Assembly (NCBI GenBank): GCA_913065125.1
Contig: CAJYAG010000001.1
Span: 434,001 to 498,000, forward strand
DNA length: 64,000 nt
Direction of reading: 5' to 3'
Origin: an uncultured Flavobacteriaceae bacterium
GTDB taxonomy: Bacteria; Bacteroidota; Bacteroidia; Flavobacteriales; Flavobacteriaceae
The position numbers and the translations under genes were made by a program. The notes below the pieces were generated by a model, which saw only the letters and a list, made by a program, of their open reading frames with translations, did not search any database and had not been told where the DNA came from. Positions 1 through 64,000 of the stretch are shown piece after piece (positions within the stretch are counted from its first letter, which is position 1; each line of letters begins with the position of its first letter).

Positions 1-12
1 TAAAAAACTTGT

Positions 13-72
13 TAAAAAAAGAAAACCTGCAACTGATGCTGAAATAAATTCAGCACAAGAATTACAGGTTTT
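13..72 (-). terminator. Probable terminator after fabG
   Basis: Read on the minus strand just past the fabG stop, an outer stem (AAACCTGTAA with TTGCAGGTTT) encloses an inner TGCTGAA/TTCAGCA stem. A run of T follows at about 20-13. This fits a rho-independent terminator. The window edge prevents seeing what lies beyond. Confidence 0.5.
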
Positions 73-95
73 ATATAATTTACGATACTCTCTTA

Positions 96-839
96 TTAGT
101 TCATTCCACCATCAACAGATAATGTTTGTCCGGTAATGTAAGCACTCATATCAGAAGCTAAAAACACACACGCATTTGCAATATCGTCTGGCGTTCCGCC
201 ACGTTTTAACGGAATGGCATCTCTCCAACCTTGTACAGTTGCTTCGTCTAACTTTCCTGTCATTTCTGTTTCAATAAAACCTGGTGCAATAACGTTAGAT
301 CTAATGTTTCTAGAACCTAACTCTAAAGCTACAGATTTAGAAAACCCAACAATTCCTGCTTTAGAAGCTGCATAATTTGCTTGTCCGGCATTTCCTTTTA
401 AACCAACTACAGAACTCATATTTATAATTGAACCGTTACGTTGTTTCATCATCGGACGAATTACCGCTTTGGTTAAGTTGAAAACAGATTTTAAGTTTAC
501 TTCAATTACTTTATCAAAATCGGCTTCAGAAATACGCATTAACAAGTTGTCTTTTGTAATTCCTGCATTGTTTACTAAAATATCGATGGTTCCAAATTCT
601 TTTAAAACATCAGCAGCCAATTCTTGAGCAGCATCAAAAATAGCAGCATTTGATTGGTATCCTTTTGCGTTTACACCTAATGCTTTTAATTCATTTTCTA
701 ATGCATTTGCAGCATCCACTGAAGAACTGTATGTAAATGCAACATTTGCTCCTTGTTGTGCAAACATCACAGCAATTCCTCTTCCAATTCCTCTTGTTGC
801 ACCAGTAATTATGGCTGTTTTATTTTCTAGTAGTTTCAT
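96..839 (-). CDS. fabG: 3-oxoacyl-[acyl-carrier-protein] reductase FabG
   Basis: NADPH-dependent reductase of the fatty acid elongation cycle, cytoplasmic, converting 3-oxoacyl-ACP to 3-hydroxyacyl-ACP. The 247 residues match the family length and form one short-chain dehydrogenase Rossmann domain. Visible are TGATRGIG (12-19) for the cofactor, NNAG (90-93), and the catalytic tetrad Asn115, Ser143, Tyr156, Lys160. The C-terminus ends in the usual SVDGGMN. It has its own terminator downstream, and a terminator-like hairpin separates it from sucD, so it is probably monocistronic. Many SDR paralogues exist, but the length and motifs fit FabG well. Confidence 0.93.
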   Translation of the reverse strand: MKLLENKTAIITGATRGIGRGIAVMFAQQGANVAFTYSSSVDAANALENELKALGVNAKGYQSNAAIFDAAQELAADVLKEFGTIDILVNNAGITKDNLLMRISEADFDKVIEVNLKSVFNLTKAVIRPMMKQRNGSIINMSSVVGLKGNAGQANYAASKAGIVGFSKSVALELGSRNIRSNVIAPGFIETEMTGKLDEATVQGWRDAIPLKRGGTPDDIANACVFLASDMSAYITGQTLSVDGGMN

Positions 840-868
840 TTTTAAGTTGTTTGATTTCTATTTTGATT

Positions 869-876
869 CAAATATA
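869..876 (-). promoter_or_regulatory. Possible -7 box for fabG
   Basis: TATATTTG on the minus strand matches the Bacteroidota -7 consensus TAnnTTTG, about 30 bp before the fabG ATG. No clear -33 TTG sits at the right spacing, so support is partial. Confidence 0.4.
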
Positions 877-915
877 CTAATCTTTCTCTTTTTATAATGA
901 ATGGTTTTTTATTGT

Positions 916-963
916 AAAAATTCCCGTAAAACTGAATTATTATCAGTAAAAACGGGAATTTTT
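916..963 (-). terminator. Terminator after sucD
   Basis: A long hairpin (AAAAATTCCCGT pairing with ACGGGAATTTTT, plus an inner ACTGA/TCAGT stem) lies 24 bp after the sucD stop. On the minus strand it ends in a T-rich run. It separates sucD from fabG. Confidence 0.8.
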
Positions 964-986
964 TATAAAATAGCTACGTGTTTTAA

Positions 987-1862
987 TTATTTATTTAAAA
1001 CACTAGCAATCATTTCTCCTATTTTTGCTGGAGATTCAACAACGTGAATTCCGTTTTCAGCTAAAATTTTCATTTTTGCTTGCGCCGTGTCATCAGCTCC
1101 TCCAACAATTGCACCAGCATGTCCCATTGTTCTTCCTGCCGGAGCAGTTTGTCCAGCTATAAAGCCAACAACTGGCTTTCTGTTTCCATCAGCCTTAATC
1201 CATTTAGCAGCATCAGCTTCTAATTGACCTCCAATTTCTCCAATCATTACAATTGCTTCTGTTTCGTCATCATTCATTAATAATTCAACAGCTTCTTTAG
1301 TAGTTGTTCCAATAATTGGATCTCCACCAATTCCAATTGCGGTAGTAATTCCGTACCCTTGTTTTACAACTTGATCAGCTGCTTCATAGGTTAATGTTCC
1401 TGATTTAGAAACAATTCCAACTTTTCCTTTTTTAAAGATAAAACCTGGCATAATACCAACTTTAGCTTCGTCTGGAGTAATAACTCCTGGACAGTTTGGC
1501 CCAATTAATGTACATGCTTTATTTTCTAAATATGCTTTTACTTTTACCATATCAGCAGTAGGAATTCCTTCTGTAATACAGATAATTACTTTAATTCCTG
1601 CATCTGCAGCTTCCATGATTGCATCAGCAGCAAAAGCTGGTGGCACAAAAATAATTGAAGTATCTGCTCCTGCTTTATCAACAGAGTCAGCAACAGTATT
1701 AAAAACAGGTCTTCCTAAATGTTCTTGACCACCTTTACCTGGAGTAACTCCTCCAACTACATTAGTTCCGTAATCAATCATTTGACCGGCATGAAAAGTT
1801 CCTTCGCTACCAGTAAAACCTTGCACTATAATTTTTGAATCTTTATTTACTAAAACGCTCAT
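987..1862 (-). CDS. sucD: Succinyl-CoA ligase (ADP-forming) alpha subunit
   Basis: TCA-cycle enzyme subunit that binds CoA and carries the phosphohistidine, interconverting succinyl-CoA and succinate with nucleotide phosphorylation. It needs the SucC beta subunit, which is not in this window. The 291 residues match the family. The CoA-binding Rossmann part (GFTGSEGTFHAGQ at 15-27) is followed by the ligase domain with GPNCPG (121-126). The active-site His248 sits in TMGHAGAIVGG. Separation from sucC is common in Bacteroidota. Its own promoter lies about 60 bp upstream and a strong hairpin follows it. Confidence 0.96.
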   Translation of the reverse strand: MSVLVNKDSKIIVQGFTGSEGTFHAGQMIDYGTNVVGGVTPGKGGQEHLGRPVFNTVADSVDKAGADTSIIFVPPAFAADAIMEAADAGIKVIICITEGIPTADMVKVKAYLENKACTLIGPNCPGVITPDEAKVGIMPGFIFKKGKVGIVSKSGTLTYEAADQVVKQGYGITTAIGIGGDPIIGTTTKEAVELLMNDDETEAIVMIGEIGGQLEADAAKWIKADGNRKPVVGFIAGQTAPAGRTMGHAGAIVGGADDTAQAKMKILAENGIHVVESPAKIGEMIASVLNK

Positions 1863-1920
1863 TTGTATGTTTTTTCTCTTGTTAAATATTCAATTGAAAT
1901 TCAATTGTTTTTAGACGACA

Positions 1921-1951
1921 CAAAAATAACTCTTTTTATATCGTTATACAA
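1921..1951 (-). promoter_or_regulatory. Promoter of sucD, Bacteroidota type
   Basis: On the minus strand a TTG (1951-1949) is followed after 20 bp by TATTTTTG (1928-1921). This matches the -33 TTG / N19-21 / -7 TAnnTTTG architecture of the primary sigma factor of this phylum. The implied leader before the sucD ATG is about 50 nt. Confidence 0.65.
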
Positions 1952-1962
1952 CGAATTTTGAA

Positions 1963-2883
1963 TCACTTTTTTTGATTGTTTGTGATATTCTTAAGGTAAA
2001 TCGTTTCTCGCAATTTTTGGCGATATTCAACAGGAGGTGTTCCGAAATATGTATTCTTTTTTAACGACCTAGTGACCCCAGTTTGGGCCATAACAACAGT
2101 TCCTTTTTCAATTGTAATTCCACTAGTTACACCAACTTGCCCCCAAATAGTTACCTCATCTTCTACAATTGTACAACCTGCAATTCCTGTTTGCGCAGCA
2201 ATTAAACATTTTTCGCCGATCACTGTATCGTGGCCAATATGGACGTGATTATCTATCTTAGTTCCTTTCTTAATAGTTGTATCTCCGGTTACTCCTTTGT
2301 CAATAGTACAAGAAGCCCCTAAATCTACATTATCTTCTAAAACAACACGACCACCCGAAAGTAATTTGTCAAAACCAGTTTCTCTATTTTTATAATAAAA
2401 AGCATCAGAGCCCAAAACCGTATTTGCATGTATCGTTACATTGTTTCCAATAACACAATTATCATAAATTGTTACATTTGGGTGAATGATACAATTATCC
2501 CCAATTTGCACGTTGTTCCCAATAAATGCATTTGGTTGAATTATGGTATTCTTTCCAATTATTGCTGAACCAGAAATACTAACTTTTGATGCAATAAAAG
2601 GATTAAAATGATTGGTTATTTTGTTAAAATCACGAAAAGGGTCCTCAGAAATTAATAGTGCCTTCCCATCAGGGCAATCTACTCTTTTGTTAATTAAAAC
2701 AATGGTAGCAGCAGATTTTAGTGCCTTATCATAATACTTTGGATGGTCAACAAAAACAATGTCACCTTTTTCTACAACGTGAATTTCATTAATTCCAAGG
2801 ATTTCAAAATTTTTATCTCCTACAAAATCAACTTCCAAAAGCGAAGCAATTTGTTGTAAAGTTTGCGGTTTGTTGAATTTCAT
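1963..2883 (-). CDS. LpxD-like hexapeptide acyltransferase (second copy)
   Basis: UDP-3-O-acylglucosamine N-acyltransferase-like protein of 306 residues. It has an LpxD-type N-terminal domain (about 1-95) and then a left-handed beta-helix of hexapeptide repeats (about 100-285). The position matching the catalytic His of LpxD is His218, in HVHIGHD. A longer reading with 15 extra residues is possible, but the ATG at 2883 gives the family-like start MKFNKPQTLQQIA. It lies at the end of the lipid A block, just after efp, and is a paralogue of lpxD at 5715-6746. Whether it acylates the same lipid A precursor or another nucleotide sugar cannot be told from sequence. Confidence 0.75.
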   Translation of the reverse strand: MKFNKPQTLQQIASLLEVDFVGDKNFEILGINEIHVVEKGDIVFVDHPKYYDKALKSAATIVLINKRVDCPDGKALLISEDPFRDFNKITNHFNPFIASKVSISGSAIIGKNTIIQPNAFIGNNVQIGDNCIIHPNVTIYDNCVIGNNVTIHANTVLGSDAFYYKNRETGFDKLLSGGRVVLEDNVDLGASCTIDKGVTGDTTIKKGTKIDNHVHIGHDTVIGEKCLIAAQTGIAGCTIVEDEVTIWGQVGVTSGITIEKGTVVMAQTGVTRSLKKNTYFGTPPVEYRQKLRETIYLKNITNNQKK

Positions 2884-2947
2884 TTTTTGTATTTGGCTGT
2901 TTGATTTTAACAATATGCCTAGGTTCAAAGCTTAATGCTTGTAGTTA

Positions 2948-3514
2948 TTATTCTTTGATACGCTCTTGATATGATCCTTTTGTTGTTTCTATCTTGATTT
3001 TATCTCCTTCATTTATAAATAAAGGTACATTTACAATTGCACCTGTTTCAACTGTTGCAGGTTTTGTTGCATTCGTTGCTGTGTTTCCTTTAACTCCTGG
3101 CTCTGTATGTGTAACTTCTAGAATTACACTAGCTGGCATTTCTACAGAAAGTGGCATATTATCTTCTGAATTGATAATAATGGTAACGATTTCTCCTTCT
3201 TTCATTAACCCTGGGTTATCAAGGGCAGCTTCTAATAAACGAATCTGAGAATAATCTTGTTCATTCATAAAGTGATAAAACTCTCCATCATGATATAAAA
3301 ATTGAAACTTATGTGTTTCTACACGAACATCGTCTATTTTTCTTCCTGCAGGAAATGTATTGTCGATGGTTTTTCCGTTGGTTACACTTTTTAATTTGGT
3401 TCTTACAAATGCTGGACCTTTACCTGGTTTTACATGTAAAAATTCAATTATTTTATAAATATCATTATTGTATCTAATGCATAATCCGTTTCTAATATCT
3501 GATGTTGTTGCCAT
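2948..3514 (-). CDS. efp: Translation elongation factor P
   Basis: Relieves ribosomes stalled at proline runs. The 188 residues are the normal size: an N-terminal KOW-like domain followed by two OB-fold domains. The conserved tip loop reads KPGKGPAF, with the residue that enters the peptidyl-transferase centre at Lys32. The lysine-modifying enzyme is not visible here. It sits inside the lipid A block, 22 bp after lpxA, an arrangement I know from other Flavobacteriia. ATG start. Confidence 0.96.
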   Translation of the reverse strand: MATTSDIRNGLCIRYNNDIYKIIEFLHVKPGKGPAFVRTKLKSVTNGKTIDNTFPAGRKIDDVRVETHKFQFLYHDGEFYHFMNEQDYSQIRLLEAALDNPGLMKEGEIVTIIINSEDNMPLSVEMPASVILEVTHTEPGVKGNTATNATKPATVETGAIVNVPLFINEGDKIKIETTKGSYQERIKE

Positions 3515-3536
3515 TTATATTTTTTTTTAGTATTAT

Positions 3537-4319
3537 TTATCCTGCAGTATACCCTTTCATAATTCCTCTTTGAGAGTTTTTTATGAACAGCATTATTTCG
3601 TCTCTTTCTGGTGTTGCTTCCATTTCAGCCTCGATAATTTCGATAGCTTGCGTAGTATTGTAATTTTTTTGATATAAGATTCTGTAAATATCTTGAATCT
3701 CTTTAATTTTTGATGAAGGAAAACCTCTTCTTCTTAATCCGACAGAATTAATTCCGACATAAGACAGTGGTTCTTTTGCTGCTTTTGTATAAGGTGGAAC
3801 GTCTTTTCTAACTAAAGAACCACCAGAAATCATTGCATGATCTCCAATTTGAATAAATTGATGTATTGCAGATAAACCACCTAAAACGGCATATTCTCCA
3901 ACAACTACATGTCCGCCTAATAAAACACCATTTACAATAATTGCATTGTTACCAACAATACAATCATGAGCAATATGTGCAGCTGCCATAATTAAACAAT
4001 TATCACCAACAACTGTTTTACCTCTGTCGTTTGTTCCTCTATTTATAGTTACACATTCTCTAATTGTAGTATTGTCTCCAATTACTGTTAAAGAATCTTC
4101 GCCTTCAAATTTAAGATCTTGTGGTATTGCTGAAATAACAGATCCAGGAAAAATTCTACAATTTTTTCCAATTCTTGCTCCTTCCATGATGGTTACATTA
4201 GAGCCTATCCATGTTCCTGAGCCAATTTCTACATCATTATTAATTGTTGTAAATGGTTCTACAACTACATTTCTTGCAATTTTTGCCTGTGGATGTATGT
4301 ATGCTAAAGGTTGATTCAT
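3537..4319 (-). CDS. lpxA: Acyl-ACP--UDP-N-acetylglucosamine O-acyltransferase LpxA
   Basis: First step of lipid A synthesis in the cytoplasm: transfer of a 3-hydroxyacyl chain from ACP to the 3-hydroxyl of UDP-GlcNAc. The 260 residues comprise a hexapeptide left-handed helix (about 10-190) and the characteristic C-terminal helical domain containing GINSVGLRRRGF. The catalytic base is His118 in HIAHDC. It starts 4 bp after the lpxC-fabZ stop, indicating translational coupling. Together with LpxC and LpxD it supplies the first three steps. Confidence 0.96.
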   Translation of the reverse strand: MNQPLAYIHPQAKIARNVVVEPFTTINNDVEIGSGTWIGSNVTIMEGARIGKNCRIFPGSVISAIPQDLKFEGEDSLTVIGDNTTIRECVTINRGTNDRGKTVVGDNCLIMAAAHIAHDCIVGNNAIIVNGVLLGGHVVVGEYAVLGGLSAIHQFIQIGDHAMISGGSLVRKDVPPYTKAAKEPLSYVGINSVGLRRRGFPSSKIKEIQDIYRILYQKNYNTTQAIEIIEAEMEATPERDEIMLFIKNSQRGIMKGYTAG

Positions 4320-4323
4320 GTTG

Positions 4324-5715
4324 TTATTTTTTTGCTATTTGCGCCATTAACTCTGCTTCTACTACTAACTTTCCGTTTGCGTAACCATATGCTTGCATAT
4401 GACAAATACCTCTTCTTATAGGCGAAATTAATTCACATTTAAATATTAATGTATCTCCTGGCAATACTTTTTGTTTAAATTTAACATTATCCATTTTCAT
4501 GAAATAAGTCAAATAATTCTCTGGATCTGGAACCGTACTTAACACTAAAACTCCACCACATTGCGCCATCGCCTCAACCTGTAAAACTCCTGGCATTACT
4601 GGTGCTCCAGGGAAATGTCCAACAAAGAAATTTTCATTCATTGTTACATTCTTCATTCCAACTACATGCTTATCAGAAAGTTCTAAAATTCTATCAATCA
4701 ATAAAAAAGGTGGTCTATGAGGAAGGATGTCCATTATTTGATGGATATCCATTAATGGAGGTTGATTTAAATCAATCTGTGGTACGTTATTTCTTTTTTC
4801 TGCTTTAATAATTTTAGACAATTTTTTAGCAAATTGTGTATTCACTAAATGTCCTGGTTTGTTTGCAATAACTTTTCCTCTAATTCTAATTCCTGTTAAA
4901 GCTAGATCTCCAATTACATCTAATAGTTTATGTCGAGCAGCTTCATTTGCCCAATGCAAATTTAAATTGTCTAAAATACCGTTAGATTGTACAGCGATGT
5001 CTTCTTTCTTAAAAGCTTTTTTTAATCTACCCATTGTTTCTGCAGATAATTCTTTATCTACATATACGATAGCATTGTTTAAATCGCCTCCTTTTATTAA
5101 ATCATTTTCTAATAGCATTTCAATTTCGTGTAAAAAACTGAAGGTTCTTGCAGCAGCAATTTCTTCTTTAAAATCTGAAATATGTTGTAATGTAGCATTC
5201 TGAGTTCCTAAAATTTTAGTCCCAAAATCAACCATTGTAGTGATTTCATATTTATCTGAAGGCATTAAAATAATTTCGCTTCCAGATACTTCATCTCTAT
5301 AAGAAATAATGTCTTTAACGATATATTCTTTTATTGCAGCATCTTGTTCTTCTATTCCTGCTTTTTCGAGCGCTTCTACAAAGAACTTTGATGACCCATC
5401 CATAATTGGAGGTTCTGATGCATCAATTTCTATTAATAAGTTATCAATTCCTAAACCAACAGCAGCTGCTAACACATGTTCTGAAGTCTGAATCTGAACG
5501 CCGTTTTTTTCAAGGTTAGTTCCTCTTTGTGTATTTACAACAAACTCTGCTTTAGCTGCAATTATGGGCTCGCCTTCTAAATCTACTCGCGCAAATGCAT
5601 AACCATGATTTATTGGTGCAGGTTTAAAAGTCATGTTTACAGTATTTCCCGTATGTAATCCTACACCAGAAAGGCTAACTTCGTTTTTTATTGTTTTTTG
5701 GTTGTTACTCATCAT
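4324..5715 (-). CDS. lpxC/fabZ: Bifunctional LpxC deacetylase / FabZ dehydratase
   Basis: Fusion of two enzymes in 463 residues, typical of Bacteroidota. The N-terminal half (about 8-300) is LpxC, the committed zinc-dependent deacetylase of lipid A synthesis. Its zinc ligands are His80, His262 and Asp266, and the catalytic His is His289. The C-terminal part (about 318-463) is FabZ, the hot-dog-fold 3-hydroxyacyl-ACP dehydratase, with HFPG His367 and Glu381. The fusion couples two enzymes that compete for 3-hydroxyacyl-ACP. Two adjacent ATGs exist (5715 and 5712); the first overlaps the lpxD stop by one base. Confidence 0.96.
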   Translation of the reverse strand: MMSNNQKTIKNEVSLSGVGLHTGNTVNMTFKPAPINHGYAFARVDLEGEPIIAAKAEFVVNTQRGTNLEKNGVQIQTSEHVLAAAVGLGIDNLLIEIDASEPPIMDGSSKFFVEALEKAGIEEQDAAIKEYIVKDIISYRDEVSGSEIILMPSDKYEITTMVDFGTKILGTQNATLQHISDFKEEIAAARTFSFLHEIEMLLENDLIKGGDLNNAIVYVDKELSAETMGRLKKAFKKEDIAVQSNGILDNLNLHWANEAARHKLLDVIGDLALTGIRIRGKVIANKPGHLVNTQFAKKLSKIIKAEKRNNVPQIDLNQPPLMDIHQIMDILPHRPPFLLIDRILELSDKHVVGMKNVTMNENFFVGHFPGAPVMPGVLQVEAMAQCGGVLVLSTVPDPENYLTYFMKMDNVKFKQKVLPGDTLIFKCELISPIRRGICHMQAYGYANGKLVVEAELMAQIAKK

Positions 5716-6746
5716 TATTCACTTTGAGTGTTTATATTTTTTTCTAAATTATGTATTGTTTTTACCAAATCTGGTAATTTTCTAAAATAAACATATGATT
5801 TATTGAATTTTGAAAATTCAAATGCTGGAGTTCCCATAACAGCGATATTACCTTTTATGTTTTTGGTAACTCCAGATTGAGCACCAATTTTTACGTTATC
5901 TCCAATTTTAATATGACCTGCAACACCAACTTGTCCACCAATCATACAATTTTTTCCAATTTTGGTAGAACCTGAAACTCCTGTTTGAGCAGCAATAACT
6001 GTATTCTCACCTATTTCTACATTATGTGCAATTTGTATTTGATTGTCTAATTTTACACCTTTTCTTATAATGGTTGAACCTAAAGTAGCTCTATCAATTG
6101 TGGTTGCAGAACCAATATCAACATTATCTTCTATAATAACATTTCCGGTTTGTGGAACTTTATTATAAGAGCCTTCTTTATTTGGCGCAAATCCAAATCC
6201 GTCTGAACCAATAATAACTCCAGAATGAATAACACAATTGTTACCAATCTGACTTTCTGAATATATTTTTACACCCGAAAAAAGGATGCAATTATTTCCT
6301 ACAACAACATTATCTCCTATGTATACATTTGGATAAATTTTTACATTTTCTCCAATTGTAACATTTTCTCCGATATAAGCAAACGCTCCAATATATTCGT
6401 TAGAACCAATTACTGCTGTAGACGAAATAAAATGTGGTTGTTCTCTACCTGTTTTGTTATTTTTTACTTCATTGTAAAACTCCAACACTTTAGAAAAAGC
6501 AGAATATGCGTCTTCAACTTTTATCAAAGTGGTTTCTGTTTCCTTTTCCGGAAAAAAACTTTTATTAACAATTGTAATAGAAGCTTTTGTTGTATATAAA
6601 TATGGATTGTATTTTGGATTGGATAAAAAAGTAAGGCTACCTTTTTCTCCTTCTTCAATTTTAGATAGTTTAGAGACTTCAGCATTTGGGTTTCCAACGA
6701 TGTCTCCTTCTAAAATTTCCGCTATTTGTTGCGCTGTAAAATTCAT
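5715..6746 (-). CDS. lpxD: UDP-3-O-acylglucosamine N-acyltransferase LpxD
   Basis: Third step of lipid A synthesis: adds the second 3-hydroxyacyl chain to the 2-amino group. The 343 residues show the uridine-binding N-terminal domain (about 1-105), the hexapeptide beta-helix (about 108-310) and a short C-terminal helix, which is the full LpxD plan. The catalytic His is His241 in IQIAHNVEIGE. I chose the ATG at 6746 (MNFTAQQIAEIL) over a TTG three codons upstream. It is coupled to lpxC-fabZ by a one-base stop/start overlap. Confidence 0.94.
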   Translation of the reverse strand: MNFTAQQIAEILEGDIVGNPNAEVSKLSKIEEGEKGSLTFLSNPKYNPYLYTTKASITIVNKSFFPEKETETTLIKVEDAYSAFSKVLEFYNEVKNNKTGREQPHFISSTAVIGSNEYIGAFAYIGENVTIGENVKIYPNVYIGDNVVVGNNCILFSGVKIYSESQIGNNCVIHSGVIIGSDGFGFAPNKEGSYNKVPQTGNVIIEDNVDIGSATTIDRATLGSTIIRKGVKLDNQIQIAHNVEIGENTVIAAQTGVSGSTKIGKNCMIGGQVGVAGHIKIGDNVKIGAQSGVTKNIKGNIAVMGTPAFEFSKFNKSYVYFRKLPDLVKTIHNLEKNINTQSE

Positions 6747-6784
6747 TATCTGCAAAAGTATGAAATTTCTTAGGATTTGGCTAA

Positions 6785-8023
6785 TTACATTTTCTTAGGA
6801 TAACACAAGTAAAATTTTTCTACTGGTTTTGTAAGTGCTTGTAAATTTAATTGATCTGATGCGGAAGCAATATCAACAGTTTTGTTATTTTTTGACAATA
6901 TTTTTATTGGATTACTAGTGTTGTACGCTTGATTGCTTACCGTTCCTTCAAAAACAAAATAATGTGTAAATTCTGGTTCAATAGTAAATTTTGAAATCAG
7001 TTTTTCAACCTGTTTATCTACTTCTTCTTTTGTAAATTTTTGATCTTGAATGTTGATTTTTAACAAATTACGATTCATAATCATATTAGACAGTTCTGAT
7101 AAAACTTTGTCAGAATGATTCGTCCATTCTTTGATGGCCGACAACACATCATAATCATCTAATTTAGAAAAAACAGCTAAAGTTTCATCTGTAAAGTTCT
7201 CTTTGGTAATTTGATTGTATAAAAAATACTGCATTGTTTTGGTTGCTGGTAATGCAACATTTTGGGTCGCTAATTCTTTAGCGCGCTGCAAAATTTTAAC
7301 CAACATATTTTCTGCAACCAAGCCTGTTTTGTGCAAATACACTTGCCAATACATCAAACGGCGAGCAATTAAAAAGTTTTCTACAGAATAAATTCCTTTT
7401 TTTTCTATCACCAATTCGTTATTAAAAACAGTCATCATGGCAATTAACCGATCAGAGCTAATGTTTCCTTCCTTAACGCCTGTATAAAAACTATCTCTTT
7501 TTAAATAATCTAAACGATCAATATCTAACTGACTTGATATTAATTGATTGAAAAATCGTCTTTTGTATTTTCCTTCAAAAATTTCGATTGCCAAACATAG
7601 TTTCCCGCCAAATTCTTCGTTGAGTTTTTTCATAAATTTCAACGAAATCTCTTCATGACTAATTCCGTTTACAATACTATGTTCTAATGCATGAGAAAAA
7701 GCGCCATGACCAATATCGTGCAACAAAATTGCGATGTACAACGCATTGGCTTCATCCTCAGAAATTTCTATTTCTTTAAAACGCAAAACTCGCACTGCTT
7801 TTTGCATTAAATGCATACAACCAATGGCATGATGAAAACGCGTATGATTTGCGCCTGGATACACTAAATTAGAAAACCCCATTTGCGTTACACGCCTTAA
7901 ACGTTGAAAGTAAGGATGTTCTATAATATCAAAAATTAAACTATTCGGAATTGTAATAAAACCGTAAATTGGGTCGTTCAATATTTTGAGTTTGTTGGTT
8001 TTTGAAGTTTTCAAGCTGTACAA
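6785..8023 (-). CDS. HD-domain phosphohydrolase (dGTPase-like)
   Basis: Cytoplasmic HD-superfamily metal-dependent phosphohydrolase of 412 residues, related to the YdhJ/SAMHD1-like dNTPase group. The metal site is visible as paired His64/His65 (RFHHAIGCMHLM) and the HD doublet His102-Asp103 in LHDIGHGAFSHALEH. The likely substrate is a nucleotide, but it cannot be fixed from sequence. No ATG is available between the upstream stop and the conserved region. TTG at 8023 (or TTG at 8014) must serve as start. It ends 39 bp before lpxD and probably leads that operon, as in related genomes. Confidence 0.85.
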   Translation of the reverse strand: MYSLKTSKTNKLKILNDPIYGFITIPNSLIFDIIEHPYFQRLRRVTQMGFSNLVYPGANHTRFHHAIGCMHLMQKAVRVLRFKEIEISEDEANALYIAILLHDIGHGAFSHALEHSIVNGISHEEISLKFMKKLNEEFGGKLCLAIEIFEGKYKRRFFNQLISSQLDIDRLDYLKRDSFYTGVKEGNISSDRLIAMMTVFNNELVIEKKGIYSVENFLIARRLMYWQVYLHKTGLVAENMLVKILQRAKELATQNVALPATKTMQYFLYNQITKENFTDETLAVFSKLDDYDVLSAIKEWTNHSDKVLSELSNMIMNRNLLKINIQDQKFTKEEVDKQVEKLISKFTIEPEFTHYFVFEGTVSNQAYNTSNPIKILSKNNKTVDIASASDQLNLQALTKPVEKFYLCYPKKM

Positions 8024-8033
8024 TTTTGTTCTG

Positions 8034-8041
8034 CAAATATA
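8034..8041 (-). promoter_or_regulatory. Possible -7 box before the HD gene
   Basis: TATATTTG on the minus strand matches TAnnTTTG and lies only 10 bp before the TTG at 8023. A transcript from it would have almost no leader. The nearest upstream TTG is 23 bp away, slightly long for a -33 box. Confidence 0.35.
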
Positions 8042-8166
8042 CTATTGTTATTGATATTTAGTTGCAAGGAAATAAAATTCTAAAAAGCATTCACTTTTAT
8101 TTAACAGCGAACTTAAAAAAAGAAGTACAAATTCAAGTATTTTAGCAATTATTAAAAACAAATCAT

Positions 8167-9717
8167 ATGAGAAAAATAGAAATTTTATGGGTTGATGATG
8201 AGATAGATTTATTAAAACCTCATATTCTATTTTTAGAAAATAAAAATTACAATGTAACCAAATGTACCAATGGTGCTGATGCGATTGATTTGGTTGATGA
8301 ACAAAATTTTGATATTGTTTTTTTAGACGAAAACATGCCAGGAATTACAGGTTTAGAAACCTTGGCAGAAATCAAACAAAAGCAACAAAATCTTCCTGTT
8401 GTAATGATTACAAAAAGCGAGGAAGAATATATTATGGAAGAAGCCATTGGTTCTAAAATTGCTGATTATTTGATAAAACCTGTAAATCCGAATCAGATTT
8501 TATTGAGTTTAAAAAAGAATTTAAATCATTCTAAATTAATTTCTGATAAAACCACTTCGAATTACCAACAAGAGTTTCGAAAAATTTCGATGGAATTAGC
8601 CATGGTAAATTCGTGCGAAGAGTGGATTGATATTTATAAAAAGTTGGTTCATTGGGAATTAGAATTAGAAAACATTAACGACGCCGGAATGTTAGGCATT
8701 TTAGAAAGTCAGAAAAACGAAGCGAATTCTTTGTTTTTTAAATTCATCAAAAAGAATTACGAAGACTTTTTAACGTCAGATGACAAACCCATTTTTTCGC
8801 ATACCTTATTAAAAGATGTGGTGTTTCCTGAATTAAAAACTTCAGAAAACGGAACCTTATTAGTGGTTATTGACAATCTTCGTTTAGATCAATTTAGAAT
8901 TTTAGAACCGTACATTAACAATCATTTTAAGAAAGAAAAAGAACATTCGTTTTTTAGCATTTTACCAACAGCAACACAATATTCTAGAAACGCAATATTT
9001 TCAGGAATGATGCCTTCTGAAATGGAAAAAATGTATCCAGAGTTTTGGAAAAACGACACGGACGAAGGTGGAAAAAACTTGTACGAAAATGAATTTTTAT
9101 CAGCACAGATAAAACGATTAAACTTACCAATACAGCACGAATTTTACAAGATTACCAATCTTAAAAACGGAAAAGAATTGGCAGACAATTACAACGCAAC
9201 CAAGCAAAACGATTTAACGGTTATTGTTTATAATTTTGTCGATATGATTTCACATGCCAAAACAGAAATGGAAGTGATTAAAGAATTGGCAGGTGATGAC
9301 AAAGCGTACCGATCGTTAACAGAAAGTTGGTTCCGGAATTCGCCTTTGTTAGACATTCTTCAGAAAGCACAAAAATTAGGGCAAAAATTAATTATTACTA
9401 CAGATCACGGAACGATTAATTGTAAAAATCCTACCAAAGTAATTGGAGATAAAAATGCAAGTTCTAATCTGCGTTACAAAACAGGTAGAAGCTTAAGTTA
9501 TAATGAAAAAGATGTATATGCTGTCCGCAATCCAAAAGATATCTTCTTACCAACAACGGCAATGAATAGCTCGTTTATTTTTGCAAAAGAAGATTTATTT
9601 TTAGCGTATCAGAACAATTACAATCATTATGTAAAGTATTATAAAAACACCTATCAACATGGCGGAATTTCTTTAGAAGAAATGATTATTCCGTGTGCGG
9701 TTTATGAGGCAAAATGA
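8167..9717 (+). CDS. porX: PorX, PglZ-domain response regulator of T9SS
   Basis: Two-component response regulator that controls type IX secretion and gliding genes in Bacteroidota. The 516 residues match PorX. A receiver domain (about 3-120) has the acidic pair Asp10/Asp11, phosphoacceptor Asp54 in FLDENMPG, and Lys in LIKPVNP. A helical linker follows, then an alkaline-phosphatase-fold PglZ domain (about 220-516) with metal-site motifs such as VIDNLRLDQ and TTDHGT. Its kinase PorY and partner sigma factor are usually encoded elsewhere and I do not see them here. The window has several T9SS substrates (15809, 47210). The 3' end is partly duplicated downstream. Confidence 0.93.
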   Translation: MRKIEILWVDDEIDLLKPHILFLENKNYNVTKCTNGADAIDLVDEQNFDIVFLDENMPGITGLETLAEIKQKQQNLPVVMITKSEEEYIMEEAIGSKIADYLIKPVNPNQILLSLKKNLNHSKLISDKTTSNYQQEFRKISMELAMVNSCEEWIDIYKKLVHWELELENINDAGMLGILESQKNEANSLFFKFIKKNYEDFLTSDDKPIFSHTLLKDVVFPELKTSENGTLLVVIDNLRLDQFRILEPYINNHFKKEKEHSFFSILPTATQYSRNAIFSGMMPSEMEKMYPEFWKNDTDEGGKNLYENEFLSAQIKRLNLPIQHEFYKITNLKNGKELADNYNATKQNDLTVIVYNFVDMISHAKTEMEVIKELAGDDKAYRSLTESWFRNSPLLDILQKAQKLGQKLIITTDHGTINCKNPTKVIGDKNASSNLRYKTGRSLSYNEKDVYAVRNPKDIFLPTTAMNSSFIFAKEDLFLAYQNNYNHYVKYYKNTYQHGGISLEEMIIPCAVYEAK

Positions 9718-9724
9718 TTTGCTC

Positions 9725-9754
9725 TTGTCATTCCTGCCTAAGCAAGAATGACAA
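9725..9754. repeat. REP-like hairpin behind porX
   Basis: TTGTCATTCCTGC and GCAAGAATGACAA form 13-bp arms with one mismatch around a 4-base loop, 8 bp after the porX stop. The GTCATTC...GAATGAC type recurs in intergenic regions of Flavobacteriia. It may also act as a terminator. Confidence 0.7.
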
Positions 9755-9755
9755 C

Positions 9756-9831
9756 ATAAAAATATCTATCAACATGGCGGAATTTCTTTAGAAGAAATGA
9801 TTATTCCTTGTGCAGTTTATGAGGCTAAATA
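9756..9831 (+). pseudogene. Duplicated 3' fragment of porX
   Basis: These bases repeat the end of porX (9641-9716) at an offset of exactly 115 bp. About 76 bp align, with six differences before the homology ends at the stop codon. Within the codons, four changes are silent third-base changes (AAC/AAT, CCG/CCT, GCG/GCA, GCA/GCT) and one is ACC/ATC. The copy lacks the TGA, running on to a TAA a few codons later, and has no start, so it is not expressed as a gene. The pattern resembles a remnant of a diverged porX allele rather than a fresh copy. Confidence 0.85.
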
Positions 9832-9858
9832 TTTTTTTGAAATAGTAACATAAAACAG

Positions 9859-12800
9859 CTATACAGGAATAAATATAGTAACAGATGTTCCTTCATTTAT
9901 TTTTGATGTTATCGTAAATTCTCCTTGAATGTTTTGAATTCGTTCTTGTACTGTAAATAACCCAAAACCAGAGCCTGAGTAACTTTTATTATTATTTAAA
10001 ATTGACGTATTGAACCCAACTCCATTATCGGTAAGAAGAATGGTAATGCCAAGTTGATTCTTATCAAGTTGTAACGTTATCAAAGAAGCTTTGGCGTATT
10101 TTATAGTGTTTTTTATCAATTCTTGTATACACCTATATAGTAAAATAGATTTTACATCACTTAATTTAATAATGCTTTCATTACTGTTTAGTTTACACTT
10201 AATTTTATGTGTGCTTTCTACATCATCAAGCAACCAATTTAATGCATCAATAATTCCTAATTGGTATAAAACAGGCGGAGAAAGTTCGTAGGTAATTTTA
10301 CGACTATTTTCTAAAGCTTCAGTAACATTTTTCTCAATAAAGTTTAAGTCTTCATCTATAGATTTTAATTCTGAGTTTTTCTTTAACTCATTAATTCTCA
10401 TTTTAGAAATCACTAAAGATTGACTTAAATGATCGTGTATGTTTAAAGCAATTTCTTTTTTCTGCTTTTCTTCAATCAAAGTCAATTCGGTAGTCATTTT
10501 TTGAAGTGATTTTTGGTATTCTTGTATTTCTTGTTTTGCTAAAACTCCTTCTGTGATATCTCTTGCAGAAGTAACATAGTAGCTAATTTTTCCTTCTTTA
10601 TAAACTGGAGATGATGAAAATTCTAACCAAACAAAATGCCCTTCTTTATGACGAACTCTAAAAGAATACACTTTAGATGTTAGATTTTTAAATACTTTTT
10701 GCCCCATTGCATTTTTTAACAATTGAATATCATCTTTATGAACTGCACTAAAAACTTTTTTACCTAAAAAATCTGCTTGCTCATACCCTAACAGCGATTT
10801 TACAGAAGGACTGATATATATAAACGAACTATCTGGTTCTTGCAAACAGATTAAGTCATTAGAATTATCTGTCAATATACGATACATTTCATCTGCCTTT
10901 TTAATTTTATCTACTGCTCTTTTTTGCAAAGTAATATCTTGGCAAGTTCCAGATAAATTAATCACTTCCCCATCATCTCCTAAAACAGGTTTGCATATAG
11001 ATCTAATCCATTTTTCGACACCATCAGGTTGAATAATTCTATGTTCAATTTCAAAAGGTTTTTCTTGAAGAATAGAATTAAGTACCAGCTCTTTGTCTTC
11101 AGGATGAATTATTTTAATCTGAGTTTCAAAATCGGGCACACCTTTCTTTGGTTCAAAACCAAAAATATGAAATGTTTCTTCTGACCATTCTACCTCTTGC
11201 GTTGAAGGAGTTAATATCCAGCTTCCTATTTTTGCTAATTTCTGTGCTTCATTTAATTTACTTAAAGATTCTTTTGTTGCTAGTTCTGCATCTTTTATAC
11301 TTTGAATGCTTTGACTACTAACTGGTACTGTTTTTTGTTCTATTGCAGATTGAGGAATTGGAATTGAAATTACTGCTGCAAACTCCTCTCCTTTAAGGGT
11401 TTTATAATTTATTTCTGAAGTAAATGTTTTCTTATTATTCCATATCGCTTCTATAAACTTTGCAAATACTTTACTTGATCCAGGTCCAAATACATTTTGA
11501 AGATTCTCAAAAAACTCTTGACGGTTATTTGCTTTAAATATTTTTAAAGTTGTATCATTTACTTTGTTTACCTTTATTTGATCAATAAGCGAAAATAACA
11601 CTTTAGGATGTTGTTCTAAATAGATTCTAATATTTGGTATTTTAAGCTTTCTAAGTTCATCTATTTCTGCTATCAGTAAGCTTAAATCTTCTTGCCAAAT
11701 AGAAGCTGTTGAGTTGTTAAATAGTTTTTTATATCTTTCTGTTATGATTAAATTTTTCTCTTCAATTTGTTTTTGCTCAGTAATATCTTTTGTTACTCCG
11801 AAGATGCTTTTTTCAGATTTTTTTTCAAGAGCCATAATATATAAGGTTCTTATTTCTCCAGATGGTCGCTTAATTCTAAACTCAAAAGGAACAAACTTCT
11901 TCTTTGTTAACAAAGAATTAATTCCTTGTTCCATTTTATATAAATCTTCGGGCAAAATAGTTTTAGAAACATTTTCGTTTGAAGGATAAAAACTTCCTTT
12001 AGCAACTCCGTAAATATTATACATTTCATCAGACCATTCGGCTGAATCTGTTGTCATATCCCATTTCCAACTCCCAACATGACTTAATTTTTGAGCCTCA
12101 TTTAAGGCGCTATTTAATTCATATAATCTTTCAGTTTGAAAATCTAAAGTGTGTTGTTTAATCTTTTGCTCAGTAATATCTTGCGAAACTCCTCTTCTAC
12201 CAATAATTTCATTTTTATCGTTATAAACTGCTTCTCCTATATTTCGTATCCAACGAGTCTCATTTTTAAAATTAGTCATTTCTAATTCGATCTCAAACGG
12301 AATTCCTTCATTTGCAAGAAGTACAGTTGAAGTGATAAGTTTATTTCTAGATTCTTCACTAAAAACGCTTAGAATTCTTTCAATATCTGGTACACTTTCT
12401 TTAAACTCTGTACCGTATATTTGATGAATTGCCTCTGACCAAAAAATGGTATCTGTTAACTTATCATATCTCCAGTAACCAATTTTTGCCATTCTACCGG
12501 CTTCTTTTAATGAGTATTCATTTTCTCTTACTAATTCTAAAGTAGATTCCAGATTTTGCTTAGAGTTTTCTAACTCAAATTGTGCTTTTTTAGAATTTGT
12601 AATATCTTGAACTACACCTCTTCTTGAAACAATTTTATTTTGATTGTTATATACTGGATGAACTACAAGTCTTAACCAAATCTCTTCTTTTCTTAGGTTG
12701 GTCATTTTTACCTCAATATCAATTGGAATCCCTTCTGAATCTAGTTTCAAACCAGCTTCTATAGCTTTTTTTCGAGATTCATCATCAAAAAGTTCTAAGG

Positions 12801-13800
12801 TTTCTTTTCCTGATGGCACATTATCTTCAGGCTTAAAGCCAAAAATTTGATACAAATTTTCAGACCAAATTCGTTTTCCAGTTATTAAATCGTCTTCTAA
12901 AAAGCCAATTTTAGCTATTTTACTCGCTTCATTTATAGAATTTTCCTTTTTCTCTAAGAGTTCTATAGTGTTTTGAATCTTTATGTTCGTAAACTCTAAT
13001 TCTTCAATCCTATTTTTTTCTGCTTTCTTAATAACATCTATAGCAGTATCAAATTTTTGCTTATAACTTAAAGGTTTAAATACATCTTTTATTTTAATAA
13101 AAACCAGTTCTTTATCCGTAAAATCAAAATATCTTAAATACAGATAAAATAGTACGCTATAAAAGAGGACAAAAACACTTTTAGATATAAGGGCAGATAC
13201 TATAATTGTATTTAAACCTTCTTTACCCCAAAAAGCTAGTAATGAAAAAAACAGCGTGTCAAAACACTGTACAATCAACATTGTGATACAAATTTGCAAG
13301 AATAAAAAGCGTACTTTCCTAGATATAAATTCAAAAATGATGATGATTAACAACGAATCTAAAAATAATGCCATCGTACCAACTAATAAAACCTTGGTAC
13401 TGGTATATAAAACTGGCGGTGCAACTTCTAAAAGGTCTAGTGTTGATGAATTATTAAAATACCAGCTTAATGTTTTTAATATAATAGCCATAAGAATGTT
13501 TGCAATAAACAAAGCAAAGGTTGCTTTTTTTGTTTCACTTGCATCTTCCTTTATATAAATGATTAGTAAGGCAAAAAGAGTTGCCGTAAAAAAAATTGAA
13601 GAACCTGGTGAGACATAAAAATTATTAGTTACTGAAACATAAATACTACTCGATAGAAATACTTGTACAAATTGAAATAAACCCAAGCAAGCAAATAAAA
13701 CCCCAAGTCCTAATTTTTTTCGAAGTCGAAATAATAAAAGTATTACAAAGACTACAAAAAATCCTTGTAAAAATAGAATGCTTATTTGATAATAATTCAT
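9859..13800 (-). CDS. Membrane multi-PAS sensor histidine kinase
   Basis: Very large sensor kinase, 1313 residues. The first about 230 residues are hydrophobic, with roughly six to seven membrane segments. A linker and coiled coil follow. Then come six PAS-like modules (about 285-405, 425-535, 560-665, 680-800, 830-930 and 945-1065), most ending in a DIT-type PAC motif. The catalytic core is of the NarX/DesK class: a HisKA_3-type phosphoacceptor in IALNIHDHLSQSL, a truncated N box (ELIKNTIKYA), then DNGVGF and SGFGLFTVQER. There is no receiver domain and no adjacent response regulator gene, so it is an orphan. It converges on porX, but is far larger than PorY and should not be equated with it. 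ATG start. Confidence 0.88.
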   Translation of the reverse strand: MNYYQISILFLQGFFVVFVILLLFRLRKKLGLGVLFACLGLFQFVQVFLSSSIYVSVTNNFYVSPGSSIFFTATLFALLIIYIKEDASETKKATFALFIANILMAIILKTLSWYFNNSSTLDLLEVAPPVLYTSTKVLLVGTMALFLDSLLIIIIFEFISRKVRFLFLQICITMLIVQCFDTLFFSLLAFWGKEGLNTIIVSALISKSVFVLFYSVLFYLYLRYFDFTDKELVFIKIKDVFKPLSYKQKFDTAIDVIKKAEKNRIEELEFTNIKIQNTIELLEKKENSINEASKIAKIGFLEDDLITGKRIWSENLYQIFGFKPEDNVPSGKETLELFDDESRKKAIEAGLKLDSEGIPIDIEVKMTNLRKEEIWLRLVVHPVYNNQNKIVSRRGVVQDITNSKKAQFELENSKQNLESTLELVRENEYSLKEAGRMAKIGYWRYDKLTDTIFWSEAIHQIYGTEFKESVPDIERILSVFSEESRNKLITSTVLLANEGIPFEIELEMTNFKNETRWIRNIGEAVYNDKNEIIGRRGVSQDITEQKIKQHTLDFQTERLYELNSALNEAQKLSHVGSWKWDMTTDSAEWSDEMYNIYGVAKGSFYPSNENVSKTILPEDLYKMEQGINSLLTKKKFVPFEFRIKRPSGEIRTLYIMALEKKSEKSIFGVTKDITEQKQIEEKNLIITERYKKLFNNSTASIWQEDLSLLIAEIDELRKLKIPNIRIYLEQHPKVLFSLIDQIKVNKVNDTTLKIFKANNRQEFFENLQNVFGPGSSKVFAKFIEAIWNNKKTFTSEINYKTLKGEEFAAVISIPIPQSAIEQKTVPVSSQSIQSIKDAELATKESLSKLNEAQKLAKIGSWILTPSTQEVEWSEETFHIFGFEPKKGVPDFETQIKIIHPEDKELVLNSILQEKPFEIEHRIIQPDGVEKWIRSICKPVLGDDGEVINLSGTCQDITLQKRAVDKIKKADEMYRILTDNSNDLICLQEPDSSFIYISPSVKSLLGYEQADFLGKKVFSAVHKDDIQLLKNAMGQKVFKNLTSKVYSFRVRHKEGHFVWLEFSSSPVYKEGKISYYVTSARDITEGVLAKQEIQEYQKSLQKMTTELTLIEEKQKKEIALNIHDHLSQSLVISKMRINELKKNSELKSIDEDLNFIEKNVTEALENSRKITYELSPPVLYQLGIIDALNWLLDDVESTHKIKCKLNSNESIIKLSDVKSILLYRCIQELIKNTIKYAKASLITLQLDKNQLGITILLTDNGVGFNTSILNNNKSYSGSGFGLFTVQERIQNIQGEFTITSKINEGTSVTIFIPV

Positions 13801-14185
13801 AGTTTAGAAAAGTTCAGGTAGGCTTTAAAATTAGTTTAAAAAATCTTAAAAAGAAGGTAATATAACTTAAATTTATTTGATTTTGAAATTAAGGACTTTT
13901 AATACATTGAAAATGATATCACTATAGAAACCGGTTGAAGGCCGAAAATGAGCTTAAAAAAAATGATAGAAAAATAAAATATACAATGGCTTGATTTATC
14001 AAAAGATTGGTATGATGATATTTTACAAGATTAGTATGGATTCCTGCTTTTGCTCCATTACTAAATTTTAGAGCGGCACGCAGACACAGGTATGATTTAA
14101 TAAAAAGTCATATTATTATTTCTTAATTAAACATTTTTTTAAATATAAACATAATTTAAATTTTAGAATATTTATTTTTGTTGAT
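13801..14185. other. Intergenic stretch without recognised content
   Basis: This 385-bp gap separates the divergent kinase and tsaE genes. I find no ORF with coding character, no RNA gene and no clear hairpin. The part around 13920-14095 is less AT-biased than the rest and might be a gene relic, but I cannot assign it. It must hold the promoters of both flanking genes. Confidence 0.4.
14173..14180 (+). promoter_or_regulatory. Possible -7 box for tsaE
   Basis: TATTTTTG matches TAnnTTTG and ends 5 bp before the tsaE ATG. If used, the mRNA would be leaderless or nearly so. No -33 TTG is seen at the expected spacing. Confidence 0.35.
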
Positions 14186-14596
14186 ATGAACAAAACCTAT
14201 TCAATTTCTGAACTGAATGCCATTGCAAAAGAAATCATTGCAACATCAAAAAGTAAAACACTACTTTTTTACGGAGAAATGGGCGCTGGTAAAACCACTT
14301 TAATCAAAGAAATTTGTAAAGAATTAGGTATTGAAGATGTTGCTAGTTCACCTACTTTTTCGCTAGTAAATGAATATCACACTGCAAATGCAGAGATTGT
14401 GTATCATTTTGATTTCTACAGAATAGAAGACGAAAACGAAGCCTACGATATCGGAATTGAAGATTATTTTTACTCCGATGCTTGGTGTTTCATTGAATGG
14501 CCACAGAATATCGAGAATTTACTACCTTTAGAGTCTACCGAAATACATATTTCTGTTTTAGAAAATGGCTTTCGAAATATTCAATTAAAACATTAG
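14186..14596 (+). CDS. tsaE: tRNA t6A37 synthesis ATPase TsaE
   Basis: P-loop ATPase that, with TsaB and TsaD, completes N6-threonylcarbamoyl-adenosine at position 37 of ANN-decoding tRNAs. The 136 residues are of normal length. Walker A is GEMGAGKT (30-37), followed by the family signature SSPTFSLVNEY and an aspartate-rich HFDFYRIEDENEA region. It leads an apparent two-gene unit: the next ATG comes 2 bp after this stop. Pairing with an alanine-dehydrogenase-like gene is, to my knowledge, recurrent in Flavobacteriia. Confidence 0.93.
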   Translation: MNKTYSISELNAIAKEIIATSKSKTLLFYGEMGAGKTTLIKEICKELGIEDVASSPTFSLVNEYHTANAEIVYHFDFYRIEDENEAYDIGIEDYFYSDAWCFIEWPQNIENLLPLESTEIHISVLENGFRNIQLKH

Positions 14597-14598
14597 AT

Positions 14599-15795
14599 AT
14601 GAGCCAATATTCTCCGTTTAGCAAAGAAGAATTACTTCCGCAAGAAGAAATGCTAGAAATTAAAAAGCATAAAGGAGAATTGTTTATCGGTTTACCAAAA
14701 GAAACACATTTCGAAGAAAAACGTGTATGTTTAACTCCAGATGCTGTTGCTGCATTAACTGCACACGGACATCGAGTTGTTGTAGAAACAGGCGCAGGAA
14801 ATGCAGCCAACTTCAGCGATAGTGAATATTCTGAAGCTGGTGCAAAAATTGCCTATAATGTAGAAGAAGCTTTTGGCTGTACTATTGTCTTAAAAGTTGC
14901 TCCGCCATCATTACAAGAAATAGAATATATTAAACCACAAAGTGTTTTATTATCTGCATTGCAATTAAAAACGCAATCAAAAAAATATTTCGAGACTCTT
15001 GCTAAAAAAAGAATTACCGCTTTTGCTTTTGATTATATAAAAGATGAACATGGTTTTTATCCGATTGTAAAATCATTGAGCGAAATTGCAGGAACTGCTT
15101 CTGTGTTGATTGCTGCAGAATTACTAAGCAACAGTAATAACGGAAACGGACTTTTAGTAGGAAATATTGGCGGCGTTCCTCCTACTGATGTTGTTATTAT
15201 TGGTGCTGGAACCGTTGGCGAATTTGCTGCACGTTCTGCGTTGGGATTAGGAGCTCGCGTAAAAGTTTTTGACAACTCGATTACCAAATTAAGAAGATTA
15301 CAACATTGTTTAAACACACCAATTTATACATCAACCATACAACCAAAAACCTTGTCTAAAGCGTTAATGCGATGCGATATTGCTATTGGCGCCATTCGAG
15401 GAAAAAACCGTTCGCCAATTATGGTGACAGAAGAAATGGTTGAGCAAATGAAAGACGGCGCTTTAATTGTTGATGTAAGCATAGATTGTGGCGGATGTTT
15501 TGAAACCTCAAAAGTAACAACGCATAGCGAACCAACTTTTGTAGCACACGGAGTTACACATTATTGTGTTCCAAATATTCCGTCTAGATATGCAAGAACT
15601 GCGTCGGTTTCTATCAGTAATATTTTTACGCCTTATTTGTTGAGTATTGCCGAAGAAGGTGGGTTCGAAAATGCTGCGCGTTTTGATAAAAGTTTGCGAA
15701 ACGGAATGTATTTTTACCACGGAATCTTAACTAGTAAAACAGTGGCAGATTGGTTTAATTTACCTTTTAGAGATATCAATCTGTTAATTCTTTAA
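14599..15795 (+). CDS. ald: Alanine dehydrogenase-like oxidoreductase
   Basis: 398-residue member of the alanine dehydrogenase / transhydrogenase-alpha family. The substrate domain begins IGLPKE (30-35) with RVCLTP (42-47). The conserved Lys99 is kept in VLKVAPP. The NAD-binding Rossmann motif is GAGTVG (202-207), and the C-terminal half has the family hallmark DCGGCFETS...TTHSEPT. The position of the catalytic His found in the YLHL motif of alanine dehydrogenases reads SALQL here, so His is replaced by Gln122. Alanine oxidation is therefore probable by family but not certain. I chose the ATG at 14599, just after the tsaE stop; an upstream frame extension inside tsaE is not credible. Confidence 0.82.
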   Translation: MSQYSPFSKEELLPQEEMLEIKKHKGELFIGLPKETHFEEKRVCLTPDAVAALTAHGHRVVVETGAGNAANFSDSEYSEAGAKIAYNVEEAFGCTIVLKVAPPSLQEIEYIKPQSVLLSALQLKTQSKKYFETLAKKRITAFAFDYIKDEHGFYPIVKSLSEIAGTASVLIAAELLSNSNNGNGLLVGNIGGVPPTDVVIIGAGTVGEFAARSALGLGARVKVFDNSITKLRRLQHCLNTPIYTSTIQPKTLSKALMRCDIAIGAIRGKNRSPIMVTEEMVEQMKDGALIVDVSIDCGGCFETSKVTTHSEPTFVAHGVTHYCVPNIPSRYARTASVSISNIFTPYLLSIAEEGGFENAARFDKSLRNGMYFYHGILTSKTVADWFNLPFRDINLLIL

Positions 15796-15808
15796 CCCAA
15801 ACTACTAT

Positions 15809-18800
15809 ATGAACCTAAAGAAATACCTGGTTTTCTTTTTCTTTTTTTGTCTTTCTTTCCCTTTTTATGGACAATCAATTACGGTTGATGACTCTAGAAC
15901 TTCAAATGATTTGGTAAACTTACTTATTGGTAGTTCTTGTGCTGCAGTTTCTAATATTGGTATTTCTTCCAATAAATCTGTTGCTTATTTTAATCAAAAT
16001 GGTTCTACTTTTCCGATTCCTGAAGGAATTTTAATTAGAAGCGGAATTGCAACCCACACGCAAGGAAATTATACAGGCACCAATTTAGACAGTCAAGTAA
16101 ACACAAACTCAGATACAGATTTACAACAAATCAGTAGTCAATCTGGACAAGGATCTACAATTACAGATGTTGCTTTTTTAGAATTTGATTTTGTACCACC
16201 CTCAACCAATTTTAGTTTCAATTTTTTGTTTTCATCAAACGAATATGGCGAATGGCAATGTGGTTTTAGCGATGTTTTTGCATTTATATTAACCGATTTG
16301 GTAACTGGAGAAAAAATTAACTTAGCTGTAGTTCCTGCAACAGGAAACCCTATTTCTGTAAAAGAAATAAGAGACAATCAATACAATTCTTCGTGTAATT
16401 CTGTAAATCCGCAGTTGTTTGGAAACTATAACGTAAACAATCCAAATACTTCTGCAATTAATATGCGTGGAAATACAGTTCTAATGAATGCTTCTGCAAC
16501 AATTAAGCCTAACAATCCGTATAAAATTAAATTGGTCATTGGAGATTATAATGATTCAAAATACGATTCTGCTATTTTTATTGAAGCAGGTAGTTTTAAT
16601 AATTTTTTAGATTTGGGTGATGACATTGCAATTTGTATTGGAGAAACGGTAAGCTTAGATTCAAAATTTTCAAACACAGTTGATTATACCTATGAATGGA
16701 AAAAAGACAATGCTGTAATTGTTGGAGCTACAGATCCAACTTTAAATGCAAATGAAATTGGAACTTATGAATTGTTTGTTACCAATAAAAACACAAATTG
16801 TGTCATTTCTGATAGCATTGAGGTTACAGAATTAATTGTTATAAATCCACCAGATTTAGTAGAATGTGATAATGGTGATGCTACTGTTTTTGATTTAACA
16901 CAAAACAATATCAACACTTTAGGTTTAGATCCGGCAAAATATAGTTTGCAGTATTTTGCCTCATCAGATGATTTAAATAACAATATTCCGATTCCTAATA
17001 ATCAATTAACAAAGTATCAAAGTGCTGGAGGTGCAACAATTTACGGAAGAGTGTCTAATACAAACTCAGCACAATCTTGTACACAAACAATTAGTTTTCA
17101 ATTAAACACCAATTCAATTACTGCTACAAAACCAACAGATTTTTCAGTTTGTGATAATTCAACTGTAGATTTAACTTCACAAGTAAATGCGCAAATTTTA
17201 AACGGATTAAATCCTGCAGTTCATACCATTTCCTTTTTTACCAATTTAGAAGATGCTCAAAATAACACCAATGCCATTGTAAATTCAAGTCAGTATAATT
17301 TCCCGTCAAACCTTACTTCTTTTAATATTTGGGCAAGATTAGCAGAAAACTCATCAACTTCTTGTTTTGATATTACCGATTTTACGGTTACAGTAAATCC
17401 AATTCCATTTGTTGTTGATTTAAAAAATGTTTTTGCTTGTTCTAGTTATACTTTAACGGGCTTACCATCAGGGAATTATTTCACAGGATCAAACGGAACA
17501 GGAACGCAATTACATGCTGGTGATGTCATTTCTAATACCACTCAATTATATATTTATGCCGAAGAAAATGGTTGTGCTATTCAGACTCAGTTTACAATTA
17601 CCATTGTAGAAGAGTTTACCATGGACACAGAATATTGTGGCGAATTTATTGTTCCAATTTTAGAGTATGGTTCTTTTTATACTGAGCTAAATGGTCCAAA
17701 CGGAACAGGAGAAATCATCATTCCAGGAACAACAATCACAAAAAACCAAACCATCTATTATTATTCAGATTTTGATGCTGTACAGTGTACAGATATCCCT
17801 TTTAATATTATTATTCATCCACTTCCTTTAGTTGATTTATCAACAGATATAACAACCTGTTTAGCATACAGGTTACCTAAGCTAACTAACGGTAATTATT
17901 TTACAGGAACAAACGGGACAGGTGCTCAGTTAAATGCTGGCGATGTAATTTCATCAACACAAAAAATTTACATTTATAATACGGACGCAAATACGTGTTC
18001 AAATGAAACTTCTTTTACTGTAACTATTATTGATACAAGTTTATATAAAGATACATCTGCTTGTGGCAGTTATACAATTCCGAATGAAAAAATAGGAGGG
18101 TATTTTACACTACCTGACGGACAAGGAACTCAATTAGAAGCTGGAGACATAATTACAACTTCGCAAACCATTTATTTTTATGCACCAACAAACAATGGTT
18201 GTGCAGATGACATTCCTGTAATTATCACTGTAAACCCATTGCCTCCTGTAGATTCTTTAACAGATTTTATAACTTGTGTAGACAATCCTATGAGTTTGCC
18301 TGCGCTAACAAATGGAAATTACTTTACACAATCTGGTGGAAATGGAACACAATTAAATGCTGGTGATGTCATCACTACTACGCAAAGAATTTATATTTAT
18401 AATTTTGATGGAAATTGTCCGAATGAAACAAGTTTTACCGTTGAAGTTAGACCGTTGCCTCCAGTAAATAGCTTTACAGATGTTTTTAGTTGTAATCCGT
18501 ATACTTTACCAACAATTACAAATGGTAAGTATTTTACTCAATCTGGCGGAACAGGAACACAGTTATCTGCAGGAGATGTTATTTCAGCAACACAAAAAAT
18601 TTATATTTATAACGAATATGATGACTTAACTGCTTGTAACAACGAAGCTTTTTTTACTATTTTTATTTTGGGTGTAGAAGTTGATCAACCTGCAGATGTT
18701 GCGGCTTGTGACTCTTATGTTCTTCCAGCTTTGACAAACGGAAATTATTTTACAGAATCTGGCGGACAAGGAACACAGTTAGGTGCTGGTGATGTAATTA

Positions 18801-19888
18801 CAACAACACAAAACGTATATGTGTATATGGAAAATGGGAGTCGTTTTTTCTGTAGCGACGAGCATCGATTTTCAATTACTATTTCTACCACTCCACAGCT
18901 GCCAGTTTATCCAAATGAAGAAAGTTGCGGAAGTTATACCTTACCCAATTTAACCATGGCTGGAAATGTCATTAATTATTACCGTCAGCCAAATAAAGTA
19001 GATTTAATCAATCCATCAGAATATACAATTACAGATGTTGGTACACAAACAATTTATGTGCACGCAAATGCCATTGGAAATGAAAATTGTTCAGATGAAA
19101 CACAATTCGAATTAACCATTTATCCTTTGTTAGATTTGCATATTGAAGGCGGAATTATCTGTGTTGATTCTAAAACAAAACAAACAACTGATCCATTTTT
19201 ATTACAATCTGGTTTAGATCCCGCAATTTTTAGAGTCGATTGGTTTTTTGATAATCAATTGGTTGGTACAGGACCAAATCATTCAGCTACTAAAGCAGGA
19301 ACGTACACAGTAGAAACAACAAAACTTACTCCAGATATTGGCGCAGATTGTAATTATAAGCCAACAGAAGTTGTTGTAAAAGCATCAATCCCTGAAGCAA
19401 AAGTTACTTTTTTAACGAGTTCTTTTGCTGCACCAGCAAATATTAGAATCGATTTTATTGAAGAAAGTTTTGGAAGTTATCTTTATAGTATAGATAATGG
19501 CTCCTATCAATCAAGTAATTTATTTCACGATTTAGATTACGGAATACATACTGTTTCTATAAAAGATACATCAGGAATTTGTAGTAATCCAGTAATTGTT
19601 GAATTTAAAGTCATCAATCATTCAACCTTTTTTACGCCCAACAATGATGGACAAAATGAGACCTGGAATATTTATGATTTAAAAAATCATCCAGAAGCTT
19701 TAGTCAGTATTTATGATCGATATGGAAAATTAGTGACTCAAATAAAACCATCTGGCGAAGGTTGGAACGGAAATTATAAAAACGGAACCAAAGCACCATC
19801 AACAGATTATTGGTTTACAGTTACCTTTTTATATCAAGGAAAACCAACCACCTATTCGTCTAATTTTTCTTTAATAAGAAAAGAGTAA
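15809..19888 (+). CDS. Secreted repeat protein with T9SS type B sorting domain
   Basis: 1359-residue exported protein. A signal peptide (1-22, ending at FYGQ) is followed by a choice-of-anchor-L-like domain (about 25-265) and two Ig-like or PKD-like modules. Then come about eight copies of a roughly 80-residue repeat (about 540-1105). Its consensus is Cys-x-x-Tyr-x-LP, then GNYFT, then GTQLxAGDVI, then TQxIYIY and a second Cys. The C-terminus has FFTPNNDGQNETWNI and IYDRYGKLV, the gliding-associated type B T9SS signal. It is therefore a cell-surface or released protein using the machinery controlled by PorX, probably adhesive. It follows ald by only 13 bp. The cysteine pairs suggest a disulfide in each repeat. 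Confidence 0.88.
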   Translation: MNLKKYLVFFFFFCLSFPFYGQSITVDDSRTSNDLVNLLIGSSCAAVSNIGISSNKSVAYFNQNGSTFPIPEGILIRSGIATHTQGNYTGTNLDSQVNTNSDTDLQQISSQSGQGSTITDVAFLEFDFVPPSTNFSFNFLFSSNEYGEWQCGFSDVFAFILTDLVTGEKINLAVVPATGNPISVKEIRDNQYNSSCNSVNPQLFGNYNVNNPNTSAINMRGNTVLMNASATIKPNNPYKIKLVIGDYNDSKYDSAIFIEAGSFNNFLDLGDDIAICIGETVSLDSKFSNTVDYTYEWKKDNAVIVGATDPTLNANEIGTYELFVTNKNTNCVISDSIEVTELIVINPPDLVECDNGDATVFDLTQNNINTLGLDPAKYSLQYFASSDDLNNNIPIPNNQLTKYQSAGGATIYGRVSNTNSAQSCTQTISFQLNTNSITATKPTDFSVCDNSTVDLTSQVNAQILNGLNPAVHTISFFTNLEDAQNNTNAIVNSSQYNFPSNLTSFNIWARLAENSSTSCFDITDFTVTVNPIPFVVDLKNVFACSSYTLTGLPSGNYFTGSNGTGTQLHAGDVISNTTQLYIYAEENGCAIQTQFTITIVEEFTMDTEYCGEFIVPILEYGSFYTELNGPNGTGEIIIPGTTITKNQTIYYYSDFDAVQCTDIPFNIIIHPLPLVDLSTDITTCLAYRLPKLTNGNYFTGTNGTGAQLNAGDVISSTQKIYIYNTDANTCSNETSFTVTIIDTSLYKDTSACGSYTIPNEKIGGYFTLPDGQGTQLEAGDIITTSQTIYFYAPTNNGCADDIPVIITVNPLPPVDSLTDFITCVDNPMSLPALTNGNYFTQSGGNGTQLNAGDVITTTQRIYIYNFDGNCPNETSFTVEVRPLPPVNSFTDVFSCNPYTLPTITNGKYFTQSGGTGTQLSAGDVISATQKIYIYNEYDDLTACNNEAFFTIFILGVEVDQPADVAACDSYVLPALTNGNYFTESGGQGTQLGAGDVITTTQNVYVYMENGSRFFCSDEHRFSITISTTPQLPVYPNEESCGSYTLPNLTMAGNVINYYRQPNKVDLINPSEYTITDVGTQTIYVHANAIGNENCSDETQFELTIYPLLDLHIEGGIICVDSKTKQTTDPFLLQSGLDPAIFRVDWFFDNQLVGTGPNHSATKAGTYTVETTKLTPDIGADCNYKPTEVVVKASIPEAKVTFLTSSFAAPANIRIDFIEESFGSYLYSIDNGSYQSSNLFHDLDYGIHTVSIKDTSGICSNPVIVEFKVINHSTFFTPNNDGQNETWNIYDLKNHPEALVSIYDRYGKLVTQIKPSGEGWNGNYKNGTKAPSTDYWFTVTFLYQGKPTTYSSNFSLIRKE

Positions 19889-19915
19889 TTCTTAGATAAA
19901 TTCAGAAAATACCGC

Positions 19916-19923
19916 TAATTTTG
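19916..19923 (+). promoter_or_regulatory. Possible -7 box upstream of small membrane protein
   Basis: TAATTTTG matches TAnnTTTG and lies 20 bp before the ATG at 19944. The -33 region is not clearly conserved. Confidence 0.4.
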
Positions 19924-19943
19924 CATTCGATAAATACTTACAA

Positions 19944-20309
19944 ATGAATTGGCCTAAACGTGTTTTTTATTATTTAATTGGACTTTCTCTTGGAGGAGTT
20001 GTTGTCTATTTTATTTGGTCTGGAAAAAAGGTTTCTTTTGACTACGGAATGGATGCTAGGACGCTTAAAACAATCCGAATCAGAGAAAAGGTATATACAC
20101 CAGATGCACATGCAGTTTTAACAAAGAACAATTTAGATTCTGTAACTGTAAATGCCATTCTTAAAAATGCTGATGTTGATTTTTCTAAAGCAAGAATACA
20201 ACCGTGCCCTGAATATCTTATAACAGGAAAAGGCGATTTAAAAAACATTCAACTGTACATAAAACGTTGCGATTCTATCGCTACAATTGAAAAAGTAATA
20301 ATTAAGTAA
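19944..20309 (+). CDS. Small membrane-anchored DUF4258-type protein
   Basis: 121-residue protein with one N-terminal membrane segment (about 7-26, YYLIGLSLGGVVVYFIW) and a short soluble domain, probably periplasmic. The soluble part resembles DUF4258 proteins of Flavobacteriia (C-terminal region with KNIQLYIKRCDSIATIEKV). No catalytic motif is apparent and I cannot assign a function. Its stop is directly abutted by the convergent YdeI-like gene, so the two share a 3' boundary with no terminator between them. Confidence 0.65.
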   Translation: MNWPKRVFYYLIGLSLGGVVVYFIWSGKKVSFDYGMDARTLKTIRIREKVYTPDAHAVLTKNNLDSVTVNAILKNADVDFSKARIQPCPEYLITGKGDLKNIQLYIKRCDSIATIEKVIIK

Positions 20310-20900
20310 CTAACCTTTTTTGTAGGTATCGTGCAACCCTACTTTGTTCAATATCATCGGGATGATTTTTTCCATGCGATTTTGTTTTGTTGTTTCTTTT
20401 TTAGCTTCAGAAATATAATCTGCATATTCCCTTTTACAACTTAAAGAAAACGTTTCAAATTTTGATTTAAATGCTTCGCTTGAGTCTAAAGCTTTTTGTA
20501 AAATTTCTGGTATAATTAATTCTTTTTTTGCTTTGTTCGGTTTTATTTCTTTGCCTTCATCAACATTTTGCTTTGCTTCTAAGACGTACTCTTTAATTAG
20601 ATCACTATGTATTTCATCTAAAGTATAAAAGCGCCATTGCAACATGGCTTTTGTTTTTCCTTCTTGAGCATTCATTAAAACTTTGTGGGTATCTTTTAAC
20701 AATCCACCTTGAAAAAACCACAAACCACAATAATTTTTAAAAGCCGCTAGTCCTACAATATTTTTACTTTTATAAGTATAAACTGGCGCTCCCCATTTAA
20801 TGGTTTCTTCCATCTTTGTTGATAAAAGTGTTTTTCTAAGAAGCGCTAATTCTGGTTCCCATTTTGCTTTTTTTGTGATATATAGTTCAACTTTATCCAT
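20310..20900 (-). CDS. YdeI/OmdA-family protein with DUF1801 domain
   Basis: 196-residue cytoplasmic protein. The N-terminal half is a DUF1801-like fold (about 15-115, EETIKWGAPVYTYKSKNIV). The C-terminal third matches the bacteriocin-protection YdeI/OmpD-associated family (LQKALDSSEAFKSKFETFSLSCKREYADYI in two parts, followed by Lys-rich helix). The molecular function is not established for this family. The ATG at 20900 gives MDKVELYITKKAKW; a TTG six codons upstream is less likely. It lies downstream of the amidohydrolase gene but behind a strong hairpin. Confidence 0.8.
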   Translation of the reverse strand: MDKVELYITKKAKWEPELALLRKTLLSTKMEETIKWGAPVYTYKSKNIVGLAAFKNYCGLWFFQGGLLKDTHKVLMNAQEGKTKAMLQWRFYTLDEIHSDLIKEYVLEAKQNVDEGKEIKPNKAKKELIIPEILQKALDSSEAFKSKFETFSLSCKREYADYISEAKKETTKQNRMEKIIPMILNKVGLHDTYKKG

Positions 20901-20931
20901 AATTATAATTGATTTCAAAAACAGTTTAAAA

Positions 20932-20964
20932 ATACAAAAGCCTCAGATATCTGAGGCTTTGTAT
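20932..20964 (-). terminator. Terminator after the amidohydrolase gene
   Basis: Near-perfect hairpin: AAAGCCTCAGAT pairs with ATCTGAGGCTTT, extended by ATAC/GTAT. It lies 7 bp past the stop at 20971. It should isolate the downstream YdeI-like gene. Confidence 0.85.
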
Positions 20965-20970
20965 CAATGA

Positions 20971-23900
20971 TTAATTTTTAACTCCAGGTAAATTAACTGG
21001 TTTTTTTATTTGCCAATGAAAAATCGGAGCTTTCTTTTTCTTTGGTGCCAATTCATCTAATGTATTTGCATCATATAAAACACCGTTTTTAATGACATAT
21101 TTTAATGTATTTGTATTTCTTAAATTATCCAACGGGTTTTTATCCATAATTAAAATATCAGCAACCTTTCCTTCTTGAATAGTTCCTAAATCTGTATCTA
21201 ATCCTAAAGCTTTTGCTCCATGAATAGTAGCTACCTTTAACGCATCTAAGTTTTTCATTCCGCCACTTGCAACAGACCAAAGCTCCCAATGAAAACCAAG
21301 TCCTTGTAATTGACCGTGGCTTCCAACTCCTGCTAAACCATCAGCTTCTACTAAGTCTTTCATAAATTCAGCATGCTTTTGAAACACATGTTCTTCGTCC
21401 ATGAACCAACCTGGTCTTCTTCTAGATTTACTTGCCAATTCTTCATAAGGGGTAAAATATTGCATTTTTGAATCGTGATAAGGATTCTCTCTAGAATAAT
21501 AATAATTCTCTGCCCAAGGACCACCATAAGAAACTAATAATGTTGGAGTAACAGCCATTTTTGAAAATGCTGTACTTTCTATCACATCTTTATAAATTGG
21601 ATAAATAGGAAATGAATGTTCATGCCCAGGATAACCATCTAATAATTGTGTCATATTCATTTTAAAATCTAAAGAACCTTCTGTTGTTGGCATTAACTTT
21701 AATTCTTTTGAAGCCATTATTACCCACTGACGCTGTTGTCTGTTACCAACAACATACATTTTAATGTATTTTGTATCATAATATTCACTGTATTGTTTTA
21801 AAACATCTTTTGCATGTTCTAAACTTTTGATATTATACGCCCAATAACCAAGTCCTGGTCCTGTACTATACACTCTTGGCCCATGCATCATTCCAGCATC
21901 CACCATATCAGCATAAGTTAAAACATCTGTTGTGGCTGTTTGTGGATCTCTAGTTGTTGTTACTCCATAAGCTAAATTTGCAGAATAAATCCAAACTTGA
22001 TTTTTATGAACTCCCCAATTTGGCCACATATGGGCATGTGTATCTACAAAACCTGGAGTAATTGTTTTTCCAGAAACATCAATTATTTTTGCCTTTCTTG
22101 GAACTGTAAAACTACCTGATACACCAACTTTCTGAATTCTATTATTAACAATTAAAACATCACCATTTTCTATTACCTCATTGCCATTCATGGTAATTAT
22201 TCTTCCTCCTTTTAGTAAAATAGTTCCTTTTGGAGTTGCTTTTTTATACCCAACTTTTATAGGGTATTCATCTGCTTTAAATTTCGGAGTTTCTTTGGGC
22301 TTTTTGTCTTTTTTATCATCCTTTGCCTTGTCTTTCGTTTTCTCTTTTTCTTTTTTCTTTTTTTCAGCTTCTAAATTATCTTTAAATGCTTTTCCTTTTT
22401 CTAAATCATAGACAAAATGACTTGCCCCTAAAGACCAATGCACTTTTTTACTATCTGAAGACCAAGCCGGAAATTCTCCTCCCATAATGGTTAATTTAAT
22501 AGCTGGAAAAGCAGCTTTATCTGCATTTGCTAAAGAAATTGACGGTGTTTTTCCAATCTTTGGAATTAATACCGAATAAATATCATTATTAATTTTTGCC
22601 AACGCATTTCTTCCGTCTGGAGAAATTCTAATTTCTTGTGGTCTTGAGGCTCTGTTGTTTTCTCTCCAACCTTCTACTTCACTTGGTAAAATTCCGTGTT
22701 CTTCACCAAAAACATCCGAAGAACCAAATGTGGTAATTCCTGTTAATTTTAAATGTTCCTTTTCATCAGTTCCATCCCAACGCATAGAAATTAAACCTTT
22801 ACTTCCGTGGTTCATATAAATTCTATCATTAATTTTAGCAAAATGAATATTTGCTCTTCCTTTTCTTCTATCAATTACGGTTATATCGCCACCATTTGAT
22901 GAAATCCAAGCAATTTCATTTACAGGATTTGAATTGCCAACAGCATCTTCAAAACCTTGTGTACTTCCTTTTAAGAAGGCAATTCTATCAGAATTATAAG
23001 ACCAAGCTGGTTTGGTATAAAAACCAGATTCGTTTGTTAATTTTTGAACTCTTGTTCTACCAGAAACATTTACTTTATACAAATGTCCTTCGCCATGTTT
23101 CCAAGTTGTAAAAACCAAATTTTTACTATCTGGAGACCAAGCTGGTTGTGCTTCTGTAAAATCATTTTTTGTCAAACGTTTTGGTTTTCCATTTGGGAAA
23201 TCCATCACATACAATCTATTTAACGCTGTAAAAGCTAACATTTTTCCATCTGGTGATGGAACTGCATCTCTAATTTGAGTAACAAAGGCATCCGGAGCAT
23301 CACTTATTGGATACTTAAAAGAAACCATAGGCCCTAACTCAATGTTTACATCAACATTAAACGGAATCTCAGTTGCTTTGTTGGATGCTAAAGAAATTGA
23401 ATAGATCTTTCCACCGTAAGAAGTGATTAAATTTTTACTGTCTGGCGTAAAATCCATTCCTGGTAAAACACCCAATGTTGCCATAGATTCTTGATCGTCT
23501 CTTTGAATTGGATATGCCAACCATTTTTCTTCACCGTTTTTTAAATTACGAAGTATCAACCCTGTTTTATCTTCAAATCTACTTCCAAAAACCAACCAAT
23601 TTCCGTCTTTAGAAAGTACCGGAGTAAATGAGGAACCGTATCTAGAAGTAATGGTTTCTGTAGAACCATCGTTTCTATCAAAAGTCATAATTTGATATTG
23701 TGGTAATTGCGCATTGTAATTCCAAGCTCCACGTCTAGATGAAAAATAAATCAACCTTCCATCAGCGCCAAAAGCAGGATCTATCACTTTTAAATTTGCA
23801 GGTGCAGTAATTAATTTTGCTCCAGCACCACCATCTTTGTGATACAAATAAGGTTTTATATTTCTTCTTCCTTTTACTCCTAAAATATAATCTCCGTCTG

Positions 23901-24345
23901 GACTCCAATCTGCAGAAAAGTGTTTTTGATTGCTATCTTTTGTCAATTGAGTTTCTTCGTCAGTTTTTAAATCACGAATCCACAAGTTATCAGAACCACT
24001 TTTATCAGAAATAAATACAATAGAATTTCCGTCTGGACTATATCTTGGATGCACATCATACGCCATTCCTTGGGTAATTCTTGTTGCTTTTCCACCAGAA
24101 ATAGGAATAGTATACAAATCTCCCATCATATCGAAAATAATTTCTTTTCCGTTGGGATGCACATCTAAAGACATCCAGGTTCCTTGTTGGGTATTAAAGG
24201 TTAAATTTCTTTCGGGTTCGAGTGGCAATTCTTTTGTTGCTACTTTTGTTGAATCTTTTTTCTCATCAACCTTTTCTTGTGCAACAAGCGTTGTTGCCAA
24301 TAAGGTTAAAACAAGAAAGAACTTGGTAAATAGTTTGGTTTTCAT
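20971..24345 (-). CDS. Secreted TolB-like propeller / amidohydrolase protein
   Basis: 1124-residue protein with a cleavable signal peptide (about 1-22, TLLATTLVAQ), so probably periplasmic or exported. Residues about 40-620 hold multiple WD40-like PD40 (TolB) blades, seen as recurring SPDG(K/N)(N/S)IVF motifs. A lysine-rich linker (about 650-690) follows, then an amidohydrolase TIM barrel (about 705-1100). The metal-binding DTHAHMWP motif lies near residue 768. Such fusions are annotated as imidazolonepropionase-like or peptidase-like hydrolases; the substrate is unknown. It is monocistronic, with a divergent DUF1801 gene upstream and a hairpin downstream. Confidence 0.85.
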   Translation of the reverse strand: MKTKLFTKFFLVLTLLATTLVAQEKVDEKKDSTKVATKELPLEPERNLTFNTQQGTWMSLDVHPNGKEIIFDMMGDLYTIPISGGKATRITQGMAYDVHPRYSPDGNSIVFISDKSGSDNLWIRDLKTDEETQLTKDSNQKHFSADWSPDGDYILGVKGRRNIKPYLYHKDGGAGAKLITAPANLKVIDPAFGADGRLIYFSSRRGAWNYNAQLPQYQIMTFDRNDGSTETITSRYGSSFTPVLSKDGNWLVFGSRFEDKTGLILRNLKNGEEKWLAYPIQRDDQESMATLGVLPGMDFTPDSKNLITSYGGKIYSISLASNKATEIPFNVDVNIELGPMVSFKYPISDAPDAFVTQIRDAVPSPDGKMLAFTALNRLYVMDFPNGKPKRLTKNDFTEAQPAWSPDSKNLVFTTWKHGEGHLYKVNVSGRTRVQKLTNESGFYTKPAWSYNSDRIAFLKGSTQGFEDAVGNSNPVNEIAWISSNGGDITVIDRRKGRANIHFAKINDRIYMNHGSKGLISMRWDGTDEKEHLKLTGITTFGSSDVFGEEHGILPSEVEGWRENNRASRPQEIRISPDGRNALAKINNDIYSVLIPKIGKTPSISLANADKAAFPAIKLTIMGGEFPAWSSDSKKVHWSLGASHFVYDLEKGKAFKDNLEAEKKKKEKEKTKDKAKDDKKDKKPKETPKFKADEYPIKVGYKKATPKGTILLKGGRIITMNGNEVIENGDVLIVNNRIQKVGVSGSFTVPRKAKIIDVSGKTITPGFVDTHAHMWPNWGVHKNQVWIYSANLAYGVTTTRDPQTATTDVLTYADMVDAGMMHGPRVYSTGPGLGYWAYNIKSLEHAKDVLKQYSEYYDTKYIKMYVVGNRQQRQWVIMASKELKLMPTTEGSLDFKMNMTQLLDGYPGHEHSFPIYPIYKDVIESTAFSKMAVTPTLLVSYGGPWAENYYYSRENPYHDSKMQYFTPYEELASKSRRRPGWFMDEEHVFQKHAEFMKDLVEADGLAGVGSHGQLQGLGFHWELWSVASGGMKNLDALKVATIHGAKALGLDTDLGTIQEGKVADILIMDKNPLDNLRNTNTLKYVIKNGVLYDANTLDELAPKKKKAPIFHWQIKKPVNLPGVKN

Positions 24346-24463
24346 CTTCTATTCTTTTAAGTTAAAATGCTCAATAAATATACATAAATTATTTTTTGAT
24401 GTTGTTTAAATCTAACAATCAACATTTAAAACATTTTTTATACTTTAGAACAAAAAGTATAGA

Positions 24464-24919
24464 ATGCAATTCCAAGCTGAAACTGTTGATGACTATATCA
24501 ACCAATTACCCGAAGAACGTAAAGAAGTTCTAACCCAATTAAGAGCTATAATCAATCAAAATTTACCAAAAGGATTTGTAGAAGAAATTAATTATAAAAT
24601 GCCAGGCTATGTGGTGCCGCATTCTTTATATCCAAGCGGATATCATTGCGATACAAGTTTGCCGTTACCTTTTCTAAATATTGCATCACAAAAAAACTTT
24701 GTGGCTTTGTATCATATGGGATTGTATGCAGATCCAGAAATATACGCGTGGTTTATTGCTGAATATCCAAAACATTGCAAGCGTAAATTAGATATGGGAA
24801 AAAGTTGCATTCGTTTTAAAAAAATGGACGATATCCCGTATGATTTGATTGGCGAATTGGTGCGAAAAATGACTGCACAACAATGGATTAAAATGTATGA
24901 GTCTAAAGTAAAAAATTGA
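24464..24919 (+). CDS. DUF1801-domain protein
   Basis: 151-residue cytoplasmic protein of the DUF1801 family (YdhG-like). The usual order is present: VDDYINQLPEERKEVLTQLRAII-type helix, then the INYKMPGYVVP core, then FVALYHMGLYADPE and the GKSCIRFKKMDDIP segment near the C-terminus. No enzymatic residues are known for this fold. It is transcribed divergently from the amidohydrolase gene and converges on trmH across a short repeat. A relative of the N-terminal half of the gene at 20310, it is the second DUF1801 protein in about 4 kb. Confidence 0.82.
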   Translation: MQFQAETVDDYINQLPEERKEVLTQLRAIINQNLPKGFVEEINYKMPGYVVPHSLYPSGYHCDTSLPLPFLNIASQKNFVALYHMGLYADPEIYAWFIAEYPKHCKRKLDMGKSCIRFKKMDDIPYDLIGELVRKMTAQQWIKMYESKVKN

Positions 24920-24932
24920 AAGATTGAAAAAT

Positions 24933-24966
24933 GATAATTGTTAATTGTTAACTGACAACTGATAAC
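24933..24966. repeat. CAGTTATCAGTT-type repeat at the trmH end
   Basis: A run of GATAATTGTTAATTGTTAAC followed by TGACAACTGATAAC. The same words occur at 32363-32404 and 32951-33012, with a looser version at 28392-28427. On the minus strand its right part encodes the last residues of trmH. Confidence 0.75.
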
Positions 24967-25615
24967 GCTCCGTAATCTTTTTAATACTTTTTATAGATTT
25001 CTGAATCCAACCTGCATATAAAGTTTCTTTTTCTTTCTCAGATAATTTCCAATCGATTTCTGATGCTCTCAGTTTTGTAGTAATATCTTGTAAAATAATA
25101 GCTGCAGCAACAGAAATGTTTAAACTTTCAGTAAAACCAACCATCGGAATTTTTAAAAACCCGTCTGCTTGATTCATCGTATATTCAGAAACACCTTCTT
25201 TTTCTACTCCAAAAACAAAAGCCGATTTTTTTGTGATGTCAAATTCGTGTAAAACACAAGAATCATTGTGTGGCGTTGTTGCTATAATTTGATACCCATC
25301 ATTTCTTAACGCATCCAAACAATCTTGTGTGTTTGTTGCAGACTGATTGTATTTTTTAATATCCAACCATTTTTGCGAACCTTTAGCAACATGACGTGAA
25401 ACTTTACTCGAATATTTATTCTGAATGACATGCACATCTTGAACTCCAAAAATATCGCAACTTCTAATTACTGCGCTAGAATTGTGTGGCTGATAAATAT
25501 CTTCTAAAACCACCGTAAAATGTCTTGTTCTATTTTCTAAAACTTTACGAAACGTTGCTTTACGCTTATCACTTACAAAATCTTCTAAATAATTTAAAAA
25601 TTCGATATCAATCAT
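24941..25615 (-). CDS. trmH: TrmH-family tRNA 2'-O-methyltransferase
   Basis: SPOUT-class methyltransferase of 224 residues, most likely methylating the 2'-OH of G18 in tRNA. Visible are the substrate region with NSSAVIRSCDIFGVQDV (43-59), KGSQKWLDI, and the SAM-binding trefoil-knot motifs VFGVEKEGVS and LKIPMVGFTESLNISVAAAIIL in the C-terminal third. A conserved RNA-binding N-terminal helix precedes them. The final residues (YQLSVNN) are read from an intergenic repeat, so the C-terminus seems recently altered. ATG start at 25615. Confidence 0.85.
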   Translation of the reverse strand: MIDIEFLNYLEDFVSDKRKATFRKVLENRTRHFTVVLEDIYQPHNSSAVIRSCDIFGVQDVHVIQNKYSSKVSRHVAKGSQKWLDIKKYNQSATNTQDCLDALRNDGYQIIATTPHNDSCVLHEFDITKKSAFVFGVEKEGVSEYTMNQADGFLKIPMVGFTESLNISVAAAIILQDITTKLRASEIDWKLSEKEKETLYAGWIQKSIKSIKKITERYQLSVNN

Positions 25616-25720
25616 AGATTTAAAATGCTTTATACAAACATACTATAAATATTTTGTCGGTTCGCATGAATTATATTCATAAAATAATTTGTTATTCTAG
25701 ACGTAATCGATAAATTTAAT

Positions 25721-25845
25721 TTGAGATTCCTCCGTTACAGTCGGAATGACATTAGATTTGTCATTTCGAACGCAACAAATTGAAGTTGAGAAATTTATAT
25801 TATAAAACCTCTCGACTCCGCTCGAGGGGACATTTTACTTATCAT
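25721..25845. repeat. Cluster of palindromic intergenic repeats
   Basis: The 306-bp gap between trmH and the sirtuin gene holds two units. The first is an inverted pair around GGAATGACATTAGATTTGTC with GAGATTCC and GAGAAAT outer words. The second is a hairpin CCTCTCGA/TCGAGGGG at 25808-25829. The same words occur near 29.4, 32.3, 32.9 and 35.5 kb. I see no gene here; the bases after 25845 should carry the cobB promoter. Confidence 0.75.
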
Positions 25846-25921
25846 TCCTATAAGAAAGGAAAATTCACACAAAATAATCAATGATTTTAAAAATCATATT
25901 TTAGCTTAAAATTTATGTTAG

Positions 25922-26605
25922 ATGAAAAATGTAGTGGTACTAACTGGCGCGGGAATTTCTGCAGAAAGCGGACTTAAAACCTTTAGAGATGCTGATGGAT
26001 TGTGGGAAGGGCACGATATCATGGAAGTTGCTTCTCCGCAAGGTTTTTACAGCAATCCAGCATTGGTTCTAGATTTTTACAACCAACGCAGAAAACAATT
26101 ACTTTCTGTACAACCCAACAATGCGCATTTGAATTTAAAAAAATTAGAACAAAATTTTAACCTAACTATCATCACTCAAAATGTAGATGATTTGCACGAA
26201 CGAGCAGGAAGTTCAAACATCATTCATTTGCATGGCGAATTGTTAAAAGTACGAAGTACTAAAAATTCTAGGTTAATCTATAATTGGAAAAAAGAGTTGG
26301 TTTTGGGTGATTTGTGTGAAGAAAAATCGCAATTAAGACCACATATTGTTTGGTTTGGAGAAGAGGTTCCGTTGTTAGAAAAAGCAGCAGAAATCACTTT
26401 ACAAGCCGATATTTTAGTAATTGTCGGAACTTCAATGCAAGTGTATCCAGCAGCAAGTTTAATCAATTATACAAAACCGAATATTCCTATTTATTTTATT
26501 GACCCAAAACCGTCAATATCAGAAAATCAATATCACAATCTTACTGTTATTAAAGATGTTGCAAGTTCTGGAACAGAAAAATTGATAAAATTACTTAGAA
26601 AGTAA
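25922..26605 (+). CDS. cobB: NAD-dependent protein deacylase (sirtuin, CobB-like)
   Basis: Sir2-family enzyme of 227 residues removing acyl groups from lysines with NAD. NAD-binding motifs are GAGIS (9-13) and TFRDADGLW (20-28), TQNVDDLH (85-92) follows, and the catalytic base is His104 in LHGELLKV. Tyr53 and Arg56 form the YxxR pair of class III sirtuins, so desuccinylase or demalonylase activity is likely. The zinc module normally has four Cys, but this protein has only Cys132 there, so the zinc site is absent. Its last 15 bp overlap the convergent gene at 26591. Confidence 0.9.
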   Translation: MKNVVVLTGAGISAESGLKTFRDADGLWEGHDIMEVASPQGFYSNPALVLDFYNQRRKQLLSVQPNNAHLNLKKLEQNFNLTIITQNVDDLHERAGSSNIIHLHGELLKVRSTKNSRLIYNWKKELVLGDLCEEKSQLRPHIVWFGEEVPLLEKAAEITLQADILVIVGTSMQVYPAASLINYTKPNIPIYFIDPKPSISENQYHNLTVIKDVASSGTEKLIKLLRK

Positions 26606-27061
26606 CTGATTAAAATACTCAAACAATTCTCCTTTAGAAATGGAGCTTCCTTTTTCGATCAAATCAAAAAGTTCAACATTTCTTTCTGATGTATATTTTT
26701 TCGTTCCGTTAAAATACTCAACAGCTTCATCCGTTGGATTTGACAATAACCATTCAAAACCTTCTTGTTCTAAAAGATTGATGTCTTTATTTATTTTTAC
26801 AAAGATTCTATGAATTTTATCTGCATCACATTTAAACAAGTTAACACTTTGCTTAGAAAAGTGTTCTAAATAGTTTGTCTTTGCTAACACATCATCCCAA
26901 ACAACATCAGAAAAAACATTCATTTCTTCTTCTGCAACTTGTGGTTTTTCTTTTTTTAATTGATTCCATTCTTTTACATCGATACTTTGTGTTGCTAAAA
27001 AAAGCGCAAATTCTTCATGTAAAGATTCAAATTGTTCTTTGGTAAGTTGTCTGTATTTCAT
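26591..27061 (-). CDS. DUF6495-like protein, function unknown
   Basis: 156-residue soluble protein, rich in Glu and Lys, with no signal peptide or membrane segment. It opens MKYRQLTKEQFESLHEEFALFLATQ in two helical parts and resembles the small Flavobacteriia family DUF6495; that assignment is from memory and not certain. A conserved-looking core is EWNQLKK, DVVWDDVL and DADKIHRIFVKI. Convergent with the sirtuin gene, overlapping it by 15 bp. A palindromic repeat lies just upstream of its ATG. Confidence 0.7.
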   Translation of the reverse strand: MKYRQLTKEQFESLHEEFALFLATQSIDVKEWNQLKKEKPQVAEEEMNVFSDVVWDDVLAKTNYLEHFSKQSVNLFKCDADKIHRIFVKINKDINLLEQEGFEWLLSNPTDEAVEYFNGTKKYTSERNVELFDLIEKGSSISKGELFEYFNQLLSK

Positions 27062-27090
27062 TTTGAGTTAGAAAGTTAAATAGGTTACAT

Positions 27091-27110
27091 ATATCGACTC
27101 TGCTCGATAT
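27091..27110. repeat. Short CGACTCTGCTCG palindromic repeat
   Basis: ATATCGA-CTCTGC-TCGATAT, perfect 7-bp arms around the same CTCTGC centre that occurs at 29.48 kb and inside purL. Confidence 0.7.
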
Positions 27111-27121
27111 GATATAAAAAT

Positions 27122-27156
27122 AAAAAAACCTATCAAAATAAATTGATAGGTTTTAT
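27122..27156 (-). terminator. Terminator of the rpsF-rpsR-rplI operon
   Basis: AAAACCTATCAA pairs with TTGATAGGTTTT; the minus-strand transcript ends in a T run. It lies about 20 bp after the rplI stop. Confidence 0.9.
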
Positions 27157-27174
27157 ATATCTTAAAAAGATTGT

Positions 27175-27624
27175 TTACTCTGCAGCTACAACGTCAAAAG
27201 TAATATCAGCAATTACAGCTCTGTGTAATCTTACAGATGCTTCGTATTTACCTAATCTTTTAACTGATCCACCAACAACTTTGATAAACTTTCTGTCTAT
27301 TTCAGTTCCTGCTTTTGCAATTGCTTCAGCAACATCTGCATTGTTTACAGAACCAAATAATTTGTCTCCTGAACCAACTTTAGATGTAATCTTAATTTCT
27401 AATCCTTTAATTGTATCTGCTATTTTAGTAGCGTCTTCAATTATCTTAGCTTCTTTAAAAGCACGTTGCTTTAACGTTTCTGCTAATACTTTTTTTGCAG
27501 AAGAAGTCGCCAATACTGCATGTCCTTGTGGGATTAAAAAGTTTCTACCATAACCGTTCTTTACAGTTACAACATCATCTTTAAAACCTACATTTTCTAC
27601 GTCTTGTTTTAATATTAATTCCAT
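27175..27624 (-). CDS. rplI: 50S ribosomal protein L9
   Basis: 149 residues, the normal length. The N-terminal rRNA-binding domain has the signature DVENVGFKDDVVTVKNGYGRNFLIP in two parts (about 7-32). A long connecting helix and the C-terminal domain (about 75-149, DKLFGSVNNADVAEAI) follow. It is the last gene of the three-gene ribosomal operon, 17 bp after rpsR, and is followed by a clear terminator. Confidence 0.97.
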   Translation of the reverse strand: MELILKQDVENVGFKDDVVTVKNGYGRNFLIPQGHAVLATSSAKKVLAETLKQRAFKEAKIIEDATKIADTIKGLEIKITSKVGSGDKLFGSVNNADVAEAIAKAGTEIDRKFIKVVGGSVKRLGKYEASVRLHRAVIADITFDVVAAE

Positions 27625-27641
27625 AATGCTTCTTCTTTTTA

Positions 27642-27938
27642 TTATTTTAACATATCTCCAACGTATGGCATTAAAGCTAAATGACGAGAACGTTTGATAG
27701 CTTGTGCAACTTTACGTTGATATTTTAATGATGTTCCTGTTAAACGTCTAGGTAAAATTTTACCTTGCTCATTTACTAAATACATTAAGAAGTCAGCATC
27801 TTTATAATCGATGTACTTCATTCCGTTTTTCTTAAAACGACAGTATTTCGCTTCTTTTTTAGTTTCAATGTCAAGCGGAGTTAAGTATCTTACTTCTCCC
27901 TGCTTATTTCCTTTTGCTTGTTGGTCTATAGATGACAT
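27642..27938 (-). CDS. rpsR: 30S ribosomal protein S18
   Basis: 98 residues, longer than the roughly 75 of E. coli because of an N-terminal extension, as is usual in Bacteroidota. The conserved core includes [16 protein letters not shown], the S18 signature around [20 protein letters not shown] in two parts, and [14 protein letters not shown]18 binds S6 on the small-subunit platform, and the two genes are separated by 5 bp. The upstream leader near this gene is a known anti-SD region in Bacteroidota, but I do not claim an unusual site here. Confidence 0.97.
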
Positions 27939-27943
27939 ATCTC

Positions 27944-28285
27944 TTATTTTTTAGCAGATTTTACACGTGCACTTCTCTTTTCAGCCCAAGCAGCAGCATG
28001 TTTATCTAATTTAACAGTTAAATAACGCATAACGCTATCATCTCTTCTAAACTCAAGTTCAAATGAAGAAATCTCTTCTCCAGCTATTTTGAATTCAAAT
28101 AAGTGGTAAAAACCACTTTTCTTTTTTTGGATTGGATACGCTAATTTTTTTAAGCCCCAATCTTCCTTTGAAATCATTTCGGCACCTTTAGAAACCAAAT
28201 AGTCATTAAACTTTTGTACTGTTTCCTTTATCTGAGTATCAGATAAAACGGGATTCAAAATGAAAACAGTTTCGTAATGATTCAT
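27944..28285 (-). CDS. rpsF: 30S ribosomal protein S6
   Basis: 113 residues starting at the ATG at 28285 ([12 protein letters not shown]), the conserved S6 beginning; a further upstream in-frame start would add 21 residues that are not family-like. Core motifs are [21 protein letters not shown] and [12 protein letters not shown]. The C-terminus ends in a basic tail. It is the first gene of the rpsF-rpsR-rplI operon. Confidence 0.96.
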
Positions 28286-28391
28286 AAGTAATTGTTTTAT
28301 AATTATTTTAAGGCTGCAAATGTAAGAATTTTTATTGAAAAACAGCACACAATAAATGATTAAAAAATTGAAAGATTTGTGGATGGTGAAT

Positions 28392-28427
28392 GGATAATTG
28401 TTAATAGATAATTGATAATTGATAAAA
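28392..28427. repeat. Loose GATAATTG direct repeats
   Basis: GGATAATTGTTAATAGATAA then TTGATAATTGAT, a degenerate member of the GATAATTG/CAGTTATC family, between rpsF and the hydroxylase gene. Confidence 0.5.
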
Positions 28428-28496
28428 TTAAAGATCTACTGTTACAGGCTAGCAACTAAACATTTTTTACTAAGTTTGTGTATATCAATTTAAAAC

Positions 28497-29390
28497 ATGC
28501 AAATACCAGAATTCCCAAACTTAATTCATTATGCAATCCCCTTTTTTGTTGCCACTGTAATCTTAGAGATTATTTTAACTGTAAAAGTTAAAATGAAAGA
28601 GTATGAATACAAAGATGCCACTACTTCCATTGCAATGGGTTTAGGAAATGTTTTGGTCGGTTTGATAGGCAAAACCTTTGTATTAGCTATTTTTTATTTA
28701 GTATATAACACCTTTCATTTGTTTGATATTCCGTTTATTTGGTGGTCTTGGATTTTAGTTCTTTTTGCAGAAGATTTAACCTATTATTGGTTTCACAGAA
28801 TTAGTCATGAAAATCGATTTTTCTGGGCAAGTCATATTGTGCATCATTCTTCGCAAAAATATAATTTAAGTACCGCTTTGCGACAAACTTGGACAGGGAC
28901 TTTTACCTCTTTTGTCTTTTGGATTCCGTTAGTTTTAGTTGGATTTCATCCCGTAATGATTTTGTTTCAAATGTCGATTAGCTTGTTGTATCAATATTGG
29001 ATTCATACCGAATTGATTGATAAATTACCAAAATGGTTTGAATTTATTTTTAATACGCCAAGTCATCATCGAGTGCATCATGCAACAAATCCGCAGTATT
29101 TAGATAGAAATCATGCCGGAATTTTTATCATTTGGGATCGTATTTTTGGCACTTTTGAGCCAGAAGTAGAAAAACCAGTTTATGGATTGACCACAAGCAT
29201 CCATACTTTTAATCCGCTTAAAGTTGCTTTTTTAGAATGGTTTGACTTGTTTAAAGATGTATTTACTTCTAAAACATCTGTATTTAACAAACTAAACTAC
29301 TTCTTAAAACCTCCAGGTTGGAAACATGACGGAACAGGAATATTAGCTACCGACATGCGCAAAGAATGGGAAAAGAATCAGGAGAAATAA
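28497..29390 (+). CDS. Sterol desaturase / fatty acid hydroxylase family protein
   Basis: 297-residue integral membrane di-iron enzyme of the fatty-acid-hydroxylase superfamily. Four or so membrane segments are visible (about 12-30, 50-78, 85-100, 135-165). The histidine clusters that bind iron are HRISH (about 101-105), HIVHH (about 115-119) and SHHRVHH (about 190-196). Substrates in bacteria include sterols, hopanoids, carotenoids and lipids; nothing here decides which. Downstream is a long palindromic element, and the next gene is convergent. Confidence 0.85.
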   Translation: MQIPEFPNLIHYAIPFFVATVILEIILTVKVKMKEYEYKDATTSIAMGLGNVLVGLIGKTFVLAIFYLVYNTFHLFDIPFIWWSWILVLFAEDLTYYWFHRISHENRFFWASHIVHHSSQKYNLSTALRQTWTGTFTSFVFWIPLVLVGFHPVMILFQMSISLLYQYWIHTELIDKLPKWFEFIFNTPSHHRVHHATNPQYLDRNHAGIFIIWDRIFGTFEPEVEKPVYGLTTSIHTFNPLKVAFLEWFDLFKDVFTSKTSVFNKLNYFLKPPGWKHDGTGILATDMRKEWEKNQEK

Positions 29391-29531
29391 TTGCCACGAA
29401 TTCACGAATTATTTTAGATAAAAACTAAATGTCACATCGAGCGGAGTCGAGATACTGTTAATGTCAGTCTTTAATGAGCTCTCGACTCTGCTCGGACGTG
29501 CAAAATATTATAATTCGTGAATTCGTGGCAA
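29391..29531. repeat. 141-bp palindromic element with 22-bp perfect arms
   Basis: The ends (29391-29412 and 29510-29531) are perfect 22-bp inverted repeats beginning TTGCCACGAATTCACGAATT. Inside lies a second inverted pair, CATCGAGCGGAGTCGAGA and CTCGACTCTGCTCGGACG. The element fills the gap between two convergent genes exactly from one stop codon to 6 bp before the other. It can fold into one long hairpin, and is MITE-like or REP-like and probably also a bidirectional terminator. No ORF within. Confidence 0.88.
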
Positions 29532-29537
29532 ATCTAA

Positions 29538-30659
29538 TTAGTTAAAATCGAAACGAACCCCCATCGAAATGTTTCTAACATCCGTATTTTTAAACAACGG
29601 ATTCATATCATATTTTACATAAAAACCTGTGCTTCTATACGCTAAATACGCACTTAAACCATAGTTGAAAATATTCATATTAAAGTTGTCTTTTTGCAAC
29701 TCTTCTACTTTAGTTCCGTTAATATCTGTGTATTCAATGTATTGACGAGTTCCTAATTTGAACCCCGCAAAAGCACCGATTCCTAAGCGCACAGATTGAT
29801 TGGTTCTGTCTCTTTTATGGCCATCAGCATATTCTCCATTTCTAGAAAAATCCCATTCAAGATGCATTGGGAAATTCATTTGAACATGGCGCAATCTGTT
29901 TTCTGATAAATTTTCAGAATGCACAACTAAATCTGTCATTTTTCCATTTACAACATGATACTTATTGTCTTCAGGTCTTAAATTATTCCATAAAAATGAC
30001 AACCCATATTTTAAATACAATTTAGAAGCTTCTTTATCAAAACGCGTTTTCCACGTAAAACCAACTTCGTAAAAATGCGATTGCCAAAATTGATAGTTAG
30101 AAGTTTCTAAAGAAGATAATTGATGATCTACCAACACATTGTTTACACCCATTGCAAACACAAACTGAGTCGTAGTACTTCTATTTCTTTTACCCTTGCT
30201 TTCCCATCTTGTTTTTCTTTCTCTATAACGAGTATTTCTTCTAGAACCGTAATCTTCATTGTCGTTTATTCGGATTCTAACCGTTTTACTTCCAATGGTA
30301 AAAGAATCTTCGATATCATCTAAATCAGTTTCTTTTTGAGTGCTTTTTATTTTTCCGTTTGCTTTTTCTTGAACCAATAACTGTAATTTTCCTTCTTCAA
30401 TTGCAACTTTATCTGAAATCACTTTTGCATGAAAATCTGCCGCTTCTTTCTTTAATTTTTGTGCTTGTTCTGATGTGATTTCTTTCTTCTCTAATTGTAA
30501 GTTTATTTTTTCCACTTTTTCTTTTAAAGCAGCCTTTTCTGTTTTGGTAATTAACTCAATTCTATTTGAAATCTTTTTCACTTCGTCTTCAAAATTTTTC
30601 TCTTGAGAAAAAGCAATTGCTGTACAAAACAACACTAGTATGAATAGTATTTTTTTCAT
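29538..30659 (-). CDS. Outer membrane beta-barrel protein with coiled-coil N-terminus
   Basis: 373-residue envelope protein. Signal peptide 1-19 (ILFILVLFCTAIAFSQ). Residues about 20-105 are Glu/Lys-rich and probably coiled coil. A linker with basic residues follows. The C-terminal half (about 165-373) alternates hydrophobic and polar residues, ends with GVRFDFN, and looks like an outer-membrane beta-barrel of 8-10 strands. It is the last gene of a sigma factor / membrane protein / OMP cluster, so it may be a target of that sigma factor. The specific function is unknown. Confidence 0.75.
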   Translation of the reverse strand: MKKILFILVLFCTAIAFSQEKNFEDEVKKISNRIELITKTEKAALKEKVEKINLQLEKKEITSEQAQKLKKEAADFHAKVISDKVAIEEGKLQLLVQEKANGKIKSTQKETDLDDIEDSFTIGSKTVRIRINDNEDYGSRRNTRYRERKTRWESKGKRNRSTTTQFVFAMGVNNVLVDHQLSSLETSNYQFWQSHFYEVGFTWKTRFDKEASKLYLKYGLSFLWNNLRPEDNKYHVVNGKMTDLVVHSENLSENRLRHVQMNFPMHLEWDFSRNGEYADGHKRDRTNQSVRLGIGAFAGFKLGTRQYIEYTDINGTKVEELQKDNFNMNIFNYGLSAYLAYRSTGFYVKYDMNPLFKNTDVRNISMGVRFDFN

Positions 30660-30687
30660 TTCTTTATCTTTTTAAAGTATATTATGT

Positions 30688-31554
30688 TTAATTATTTCTG
30701 TTAGCAATAGCTTCTGCTAATCCAGTGATTTTACCCTTTACAACTTGCATAAAACTCTTTTTAAAAGTTTCTTCATCAATTGTTTTTTCTACGCTTGTTA
30801 ATAAAGTAGCAGCATCTATTTTTAAGTTTGTTTTATTGATTTCTTTCTGAATATTTTTCAACACATCATTTCTATCAATATTGTATTTTTTATAATATTC
30901 GTTGATCTCTTTATCCGGATTTGTAGCCGCATACAACAACGCGTCACTATTAATTTTTATAGCACTATTCTGAATGTATTTCTTTGTTTCCTTCGGAATT
31001 GCAATTGTTGTTTCAGTAACTTTCGTTTCGGTTTTATCTACAGATTTTAACAATGAATTACTATCAATGATGATTCTGTTTTGTTGTAACGGATTCTTTG
31101 TTTCTTTTTTAATAACAACCGTAGCATCAGCAATTACAATCGGGTTTTCCTCAATAATTTTTGCTTGTTTAACTTGAGGTTTTCTCTTTGTAACAATTGG
31201 CTTTTTTTCTTGTTGCTTCCCTTCTACTTCATCCGCTTTTACAATTACAGTTTCCGTTTTAATTGTATTTTCAATGGTTGGTTTTACAAAGTTTGAGGTG
31301 TCAATAATTGGCGATGTAACCACTTTTTCTGGAATCATCGGTTCAATACCATCATCCGTATTTATAAAAAAAGCTACTGAAACTACTAGTAGAACTGATG
31401 CGGCATAACCAACATATAAAAACCAATTTTTACGTTTCTTTTCTTGCGCACTATCTAATTGAGCGCTCAATCGTTCCCAAGCCGAATTTGATGGCTTCAT
31501 TGTTCTTGAATCTAACGAATCTCTAACAATTTTATCGATATTATTTGTCTCCAT
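30688..31554 (-). CDS. Membrane protein next to ECF sigma, putative anti-sigma factor
   Basis: 288 residues. A cytoplasmic N-terminal region (1-40) has KPSNSAWERLSAQLDSAQ, typical of proteins encoded beside ECF sigma factors in Bacteroidota. One membrane segment (about 44-64, VGYAASVLLVVSVAFFI) follows, then a long periplasmic tail. The tail holds three similar motifs (IIIDSNSLLKSV, IKINSDALLYAAT, LKIDAATLLTSV). Its start overlaps the sigma gene stop by 14 bp, indicating coupling. An anti-sigma role is inferred from position and topology only; no canonical zinc anti-sigma motif is present. Confidence 0.72.
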   Translation of the reverse strand: METNNIDKIVRDSLDSRTMKPSNSAWERLSAQLDSAQEKKRKNWFLYVGYAASVLLVVSVAFFINTDDGIEPMIPEKVVTSPIIDTSNFVKPTIENTIKTETVIVKADEVEGKQQEKKPIVTKRKPQVKQAKIIEENPIVIADATVVIKKETKNPLQQNRIIIDSNSLLKSVDKTETKVTETTIAIPKETKKYIQNSAIKINSDALLYAATNPDKEINEYYKKYNIDRNDVLKNIQKEINKTNLKIDAATLLTSVEKTIDEETFKKSFMQVVKGKITGLAEAIANRNN

Positions 31555-32101
31555 TTGCTATTGTATTCATTCTTACATATTGTGCTTGTAACCATTTTCT
31601 CGCTTTAAATAATTGCGATTTCGAAGTGCTTTCCGTAATGTTTAACTCTTTGGCAATTTCTGCATGTTTATAGCCTTCTACTGCATATAAATTAAACACC
31701 ATTTTATACCCTGTAGGCAATTCATCAATTAACTTCTGAATGTCTTGTAATTCTGTGCTCTCTAAACTATCTATAGCTTGGTTATTGAACACATATTCTT
31801 CGTCCGATAATTGTACAGGATTCTTTTTTCGCAAATACGAAATACATGTATTTACCATAATTCTTCGAATCCATCCTTCAAAACTTCCTTCGTTTTTAAA
31901 TTGAGGAAGATGTGTAAAAACTTTTAAAAATCCGGATAACATCAAATCTTCTGCATGATGTACATCTTTTACATATTGCCTGCAAACACCCAACATTTTC
32001 GGAGAATACAATTCGAACAACTCTTGTTGTGCTTCTCTTTTTTGTTTGATGGCATCAGCAATTAGCTGATTTGTTTGGTTATGCAATGGTATAATTTTCA
32101 A
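31541..32101 (-). CDS. ECF-type RNA polymerase sigma factor
   Basis: 186-residue sigma-70-family factor of the extracytoplasmic-function group. Region 2 spans about 25-95 (LYSPKMLGVCRQYVKDVHHAEDLM in two parts, then GSFEGWIRRIMVNTCISYLR). Region 4 spans about 120-175, with the helix-turn-helix AVEGYKHAEIAKELNITEST. The only plausible start is TTG at 32101. It leads the cluster with the overlapping membrane protein and the OMP gene, so envelope homeostasis is a reasonable guess. Confidence 0.88.
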   Translation of the reverse strand: MKIIPLHNQTNQLIADAIKQKREAQQELFELYSPKMLGVCRQYVKDVHHAEDLMLSGFLKVFTHLPQFKNEGSFEGWIRRIMVNTCISYLRKKNPVQLSDEEYVFNNQAIDSLESTELQDIQKLIDELPTGYKMVFNLYAVEGYKHAEIAKELNITESTSKSQLFKARKWLQAQYVRMNTIANGDK

Positions 32102-32258
32102 TCCGGTTTGATGATTTTTAAACGCCTTACAAATATATAGACTACAGAAGTTTTAAAATGGTTGCTTGCGGTTAATAAAAAAATATTTTTTTGAATGAAA
32201 CTACACTAAAGACGTTCTTAATCCTTATTTGTAACAGTTAAAAATCAATATAAAAATA

Positions 32259-32404
32259 GTTCTCGACTCCACACAACCTGTCATTTCGACGAAAGGAGAA
32301 ATCTCAACAAACAAGTACTAAACATGAGATTCCTCAATCGTACCTCATTTCAGAATCACAACTGTTAACTGACAACTGTTCACTGATAATTGTTCATTGA
32401 TAAT
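32259..32404. repeat. Composite of palindromic repeats
   Basis: The 305-bp space upstream of the sigma gene contains TTCTCGACTCC, GTCATTTCGACGAAAGGAGA, GAGATTCCTCAATCG and then a tandem of AACTGTTAACTGACAACTGT and CACTGATAATTG words. All are shared with the repeats at 25.7, 32.95 and 35.5 kb. No gene is seen in this gap. The part from 32102 to about 32200 probably contains the sigma gene promoter. Confidence 0.75.
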
Positions 32405-32406
32405 AA

Positions 32407-32859
32407 TCACTGATTTCGTTTCACTAAAAAACAAATTCCAGTAAGTAGAACGTTCGATTTTTTAAAATGAATTGCATCGATAGAGTTTACTGAATAAAAA
32501 TACTTTTCTTTAGCCGAAAGTTGTTCTTTGAAAAGAAGATGTAAAATTTCATACGCATTAAAAATGAGTACATCGCACAAGATTTCTTTGTGATTCGTTA
32601 GCATTTCTGTTAACGTTGGAAAGCCTAAGTTTTTATAAGCAATCAATTCTTCTAAACCTAGAACGTCATCATCTTCAATTTCGGTTGCTCTAAACTCATT
32701 AAAATAGGCTTCTATTAAAGTGATAAAAGCAGAAGTTTCAATTTCTAATTGATAGGTTATTTGTTCGTGGTTTTTCCAACGTTGAAATTGACCAAAATTC
32801 AAATCTGGAACTTGCATCAATTCTATAGATATTGGTTTATTTTGAATTTCAATTTTCAT
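32407..32859 (-). CDS. Hypothetical protein
   Basis: 150-residue soluble protein without signal peptide, membrane segment or family motif that I recognise. It is acidic in the middle (ATEIEDDDVLGLEELIAY) with an all-alpha/beta pattern, and ends in CFLVKRNQ. Codon use and composition match the neighbours. It is flanked on both sides by intergenic repeats and is an isolated transcription unit. ATG start at 32859. No function proposed. Confidence 0.65.
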   Translation of the reverse strand: MKIEIQNKPISIELMQVPDLNFGQFQRWKNHEQITYQLEIETSAFITLIEAYFNEFRATEIEDDDVLGLEELIAYKNLGFPTLTEMLTNHKEILCDVLIFNAYEILHLLFKEQLSAKEKYFYSVNSIDAIHFKKSNVLLTGICFLVKRNQ

Positions 32860-32920
32860 TTTTAAAAATGATTTTTACTTAAAAATAGTACAATAAATGT
32901 TCTCGATACAATTTTCTTTA

Positions 32921-33012
32921 TTCTCGACTCCGCTCGAATTGACAGAAAATCACTCGAACTGACAACTACTAACTGTTAACTGATAATTGGTCACACTGTT
33001 AACTGTCAACTG
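32921..33012. repeat. Palindromic repeats abutting the priA stop
   Basis: TTCTCGACTCCGCTCGAATT, CACTCGAACTGACAACTACT, then AACTGTTAACTGATAATTGG and AACTGTCAACTG. The last word runs into the priA stop codon at 33015. Confidence 0.75.
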
Positions 33013-33014
33013 AG

Positions 33015-35462
33015 TTACTGCGCATCCACATCAACAATAAACCGAATCGGTCTAAATTCTTTTACAGATTGAAATGTGTTTTTAATTTTATCTAACTGTT
33101 TTTTCGTTTCGGCTAAATTTTGTTTTGGCGGAATCTTAATCGTTAAGTTTTTAATATATTGATTCCGAACTCTAGAAACAACTGGCGCAGTTGGACCTAA
33201 AACGTTTTCTCTAAATACATTTTGTAAAGCTTTTGCCAACCAATTAACTCCGCTGTCAACTTTTATATAATCTTTGTGTTTTAGTGTGATTTTTATCAAT
33301 CTGTAATACGGCGGATAGTGATATTGCCAGCGTTCTTGCAATTGTTCTTTATACATTTCTGCATAGTTTGTGGTAGAAACTTGTTGCAATATTTGATGAT
33401 ACGGATTAAAAGTTTGTATTGCTACATTTCCTTGTTTTTTAGATCTTCCAGCACGTCCAGAAACTTGAACCATCATGTCGTAGCTGCGTTCGTGTGCTCT
33501 AAAATCTGGAAAATTCAACATAGTATCGGCATTTAAAATTCCGACTAACGAAACATTTTCAAAATCCAATCCTTTAGACAACATTTGCGTTCCGACTAAA
33601 ACATCAATTTCTTGTGCTTCAAATGCACCAATTATTTTTTGATATCCATGTTTTCCACGCGTTGTATCTAAATCCATTCTTCCGATAGTGTAGGTCGGAA
33701 AAATTTCTTTCAATTCCAATTCAATTTGCTCTGTTCCAAAACCTTTTGTGTCTAAAGTATTGCTTCCACATGCCGAACAATTGTTCGGCATTGCACGTTG
33801 ATAATTGCAATAATGACATTTTAATTCGTTTCGATATTTGTGATAGGTTAAACTCACATCACAATTTGGACATTGCGGCGCAACTCCACAAGTTGTACAT
33901 TCCACAACTGGTGAAAATCCACGTCGATTTTGAAATAAAATAACCTGTTCTTTATTTTCTAACGCTTCTGTAATTAAAGTGATTAAACGATCAGAAAAAT
34001 GACCGTTCATTTGTTTTTTATGATGCTTTTCTTTGATGTCAATCAACTCGATTTTTGGCAATTGTACATTTCCAAATCTACGATTTAATTCCACCAAACC
34101 ATATTTGCCATTTTGTGTATTAAAATAACTTTCTAAAGAAGGCGTTGCAGAACCTAATAAAATTTTTGCTTTGTGTTGATGCGCCAACACAACTGCTGTG
34201 TCTCTTGCGTGATAACGTGGAGAAGGCTCAAACTGTTTATACGAAGTTTCGTGTTCTTCATCAACAATGATTAAACCTAAGTTAGAAAATGGTAAAAAAA
34301 CAGAAGATCTTGCACCTAAAATAATTTGTGCTTTTTGTTTATTTTCTAAGACATTATTCCACACTTCTACTCTTTCGTTCATCGAATATTTAGAATGAAA
34401 TACAGAAATTTGATTTCCGAAATACGCTTCTAAACGCGTAATAATCTGCGTTGTTAAAGCGATTTCTGGCAATAAAAACAAGATTTGTTTTCCCGATTGT
34501 AAATTGTCTTCAATCAATTTTGTGTAGACTTCTGTTTTTCCAGAACTTGTAATTCCGTGCAACAACACCACTTCTTTTTCTTCAAAAGCAGTTTTTATTT
34601 CTGACAAAGCAGTTTCTTGAAACTCGTTCAGATTTTTCAACTCGTTTGTAGCTCCTTTAAAATTGATTCGGTCAGTTTGAATTTCATACAATTCAAAAAT
34701 CTCTTTATCAGCAAGTGCTTTTATAACCGCTGTAGAAACACCTGTTTTTGTTTCTAAATCTTTGGCTTTGATTGGTTTTTTATCTGCGGATAATTGAAAA
34801 TATCCTAAGACCGCTTCTCGTTGTTTTTTTGCTCTGTTTAACTCGATCAATAAATTTTGTAGCGCTTCATCAGAAGTAAATTGCGAATGTAAACGAACAT
34901 ATTTTACCATTTTTGGTTTGTATTGTTCGTAAATTTCTTCTTGCACAGAAACCGCTTTTTTCTGAATCAATTCGTTGATAATTGGCAATACTTTTTTCTT
35001 GCCTAAAATATCAGCAACTTGATGAATCGTTAATTGCGATTGGTGTTGCAAGGCTTCAAAAATCAAAAACTCATCATCCGTTAATTCAGTTTCTTCAGTA
35101 AATGCATCGTTCTTTAAAACAATGGTTTCGCTTTCTAATAAAAATGCTGATGGCAAAGCAGCTCTGTAAACATCACCCAAAGAACACATATAATAACTCG
35201 AAATCCATTGCCAATTTTGCAATTGAACTTCGGTTACAATTGGTTTCTCATCCAAAATTTGTAGAATTTCAATTGCTTCGTACAATTCTGGTTTATTTTG
35301 ATGAATTTTTAACACCAGCGCCGTGTACATTTTTGTGTTTCCGAAAGAAACGGCAACGCGCATTCCTTTTTGCAAAAAATCAGCTTCTGCTTCCGTTACT
35401 GAATAGGTAAAGGTTTTCTGAATCGGAATGGGTAATATAACGTCTATGAAGTTCGCTGTCAC
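33015..35462 (-). CDS. priA: Primosomal helicase PriA
   Basis: 815-residue replication-restart helicase. Order: 3' fork-binding and winged-helix domains (about 1-270), DEAD-type helicase with Walker A GITSSGKTEV and DEEH Walker B (about 270-470), then the cysteine-rich zinc region (CTTCGVAPQCPNC, CHYC and CSAC groups, about 525-570). Next are the C-terminal helicase lobe with VGTQMLSKGLDF and AGRAGR, and the final domain. The only usable start is the GTG at 35462, which lies inside the arm of a palindromic repeat. The first three residues (MTA) come from it before the conserved FIDVILPIP. An ATG-started ancestor may have been altered by the repeat. Confidence 0.95.
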   Translation of the reverse strand: MTANFIDVILPIPIQKTFTYSVTEAEADFLQKGMRVAVSFGNTKMYTALVLKIHQNKPELYEAIEILQILDEKPIVTEVQLQNWQWISSYYMCSLGDVYRAALPSAFLLESETIVLKNDAFTEETELTDDEFLIFEALQHQSQLTIHQVADILGKKKVLPIINELIQKKAVSVQEEIYEQYKPKMVKYVRLHSQFTSDEALQNLLIELNRAKKQREAVLGYFQLSADKKPIKAKDLETKTGVSTAVIKALADKEIFELYEIQTDRINFKGATNELKNLNEFQETALSEIKTAFEEKEVVLLHGITSSGKTEVYTKLIEDNLQSGKQILFLLPEIALTTQIITRLEAYFGNQISVFHSKYSMNERVEVWNNVLENKQKAQIILGARSSVFLPFSNLGLIIVDEEHETSYKQFEPSPRYHARDTAVVLAHQHKAKILLGSATPSLESYFNTQNGKYGLVELNRRFGNVQLPKIELIDIKEKHHKKQMNGHFSDRLITLITEALENKEQVILFQNRRGFSPVVECTTCGVAPQCPNCDVSLTYHKYRNELKCHYCNYQRAMPNNCSACGSNTLDTKGFGTEQIELELKEIFPTYTIGRMDLDTTRGKHGYQKIIGAFEAQEIDVLVGTQMLSKGLDFENVSLVGILNADTMLNFPDFRAHERSYDMMVQVSGRAGRSKKQGNVAIQTFNPYHQILQQVSTTNYAEMYKEQLQERWQYHYPPYYRLIKITLKHKDYIKVDSGVNWLAKALQNVFRENVLGPTAPVVSRVRNQYIKNLTIKIPPKQNLAETKKQLDKIKNTFQSVKEFRPIRFIVDVDAQ

Positions 35463-35591
35463 TTCGAGTGGTTTTACAATTGATTATGTTGTCATTTCGA
35501 GCCTTGCCTGCGGCAGGCAGGCGCAATCGAGAAATCTTTTAATTATTAGCAGATTTCTCAATCGTTTTACAAACTCATTTCGAAATGACAG
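35456..35591. repeat. 136-bp palindromic repeat element with terminal inverted repeats
   Basis: Ends CTGTCACTTCGA (35456-35467) and TCGAAATGACAG (35580-35591) are inverted repeats with one mismatch. Inside are GTCATTTCGAGCC, a GCCTGC/GCAGGC hairpin near 35505-35520, and the GAGAAATC / GATTTCTC pair. The left end overlaps the start of priA. It occupies most of the gap between priA and the MepB-like gene; nothing else is seen there. Confidence 0.82.
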
Positions 35592-35698
35592 ATTGATTTC
35601 AAAACTACGTAAATTTACCTACATAATAAATAGATTTCAAAAGAAGAATTTATCAAAATAGTTTCGTTTAACTTTTTAAAAAAGTGTTTATTTGTATA

Positions 35699-36106
35699 AT
35701 GAACCAAATTATTTCTAATTATCAACAAGAAATAGAAAGCACCGAATACCACGCATGTTCTTATCAAATTGAAGGCATCAAAATCATTGAAAGAACCGCA
35801 AAAATTACTCCGAAGAAAATTGGGCAATTTGTAACTTGTTGGAAACGAAATGCAAACGGAATTACAGAACCGTACAAGCATTCTGATGAGTTAGATTTCT
35901 TTTTTATCAAGGTGAAAAATGAAGAGAAAAGCGGTGTTTTTAAATTCCCAAAAGAAGTTTTAACCAAATACGGAATTCTATCCACCGAAAAAAAAGACGG
36001 AAAAAGAGGGTTTAGAGTCTATCCGAGTTGGGACAAACCAACTAGCAAACAAGCAATAAAAACACAACATTGGCAAATCAATTATTTTATAAATGAATCG
36101 AACTAA
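35699..36106 (+). CDS. MepB-family protein
   Basis: 135-residue protein of the MepB family, named from a staphylococcal gene next to mepA; its biochemical role is unknown. Family features visible are EYHACSYQIEG, ERTAKITPKKIGQFVTCWKR, DELDFFFIKV and the C-terminal RVYPSWDKPTSKQAIKTQ (each noted separately). I chose the ATG at 35699; the GTG five codons upstream is less likely. It overlaps the next gene by 14 bp, so the two are co-translated. Confidence 0.8.
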   Translation: MNQIISNYQQEIESTEYHACSYQIEGIKIIERTAKITPKKIGQFVTCWKRNANGITEPYKHSDELDFFFIKVKNEEKSGVFKFPKEVLTKYGILSTEKKDGKRGFRVYPSWDKPTSKQAIKTQHWQINYFINESN

Positions 36107-36725
36107 AAAAATTAGAGGACACAAACGCATTTGGAAAGCGATTGATAATTGGGTAGAAAATTCTAAGAAATTAGATATCAATTATTTAAAAAGAAATCAA
36201 AGAGAATATGTAAAAGTTTGGATACAACCTTTTAGAAATATTTCTATTTTAAATAGTGTTTTTGCGCCACCAAAAGGAAAAACTCGGAAGAAAATTATTG
36301 CAGGAATCTTAGAAATTCATAATTGTTGGAAACAAGAATTAGATAAGTTAAATGAACCATATTACTTACGAATTTGGTTTTACAATAACGATGTTTCTAA
36401 CTCTCAAGTGGTTTGTGCCATTGGAGAATGTTTAGATTTTTATGAAATCACCTTTCACAAACCCAAAAACAACAAACCATTTCCTTCTGATTCTTTAGGA
36501 TTGCAATGGGAATACCGACTTAATGAAAATCATTTTACAGTTGATGAAATTGGTGAACCAGACGAGTTTTATTCTCTTGAAGATTATATTGACAATAAAA
36601 AGATGATTGAAAGAATCATGAAAAACCCTAAAACACGCATTTCAAAATTCACCAACAAAGAAGGAAAAACCACCACGTACTATTCTGAAAAACACGCAGA
36701 TGTTTGGCTAGGTTCCGCTAACTAA
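36093..36725 (+). CDS. Hypothetical protein co-translated with MepB-like gene
   Basis: 210-residue basic soluble protein that I do not recognise. The N-terminus is rich in Lys and Arg (MNRTKKIRGHKRIWK), suggesting nucleic acid contact, though this is only an impression. Aromatic, beta-rich segments follow (YYLRIWFYNNDV, LQWEYRLNENHF), and the C-terminus has a helix-rich KMIERIMKNPKTRISKFTNKEG region. Its start lies within the MepB-like gene (14-bp overlap). Its last 8 bp overlap the convergent recG. Confidence 0.68.
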   Translation: MNRTKKIRGHKRIWKAIDNWVENSKKLDINYLKRNQREYVKVWIQPFRNISILNSVFAPPKGKTRKKIIAGILEIHNCWKQELDKLNEPYYLRIWFYNNDVSNSQVVCAIGECLDFYEITFHKPKNNKPFPSDSLGLQWEYRLNENHFTVDEIGEPDEFYSLEDYIDNKKMIERIMKNPKTRISKFTNKEGKTTTYYSEKHADVWLGSAN

Positions 36726-38817
36726 TGTTCGCCCATAATCCGCTTGTTTTTTGGAGTTGTGTATAGGTTTTTAAAGTAATATTGTTTTCTGGTTTTGATA
36801 AATCTTCATCATTAGTTAATAAATCAATCGCAGCATTTCTGGCGGTAACCAAGATTGAAGAATCTTTTACAATATCAGCAATTTTTAAATTTAAAACGCC
36901 GCTCTGTTGTGTTCCCATGATATTTCCTGGACCACGAAGCTTTAAATCAACTTCCGCAATTTTAAATCCGTCTGAAGTTTCTACCATCGTTTTTAAACGC
37001 GTTTTTGCATCCGCAGACAATTTTACATCCGACAATAAAATACAATAACTTTGATCTGCTCCTCGCCCAACACGTCCTCGTAGTTGATGTAATTGACTCA
37101 ACCCAAAACGCTCAGAACTTTCAATCACCATTACACTTGCATTTGGAACATTTACGCCAACTTCAATCACTGTAGTTGCTACCATAATCTGCGTTTCTCC
37201 TTTTACAAAACGTTGCATTTCGTATTCTTTATCTGCAGGTTTCATTTTTCCGTGTACAATACTAATTTGATATTGTGGCATCGGAAAATCTCTTGAAATA
37301 CTTTCGTAACCGTCCATTAAATCTTTATAATCCATTGCGGCAGATTCTTGAATTAATGGATACACAACATATACTTGTCTTCCTTTTGCAATTTCGTCTT
37401 TTAAAAATTTAAAAACTGCCAATCTGTTGCTGTCAAATCTGTGTACCGTTTTTACTTCTTTTCTTCCTGGTGGCATTTCGTCAATGACAGAAATATCTAA
37501 ATCGCCATAAACCGACATTGCCAAAGTTCTCGGAATTGGAGTTGCTGTCATCACCAAAACATGTGGCGGCAATTCATTTTTTTTCCACATTTTTGAACGT
37601 TGTGCTACACCAAAACGATGTTGTTCATCAATAATTGCAATTCCTAAATTCTTAAAAATCACTTTATCTTCTAATAACGCGTGTGTTCCTATTAATATAT
37701 CTAACGTTCCGTCTTCTAATTGTTGATGAATTTCTCGACGTTTCTTCGCTTTTACAGAACCTGTCAATAATGCTACCTTTATATTAGCATATTTTAATAA
37801 CTCCACAATTGCATTGTAATGTTGTGTGGCTAATATTTCTGTTGGCGCCATTAAAGACGCTTGAAATCCGTTATCGATTGCCAACAACATGGTTAATAAC
37901 GCAACAATTGTTTTTCCTGAACCCACATCGCCTTGCAACAATCTGTTCATGTGAATTCCGGTTGCCAAATCTCTACGTATTTCTTTCAACACACGTTTTT
38001 GTGCGTTGGTTAAATCAAACGGTAAATTGTTTTTGTAAAAATCATTGAATTTTTCTCCGACGTTTTCAAAAACATATCCTTTTAATTTTGATTTTCGAAT
38101 GATTTTCTTTCGGATGAGTTGTAGTTGAATGAAAAATAATTCTTCAAATTTTAATCTGTACTGTGCTTTTGCAAGGTTTTCTTGACTTTTAGGAAAATGA
38201 ATATTTAACAACGCCTCTTTCTTAGACATCAACCCGTATTGTTTGATAAATGTTTCTGATAATGATTCGTTTATTTTTCCATCTAGCTGAATAAACAAGT
38301 TTTGGATGAGCGTTCTTATTACTTTATTGCTAATATTTTTATTCCCTAAGGTTTCGGTGGATGGATATACAGGTTGCATTGCAGATTGTACTTTCTTTTT
38401 AGATTCAGAAAGCAACTCCATTTCTGGATGCGGGATCGAAAAAGACTTATTAAAACTGTTTAGTTTTCCATAAATAACATACGGAACATTCACTTTTAAA
38501 GCATCTTTAATCCATTTTACTCCTTTAAACCAAACCAATTCCATCGTGCCAGTTTCATCAACAAAGGTAGCAACCAGTCTACTTCCGCGTTTTTGTTGTA
38601 CCGTTATAACGCGAGTTATTTTACCAACAATTTGCACATCTGCTCCGCTTTCTTGTAATTGATTGATTTTATAAAACTGTGTTTTATCTATATATCTAAA
38701 CGGAAATAAGTGTAATAAATCATTACACGTTTTAATTTTCAACTCTTGATAAAGCAATGAAGCCCTATTAGAAGTTACTCCATTTATATATGTAATTGGA
38801 TTGTTTAAATTAATCAA
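36718..38817 (-). CDS. recG: ATP-dependent DNA helicase RecG
   Basis: 699-residue branch-migration helicase that remodels stalled forks and Holliday junctions. The N-terminal wedge/OB domain (about 1-245) holds the DETGTMELVWFKG region. Helicase lobe 1 has the Walker A GDVGSGKTIVA and the DEQH box. Lobe 2 has TTVIEVGVNVPNAS and the QLRGRVGRG motif VI. The C-terminal RecG signature is LRGPGNIMGTQQSG. The only start between the upstream stop and the conserved region is TTG at 38817. Divergent from the chaperone-like gene. Confidence 0.95.
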   Translation of the reverse strand: MINLNNPITYINGVTSNRASLLYQELKIKTCNDLLHLFPFRYIDKTQFYKINQLQESGADVQIVGKITRVITVQQKRGSRLVATFVDETGTMELVWFKGVKWIKDALKVNVPYVIYGKLNSFNKSFSIPHPEMELLSESKKKVQSAMQPVYPSTETLGNKNISNKVIRTLIQNLFIQLDGKINESLSETFIKQYGLMSKKEALLNIHFPKSQENLAKAQYRLKFEELFFIQLQLIRKKIIRKSKLKGYVFENVGEKFNDFYKNNLPFDLTNAQKRVLKEIRRDLATGIHMNRLLQGDVGSGKTIVALLTMLLAIDNGFQASLMAPTEILATQHYNAIVELLKYANIKVALLTGSVKAKKRREIHQQLEDGTLDILIGTHALLEDKVIFKNLGIAIIDEQHRFGVAQRSKMWKKNELPPHVLVMTATPIPRTLAMSVYGDLDISVIDEMPPGRKEVKTVHRFDSNRLAVFKFLKDEIAKGRQVYVVYPLIQESAAMDYKDLMDGYESISRDFPMPQYQISIVHGKMKPADKEYEMQRFVKGETQIMVATTVIEVGVNVPNASVMVIESSERFGLSQLHQLRGRVGRGADQSYCILLSDVKLSADAKTRLKTMVETSDGFKIAEVDLKLRGPGNIMGTQQSGVLNLKIADIVKDSSILVTARNAAIDLLTNDEDLSKPENNITLKTYTQLQKTSGLWANIS

Positions 38818-38937
38818 TTTTAACTAGTTTTTCCTTTAGAATAACGAAAGTACATAATTAGATTGATATATATTTTAACAAAAAATTTGGTAGTTGTTAA
38901 TTTTATTTGTTTATTTGGCTCAGAGAAAATAATAAAA

Positions 38938-39801
38938 ATGCCCTTAAAAACTAAGTTGTCCCTAAGACTAGTTTCGATTTTATTATTAGTTTCTGCTCAT
39001 ATTACTTATGGTCAGGACAAATCGAACCAAACCAACAGTGCTCGTAAATCTACGGGTGTTTCTGTTGCACCAGCCCATTTTCACTTCAGTCAAAAGTCTG
39101 GTGAAGTAAAAACTTACGATATTACCGTAAACAACAGTACTTCTACTCCAAAACAATTCAATGTTAATATGTATGATTTTAACATGAACGGTAAAGGAAA
39201 GAGTAGTTTTTTACCTGCTGGTGAAGGAAAATACTCATTATCTAAATGGTTAAGTGTTTCTCCGACATTTATTGAGTTAAAACCTTTTGAAAAAAAATTA
39301 GTCAAAGTTACAGTTAGCGTCCCAAATACAAGTGAAGGAGACAAAGCTGCTTGGTCTATACTAATGGTAGAACAAGTTGCTCCGAGAAAATCGCTAGCAA
39401 CTACTAACAATGATAACAGTACAATCGCTTTAGGTGTTGTACCCACTTTTGCTTTTGGAATTTTTGCTTATCAAAACCCTCCAAATGTAATAGACAATAA
39501 AATAGAATTTACAGATTTTCAGTTAAAAAGCGGTAGTGCTTCTAAATTTTTATACTTAGAAGTACAAAATACTGGAGATGGAATTGCTTATTGTACCTCA
39601 TATATAGATTTAACAAATTTAGATACAGGAGTTCAGCAACGTTTAAAAGTTAAGAAATTTACAATAGTTCCTGATTTAATTAGAGATTTTAGTTTTTCAC
39701 TTAAAGGATTAGGAAAAGGAAAATATTTAGCTGTAGGAGTTTTAGATTATGAAAACTCTGAAGAAATACAAGCAGCTAAACTAGAGTTCGAAATTAATTA
39801 A
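38938..39801 (+). CDS. Periplasmic PapD/DUF916-like chaperone
   Basis: 287-residue exported protein with a signal peptide (about 1-24, ILLLVSAHITYGQ). The first Ig-like domain has SVAPAHFHFSQKSGE, YDITVNNSTSTPKQFNVNMY, then SPTFIELKPFEKKLVKVTV and DKAAWSILMVEQ. This layout recalls pilus chaperones (PapD, COG3121) and DUF916 proteins. A second beta domain follows from about 165 to 287. I chose ATG 38938; an upstream in-frame start would add 25 residues without family character. It leads a cluster with two secreted subunit-like proteins and a giant outer-membrane-like protein, so a subunit-chaperone role is inferred. Confidence 0.72.
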   Translation: MPLKTKLSLRLVSILLLVSAHITYGQDKSNQTNSARKSTGVSVAPAHFHFSQKSGEVKTYDITVNNSTSTPKQFNVNMYDFNMNGKGKSSFLPAGEGKYSLSKWLSVSPTFIELKPFEKKLVKVTVSVPNTSEGDKAAWSILMVEQVAPRKSLATTNNDNSTIALGVVPTFAFGIFAYQNPPNVIDNKIEFTDFQLKSGSASKFLYLEVQNTGDGIAYCTSYIDLTNLDTGVQQRLKVKKFTIVPDLIRDFSFSLKGLGKGKYLAVGVLDYENSEEIQAAKLEFEIN

Positions 39802-39844
39802 ATTTAACAAACAGTATTATTAACCCCCTTAATTATTATTTATT

Positions 39845-40615
39845 ATGAAAAATTTTTCAAAATTATTATCAACAATGGTCTTAATTGGGTTTGCTTTTTC
39901 AGCAAATGCTCAATTAGTTGACGAAAAAGACGTATCTATTACTTTAGATATGCAACCTGTATTAGAGTTAGAAATGACAACTCCTAATCAAATTGAATTT
40001 GTATTTGATGACATTACTGAATACCAATCTGGTATTACTAATTACGGAGCGACTATCTTAAAAGTTAGCGCAACAGTAAATTGGGATTTATACGCAGTTG
40101 GTAGATCACAAACTGGAAACAGATTTTGGGATCAACAAGTAAGTTATGGATCAACATCAAATTCTGTTAACCAATTACCATTAAGTTTATTAGAACTTAG
40201 ACAAAGTAGAGCTAACTCTGGCGGAACAGCTGGTACAAGTGTTGTAGATTATAGTGCAGCTTTTTCAACAAATCAAGCAGCAGCTACAGGAAACAATAGT
40301 TTATTTGTAAACAACGACGGTTCTGCTACACCTCCAACAATTGCAAACAAATATATTGCTGGACATGCAGGAACTACTGGAACAGGAGATACAATGACTG
40401 CCGGTACATACCTAAACAATTCAGGAACGTCTTCTAACTTTTACTATGTATTAGATTACAGAATTGCTCCAGGATTACCTGCTATTTTCCCTAATGCTTT
40501 TCAAGCTGATAGCACTACTGCAGAGGATTTAGTAACAAGTGGTACTGCAAATTCTTATGCTGAAGGTGGAGTTTACACGATGTATGTACAATATGTTTTA
40601 TTAGAAGATCAATAA
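39845..40615 (+). CDS. Secreted subunit-like protein A
   Basis: 256 residues with a signal peptide (about 1-22, TMVLIGFAFSANAQ). The mature protein is beta-rich and low in charge: a first strand region DVSITLDMQPVLELEMTT, then EFVFDDITEYQSGITNYGA, a Gly/Ser/Thr/Ala-rich central part (about 125-205), and an ending MYVQYVLLEDQ. The motif (F)xDxxxYxxGIT and the terminal beta-strand recur in the next gene, so the two are paralogues. A strong terminator follows at once. I propose the major surface or fibre subunit; this is inference. No known pilin family is recognised. Confidence 0.68.
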   Translation: MKNFSKLLSTMVLIGFAFSANAQLVDEKDVSITLDMQPVLELEMTTPNQIEFVFDDITEYQSGITNYGATILKVSATVNWDLYAVGRSQTGNRFWDQQVSYGSTSNSVNQLPLSLLELRQSRANSGGTAGTSVVDYSAAFSTNQAAATGNNSLFVNNDGSATPPTIANKYIAGHAGTTGTGDTMTAGTYLNNSGTSSNFYYVLDYRIAPGLPAIFPNAFQADSTTAEDLVTSGTANSYAEGGVYTMYVQYVLLEDQ

Positions 40616-40637
40616 AAACTTCATTTATAATATTTTA

Positions 40638-40669
40638 ATAAGGATGTAATTTGTAAATTACATCCTTAT
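40638..40669 (+). terminator. Internal terminator after subunit A
   Basis: ATAAGGATGTAATT pairs with AATTACATCCTTAT, followed by TATTTATTA. It sits between subunit A and subunit B, 15 bp before the latter's start. It would make subunit A mRNA more abundant than the distal genes. Confidence 0.8.
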
Positions 40670-40684
40670 TTATTACAATTAATT

Positions 40685-41326
40685 TTGCAACAATATAAAA
40701 GAAAATATCAAACATTTTTTACAGCTACTTTTTTATTAATTAGCAGTGTCTTTTATGCCCAAATACATTGTGGTGTTGTAGAACTACAGTCAAGTTCAAC
40801 TGTTGATGCAAATTTTACCTTTACCGATTTTTCTAAATATAATGCTGGAATTACACTATTAAGTGTTGCTCGATTAAGAGTTAAAGTGGAGAGTAAAACT
40901 CCGATAGATCTAAATTGTTCCTGGAAATTAAGAATGTTTATAGAAAACAATTCTGGTGCTGGAACTTTAGCTGACAAATGGGAAGAAATAACTTTATACG
41001 GTAATGGTAATTCTTTAAAACCTTCTATTAGTGATTTAGAAGTAAGAGTAAATAATAATTGTGGAACCCCTTTAAATACAAGTTTTAGGTCTTTTACAGA
41101 TGTTAATGATATTTTAGACATCATTGAAGAATTGGTACCTCAAGTAATTGTACCCGCAGGGTCTTGTACTGCAAGCGGTACAAAAAATGTAAATGGCCCA
41201 GGAAGTTATTTAACCCACTACAACGAATATAGTTTTAATGTAGATTTAAGAATAAAGCCTGGATTTAAATTTAACCCAGGAGTTTATAAATTAAATATTA
41301 AATTTAGACTAGAAGAAGTGAAATAA
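40685..41326 (+). CDS. Secreted subunit-like protein B
   Basis: 213 residues. Signal peptide about 1-26 (TATFLLISSVFYAQ). The mature part repeats the plan of protein A: FTFTDFSKYNAGITLLSVA, then strands with SWKLRMFIENNSGAG and NGNSLKPSISDLEVRV, and an ending NIKFRLEEVK. It carries several cysteines (e.g. CGV, NCSW, NNCGTP, GSCTASG). The start must be TTG at 40685, as no ATG or GTG is in frame. It is 4 bp upstream of the giant gene. Probably a minor or tip subunit; function inferred. Confidence 0.66.
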   Translation: MQQYKRKYQTFFTATFLLISSVFYAQIHCGVVELQSSSTVDANFTFTDFSKYNAGITLLSVARLRVKVESKTPIDLNCSWKLRMFIENNSGAGTLADKWEEITLYGNGNSLKPSISDLEVRVNNNCGTPLNTSFRSFTDVNDILDIIEELVPQVIVPAGSCTASGTKNVNGPGSYLTHYNEYSFNVDLRIKPGFKFNPGVYKLNIKFRLEEVK

Positions 41327-41330
41327 TGTT

Positions 41331-44300
41331 TTGAAAAATAACTATTCTCTAAATTTATCTTATAGAACCCTACTTCTATTGGTTCTAATCTTCTCGGCTA
41401 GTATTGGGCATTCCCAATTAAAAGATACTGTTCTTTTTATTCCAAAAACAAAATACCAAAGTAAAGACCTCATTACAAAAACAGATTCTATAAATCTGTT
41501 AAAAAGAAGAGCTGTGCTTACTGCAAAAAACTCAAGTGATTTATCAAAAAGAATTGAAGAACTCGATTCTATTTTAAAATTTTACAAGAAAAGTTCAAAA
41601 GAAGTAATAGATGACATTGTTAAAAAAGATGCTATAAATGCTGCAAAAAAAAATGATAGGGCACAAAAAAACAGAGACACCATAATAAAACCAAAAAAAT
41701 TAAGCAACGCAGAGAAAAGGCAAGCCAGATTAAATGCTATTATAAGAAGAAATGATTCTTTAAAACAGGTAAAAGCTTACAAGGCGGCTGCAAGAATTGT
41801 CCAAAGAAAAAAAGATTCCATTAGATTAGTTGAAAATAAAATTAAAAAGAAATTAAAACTCGATTCAATAAAAATTGCAAAAGCTAAGCGTGTTGCTAAA
41901 AGCACAGAAGACTCAATTATAATTGCCAATAAAGTTAAAGCACTTCAACAAAAAAACGATTCAATAAAAATTGCCTTAAACAATAGTATTTTAAAAAGAA
42001 AACAAGATTCTATTATTGTGGCAAACAATCTCAGAAAAGCCAAACTGAGAAACGATTCTATTAGAATTGCTAATGCTAATATAGAAGCACAAAAAAGACA
42101 AGATTCATTAAATACATTAAAAGCGATAAGAATTGCCCAATTAAGACAAGACTCTATCAGAATTGCCAAAACAAAACTAACTATTCAACGAAAAAGAGAT
42201 TCGGTAAAACAAGTTGAAGCTTATAGAATTGCACAGTTTAAGCAAGATTCTATCAGAATTGCAAAAGCAAATATTCTCGCAAAAAAAAGAAGAGATTCTT
42301 TAGATAGATTTGATGCAATTAGAAGAGCTAAATTAAGACAAGATTCTATTAAAATTGCTCAATCTAATCTTGCTGCCCAATTAAAACTAGATTCTATAAA
42401 TCAAGTAGAATCAATTAGAAAAGCACAATATATACAAGATTCTATTAGAATTGCAAAAGCTAATTTTGATGCCAAAAGAAGAAGCGATTCTATCGTTTTA
42501 GCAGACATCAATAGAAAGGTTAAATTTATTCAAGACTCTATTAGAATTGCTAAAGCAAATATTGAGGCAAAAATAAAAACTGAAGCATTAAATAATGCCA
42601 TAGCATTACAAAAAGCAGCAAAAAGAAAACAAGATTCTATTAAGTCGTCTCTTACAAGATTAAGTGTTACCGAACTAACAAAAAGAAAACAAGATTCTAT
42701 AAATAATATCATAAATTCAATTTTAGCCAAACAAAGAATTCAGGATTCAATTAAAGTTGCAGAAGCTAAAATTTTTGCCGAAGAAGAAATTAAGAGAAAA
42801 CAAGACTCAATTATCAACAGTGTTGCAAAAAGCAAAATTGATAATATATTTAATGGAAATGATTCTACAAAAATTGCATTAAATAACACAAATAAAAATC
42901 GAATATTCAACGATTCTATTGATGACAGTCACCTTATTCATTCTGATTTAGTTGATACTCCTAAATTTTTAGATACAGTTGCCTACACTAGAACTGGAAA
43001 TATATTGTCAAAATTTGTAAGAACAGAAATTGATTTAAAAGATGGACAAATTGTATCGAACGTATTAAAGATTATTAATATTGGCAATCAACCTATTACA
43101 TTTACAACCGACTTATTAATTCCTGGCGGGTGGACAAGAATTGACAACGCGAATAAAAAGTATATTGCAAAGCAAAACGATACTACAATTGTTCCTATAA
43201 TTATTAGTCCAACTAAATTGGTAAACGGTAATACAGAAATTATTATCAATTCTTTTATTATTGATACAGACCAACGACAATTAGCAAATAATTATTTTTC
43301 TTTAAAAACCAAAAAGAAAGTCGGTTGGGATATTGAGCTTACAGATTCTCAAAGCATTTATTTAAAAAACGGAGAAAAAGAGAAGCGCTTTAAGTTTCAA
43401 ATTCACAATTCTGGAAATTACAAACAAGATTTATTTGTTAACTACTCTATTCCTAAAAAAGATTTATTTCTTTCAGATACTTTGGGTAAACCTATAAACC
43501 AACCAAATATTACATTCAGCCTAGAAGCAAGAGAGAAAAAATATTTTGATTATCTCATTACATTTAAAGATATGAATGTAAGAAATTTTAGAAGAATTTC
43601 TTACAATACGTATACCCCTAATAAAACAGAAGATAAAAAAACACATAGCTTAATTATTAATAGTAGAGAACCTAGATCTAATAAATATTCTTTACAAAAA
43701 AGAACAAAAGTTGATTTTATTAAGTTGCCCAACGAAATAAAAGCAAATCCTTATGGATACCCATACCTACCAATAACTGTAATTATGAGCGCACAAAATA
43801 TTTTAAGCGAGCGTTCTTTTTTATCACTAAACTTAAGGGGTTTTAAACAATTGAGTCCGACCGCTAATTTAATTTACTCAACAGATCTTAGTTATAGCAA
43901 TTCTTACTATACACAAAACATTTTAAATAATGCACCTTGGTATGTTGGTTATTTTGATGATAAAAAAACAATAGAAGTTGGACAAGTAAGTGGAAATATC
44001 ACTGGAGTTTCTAGTTCTGGTTACGGAGTAAAAGGTTCTTATCGTTTTAATGATACTCATGAACTAGGCGCATTTTATGTAAACTCAAACGGTTTTGCAG
44101 CATCAAACAGTTCTATAAGTTTTGGTGGATGGTACAATTTTAATTACAACGAAGATATAAGAATAAAAACACAACTCGGTAGAAATATAAACAGCATTTC
44201 TAACAGAAGTATCAATGTATTATCTATTCAGCCATCAATAAGAATTAATAAAAATCATAACTTTTCTTTATTAAGTTCATTTACTAATAAAAAAATGGAT

Positions 44301-45848
44301 AATGAACCTGTATTTTTTAATCCGAATGGGATCTTATTTGGTCTAAGTTATAGTTCAAGTTTTTTTAACAAAAGAGTTAAATACAACTTTAATACACGAT
44401 TTAACGACAAAAATTTTAGTTACGGTAACTTTAATAGAATGTATTTAAATCAACGAACTACATATGCTATTAATAATACATGGAGTGCTTTTTTATCTAA
44501 TAATTACCAACAATCTTCTAATTTTAATCCAATAACTGGTGATGAAAATTACTCTCAAAAATCATTCTACAACAATTTAGTTTTTAATACAAGTAATGAA
44601 ACTGGGAACTATCAGGCAGGGTTGTATTATGAATATAGAAACTTTCCAAATAGTATAATTCATAATAGAGGATTAACATTTCGCTTTTCTAATTATAATT
44701 TTGAAAAACAGTTTATCAACTCGATCTATTTAAAAGCAGGTTACACAAAACCAGAATTAAATAATATTGATAATAAAGATTATTTTAATTTTGAATTGTC
44801 TTCTTTAACAAGATATAGAACATGGAATTTTAATGCAAAATATAACTTAGGTGCTTTTTCATCGTTAACATCACAACAAGCATTAAACGACTTTATAACA
44901 CCGCAATCAATACGAATCTCTGCACAAAATCAATATTTATTTTCAAACAGAAAATTAGTAATAGAATCAAATGCAATTTACAGTTACAACAACGTGTTTA
45001 ACAATCACACATTAGGCATATATCCAACAATCTATTTCTTTAATAATTCTGGTTGGCGCTTTGGAATGAGTACAAATTACACATTTACTACGAGAGATTT
45101 TAGTTCGGTTTACGATCCAATAGACAATCAAGCAGGAGATCAATTTACTGGTGCAAATCAGGTTTCAAGTAGTAATTTTAATTTAAACTTTAGCCTTAAA
45201 AAAGACTTCGGAATTCCAATTCCGTTTGTAGACAGAACAGCTGCAGATGCTAAATTTATTGCCTTTTTAGATGTTAACGGAAACGGTATTAGAGACAATG
45301 ATGAAACGTTGCTACAAAACGTTGTAGTTAAAATTGATAAAAAAGAAGTTTTAACAGATATCAATGGTGAAGCAGTCATGCAAAATTTATTAAAAGATGA
45401 GTATGAATTTGATGCCTTTTCTTTAGAAAATTTAAATGGATGGTTTCCAAACATCAATAATACTGTTATAATTGAGAATGATAACATTGTTTATGTTCCT
45501 TTTGTTAGAGGAGTAAAAGTATATGGTGATGTTGTTTTAGACAGACAAAAAATTGCTGTAGCAGATGAAGCTCCTTTAGATTTATCAAGAATAAAAATAA
45601 GTGCAACAATTGGAGAGAAAGTTTATGGTGCTTTAACAAACAGCAAGGGTAGATTTGAGTTTTATTTGCCTTTTGGAGATTATGTAATTACCATGGATGA
45701 AAGCATTTTAAACAGCCGTTTGCAAATTACAAGAAACAACATTCCTCTAAAATTAAAAAGTACACAAGACGGCGTTTATGTCTCTTTTTACATCATAGAA
45801 AAACGTAGAAAAGTAATTTTTACAGATTTTACTAAAAAGAAAAATTAA
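41331..45848 (+). CDS. Giant usher-like outer membrane protein with 16-residue repeats
   Basis: 1505 residues. Signal peptide about 1-29 (LLVLIFSASIGHSQ). Residues 162-417 are sixteen unbroken 16-residue repeats beginning DSI and rich in Lys, Arg, Ala, Ile and Gln; looser copies run to about 510. Residues about 550-790 look like two Ig-like domains (NVLKIINIGNQPITFTTDLL; FKFQIHNSGNYKQDLFVNY). Residues about 800-1290 are strand-rich with alternating aromatic residues, as in an outer-membrane barrel. After it come an SdrB-like segment (FLDVNGNGIRDNDETLLQNV) and a carboxypeptidase-regulatory-like domain. This order resembles a fimbrial usher with barrel and C-terminal beta domains, preceded by a long periplasmic helical arm. 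Start is TTG at 41331. No established family name is claimed. Confidence 0.72.
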   Translation: MKNNYSLNLSYRTLLLLVLIFSASIGHSQLKDTVLFIPKTKYQSKDLITKTDSINLLKRRAVLTAKNSSDLSKRIEELDSILKFYKKSSKEVIDDIVKKDAINAAKKNDRAQKNRDTIIKPKKLSNAEKRQARLNAIIRRNDSLKQVKAYKAAARIVQRKKDSIRLVENKIKKKLKLDSIKIAKAKRVAKSTEDSIIIANKVKALQQKNDSIKIALNNSILKRKQDSIIVANNLRKAKLRNDSIRIANANIEAQKRQDSLNTLKAIRIAQLRQDSIRIAKTKLTIQRKRDSVKQVEAYRIAQFKQDSIRIAKANILAKKRRDSLDRFDAIRRAKLRQDSIKIAQSNLAAQLKLDSINQVESIRKAQYIQDSIRIAKANFDAKRRSDSIVLADINRKVKFIQDSIRIAKANIEAKIKTEALNNAIALQKAAKRKQDSIKSSLTRLSVTELTKRKQDSINNIINSILAKQRIQDSIKVAEAKIFAEEEIKRKQDSIINSVAKSKIDNIFNGNDSTKIALNNTNKNRIFNDSIDDSHLIHSDLVDTPKFLDTVAYTRTGNILSKFVRTEIDLKDGQIVSNVLKIINIGNQPITFTTDLLIPGGWTRIDNANKKYIAKQNDTTIVPIIISPTKLVNGNTEIIINSFIIDTDQRQLANNYFSLKTKKKVGWDIELTDSQSIYLKNGEKEKRFKFQIHNSGNYKQDLFVNYSIPKKDLFLSDTLGKPINQPNITFSLEAREKKYFDYLITFKDMNVRNFRRISYNTYTPNKTEDKKTHSLIINSREPRSNKYSLQKRTKVDFIKLPNEIKANPYGYPYLPITVIMSAQNILSERSFLSLNLRGFKQLSPTANLIYSTDLSYSNSYYTQNILNNAPWYVGYFDDKKTIEVGQVSGNITGVSSSGYGVKGSYRFNDTHELGAFYVNSNGFAASNSSISFGGWYNFNYNEDIRIKTQLGRNINSISNRSINVLSIQPSIRINKNHNFSLLSSFTNKKMDNEPVFFNPNGILFGLSYSSSFFNKRVKYNFNTRFNDKNFSYGNFNRMYLNQRTTYAINNTWSAFLSNNYQQSSNFNPITGDENYSQKSFYNNLVFNTSNETGNYQAGLYYEYRNFPNSIIHNRGLTFRFSNYNFEKQFINSIYLKAGYTKPELNNIDNKDYFNFELSSLTRYRTWNFNAKYNLGAFSSLTSQQALNDFITPQSIRISAQNQYLFSNRKLVIESNAIYSYNNVFNNHTLGIYPTIYFFNNSGWRFGMSTNYTFTTRDFSSVYDPIDNQAGDQFTGANQVSSSNFNLNFSLKKDFGIPIPFVDRTAADAKFIAFLDVNGNGIRDNDETLLQNVVVKIDKKEVLTDINGEAVMQNLLKDEYEFDAFSLENLNGWFPNINNTVIIENDNIVYVPFVRGVKVYGDVVLDRQKIAVADEAPLDLSRIKISATIGEKVYGALTNSKGRFEFYLPFGDYVITMDESILNSRLQITRNNIPLKLKSTQDGVYVSFYIIEKRRKVIFTDFTKKKN
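41814..42581 (+). repeat. Sixteen 48-bp tandem coding repeats
   Basis: Each 48-bp unit encodes DS(I/L/V)xxAxxxxxAxxRx. DS recurs every 16 residues from residue 162 through 402 without indels. Many neighbours alternate between DSIRIAKANIxAKxRR and DSxxQVEAxRxAQxxQ, a 96-bp higher-order unit. The nucleotide copies are diverged, so the array is old. Confidence 0.9.
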
Positions 45849-45863
45849 TCTCATCTTTATTCT

Positions 45864-45871
45864 TACATTTG
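45864..45871 (+). promoter_or_regulatory. Possible -7 box before the rRNA methyltransferase
   Basis: TACATTTG matches TAnnTTTG, 46 bp before the ATG at 45918; no convincing -33 box. Confidence 0.38.
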
Positions 45872-45917
45872 CAAGTCTTAAGAAACTACAACTTTATTAG
45901 TGATTAATATTCTATAA

Positions 45918-47129
45918 ATGAGACTACACAGAAATTTAACATATGCCGTAATCGATAGCTTACGCGATGTTTTTAATGAAGGAGAATATGCTGGTAAAGC
46001 AGTAGAAAAAGCATTAAAAAGAGACAAACGTTGGGGAAGCAGAGATCGTAAATTTGTTGCAGAAACTATTTACGAAATTGTAAGATGGAAGCGTTTATAT
46101 GCAGAAATTGCAGAAGTAAAAGAGCCTTTTGACAGACCAAATTTATGGAGATTATTTACCGTTTGGTGTGTTTTAAAAGGAATACCACTACCCGATTGGA
46201 ATCAAATTGAAGAAACACCAACAAGAAGAATCAAAGGAAAATTTGATGAACTTTCTAAAATAAGAAAATACAGAGAATCTATTCCAGATTGGATGGATGA
46301 AATCTGTGTAAAAGAATTAGGTGAAAAACTGTGGACCAAAGAAATGGCTGCTCTTAACAAACAAGCTGATGTAGTTTTAAGAGTAAATACGCTCAATATT
46401 ACCAAAGAAAAACTCCAAAAGGAATTAGAACAAGAAAGTATTTTTACAGAAACACTTCCAAATCATCCAGATGCATTAAAGTTGGTAGAAAGAGCAAATG
46501 TTTTTAAAACTGATGCCTTTAAAAAAGGATATTTCGAAGTTCAAGATGCTTCTTCTCAATTAGTTGCTGCTTATTTAGATGTGAAACCCGGAATGAAAGT
46601 AGTAGATACTTGTGCTGGTGCTGGCGGAAAAACATTACATTTATCTGCATTAATGCAAAATAAAGGACAAATTGTTGCCATGGATATTTACGAAAGTAAA
46701 TTGCGAAAATTAAAGGTTAGAGCAAAAAGAAACAAAGCACACAACATCGATTTAAAAGAAATAAATTCTACCAAAGTAATTAAGAAATTACACAACAAAG
46801 CTGACAGAGTTTTAATTGATGCTCCTTGTTCTGGTTTGGGCGTTTTACGTAGAAATCCAGATTCTAAATGGAAATTACAACCAGAATTTATAGACAACAT
46901 CAAAGCAATACAACAAGATATTTTGCAAAGTTATTCTAAAATGGTAAAACCAGGCGGAAAAATGGTGTATGCAACCTGCTCTGTGCTTCCTTCTGAAAAT
47001 CAAGAACAAGTAAAACAATTTTTAACTTCAGAATCAGGAAAAGAGTTTATATTTGTTAGTGATAAAAAAATATTAGCTTCAGAATCTGGCTATGATGGAT
47101 TCTATATGGCATTGTTAGAAAAAAAATAA
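45918..47129 (+). CDS. RsmB/NOP2-type rRNA m5C methyltransferase
   Basis: 403-residue SAM-dependent RNA cytosine-5 methyltransferase. N-terminal region about 1-140 is NusB-like or RNA-binding. The Rossmann domain (about 200-400) has the SAM motif DTCAGAGGKTLHLSALM, then MDIYESKL. Motif IV, with the first catalytic Cys, is DAPCSGLGVLRRNPD; motif VI, with the second, is YATCSVLPSENQEQV. Which rRNA position is modified (RsmB-like m5C967 or RsmF-like) cannot be decided. Separate from the upstream cluster by 69 bp. ATG start. Confidence 0.9.
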   Translation: MRLHRNLTYAVIDSLRDVFNEGEYAGKAVEKALKRDKRWGSRDRKFVAETIYEIVRWKRLYAEIAEVKEPFDRPNLWRLFTVWCVLKGIPLPDWNQIEETPTRRIKGKFDELSKIRKYRESIPDWMDEICVKELGEKLWTKEMAALNKQADVVLRVNTLNITKEKLQKELEQESIFTETLPNHPDALKLVERANVFKTDAFKKGYFEVQDASSQLVAAYLDVKPGMKVVDTCAGAGGKTLHLSALMQNKGQIVAMDIYESKLRKLKVRAKRNKAHNIDLKEINSTKVIKKLHNKADRVLIDAPCSGLGVLRRNPDSKWKLQPEFIDNIKAIQQDILQSYSKMVKPGGKMVYATCSVLPSENQEQVKQFLTSESGKEFIFVSDKKILASESGYDGFYMALLEKK

Positions 47130-47209
47130 GTTTCGTACTTTTATTGCTGAAATACGAAATTTAAATTGTCGAAAAAGAAATCACTTTAATCATTAAAAAA
47201 ACTAAGAAC

Positions 47210-49426
47210 ATGGTAAAAAAATTACTTTCTTTTTATTTTCTGTTGTTTGTATCATTACTCTCTTTTTCTCAAGAGTCTTATTACAATGATGTAGACCTAA
47301 CACTTACAGGAATTCAATTAAAAAATGCATTAGCAACTAAAATTACAAACACACATATTAGAAAATTAGATTACACTCCAGATATCTGGACAGTTAGTAA
47401 AATTACAGATGCCAACCCAACTAATGCCAATGAAGTGATTTTATTTTACGGATGGGAAAATGGTACTGATAGTGATGGTACAAACGATTTGTATAGAAAT
47501 AACGCATATCAGGATGGTAGTTCTTCAAACAGTCTTTTATGGAATAGAGAGCATGTATATTCTAAATCTTTGGCAAATCCAAGTTTAACTACAGACGATC
47601 CAGGTCCTGGTACAGATGCACACAACTTAAGACCTGCTGACAAAGATAGAAACTCTACTAGAAGCAATCGTAAATTTGGCGCTGGTTCTGGGACTGCATC
47701 GGGTTTTTCTAGTGTAACATATCCTGGTTTATCTGGACCAAATACAAACGCATGGTATCCTGGTGATGAATGGAAAGGCGATGTTGCTAGAGTTGTAATG
47801 TATATGTATTTACGTTATGGCGATCAATGTTTACCAACAGGTGTTGGTATTGGTGATAAACAGTTTACACCAGATGATATGATTGACTTATTTCTACAAT
47901 GGAATGTAGAAGATCCTGTTTCTGATTTAGAGAAAAAACGCAATACGTATCATGAAGACACTACTACCAACACAACAGCTCAAGGAAATAGAAATCCATT
48001 TATAGACAATCCGTATTTAGCGACTCGTATTTGGGGTGGAGATTCTGCACAAGATACATGGGGAATTTACACAGGTTCTGATACAGAAGCACCTACTACT
48101 CCAACGAACGTTGTTGCCAGTAACCAAACAACAACTTCAATCGATTTAACCTGGGATGCTTCAACAGATAATGTTGGTGTTACGGGGTATAATGTGTATG
48201 TAGATGATGTTTTAACTGCACAAACTGCAAATACAACAATTACCATTTCTGGTTTAACAACAAACACAACCTATGCTTTTACGATAGAAGCAAAAGATAT
48301 TATCAATAACAAATCTGCAAAAAGTACAGTTGTAAATGCTGCAACCTTACAAGACACAGAAGCTCCAACTGTTCCTTCAAATATTGTAGCGAGCAATATT
48401 TCTGGAACAACATTTAAAATTACTTGGGGTGCTGCTACAGACAATACGGCTGTAACTGGTTATGATATTTTTGTTAATGGTACGTTTACAGCTTCTACTA
48501 CTACAGAATTAACCTATACTTTTTCAGGTTTAACCGCCTCTACAACATACGCTGTTACTGTTTTAGCTAAAGACGCTGCTGATAATAAATCTGCACAAAG
48601 TGCTGCTGTAAATATTACTACAACTGATGGTTCTTCTAATGGGGTTACCGAATTATTTATTTCAGAATATGTAGAACCAGATGGTGGAAATAACAAGGCG
48701 ATAGAAATTGTAAATTTAACAAGTTCTTCAATTGATTTAACTGCGTATTCAATTAAAAAACAATCAAATGGAGGTTCTTGGGTAGATGAATTGCCATTGA
48801 CAAAATCCGAATTCTTAGTAAATTCAGCAAATACAAGTATTTTACCTAATGATGTTTTTGTTATCATACATGCTGGAAGCGCTGATACTAATTTAACAAA
48901 CAATGCAGATTTAATCGTTCCAAATAATCAAGATGCACCTTATAAATATGGATCACCTGCTAATTTTAATGGAAACGATCCTGTGGGCTTATTTAAAAAT
49001 GGTGTGTTGATTGATATTGTTGGAGAAGAAAATAATGGTAGTGATCATATTAAAGACATGACTTTACGTAGAAAAGCTACTATCTCAACTCCAAATGGTA
49101 CTTTTGATATAAATGAATGGGAAGTTCTAGCTAAAAATACTTTTGATGGAATTGGAAGTCATACTGCAACATTAAGTGTAGATAAAATTGACAATGCATT
49201 GTTTAAATTATATCCAAACCCATTAAATGGTAATGTATTAAACATTGTAAATTCTTCTTCAATAAAAATTAATGAAGTAAAAGTTTATACCATAAACGGA
49301 AAAGAAGTAATATCTATTTCTAATCCAACATCTAGTATTAACCTAAATGGTTTATACAATGGTTTGTATATTATCAAACTAATGTCAGACAAAGGCACGA
49401 GCATACAAAAACTCATAAAAAACTAA
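47210..49426 (+). CDS. T9SS-secreted endonuclease I-type nuclease
   Basis: 738-residue multidomain exported nuclease. Signal peptide about 1-20 (LFVSLLSFSQ). Endonuclease I domain about 25-280, with the beta-beta-alpha metal site WNREHVYSKS and DAHNLRPADKDRNSTRSNRK. Two fibronectin type III domains follow (about 295-385 and 390-475, each beginning EAPT-PSN-V-AS), then a lamin-tail domain (about 480-640, ELFISEYVEPDGG). The C-terminal type A sorting signal is LYPNPLNGN...VYTINGKEV...YIIKLMS. Function: extracellular DNA or RNA degradation for nutrient scavenging, exported by the PorX-controlled system. A strong terminator follows. Confidence 0.92.
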   Translation: MVKKLLSFYFLLFVSLLSFSQESYYNDVDLTLTGIQLKNALATKITNTHIRKLDYTPDIWTVSKITDANPTNANEVILFYGWENGTDSDGTNDLYRNNAYQDGSSSNSLLWNREHVYSKSLANPSLTTDDPGPGTDAHNLRPADKDRNSTRSNRKFGAGSGTASGFSSVTYPGLSGPNTNAWYPGDEWKGDVARVVMYMYLRYGDQCLPTGVGIGDKQFTPDDMIDLFLQWNVEDPVSDLEKKRNTYHEDTTTNTTAQGNRNPFIDNPYLATRIWGGDSAQDTWGIYTGSDTEAPTTPTNVVASNQTTTSIDLTWDASTDNVGVTGYNVYVDDVLTAQTANTTITISGLTTNTTYAFTIEAKDIINNKSAKSTVVNAATLQDTEAPTVPSNIVASNISGTTFKITWGAATDNTAVTGYDIFVNGTFTASTTTELTYTFSGLTASTTYAVTVLAKDAADNKSAQSAAVNITTTDGSSNGVTELFISEYVEPDGGNNKAIEIVNLTSSSIDLTAYSIKKQSNGGSWVDELPLTKSEFLVNSANTSILPNDVFVIIHAGSADTNLTNNADLIVPNNQDAPYKYGSPANFNGNDPVGLFKNGVLIDIVGEENNGSDHIKDMTLRRKATISTPNGTFDINEWEVLAKNTFDGIGSHTATLSVDKIDNALFKLYPNPLNGNVLNIVNSSSIKINEVKVYTINGKEVISISNPTSSINLNGLYNGLYIIKLMSDKGTSIQKLIKN

Positions 49427-49430
49427 ATTA

Positions 49431-49460
49431 AAAAAAGCGGCTTTTAGCCGCTTTTTTTTG
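49431..49460 (+). terminator. Terminator after the nuclease gene
   Basis: AGCGGCT-TTT-AGCCGCT followed by a run of eight T. Confidence 0.93.
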
Positions 49461-49527
49461 TTTAAAACATCGTGTATAACTCTTTAAATCAATAACACTT
49501 TTAAATAAGAAATTCAAGGATTTATAT

Positions 49528-49535
49528 TAAATTTG
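49528..49535 (+). promoter_or_regulatory. Possible -7 box of purL
   Basis: TAAATTTG matches TAnnTTTG, 33 bp before the ATG at 49568. The -33 region is weak. The preceding terminator means purL needs its own promoter. Confidence 0.45.
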
Positions 49536-49567
49536 CATTTTAAAACAACAACACAAACACACAATAA

Positions 49568-52500
49568 ATGATTCATTTCTTTGGAAACCAAGACAGCAAA
49601 GTATTTGCCGTTCAAACAGCAAAAGAATTATCGGCTGAAAACATCAAAAAATTAAATTGGCTTTTTGGCAATCAACCTAAAATAAACACGGCGTCTCTCG
49701 ACGCTTTTTTTATTGGTCCTCGTGCTGCAATGATTACTCCTTGGAGTACAAATGCCGTTGAGATCACCCAAAATATGGGTATTAAAGGAATCATTAGAGT
49801 TGAAGAATTTACAGCAGTTTCTGAAGATTTTATTGATTTTGACGCAATGATTTCTGAGAAATTTAAGGGTTTAAATCAAGATATTTTTACCATCAATATT
49901 TTACCAGAACCCATTTTAGATATTGAAGATATTGCAGCTTACAACCAACAAGAAGGTTTGTCTTTAAGTGATGAAGAAGTAGCATATTTAGAAAGTGTTG
50001 CAACAAAAATTGGACGAAAATTAACAGATTCTGAAGTCTTCGGATTTAGTCAAGTAAACTCAGAACACTGTCGTCATAAAATATTTAACGGAACTTTTGT
50101 TATTGATGGCGAAGAAATGCCAACATCATTATTCAAATTGATAAAAGAAACCTCTAAGCAATTTCCTAATGATATCGTTTCAGCATACAAAGACAATGTT
50201 GCTTTTATAAAAGGTCCTAAAGTGGAACAGTTTGCGCCAAAAACAGCAGACAAACCAGATTATTATACAACATCAGATTATAATTCTGTTATTTCTTTAA
50301 AAGCAGAAACACATAATTTTCCTACTACCGTTGAACCTTTTAACGGAGCAGCAACAGGTTCTGGAGGAGAAATTAGAGATAGATTGGCTGGCGGAAAAGG
50401 ATCTTTGCCTTTAGCAGGAACTGCGGTTTATATGACCTCATATTCTCGTTTAGAAGAAAACAGGCCTTGGGAGCAAAAGTTTGATGCTAGAGATTGGTTG
50501 TATCAAACTCCGATGGATATTTTAATAAAAGCGTCAAATGGAGCATCAGATTTTGGAAACAAATTTGGACAACCATTAATCTGTGGTTCTGTATTCACAT
50601 TTGAGCATGAAGAAAATGCTGCTTCAAGTAACGCCAAACCAAGAAAACTAGGTTATGATAAAGTTATTATGCAAGCTGGTGGGATTGGTTATGGAAAAGC
50701 AGATCAAGCATTAAAGGACACGCCAAAAGAAGGAGATAAAATTGTAATTCTTGGTGGAGAAAATTATAGAATCGGAATGGGTGGCGCAGCAGTTTCATCT
50801 GCAGATACTGGAGAATTTGCGTCAGGAATTGAATTAAATGCCGTACAACGTTCTAATCCAGAAATGCAAAAACGTGCTGCAAACGCTGTTCGTGGCATGG
50901 TAGAAAGTGAAGAAAATTTTATTGTTTCAATTCACGATCATGGCGCTGGTGGACATTTAAATTGTTTGTCAGAATTGGTTGAAGATACTGGAGGAAAAAT
51001 AGATTTAGACAAATTACCTGTTGGAGACCCAACCTTATCAGCAAAAGAAATTATTGGTAACGAATCTCAAGAAAGAATGGGATTGGTCATTGCAGAAAAA
51101 CATATAGACACGTTACAAAGAATTGCAGAAAGAGAACGTTCGCCAATGTACACTGTTGGTGATGTTACAGGAGATTATCGGTTTACTTTTGAGTCTAAAA
51201 CCAAAGGTGATAAACCAATGGATCTAGCGCTGGAAGACATGTTTGGTTCTTCGCCAAAAACAATTTTAACAGATACAACTGTTGAAAGAAATTATAAAAA
51301 TTCGCGTTATAAAACAAAAAACTTACAAATCTACTTAGAACAAGTTTTACAGTTAGAAGCTGTTGCTTGTAAAGATTGGTTAACCAACAAAGTTGACCGT
51401 TGTGTTGGTGGAAAAGTTGCCAAACAACAATGTGTCGGACCTTTACAGATACCGCTGAATAATGTCGGAGTTATGGCGTTAGATTATAAAGGAAAAGAAG
51501 GAATTGCAACCTCCATTGGGCACTCGCCTATTTCTGGGTTAATTCATCCAGAAGCAGGAAGTAGAAATTCAATTACAGAATCGTTAACCAATATTATCTG
51601 GGCGCCTTTAAAAGATAATTTAAAAAGTGTTTCATTGTCAGCAAACTGGATGTGGCCTTGTAAAAATGAAGGTGAAGATGCGCGTTTGTATAAAGCTGTA
51701 AAAGCAATTTCTGAGTTTGCTATCGATTTAGGAATCAATGTTCCAACAGGAAAAGATTCGCTTTCTATGAAGCAAAAATATACAGATGGAGAAGTCATTT
51801 CTCCAGGAACAGTAATTATTTCTGCTGCAGCTAATTGTAATGAAATTACTAAAGTTGTTGAACCTGTTTTACAAATAGATGGTGGAAATATCTACTATAT
51901 TAATATTTCTCAAGATACTTTTAAATTAGGAGGAAGTTCTTTCAATCAAGTTTTAAATACCATAGGAAATGAAGCTCCAGATGTTAAAAATGCCGCTTTT
52001 GTAAAAGATGCTTTTAATACGATTCAAAATTTAATTAAAGGAGATAAAATTGTTGCCGGACACGATGTTGCGTCTGGTGGTTTAATTACAACTTTATTAG
52101 AATTGTGTTTTGCTGATAACAAGTTAGGAGCTGATTTTGATTTATCAGCATTAAATGAAGAAGATTCAATCAAAGTATTGTTTGCAGAAAATTCTGGAAT
52201 CGTTTTTCAAGCTGATCAATCAGTTGAAGAAATTTTATCAGAAAATAATATTGAGTTTTTCAATATTGGAACGACAAATAGCTCTGGAAAAGTAACCATT
52301 AAAAATAATGAAGACAACTTCTCTTTTGATGTTGCTAATATGAGAAATGCTTGGTATAAAACTTCTTTCTTATTAGATCAAAAACAAACAACAAACGGAT
52401 TGGCAAAAGCAAGAATTGAAAACTTTGCAAACCAACCTTTACAATATAAATTCCCAAAACATTTTACAGGACTTCTCGACTCTGCTCAAAGTGACAGTAA

Positions 52501-53269
52501 GTTGTCAGGTCAATCGCAGTCGAGACCAAAAGCAGCAATTCTAAGAGAAAAAGGATCTAATTCTGAACGTGAAATGGCAAACGCTATGTATTTAGCTGGC
52601 TTTGATGTTAAGGATGTGCATATGACAGATATTATTTCTGGTAGAGAAACCTTAGAAGACATTCAGTTTTTAGGAGCTGTTGGTGGATTTTCAAACTCAG
52701 ATGTATTAGGTTCTGCTAAAGGTTGGGCTGGAGCAATTAAATACAACGAAAAAGCAAATACAGTTATCAACAACTTCTTTAAAAGAGAAGATACATTGTC
52801 TGTCGGAATTTGTAACGGTTGTCAGTTGTTTATGGAATTAGAATTGATACATCCAGAACACAATGTTCACGGAAAAATGGTACACAACGATTCTCAAAAA
52901 CACGAAAGCGCATTTACTTCTGTAAAAATTCAAAAAAATAACTCAGTTATGTTATCTAGTTTAGCTGGAAGTATTTTAGGAGTTTGGATTTCTCACGGAG
53001 AAGGAAAATTTAAGCTTCCAGAACCTGAAGAAAATTATAACATCGTTGCTAAATATGGATATGATTCGTATCCATCAAATCCAAATGGTTCAGATTTTAA
53101 TACTGCAATGATGAGTGATAAAACTGGACGTCATTTAGTTATGATGCCACATATTGAGCGATCTACATTTCAATGGAACTGGGCAAATTATCCAAAAGGA
53201 AGAAAAGATGAAGTAAGTCCTTGGTTAGAAGCATTTGTAAATGCTAAAAACTGGATTGAGAATAAATAG
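49568..53269 (+). CDS. purL: Phosphoribosylformylglycinamidine synthase (large, single-chain)
   Basis: Fourth step of purine synthesis: FGAR plus glutamine and ATP to FGAM. The 1233 residues comprise the N-terminal PurS-like part, two AIRS-type synthetase halves (HSEHCRHKIFNG near 170; KAETHNFPT and GAATGSGGEIRDR in the first ATP site) and a class I glutaminase domain from about 985. The glutaminase has nucleophile Cys near 1080 (GICNGCQ) and the MMPHIERS motif. Residues about 969-986 come from an inserted palindromic repeat in the linker before the glutaminase (LLDSAQSDSKLSGQSQSR). They lie outside the catalytic domains, so the enzyme should still work. Terminator after. Confidence 0.95.
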   Translation: MIHFFGNQDSKVFAVQTAKELSAENIKKLNWLFGNQPKINTASLDAFFIGPRAAMITPWSTNAVEITQNMGIKGIIRVEEFTAVSEDFIDFDAMISEKFKGLNQDIFTINILPEPILDIEDIAAYNQQEGLSLSDEEVAYLESVATKIGRKLTDSEVFGFSQVNSEHCRHKIFNGTFVIDGEEMPTSLFKLIKETSKQFPNDIVSAYKDNVAFIKGPKVEQFAPKTADKPDYYTTSDYNSVISLKAETHNFPTTVEPFNGAATGSGGEIRDRLAGGKGSLPLAGTAVYMTSYSRLEENRPWEQKFDARDWLYQTPMDILIKASNGASDFGNKFGQPLICGSVFTFEHEENAASSNAKPRKLGYDKVIMQAGGIGYGKADQALKDTPKEGDKIVILGGENYRIGMGGAAVSSADTGEFASGIELNAVQRSNPEMQKRAANAVRGMVESEENFIVSIHDHGAGGHLNCLSELVEDTGGKIDLDKLPVGDPTLSAKEIIGNESQERMGLVIAEKHIDTLQRIAERERSPMYTVGDVTGDYRFTFESKTKGDKPMDLALEDMFGSSPKTILTDTTVERNYKNSRYKTKNLQIYLEQVLQLEAVACKDWLTNKVDRCVGGKVAKQQCVGPLQIPLNNVGVMALDYKGKEGIATSIGHSPISGLIHPEAGSRNSITESLTNIIWAPLKDNLKSVSLSANWMWPCKNEGEDARLYKAVKAISEFAIDLGINVPTGKDSLSMKQKYTDGEVISPGTVIISAAANCNEITKVVEPVLQIDGGNIYYINISQDTFKLGGSSFNQVLNTIGNEAPDVKNAAFVKDAFNTIQNLIKGDKIVAGHDVASGGLITTLLELCFADNKLGADFDLSALNEEDSIKVLFAENSGIVFQADQSVEEILSENNIEFFNIGTTNSSGKVTIKNNEDNFSFDVANMRNAWYKTSFLLDQKQTTNGLAKARIENFANQPLQYKFPKHFTGLLDSAQSDSKLSGQSQSRPKAAILREKGSNSEREMANAMYLAGFDVKDVHMTDIISGRETLEDIQFLGAVGGFSNSDVLGSAKGWAGAIKYNEKANTVINNFFKREDTLSVGICNGCQLFMELELIHPEHNVHGKMVHNDSQKHESAFTSVKIQKNNSVMLSSLAGSILGVWISHGEGKFKLPEPEENYNIVAKYGYDSYPSNPNGSDFNTAMMSDKTGRHLVMMPHIERSTFQWNWANYPKGRKDEVSPWLEAFVNAKNWIENK
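52474..52525 (+). repeat. 52-bp palindromic repeat inserted in purL
   Basis: Ends TCTCGACT and AGTCGAGA are perfect inverted repeats, with inner TGACA/TGTCA arms. CTCGACTCTGCTC is the same word as at 29.48 and 27.09 kb. The reading frame is open through it. Confidence 0.88.
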
Positions 53270-53291
53270 CACTTATATTATTTATAAAATG

Positions 53292-53323
53292 AGACAGCTT
53301 TTGAAATATTTCAAAAGCTGTCT
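53292..53323. terminator. Bidirectional terminator between purL and permease
   Basis: Perfect 15-bp arms AGACAGCTTTTGAAA and TTTCAAAAGCTGTCT around two bases, between two converging genes. Confidence 0.9.
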
Positions 53324-53346
53324 TTGTATACTATAGATTCTAATTA

Positions 53347-55761
53347 TTACTCAAACTTTAAATACTTTATTAAATCTATTTTTGTTGCGTTGTATGCTTT
53401 TAATCCGACAACTACAAAAACTAAAATTGCTAGTATAATTGGCGTTATAATAAACGGAATTATTGGCATATCAATTCTATAGACAAAATTATCTAACCAA
53501 TTTTGCATAAAGTAATACGCAATCGGAATTAAAATTACAGATGCAATTAATGTGATTTTTAAAAAACTTTTAATTAATTGATACATAATTTCTTTTACTG
53601 AAGCTCCTAATGTTTTACGAATTGCCACTTCTTTTAAACGCTGTTGAATGGTTAAGGTAGCCAAAGCAAATAAGCCAAGTAATGAAATAATAATAACAAC
53701 AGAAGTTAAGATTAAAAATAGTGTTTGTTGATTCTGGTATTTCTTATATGTTCTTGCAAAACGCTTATCTAAAAACTGTGCACTAAATGGATATCCTTGT
53801 TCTATATTATCTTTCCAATAGTTTTCTATATATTTTAAAGTTTCTTCTACATTATTGGGTTTAATTTTAAACTGAACCAGCCAAAAGTTTTGCTTCATCC
53901 GATTTACAGTATCCCAATTAAAAAATATTGTTGGCGGAATTTTAGAATCGAGTCCATTAATATGATAATCTTTTATCATTCCAACAATTTCATATTTACC
54001 ATCTTTAGCTTTAGAATCACCATAACCAACTTTTAATTTTTTACCAATTGGGTCATCATAAATATTATATGCTTTTGCTAAAGTTTCATTAATTAAAATA
54101 TTTTTGATAGTATCTGAACTTATGTTTTCTTGTAAAAATCTACCCTTTAATACTTTTATATTTAGCGTTTGTAGATAATCAAAATCAATTGCGTTTCCGT
54201 TGGTTTGTACAGAGATATCATTGTAACTAACATTAGTAGAGTTAGAGCTTCCACCACCTATAACATATGAATTACTTGTTACTACCTCTATATTTGGATG
54301 TTTGGACAACTCTTTTTTTGCCAATAAAAATTTCTTATATCTATCTTTATATTCATTCATTGATACAACAATTATTTGGTCGCCTTTAAAACCTAAATCT
54401 TTGCTCATCATATAATCTACTTGATTGTAAATGATTAACGAACCTGTTAAGAAAAACCCAGAAATTAAAAACTGAATTCCAAGCATTAGGTTTCTTGCGA
54501 AAACACCTTGTTTACTTCTAGAAACATTCCCTTTTAATACTTCTACAGATTTAAATTTTGATAAGTAAATAGCTGGAATAAAACCAATTGCTATAGATAT
54601 AACTATTGCAATAGCAGCTACTTTAAGCAGTAATTCAAAATTTAAAATGGAAATTTCTTTATTCATAAAATCATTAAAAGAAGGTAAAATAAGCTCTACT
54701 ACAACTAATGATAAAAAAAAAGCAATACATCCTTGTAATACAATTTCTAAAGCATATTGTTTTATTAAAATTAATTTTGACAAACCTAAAGTTTTCTTTA
54801 CACCCACTTCTTTTGCTCTTTGTGTTGCAGAAGCAATTGATAAGTTTATAAAGTTTACACACGAAATTAAAATCAATAATATTGATAAAGACAACATAAT
54901 AATTATTAAATCATAACTTCCCTTTCCTTCTGGACCCGCTTGATCTGAAATTGTTTTTAATCGGATGTCTTTTAACGGTTCAAGAATGACAGTAACTCCA
55001 TATTTTTCAAAAAATTCATCTGTAGAAAGTCCTTCAACTTTTGCTTGCGGTTCTGTAGCATTTTTAAACCAAACATCATTTATTTTTTTATTTACATCCT
55101 CTAAAAGCACATCTTTGTTGGTTCTTACAAATAAAGTGCTAGAAAAACTTCCCCAATGACCTTCTTGTTCTTTTTCAAATTGCGTAACAACTTTAGGCAT
55201 ATAAAAATGCTTGCCTTCTATTTTATAAACTGTTGTTATAACATAAGTTCTATTTCTAAATATTATTGTTTTACCAATTGCAGATTTATTACCAAAATAA
55301 ACTTTAGCTTGTTCTTTTGATATTGCAGCATTTGAAGTTACTTCTTTAAATGATTTTACACTTCCTTCTGTAATTTTAAAAGGAAAAAAATCAAAAAAAC
55401 TAGCATTGCCTCTCAACATATCACGAGTAAAAACATCCTTGCCATCAATTTTTACTACAAAATCTCCATACCAACCATCACTTAAATAATAATTTATTAT
55501 TTCCGGAATGTCCTCTAGATATTTTGGTCCTTCTACATTTGTACTGCTATCCCAAACTGCTCCATCAGATAATTTATGAATTACTCTATATACTTCATTT
55601 ACATTTGGGTTTGTTGCATTATAACTTTCTTCATCATTTAAATACAGTAGAACCAGTAACAAACCTGCAAAACCAACTGTTAATCCAAAGATATTAACAA
55701 CTATGTTCAGCCAATTCTTTTTGCTGTTTCTATAAAATATTTTAAACCATGTTTGTAACAT
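53347..55761 (-). CDS. MacB/FtsX-type ABC transporter permease
   Basis: 804-residue inner membrane permease. N-terminal membrane helix (about 18-42, VNIFGLTVGFAGLLLVLLYL), a large periplasmic MacB-like core (about 45-280), an FtsX bundle of about three helices (about 285-420), a fourth helix near 430-450, a second periplasmic core, and a second FtsX bundle (about 680-800). QRLKEVAIRKTLGAS is a typical cytoplasmic coupling motif. It starts 2 bp after the stop of a close paralogue. The pair would form the membrane part of the transporter with the ATPase at 58254. Substrate unknown. Confidence 0.88.
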   Translation of the reverse strand: MLQTWFKIFYRNSKKNWLNIVVNIFGLTVGFAGLLLVLLYLNDEESYNATNPNVNEVYRVIHKLSDGAVWDSSTNVEGPKYLEDIPEIINYYLSDGWYGDFVVKIDGKDVFTRDMLRGNASFFDFFPFKITEGSVKSFKEVTSNAAISKEQAKVYFGNKSAIGKTIIFRNRTYVITTVYKIEGKHFYMPKVVTQFEKEQEGHWGSFSSTLFVRTNKDVLLEDVNKKINDVWFKNATEPQAKVEGLSTDEFFEKYGVTVILEPLKDIRLKTISDQAGPEGKGSYDLIIIMLSLSILLILISCVNFINLSIASATQRAKEVGVKKTLGLSKLILIKQYALEIVLQGCIAFFLSLVVVELILPSFNDFMNKEISILNFELLLKVAAIAIVISIAIGFIPAIYLSKFKSVEVLKGNVSRSKQGVFARNLMLGIQFLISGFFLTGSLIIYNQVDYMMSKDLGFKGDQIIVVSMNEYKDRYKKFLLAKKELSKHPNIEVVTSNSYVIGGGSSNSTNVSYNDISVQTNGNAIDFDYLQTLNIKVLKGRFLQENISSDTIKNILINETLAKAYNIYDDPIGKKLKVGYGDSKAKDGKYEIVGMIKDYHINGLDSKIPPTIFFNWDTVNRMKQNFWLVQFKIKPNNVEETLKYIENYWKDNIEQGYPFSAQFLDKRFARTYKKYQNQQTLFLILTSVVIIISLLGLFALATLTIQQRLKEVAIRKTLGASVKEIMYQLIKSFLKITLIASVILIPIAYYFMQNWLDNFVYRIDMPIIPFIITPIILAILVFVVVGLKAYNATKIDLIKYLKFE

Positions 55762-55763
55762 AT

Positions 55764-58184
55764 CTACTCGAACTTTAAATACTTAATCAAATTTATTTTT
55801 GTTGCTTTGTAGGCTTTAAAACCTACAACTGCAAATACTAAAACAATTAAAATAATGGGTGTAATTATAAACGGAAGCAATGGCATATCTATTTTATACA
55901 CAAAATTATCCAACCAATTTTGCATAAAATAATAAGCAATCGGAATTAATATTATAGAAGAAATTAAAACAACTTTAAGAAAGTTTTTCAACAACTGAAA
56001 CATAATTTCTTTTACTGATGCACCTAGCGTTTTTCTGATAGCAACTTCTTTTAATCGCTGTTGAATTGTTAACGTAGCTAACGCAAATAACCCTAAAAGT
56101 GAAATTAAAATCACGAGTAATGATAATAGTAAAAACATGGTTTGTTGCTTCTGATATTTTACATAGGTCTTAGCAAACTTTTGATCTAAAAACTGATACT
56201 TAAACGGGTATTTAACATCAACATTTTGTTTCCAAAAAGTTTCAATTTCTGCAATTGTTTTGTCGATATTATTCGGTTTTATTTTAAACTGAATAGCAGG
56301 AAGCCATCTATCAGCAAAATCAAAGCTATCCCATAACACAAAAAACATTGGTAATATTTTAGTGTCAAATCCATCAAAATGATAATCTTGTACCATACCA
56401 ATTACCTCAAAAGTTGGCGCATCGTCTTCTAACCAACCTAGCCCTAATTTTTCTCCAATAGGGCTGTTGTAAATTCCTAATTCTTTAGCTGCAGTTTCAT
56501 TTATTATAATTTTATTAATCGTGTCTGAAGCTATTTCTTTTGAAAAGTCTCTACCTTTTAAAACTTTAATTTTAGCAAAATCTATATAATTATAATCAAT
56601 CAAATTAGCTGCAGTGTTCATGCTAACATCATTAATTTTATGTCTTAAAGACGTACCACTTACATAACCTTCACCAGGAACAAACATGCTAGATGTAACA
56701 GCTATAATGTTGTTGTTTTTTGACAATACTTCTTTTGCTAACTTAAATTTAACGTACCTGTTTTCAATACTATAAACATCTACGGTGAGTACTTGCTCTT
56801 TATCGAAACCAAGATCTTTTTGCATCATATAATTAATCTGATTTCCAACAATTAGCATGCTAATTATAAAAAATCCTGATATTAAAAATTGGATACCTAA
56901 CATAAAGTTTCTAGCTAAATTTCCTTTTTTACTTTTTGCGACACTTCCTTTTAAAACTTCTATCGCTTTAAAATTTGATAAATAGATTGCAGGAATACTT
57001 CCTACAAAAAATGAAATTAAAATTGCAGTTACAAATAGTGTTACTAAGGAATTTGTATGCAATATTGAAATCTCTTTTTGCACAAATTCATTAAAGAATG
57101 GCAATGTTAATTCTACAATTATTAATGCAAACATAAACGAGACCAAGCCCTGAAAAACAATTTCAAATACATATTGAAATAGTAATTGTTTTTTAGATAA
57201 ACCCAATGTTTTCTTTACACCAACTTCTTTTGATCTTTGGCTTGCAGAAGCAATGGATAGGTTGATGAAATTTACGCAAGAGATTACAATTAACAAAATA
57301 GACAAACCTAATAATACCATTAATAGCTGATAATTTCCTGTTCCGCTCGGGCCCGCTCTTTTTGCTGTGCTATGTAAATAAATTGTATCTAATTTATCTA
57401 AAAGTACAGTTGGAATTCCATAACGTTTTTCAAACTCTTCGATTGTAAATCCATTTTCTTCTGCGGTAGGCTTATAGGCTTTATCAATGATAACTTGATT
57501 CATTTTCCCTATAACTCCCATTAAATCTGCATCTTTAGAAAATTTACAAAATAACTCGTTGCTATGATTCCCCCAATGAACTTCAAATTCTTCATTAAAT
57601 TGGAGTAACAAATCTGGTTCTTGATGTGAGTTTTTTGGTATTTTATACACACAAGCAACGATATAATTCTCGCCACTAATAATTACCGAATTACCAACAG
57701 CTTTATCCCCTTTAAAAATGCGTTCTGCATAGGCTTCAGAAATTGCAATGTTTGTTCTTGTTTCAGAAAATTTCTGGGAAGAACCTTCAATAATTTCAAA
57801 AGGAAAAAAATCAAAAAACTGAGGTTCTGTAAAAGTTACTTTATCGGTAAATTCAAACACGTCTTTATATTGAATAACTCTACTTCTATAAAATGGATTT
57901 ACCATTAAAGCTTCAATTACTTCTGGAATTTCTTTTGGGTACGTTAAATACATACCTGGATTTACAGTAAACCAAATATCACCAGTTTTTGGACGTTTTA
58001 AATTTACCCTGTAAACTTCATCCTTATTAGGATTCCATTCATTGTAACTTTTTTCTTCATTTAAGTATAGTAAAACGACTAATAAACCAGCTAACCCAAG
58101 CGTTAAACCACTAATATTTATAAGTGCGTTTAACCAATTTTTTTTACTATTTCTAAAAAATACTTTAAACCAAATTTGAAACAT
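55764..58184 (-). CDS. MacB/FtsX-type ABC transporter permease (paralogue)
   Basis: 806 residues with the same double-FtsX plan as the next gene. First helix near 18-42 (NISGLTLGLAGLLVVLLYL), coupling motif QRLKEVAIRKTLGASVKEIM near 710 and SQRSKEVGVKKTLGLSKKQ in the first bundle. Sequence identity with the neighbouring permease is high in the membrane parts and lower in the periplasmic cores. This suggests tandem duplication followed by divergence in the regions that meet the substrate. It is the third gene of the exporter operon. Confidence 0.88.
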   Translation of the reverse strand: MFQIWFKVFFRNSKKNWLNALINISGLTLGLAGLLVVLLYLNEEKSYNEWNPNKDEVYRVNLKRPKTGDIWFTVNPGMYLTYPKEIPEVIEALMVNPFYRSRVIQYKDVFEFTDKVTFTEPQFFDFFPFEIIEGSSQKFSETRTNIAISEAYAERIFKGDKAVGNSVIISGENYIVACVYKIPKNSHQEPDLLLQFNEEFEVHWGNHSNELFCKFSKDADLMGVIGKMNQVIIDKAYKPTAEENGFTIEEFEKRYGIPTVLLDKLDTIYLHSTAKRAGPSGTGNYQLLMVLLGLSILLIVISCVNFINLSIASASQRSKEVGVKKTLGLSKKQLLFQYVFEIVFQGLVSFMFALIIVELTLPFFNEFVQKEISILHTNSLVTLFVTAILISFFVGSIPAIYLSNFKAIEVLKGSVAKSKKGNLARNFMLGIQFLISGFFIISMLIVGNQINYMMQKDLGFDKEQVLTVDVYSIENRYVKFKLAKEVLSKNNNIIAVTSSMFVPGEGYVSGTSLRHKINDVSMNTAANLIDYNYIDFAKIKVLKGRDFSKEIASDTINKIIINETAAKELGIYNSPIGEKLGLGWLEDDAPTFEVIGMVQDYHFDGFDTKILPMFFVLWDSFDFADRWLPAIQFKIKPNNIDKTIAEIETFWKQNVDVKYPFKYQFLDQKFAKTYVKYQKQQTMFLLLSLLVILISLLGLFALATLTIQQRLKEVAIRKTLGASVKEIMFQLLKNFLKVVLISSIILIPIAYYFMQNWLDNFVYKIDMPLLPFIITPIILIVLVFAVVGFKAYKATKINLIKYLKFE

Positions 58185-58253
58185 AATTATATGCTTTACG
58201 CCTTAAGCAATGTGCTTTTAGCTAGATGAAACTTTTCTCTTTTCTATAAAAAA

Positions 58254-58955
58254 TTACTTAACTAAAACATCTACTTTATGTTCATTTGTTTTCTCGGAGA
58301 CTACTTCACCATCTTTTAAGGTAATTATTCTCGATGAAAATTGTGCATCGTAAGAAGAGTGTGTAACCATAACAATAGTTGCACCTGTTGCGTGCAGTTC
58401 TGTTAATAATTCCATGACATCATTTCCACTTTTACTATCTAAATTCCCAGTTGGTTCATCGGCTAAAATTAATTTTGGATTAGTTACCAATGCTCTCGCT
58501 ACAGCAACTCTTTGTTGTTGACCTCCTGATAGCTGTAGCGGAAAGTGTTTTGCTCTATGTGCAATACCAATTCTTTCTAAAATTTCTGTAACGCGTTGTT
58601 TTCTTTCTGATGCTTTTACCTTATTGTAAATTAATGGTAATTCTACATTTTCATACACCGATAGTTCATCAATTAAATTAAAATTCTGAAACACAAATCC
58701 GATGTTTTCTTTACGCAATTCTGACCGTTGTTGTTCATTAAAACTTGCAACTTCTATTTCATCAAAAACATAACTTCCGTTATTTGGAGCATCTAATAAG
58801 CCAATAATATTTAACAAGGTTGATTTTCCACAACCTGATGCGCCCATAATGGAAACAAATTCGCCTTTTTTTACTTCTAAACTTAACTTGTTTAATGCTG
58901 TAGTTTCTACTTCTTCTGTTCTATATACTTTTACTAAATCTGTTATTTTAATCAT
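58254..58955 (-). CDS. ABC transporter ATP-binding protein (LolD/MacB class)
   Basis: 233-residue cytoplasmic ATPase for the two permeases. Walker A GASGCGKST (38-46), Q-loop FVFQNFNL, signature LSGGQQQRVAVARAL, Walker B LILADEPTGNLD, and the H-loop VTHSSYD are all intact. Class by similarity: the LolD/MacB/DevA group, whose transporters work by mechanotransmission. It lies 64 bp after the adaptor gene and 69 bp before the first permease, in the same orientation. Confidence 0.92.
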   Translation of the reverse strand: MIKITDLVKVYRTEEVETTALNKLSLEVKKGEFVSIMGASGCGKSTLLNIIGLLDAPNNGSYVFDEIEVASFNEQQRSELRKENIGFVFQNFNLIDELSVYENVELPLIYNKVKASERKQRVTEILERIGIAHRAKHFPLQLSGGQQQRVAVARALVTNPKLILADEPTGNLDSKSGNDVMELLTELHATGATIVMVTHSSYDAQFSSRIITLKDGEVVSEKTNEHKVDVLVK

Positions 58956-59019
58956 TTTATGTTTTTTTAAATTTTTATTTTTTTACTATAAACTGTAACT
59001 GCCAACTGAATACTAATCT

Positions 59020-60264
59020 TTAATCAATATTCACTTCTTCTACATTTTTATAATCATCATAACTAGAAGTTATTACTCTATCACCTTCTTCTAGCCCTTC
59101 TAAAACTTCATAATAAAATGGATTTTCTCTACCAATTTTAATAGTTCTTTTTACTGCTTTATTATCAGAATTCAAAACAAAAACCCATGTACCATTTGTA
59201 CTTTGATAAAACAATCCTTTTGGCAGTAACAGCGCTTTAATTTTGCCCGATAAGAACACTTTAGATTTTAACGACATGCCTCTTTTTACATCGCTTAAAT
59301 GCGAATCCTTTTTAAAATTCATTTCTAACTTGAATTGTCCGCTTAAAATTTCTGGATATATTTTAGACAATTTTACATCGTAGTTTTTTCCGTTCACAGC
59401 AACGCTCCCACTAATTCCTTCTCTTAATTTTGAGATATAATATTCATCTACTTTTGCAACTAATTTGTATCCGTCTAAAACATCCATTTTTCCAATTGGC
59501 TGTCCTTGATTATAACTTTCTCCTAAAATTGGATTAAACGATGACAACAAACCACTTACAGGAGCTTTTACAATAAAATTTTCTTTATTTTTTCTAAGTA
59601 ATTCAAGGCTTTTCTCCATATTTATTAACGAAGTATCGATATTAGTTAATTGAATATTTCTACTTTCTTTTTCGCTAAAAACACTCTTTTTAATCACATC
59701 GTTTCTTTCTTTTTGAAACGTGTATTCTTGTGATGTTTTTTTATAATCATTCTTTGCAATTACTTCTTTTTGGTATAAAATAGAATCTAATTCATATTGT
59801 CGTTTTGCATTTCTAAAATCATTATTAATACTTAGTAGTTGTTGATCTAAGTTTAATTGCTGATTCTTAATATTTACACGTAGATTTCTTAAATTATTAA
59901 TCTGCTCTACCATTGCGGTTTCTTGCGTTAAATAATTTAATTCTGCATTTGGATTGTATACTTTTAGAAGTGGAGTACCTTTTTTAATCGTTTGTCCGCT
60001 TTCTACAAAAATTTCTGAGACCGAACCTCCTTGAATTACATTTACCAATACCGAAGTGGTTGGTTCAACGGTACTATTAAATAAAATGACATCTTCAAAG
60101 TCTCCTTTTACAACTTCTCTAATACTTATCGTAGTTTTTTGTAAATTCATTTGCTTTTTTCTAGTCATGTTCACTAAAATTATAACGAACAAAAAAACTG
60201 CAGGAATTCCCCAAAGCAATATTTTTTTTGTTTTTTTATTCTTAGGTTGAATTTGTTTATCCAT
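59020..60264 (-). CDS. HlyD-family periplasmic adaptor of ABC exporter
   Basis: 414-residue membrane-fusion protein. One N-terminal membrane helix (about 14-32, ILLWGIPAVFLFVIILVNM), a barrel-sandwich/lipoyl domain with GSVSEIFVESGQTIKKGTPLL (split), a long alpha-helical hairpin (about 105-225), the second lipoyl half VKAPVSGLLSSFNPILGE, then the beta-barrel and membrane-proximal domains (to 414, GLEEGDRVITSSYDDY). It bridges the inner-membrane ABC transporter to an outer-membrane channel, which is not encoded in this operon. First gene of the unit, behind a sigma-54 promoter. Confidence 0.9.
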   Translation of the reverse strand: MDKQIQPKNKKTKKILLWGIPAVFLFVIILVNMTRKKQMNLQKTTISIREVVKGDFEDVILFNSTVEPTTSVLVNVIQGGSVSEIFVESGQTIKKGTPLLKVYNPNAELNYLTQETAMVEQINNLRNLRVNIKNQQLNLDQQLLSINNDFRNAKRQYELDSILYQKEVIAKNDYKKTSQEYTFQKERNDVIKKSVFSEKESRNIQLTNIDTSLINMEKSLELLRKNKENFIVKAPVSGLLSSFNPILGESYNQGQPIGKMDVLDGYKLVAKVDEYYISKLREGISGSVAVNGKNYDVKLSKIYPEILSGQFKLEMNFKKDSHLSDVKRGMSLKSKVFLSGKIKALLLPKGLFYQSTNGTWVFVLNSDNKAVKRTIKIGRENPFYYEVLEGLEEGDRVITSSYDDYKNVEEVNID

Positions 60265-60290
60265 TTTTGTTATTTGTTTGATTAGGTATA

Positions 60291-60306
60291 AGCCACAAAT
60301 ATGCCA
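60291..60306 (-). promoter_or_regulatory. Sigma-54 (-24/-12) promoter for the exporter operon
   Basis: On the minus strand the site reads TGGCATATTTGTGGCT. GG and GC fall 10 bp apart, exactly as in the consensus TGGCAC-N5-TTGC; only -12 TTGC is altered to TGGC. The -12 GC is 28 bp before the ATG at 60264, so transcription would start about 16 nt before it. Confidence 0.75.
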
Positions 60307-60368
60307 CGGTATAACAAAATTTAATCAACTATAAATCAACTACTTAAAAAATCGCCCAAATTTATGTG

Positions 60369-60384
60369 TGTTCATTATCGAACA
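60369..60384. promoter_or_regulatory. Enhancer dyad 1
   Basis: TGTTCATTATCGAACA, a perfect TGTTC-N6-GAACA dyad, about 63 bp upstream of the -24 box. Candidate binding site for the response regulator encoded at 60425. Confidence 0.6.
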
Positions 60385-60390
60385 GTTTTT

Positions 60391-60406
60391 TGTTCATATT
60401 CAAACA
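60391..60406. promoter_or_regulatory. Enhancer dyad 2
   Basis: TGTTCATATTCAAACA, the same dyad with one arm mismatch, centred 22 bp (about two helical turns) from dyad 1, so both would lie on one face of the DNA. Confidence 0.6.
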
Positions 60407-60424
60407 AAGTATTAATTATGTGGT

Positions 60425-61795
60425 ATGAGAAAAAAAGAAGCCACAATTTTAATTGTTGATGACGATACTGATATTTTGTTTTCAGCAAGAATTAGTTTAA
60501 AAAAATATTTTTCAGAAATTATCACTGAAAACAATCCCCAGAAAATAAATTCACACATCTCCAAAAACAGTTTGGATGTTGTGCTGTTAGATATGAATTA
60601 CCGTATTGGTTTTGAAGACGGAAAAGAAGGCTTGTATTGGTTAAAACATATTAAAGAACTTAGCCCAGAAACAACTGTTATTTTAATGACCGCTTTTGGT
60701 AGTGTTAATGTGGCAGTAGAAGCAATAAAAAAAGGCGCCACAGATTTTATTTTAAAACCTTGGACTTCAGAAAAGTTATATGCTGCTGTTAATGTTGGAG
60801 TAGAATTATCGCGCTCTAAAAGAAAAAACACACAATTAGAAACGATTCAGGAACAACAAGACAAAGAATTTCATCAAAAAACAGAACATATTATTGGCAA
60901 TTCTCCTGCGATGAATTCGGCTATTAAATTAGTACAAAAAGTTGCCCCAACGGATGCGAATATTTTAATTTTAGGTGAAAACGGAACAGGAAAATACGTG
61001 TTTGCAAAAGAAATACATTTACAATCTGAACGTAAAAATCATCCATTTATACATGTAGATTTAGGTTCTCTAAATGAAAACTTATTTGAAAGTGAATTAT
61101 TTGGTTACGCAAAAGGAGCTTTTACAGATGCACAAAAAGATACTTTAGGTAGATTTGAATTGGCAAAAGGTGGAACCATTTTTTTAGATGAAATTGGTAA
61201 CCTACCACTTCATTTACAATCTAAATTACTAACTGTAATTCAGAATAGAAAAATAACACGATTAGGAGAAGGAAAAGAAAGAGATTTAGATGTTCGTATT
61301 ATTTGTGCTACCAATGCGCCAATTCACCAAATGGTTGATGAACAAACTTTTAGACAAGATTTATTGTTTAGGATTAACACCATAGAATTAAACTTACCGC
61401 CACTTCGTAACCGTTCAGAAGACATAGAATTATTAGCGAATTATTTCTTGAAAAAACTGAATCAGAAGTACAGAAAAAAAATTGAAGGTTTTAGCAAAGA
61501 AGCTATAAACGGATTAAATAATTACAATTGGCCGGGAAATATTAGAGAAATTGAACACATCGTTGAACGTGCTGTTATTATTACAGACAATGTCAAAATT
61601 GTGCCTGAAGATTTACATTTTTCTGCAAAAAAAACAACGGTACAATTAGAAAATAGTCTAAATTTAGAGGAAACAGAAAAAATTTTAATTGAACAAGCAA
61701 TAGAAAAACATCAAGGTAATATTTCTAGAGCTGCAAAAGATTTAGGCTTAACAAGAGCCGCTTTATATAGAAGATTAGAAAAGCATCAATTATAA
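60425..61795 (+). CDS. Sigma-54-dependent response regulator (NtrC family)
   Basis: 456-residue transcription activator. Receiver domain (about 8-125) with phosphoacceptor Asp56 in LLDMN and Lys111. AAA+ domain (about 155-385): Walker A GENGTGK (184-190), Walker B TIFLDE (251-256). The loop that touches sigma-54 reads GAFTDA (231-236) instead of GAFTGA. C-terminal Fis-type helix-turn-helix (about 420-456, NISRAAKDLGLTRAALYRRL). Its stop is directly followed by the kinase ATG. The divergent exporter operon carries a sigma-54 promoter and two dyads, the likely target. Confidence 0.93.
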   Translation: MRKKEATILIVDDDTDILFSARISLKKYFSEIITENNPQKINSHISKNSLDVVLLDMNYRIGFEDGKEGLYWLKHIKELSPETTVILMTAFGSVNVAVEAIKKGATDFILKPWTSEKLYAAVNVGVELSRSKRKNTQLETIQEQQDKEFHQKTEHIIGNSPAMNSAIKLVQKVAPTDANILILGENGTGKYVFAKEIHLQSERKNHPFIHVDLGSLNENLFESELFGYAKGAFTDAQKDTLGRFELAKGGTIFLDEIGNLPLHLQSKLLTVIQNRKITRLGEGKERDLDVRIICATNAPIHQMVDEQTFRQDLLFRINTIELNLPPLRNRSEDIELLANYFLKKLNQKYRKKIEGFSKEAINGLNNYNWPGNIREIEHIVERAVIITDNVKIVPEDLHFSAKKTTVQLENSLNLEETEKILIEQAIEKHQGNISRAAKDLGLTRAALYRRLEKHQL

Positions 61796-63118
61796 ATGGG
61801 GAAACCACAATACATTCAAATTATTGTTAGAGTTTTATTAATTATTCTTAACGGAATTGTTGTTTCTAACAGCTATACAAACGCCTATATCATTAATACT
61901 ATTGGCTTTTTCTTACTTATCCTTTTTCAACTTTTTTTATTGATTGATTATCTAAAAAAATTATTTAGTGATATAGAAAAATCTATAGATTGTTTATTGT
62001 ACGACGATTATTCGAATACCATTTCTAGTGAAAAAAGGAAAAACCCTTTACATAACAAAACTGCTTTATTGCTAGAAAAACATAGGAAAAATAATCTTCA
62101 AAAAACATCCGAAGAATTAATTTTTATAAATATTATTGAAAGTTTAAGTATCGGAATTCTTATTTTAAGAAAAGATACGTACGAATCCATTGAAGTTTTT
62201 CAAATCAACAAAGCATTTGCTAATTTTTTAAAAATTCCGAAATTTTACAACTGGAATTTATTAAACAAGAGAATAGGAACACTTACCCAATACATAAACG
62301 ATTGGAAAGAAAACAGACTTACCATTTCTTTAACTATTAACGAAGAACAAGAAAATTTCTTTTTAAAAACCTCTGTTACTCAAACAAATGAATATGGTTA
62401 TTTAATTGTTAGCTTAGAAACCATTCAGCAATTAATTGATAAAAAAGAAAAAGAAGCTTGGTTTAAATTGATGAATGTAATGTCTCATGAGATTATCAAT
62501 ACCATTACCCCTATTAGTAGTTTGGCAGAAAATTTAGACTCCTTATTGCACGAAGAAAACACAGATGAAAATACCATCGATGAGCTTTCTCAAGGATTAA
62601 AAATCATCAAACGAAGATCACATCATTTAACATCGTTTGTAGATACGTATAGAAAATTAGCAGAATTACCTTTGCCACAAAAAGAGGAAGTAAACTTAAC
62701 AGAAATCATTAAAAATACGTTGCTATTATTTGATCAAGAGTTTTCTCAAAAAAATATTAAAATAGACTTTACAGTCGAAAATTCTAATATTTTAAATGCC
62801 GACAGTCAACAAATAGAACAAGTAATTATAAATCTAATTTCTAATTGTATTCACTCTTTCGAAAAAGTTGCTGAACCACTAATTAAAATTAATATTTCTT
62901 CTGATAAAAACAGAACACATCTATCTATAATAGATAATGGAAGTGGTATTTCTAATGAAATTAAAGACAAAATATTCATTCCGTATTTTACAACTCGTAA
63001 AGATGGCTCTGGAATTGGTCTAACACTTTCTAAAAGCATCATCGAAGCACATAACGGAACTCTTCAATTTAACTCTAAAAAAGGAAAGACTTCATTTATT
63101 ATAACATTCATAAACTAA
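61796..63118 (+). CDS. Sensor histidine kinase paired with the NtrC-type regulator
   Basis: 440 residues. Two N-terminal membrane helices (about 8-24 and 31-53) with almost no periplasmic loop, so it may sense within the membrane or in the cytoplasm. A PAS-like domain (about 105-205) follows. The HisKA phosphoacceptor is His231 in NVMSHEIINTITPISS. The ATPase domain has N box QVIINLISNCIHSF, G1 DNGSGI, and GSGIGLTLSKSIIEAHNG. The gene starts at the base after the regulator stop; the two are coupled. Confidence 0.92.
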   Translation: MGKPQYIQIIVRVLLIILNGIVVSNSYTNAYIINTIGFFLLILFQLFLLIDYLKKLFSDIEKSIDCLLYDDYSNTISSEKRKNPLHNKTALLLEKHRKNNLQKTSEELIFINIIESLSIGILILRKDTYESIEVFQINKAFANFLKIPKFYNWNLLNKRIGTLTQYINDWKENRLTISLTINEEQENFFLKTSVTQTNEYGYLIVSLETIQQLIDKKEKEAWFKLMNVMSHEIINTITPISSLAENLDSLLHEENTDENTIDELSQGLKIIKRRSHHLTSFVDTYRKLAELPLPQKEEVNLTEIIKNTLLLFDQEFSQKNIKIDFTVENSNILNADSQQIEQVIINLISNCIHSFEKVAEPLIKINISSDKNRTHLSIIDNGSGISNEIKDKIFIPYFTTRKDGSGIGLTLSKSIIEAHNGTLQFNSKKGKTSFIITFIN

Positions 63119-63173
63119 ACTGTAACAATTTAAGAAAATACATGTCTTTACTACAAACCTTAAAGAATCAATT

Positions 63174-63950
63174 ATGAAAATTAGTTTAAAATTTACAGCT
63201 CTTATTGTTTGTTTCTTATTTACAACAATAAGTATCGCACAAAAAAGAATACATGCTTCAGATATTATGAGAGATATCAAAAACGGAAAAGATATTACCT
63301 ATAAAAATGCAACAATTGTAGGTGATTTAGATTTCACTTTCATGAACGATCAGTTAGAAAAACTACCAAAAAGAAGAAAAAGTAGTTGGTGGAGCAATAA
63401 TAGTTCTAGCAATAAGGTAGAAAAACAAATTAATAGTAAAATTTCATTTGTAAACTGTACGTTTGAAGACAATGTTTTTGCATACATCCATGATGAAGAT
63501 ACTGGATATACCTTTGTAGCCAATTTTGATGACATTGCCGTTTTTAAAAACTGTGTTTTTAAAGAAATGGCACAATTTAAATATTCACACTTTAGAAGCA
63601 AAGCTGATTTTTCTGAAAGTAAATTTAATGGAGATACTTCATTTAAATATGCAGATTTTAAAAGAGATATTAGTTTCTTAAATACTATTTTCGGAGAAGA
63701 ATCTACTTTTAAATACACTGTTTTTAATAATAATGTAAGCTTTGCTAATGCTGTTTTTAAAGAATCAGCTACATTCAAGTATACAAAGTTTAAAGATGGT
63801 GTTTCTTTTAATAAAACACGTTTTGAAGAAGATTTAAACATTAAATACACAAAAGTAAAAGGCCAATTTGATGTTGCAGGAATGCATGTTGAATATGATG
63901 TTGATGCAAAATATGCCAGCATTAATGGAAAAAAGTTTAGTTTCCACTAA
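63174..63950 (+). CDS. Secreted protein of 11-residue repeats (pentapeptide-like)
   Basis: 258 residues with a signal peptide (1-22, FLFTTISIAQ). Residues 123-254 are twelve contiguous 11-residue units with consensus (S/T)F(K/x)(Y/N)xxFxxxV; one more at 91-101 is separated by an insertion (102-122). Phe positions alternate 5 and 6 apart, unlike strict pentapeptides, though domain searches would probably call it a pentapeptide repeat. A beta-solenoid is likely. There is a basic/Ser patch KRRKSSWWSNNSSS at 67-80. It follows the two-component pair by 55 bp, so co-regulation is possible. Function unknown. Confidence 0.75.
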   Translation: MKISLKFTALIVCFLFTTISIAQKRIHASDIMRDIKNGKDITYKNATIVGDLDFTFMNDQLEKLPKRRKSSWWSNNSSSNKVEKQINSKISFVNCTFEDNVFAYIHDEDTGYTFVANFDDIAVFKNCVFKEMAQFKYSHFRSKADFSESKFNGDTSFKYADFKRDISFLNTIFGEESTFKYTVFNNNVSFANAVFKESATFKYTKFKDGVSFNKTRFEEDLNIKYTKVKGQFDVAGMHVEYDVDAKYASINGKKFSFH

Positions 63951-64000
63951 AAAAAACAGGTATTTATACCTATTGACATTAAACTATAAACTATATATCT

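Follow-up and report, generated by a model that had tools for sequence, protein, structure and literature searches.

Do four adjacent genes of an uncultured Flavobacteriaceae bacterium encode an export system for surface fibres, and does that system belong to the classical chaperone-usher families? Reading the ORFs of the window, the whole 64,000-nucleotide stretch analysed, revealed four tandem plus-strand ORFs, hereafter C, S1, S2 and U, with successive spacers of 43, 69 and 4 nt. All four proteins have a signal-peptide-like start as judged by eye, in agreement with the first-pass annotation of this DNA, which had proposed a chaperone/usher-like surface-fibre system fitting no named family. 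The features are as follows:

38938-39801, plus strand: C, periplasmic chaperone-like protein with a WxLIP/PapD-like Ig-type fold (ORF, sub-threshold Pfam matches)
39845-40615, plus strand: S1, proposed major fibre subunit and TLP-1/TLP-2 homologue (PDB 9IKK and 9IKJ matches)
40637-40670, plus strand: hairpin with a 15 bp stem and 4 nt loop, then an A/U-rich stretch (fold of the S1-S2 spacer)
40685-41326, plus strand: S2, minor subunit, S1 paralogue and proposed tip (profile comparison, S2-S1 fusions)
41331-45848, plus strand: U, usher-like outer-membrane protein (ORF, co-occurrence, AlphaFold2 model, Foldseek)
41415-42950, plus strand: helical basic arm of U, residues ~29-540, with 16-residue repeats (periodicity, composition, DNA repeat)
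42984-43340, plus strand: first N-terminal beta domain of U, Ig-like by strand pattern, model residues 17-135 (DSSP of the model)
43353-43724, plus strand: second N-terminal beta domain of U, Ig-like by strand pattern, model residues 140-263 (DSSP of the model)
43764-45218, plus strand: predicted beta-barrel of U, about 24-26 strands, no plug-sized insertion, model residues 277-761 (model, structure searches)
45240-45545, plus strand: C-terminal domain 1 of U, SdrD_B-like, model residues 769-870 (Pfam, model)
45594-45800, plus strand: C-terminal domain 2 of U, carboxypeptidase-regulatory/prealbumin-like, model residues 887-955 (Pfam, model)

Conservation of the gene set

A first scan found C, S1, S2 and U all present in 20 of 27 loci; six of the seven incomplete loci lie at a contig end and the last, L072, is a truncated remnant. 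In a second, class-wide sample, which shares part of its loci with the first scan, the complete four-family set is present in 25 of 30 strong loci, the other five lying at contig ends. At five loci (L136, L138, L141, L175 and L176) the gene order is altered while the set is kept together. Among the carriers is Flavicella marina (locus L062), which can be cultured. The C-S1-S2-U set is a real system, and the homologues, whose co-occurrence had been named as one of two points on which the original reading would stand or fall, do travel together; the other point, an outer-membrane barrel in U, is likewise borne out by the predicted structure. Four-domain FKBP-type proline isomerases adjoin U in several loci, and the locus maps of both samples, inspected by eye, revealed no further exporter-like gene common to the loci. 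We recognised no published account of a C-S1-S2-U operon in a literature search of open-licence papers.

The spacer between S1 and S2 folds strongly, with a dG of -16.3 and a z of -5.0 in the window, and strong folding, at z -2.3 to -8.6, is seen in all 24 S1-S2 spacers that could be tested. The fimA-fimI spacer of E. coli K-12, used as a yardstick, has an ordinary fold (z 0.22). The S1-S2 hairpin is not among the results of a strict-consensus terminator scan, probably because its tail is too poor in T, and it may act as a partial terminator or stabilise the mRNA, and so keep S1 in excess. The K-12 record annotates a small RNA, FimR2, in the fimA-fimI spacer.

The subunits S1 and S2

Residues 24-254 of S1 (256 aa, predicted mature start Gln23) match PDB entries 9IKK (E 8.2e-39) and 9IKJ (E 1.1e-37), and the S1 profile search of PDB sequences reaches E 1.1e-58. 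These are the filament proteins TLP-1 and TLP-2 (9IKJ and 9IKK), which we take to be CryoSeek pond-water filaments. S1 is homologous to them over its full mature chain, and the PDB chain begins where the signal peptide was judged to end. S1 of the window is 38% identical to TLP-2, while the closest TLP-2 relative found (60%, or 55% by BLASTP) itself sits in a C-S1-S2-U operon, at locus L172. Given this homology to solved filaments, operons of this type are their likely biological source, although the matches are limited to the filament subunit and the entries name no chaperone, tip or exporter. A phylum-wide TLP-2 search gave matches in 2 of 395 genomes, the genome of the window being one of the two, so that S1 is patchy in distribution. 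Pfam offered nothing useful for S1 or S2, and NCBIfam nothing relevant for the operon. The AlphaFold2 model of S1, built with 21 relatives, has a pLDDT of 32, and a fold search with this low-confidence model returned nothing (best E 4.2).

That S1 and S2 are paralogous beta proteins with a common motif, as the first-pass annotation had it, is borne out: the motif reads FDDITEYQSGIT in S1 and FTDFSKYNAGIT in S2, and the two profiles match with 98% probability (E 6e-14). S2 (213 aa, TTG start) has four conserved cysteines. The distance from the mature start to the YxxG motif is 37 residues in all 22 rows of S1, against 26 in 18 of the 23 rows of S2 (25 in two others), and S1 is thus about 11 N-terminal residues longer. 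This extra stretch has alternating hydrophobics, and the N-terminal VSITLDMQP is a candidate donor strand. Because S2 is devoid of this strand, and because five loci encode an S2-S1 fusion with S2 at the front, the sequences suggest that S2 is the tip of the fibre.

Two other readings of the subunits were weighed against this one. S2 could be a base terminator or anchor, since its gene sits between S1 and U; in E. coli K-12, fimI lies after fimA, and FimI is held to terminate the pilus. Such a terminator, however, would need the N-terminal extension that is absent from S2, and the order of the five fusions also speaks against a basal position, which we regard as unlikely. The fibres as a whole could instead be FimA/Mfa1-like type V pili, which arise from lipoprotein precursors and need no usher; to our knowledge, the well-studied pili of Bacteroidota are assembled without one. 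Bacteroidota do make type V pili, as stated in PMC5789003, but neither S1 nor S2 has a FimA/Mfa1-type Pfam match at E<=10, in line with the initial remark that the subunits do not resemble FimA, and their signal peptides, examined by eye, carry no lipobox Cys. We give the type V reading hardly any credence.

Architecture of C and U and relation to classical systems

In the window, C (287 aa counted from ATG) matches the Pfam profiles WxLIP_PGBD (PF06030, 2.5e-5) and PapD_N (0.069), both under the curated cut-off. Among 20 aligned C members, 19 have a WxLIP_PGBD match at E<=1, the best being 1.1e-9, and three match PapD_N (PF00345) weakly at the same limit (best 0.0094), while general Ig/ASH-type profiles match about as widely as WxLIP (e.g. 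Cep192_D6, 19 of 20). Both halves of the earlier label, a PapD/DUF916-like chaperone, are represented among these matches, WxLIP being the former DUF916. WxL-interacting proteins belong to a Gram-positive surface system, whereas a Pfam search of the four proteins found no WxL partner here. Weak matches of the C profile to PDB sequences of synaptotagmin (best E 0.0011) and FimA type (0.22 and worse) were taken as chance between beta proteins.

The AlphaFold2 model of U (1505 aa, TTG start) spans residues 536-1505 with a pLDDT of 83.9 and a pTM of only 0.58. It places a barrel, of some 24-26 strands, between two pairs of beta domains, the C-terminal pair also matching SdrD_B (0.00087) and CarboxypepD_reg (0.0021) under the Pfam curated cut-off. 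The architecture put forward from the sequence, i.e. Ig-like domains, an outer-membrane barrel and SdrB-like and regulatory-like C-terminal domains, is therefore recovered by structure prediction. A plug-sized domain is absent from the predicted barrel, where the longest gap between strands is 22 residues (model residues 277-761).

In a Foldseek search with the U model, the six top-ranking matches are without exception FimD (E 4.5e-12 to 1.5e-10), PapC follows at 4.6e-8, and the best other bacterial outer-membrane barrel is at 2.1e-6. The TM-scores of the FimD matches are nevertheless low (0.17-0.28 by query length, rmsd 17-24), so that the whole chains fail to superpose. A second structural aligner ranks the barrel chain of the Mtr complex at the top (Z 20 over 436 residues), whereas FimD and PapC reach Z 13-15, as do many unrelated barrels; the barrel alone is thus not specific to ushers. 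In this second comparison the alignment with 9fxs_D, a FimD chain, covers model residues 271-954 and so extends past the barrel to include the C-terminal domains. TonB-receptor and MtrB readings of U were weighed and dropped, the Mtr-type match being set against the co-travelling of U with C, S1 and S2. Neither did sequence reveal a relationship: the Pfam usher profile PF00577 matches none of 24 U members at E<=1, the U profile has no match among PDB sequences, and nothing in the tests connected the FimD N-domain with the N-terminal domains of U. The suggested profile comparison with FimD- and PapD-type proteins gave no similarity: hhalign, with shallow K-12 profiles, returned 4% probability for C versus five E. 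coli K-12 chaperones and 0.5% for U versus five K-12 ushers. Profiles of eight K-12 pilins, also shallow, gave 3% with the subunits, and a cross-check of U against chaperones was negative.

U also carries a helical arm with 16 DS motifs (DSI/DSV/DSL/DSN) spaced by exactly 16 residues at positions 162-402. Over 512 residues it contains two Pro and one Gly, with 122 K+R against 57 D+E. Only 3 of 70 other U-like ORFs have it (L051, L053 and L054, two of them on one contig). Among the 28 U-like ORFs longer than 1100 residues, 25 owe their length to a C-terminal extension (133-337 residues), the arm being confined to the same three, and the insertion count found no internal insertion of at least 25 residues in the longer relatives. 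The arm, correctly noticed at the outset, is a local addition confined to the window's close relatives and not part of the system at large.

Set beside the type 1 and P pili (FimC/FimD, PapD/PapC), the operon has the same parts, namely an Ig-like periplasmic chaperone, a major and a minor subunit, and a large predicted barrel to which beta domains are added in the periplasm and at the C-terminus. It differs in the lack of a match to PF00577 or, by hhalign, to the K-12 proteins, in the two Ig-like domains at the N-terminus of U, in the plug-less barrel model and, in the window's lineage, in the arm. A further parallel is offered by the H-NOX-linked chaperone/usher-like loci of Flavobacteriia, one of which (L045) lies in the same genome and likewise combines a chaperone, small secreted proteins and an usher-like protein with SpaA/CarboxypepD-like C-terminal domains. 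Its chaperone, however, is 20-22% identical to C, S1 and S2 have no BLAST match there, the U-like protein has a lipobox-like start by eye, and regulator genes lie upstream. Three lines of evidence support a surface-fibre system that works like chaperone-usher export: the match of S1 to TLP-1/TLP-2 along the full mature chain, which weighs most, the predicted architecture of U and the conservation of the gene set. Membership in the classical families, to which none of the sequence comparisons connected the genes, is unsupported. The original claim holds for the set of parts, and "no named family" is in keeping with these comparisons but does not extend to S1, which fits TLP-1/TLP-2.

U might still be a large barrel of some other kind whose role is separate, the S1 filaments leaving by a different route such as the T9SS. 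The Mtr-type match and the similar scores of ushers and other large barrels in the second aligner would fit this; yet U accompanies C, S1 and S2 across loci whose maps, read by eye, showed no alternative exporter-like gene in common, the FimD alignments run on beyond the barrel, and no T9SS tail (Por_Secre_tail) is among the Pfam matches of the four proteins at E<=10. The absence of T9SS signals had been noted before, and a neighbouring protein (47210-49426) does have such a tail (E 6.1e-10). We consider this route improbable. A far more serious contender, to which we accord somewhat less than an even chance, is a very diverged classical or archaic (Csu-like) chaperone-usher system that shares descent with FimC/FimD and has lost the sequence signal. 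It differs from our preferred explanation in descent only, the function being the same, and draws on the Foldseek ranks of FimD and PapC, the three weak PapD_N matches and the identical part list; the unmatched PF00577, the negative K-12 comparisons for chaperones, ushers and pilins, and the plug-less model with its low FimD TM-scores stand against it.

A proposed assembly pathway

Our preferred explanation, which we hold to be very probable, is a distinct chaperone-usher-like fibre pathway of Bacteroidota. The gene set and its conservation, the S1-TLP homology, the predicted barrel architecture, the S2-S1 fusions and the hairpin are computed results; the action of C as a chaperone, the order in which the parts assemble, the exchange of strands, the passage through U, the position of the fibre at the surface and the function of the arm are inferred. 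Sec would carry C, S1, S2 and U out of the cytoplasm, and C would keep S1 and S2 in the periplasm and complete their fold. U would serve as the outer-membrane pore, its two periplasmic Ig-like domains accepting chaperone-subunit complexes and its two C-terminal beta domains passing subunits onward. S2, having no N-terminal extension, would enter first and become the tip; S1 would polymerise behind it, each N-terminal strand being donated to the subunit ahead, so that a surface filament of the TLP type results. Relative to S2 and U, S1 may be kept in surplus by the hairpin that follows it, and the long, basic, helical arm of U probably spans the periplasm toward the cell wall. More tentatively, and with slightly greater doubt than belief, we envisage a Bacteroidota-wide pathway that arrived at the chaperone-usher layout with proteins bearing no sequence relationship to the classical ones, and that makes the TLP filaments by way of a plug-less pore; in one marine lineage this pore would have gained a helical arm of 500-780 residues, sufficient to span the periplasm as far as the cell wall or the inner membrane, and the arm might gate or anchor the plug-less pore.

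The filament proteins known in the PDB by the bare names TLP-1 and TLP-2 would thereby be given a genetic context, a route of export and an order of assembly that can be tested. Bacteroidota are also indicated to possess their own chaperone-usher-like route, and a widespread one. Two questions become testable: whether an usher-type pore can function without a plug, and whether chaperone-usher systems form one family or represent a layout reached more than once.

The candidate major subunit and the TLP filaments

The four open reading frames of the putative fibre system were found at the positions assigned in the first-pass annotation, between two neighbors:

36718-38817, minus strand: recG (RecG_dom3_C, 9.2e-25), one flank of the set
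38938-39801: C, chaperone-like protein
39845-40615: S1, major fibre subunit candidate
40685-41326: S2, S1 paralogue and minor subunit candidate
41331-45848: U, usher-like outer-membrane-type protein of 1505 residues
45918-47129: rsmB/F-type rRNA methyltransferase gene (1.1e-44), the other flank

Two genes downstream of U, 47210-49426 encodes a protein of the Endonuclease I type that carries fn3 repeats, a lamin-tail domain and a T9SS tail.

In Pfam and NCBIfam, C, S1, S2 and U have no matches other than irrelevant ones or ones below threshold. Searched against the PDB, a profile built from 22 S1 proteins matched the filament proteins TLP-2 (9IKK, E-value 1.1e-58) and TLP-1 (9IKJ, 3.5e-57), and the window's S1 alone matched them at 8.2e-39 and 1.1e-37, respectively. 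We take these to be the CryoSeek filaments, which reportedly came from filtered pond water. The alignment pairs S1 residues 24-254 with TLP-2 residues 2-236, so that the PDB chain starts at the residue after the judged end of the signal peptide; it stops about one residue before the end of S1. The S2 profile has a weak match to TLP in the PDB (2.4e-4, positions 30-64). The initial reading of a chaperone/usher-like fibre system stands, with the correction that this kind of fibre is already in the PDB.

TLP-2 matches were found in 2 of 395 genomes of the phylum, one being the window's own, and in 5/36 and 11/87 genomes of the families of G1052 and G898. The closest relative, in G1290 (60% identical in the family search, 55% by BLASTP), lies in a locus (L172) where all four genes are adjacent. 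All four genes are present in five of the six TLP-near loci fetched from the 16 matching genomes; the sixth (L174) is without C, and its contig ends just behind U. TLP proteins therefore belong to the C-S1-S2-U operon type, and the searches of the phylum sample and the two families did not recover their exact source species. Identity to the window's proteins is highest for S1 (54-88%), followed by C (39-84%), S2 (32-75%) and U (29-75%).

Predicted properties of the chaperone and the usher-like protein

At E<=1, 19 of 20 C members match WxLIP_PGBD (best 1.1e-9) and three match PapD_N (best 0.0094), while general Ig/ASH-type profiles match as widely, e.g. Cep192_D6 (19/20, best 4.7e-7). Comparison with five K-12 chaperones was negative. 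C is most naturally read as a putative periplasmic chaperone with an Ig-like fold.

AlphaFold2 prediction of U residues 536-1505 with 23 relatives gave a model with a mean pLDDT of 83.9 and a pTM of 0.58, comprising (model numbering):

17-135: N-terminal beta domain 1, Ig-like by strand pattern
140-263: N-terminal beta domain 2, Ig-like by strand pattern
277-761: barrel, 27 DSSP strands
769-870 and 887-955: C-terminal beta domains

As two neighboring DSSP strand pairs look like broken single strands, the barrel would have about 24-26 strands. The first six PDB matches in Foldseek are FimD ushers (4.5e-12 to 1.5e-10, over 817-855 columns with gaps), followed by PapC at 4.6e-8; the best other bacterial outer-membrane barrel is LptDE (2.1e-6). 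For the six FimD matches, TM-scores by query length are low, at 0.17-0.28, and rmsd is 17-24, meaning that U and FimD do not superpose over their whole chains. High ranks also go to eukaryotic axoneme proteins, which we think is due to Ig-like domains. A second aligner places MtrB, the barrel of the Mtr complex, first (Z 20), with FimD and PapC at Z 13-15, level with many unrelated barrels; for one FimD chain the alignment covers model residues 271-954, running on from the barrel to the C-terminal domains. PF00577 matches none of the 24 U members, profile-profile comparison of U with K-12 ushers was negative, and no plug-sized insertion is seen in the barrel of the model. We therefore describe U as working like an usher and do not claim that it is one. 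As a second correction to the initial reading, the analysis does not establish kinship with classical chaperone-usher systems. After a recheck of the structural scores of U, which lowered our confidence slightly, we consider a Bacteroidota chaperone-usher-like fibre pathway quite likely.

Ahead of these domains, U residues 29-540 make up an arm that is basic, helix-prone and periodic at 16 residues, encoded by DNA repeating at 96 and 192 nt. Among 70 other U-like ORFs scored, some from loci fetched twice and with those above 1100 residues rechecked, the arm occurs only in L051 and L053 (one contig) and in L054, where it spans about 780 residues; L052, a relative at 53% identity whose genes are in the same order, is without it. 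A straight helix rises 1.5 Å per residue, so 500 residues would extend about 75 nm, far beyond the depth of the periplasm, and the arm must fold back or bundle. Our guess is an anchor, spacer or gate. Other long U relatives (L127 and others, 1100-1330 residues) carry a C-terminal extension instead of the arm: 25 of the 28 U-like ORFs above 1100 residues are extended by 133-337 residues beyond the end of the window's U and are armless.

Conservation and organization of the gene set

Scanning the GTDB species collection with the U profile gave 27 loci, whose genes were mapped with profiles for each of the four proteins. All four are present in 20 loci, in the order C-S1-S2-U in every one. L067 has two copies of S1, and L076 has both C and U divided between two ORFs. 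A contig end is reached in six of the seven incomplete loci (L053, L060, L068, L077, L078, L079); in L072, a truncated U adjoins a recG-like gene (by eye), and C, S1 and S2 were not found. Record titles assign the loci to Polaribacter, Flavicella, Flavobacterium, Crocinitomicaceae, other Flavobacteriales, Bacteroidales, Bacteroidia and Bacteroidetes, with a single Chlorobiota MAG (L079), in which U is represented by a C-terminal piece alone. Flanking genes vary among groups, which argues that the linkage is not mere inheritance of the neighborhood.

Against 395 genomes of the class, the U profile matched 70 at E<=0.001 and 31 at E<=1e-100, the window's own genome (G000) included. From 29 of these 31 (G000 left out, G791 fetched separately), 30 regions were taken, a sample overlapping the first in that L116 and L071 are one locus. 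All four genes were found in 25 regions, with C split in two in L123 and S2-S1 fused in four loci; the five incomplete regions (L125, L130, L132, L142, L102) all touch contig ends. Gene order is altered in L136, L138, L141, L175, L176 and G791 (L084), the set still being together. Ten weaker, hand-picked loci include seven where the stretch with U also has a recognizable C. Among members of the window's genus the distribution is patchy, with matches in 3 of 57 congeners, several genomes being incomplete. In one of the three, G020 (L005), the locus is reduced to a C-terminal remnant of U, 58 residues long and containing two stop codons, flanked by a recG-like and an rsmB-like gene, which we read as loss of the locus in a congener.

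Spacers from the window, from every complete locus of the first sample (20) and from L115, L118, L173 and L177, 25 loci in all, were folded with 60 shuffles each. Between S1 and S2, all 24 spacers of at least 25 nt show a strong fold (z -2.3 to -8.6; L173, 22 nt, left out), with stems differing widely in sequence; in the window, z is -5.0 by the standard tool. C-S1 spacers at the same loci fall below -2 in 2/24 (L074, L177; L066 was too short). Such a hairpin is expected of a partial terminator or mRNA stabilizer behind a major-subunit gene. A strict terminator scan did not list the window's S1-S2 hairpin, and the K-12 fimA-fimI spacer used as a yardstick, where the small RNA FimR2 is annotated, has an ordinary folding energy (z 0.22).

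Proposed subunit order, accessory genes and related loci

On sequence grounds, S1 and S2 are paralogues. From the mature start to the YxxG motif there are 37 residues in 22/22 S1 rows; S2 has 26 in 18/23 rows and 25 in two, and L060, L065 and L075 gave 10, 28 and 29 as the script picked another Gln. S1 therefore has an extra N-terminal strand, with alternating hydrophobics (V, I/V, L/M, L/M) and invariant T, D, Q and P between and behind them. Four cysteines are conserved in S2. Five loci (L125, L126, L128, L129, L143) encode S2-S1 fusions of 441-461 residues, in which an N-terminal S2 domain precedes S1 with its own strand. By analogy with classical pili, this order would put S2 ahead of S1, and we lean towards S2 at the fibre tip.

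An orphan S1 paralogue (L083:7365-8195, G000:C1:503364-504194; S1 profile 2e-90) lies 5.4 kb past the window end; the ORFs mapped in its surroundings include no C, S2 or U. This paralogue may serve the same exporter as an alternative shaft subunit.

Four-domain FKBP-type proteins adjoin U in L133, L134, L136, L137, L141, L173, L175, L176 and L177 (tested on that of L177, 1.4e-85 in four stretches; others by similarity to it). An OmpA-family protein adjoins C in L122, L124, L126 and L128 (tested on that of L128, 6e-14; others by similarity). Both fit a periplasmic assembly line.

Other putative fibre loci were also observed. L047:5955-15405 is a chaperone/usher-type locus of a different kind: it encodes a DUF4402 subunit (2.1e-25) and an usher-like protein of 855 residues, for which no PF00577 match was listed and whose start resembles that of archaic ushers. 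L036:8661-12898 and L049:6352-10600 encode a chaperone, an usher-like protein and then a protein of 476-477 residues (no Pfam match for that of L036), with tandem small pilin-like genes upstream, and constitute another related fibre system. The window's genome holds a second, divergent chaperone/usher-like locus (L045, G000:C4:22500-38500, at 689-12784), downstream of genes for an H-NOX protein (HNOB, 8.8e-38), a PAS histidine kinase and LytTR response regulators. This layout recurs, by eye, in L043, L044, L048 and L050, and the position downstream of the H-NOX gene suggests that a surface fibre is under the control of nitric oxide.
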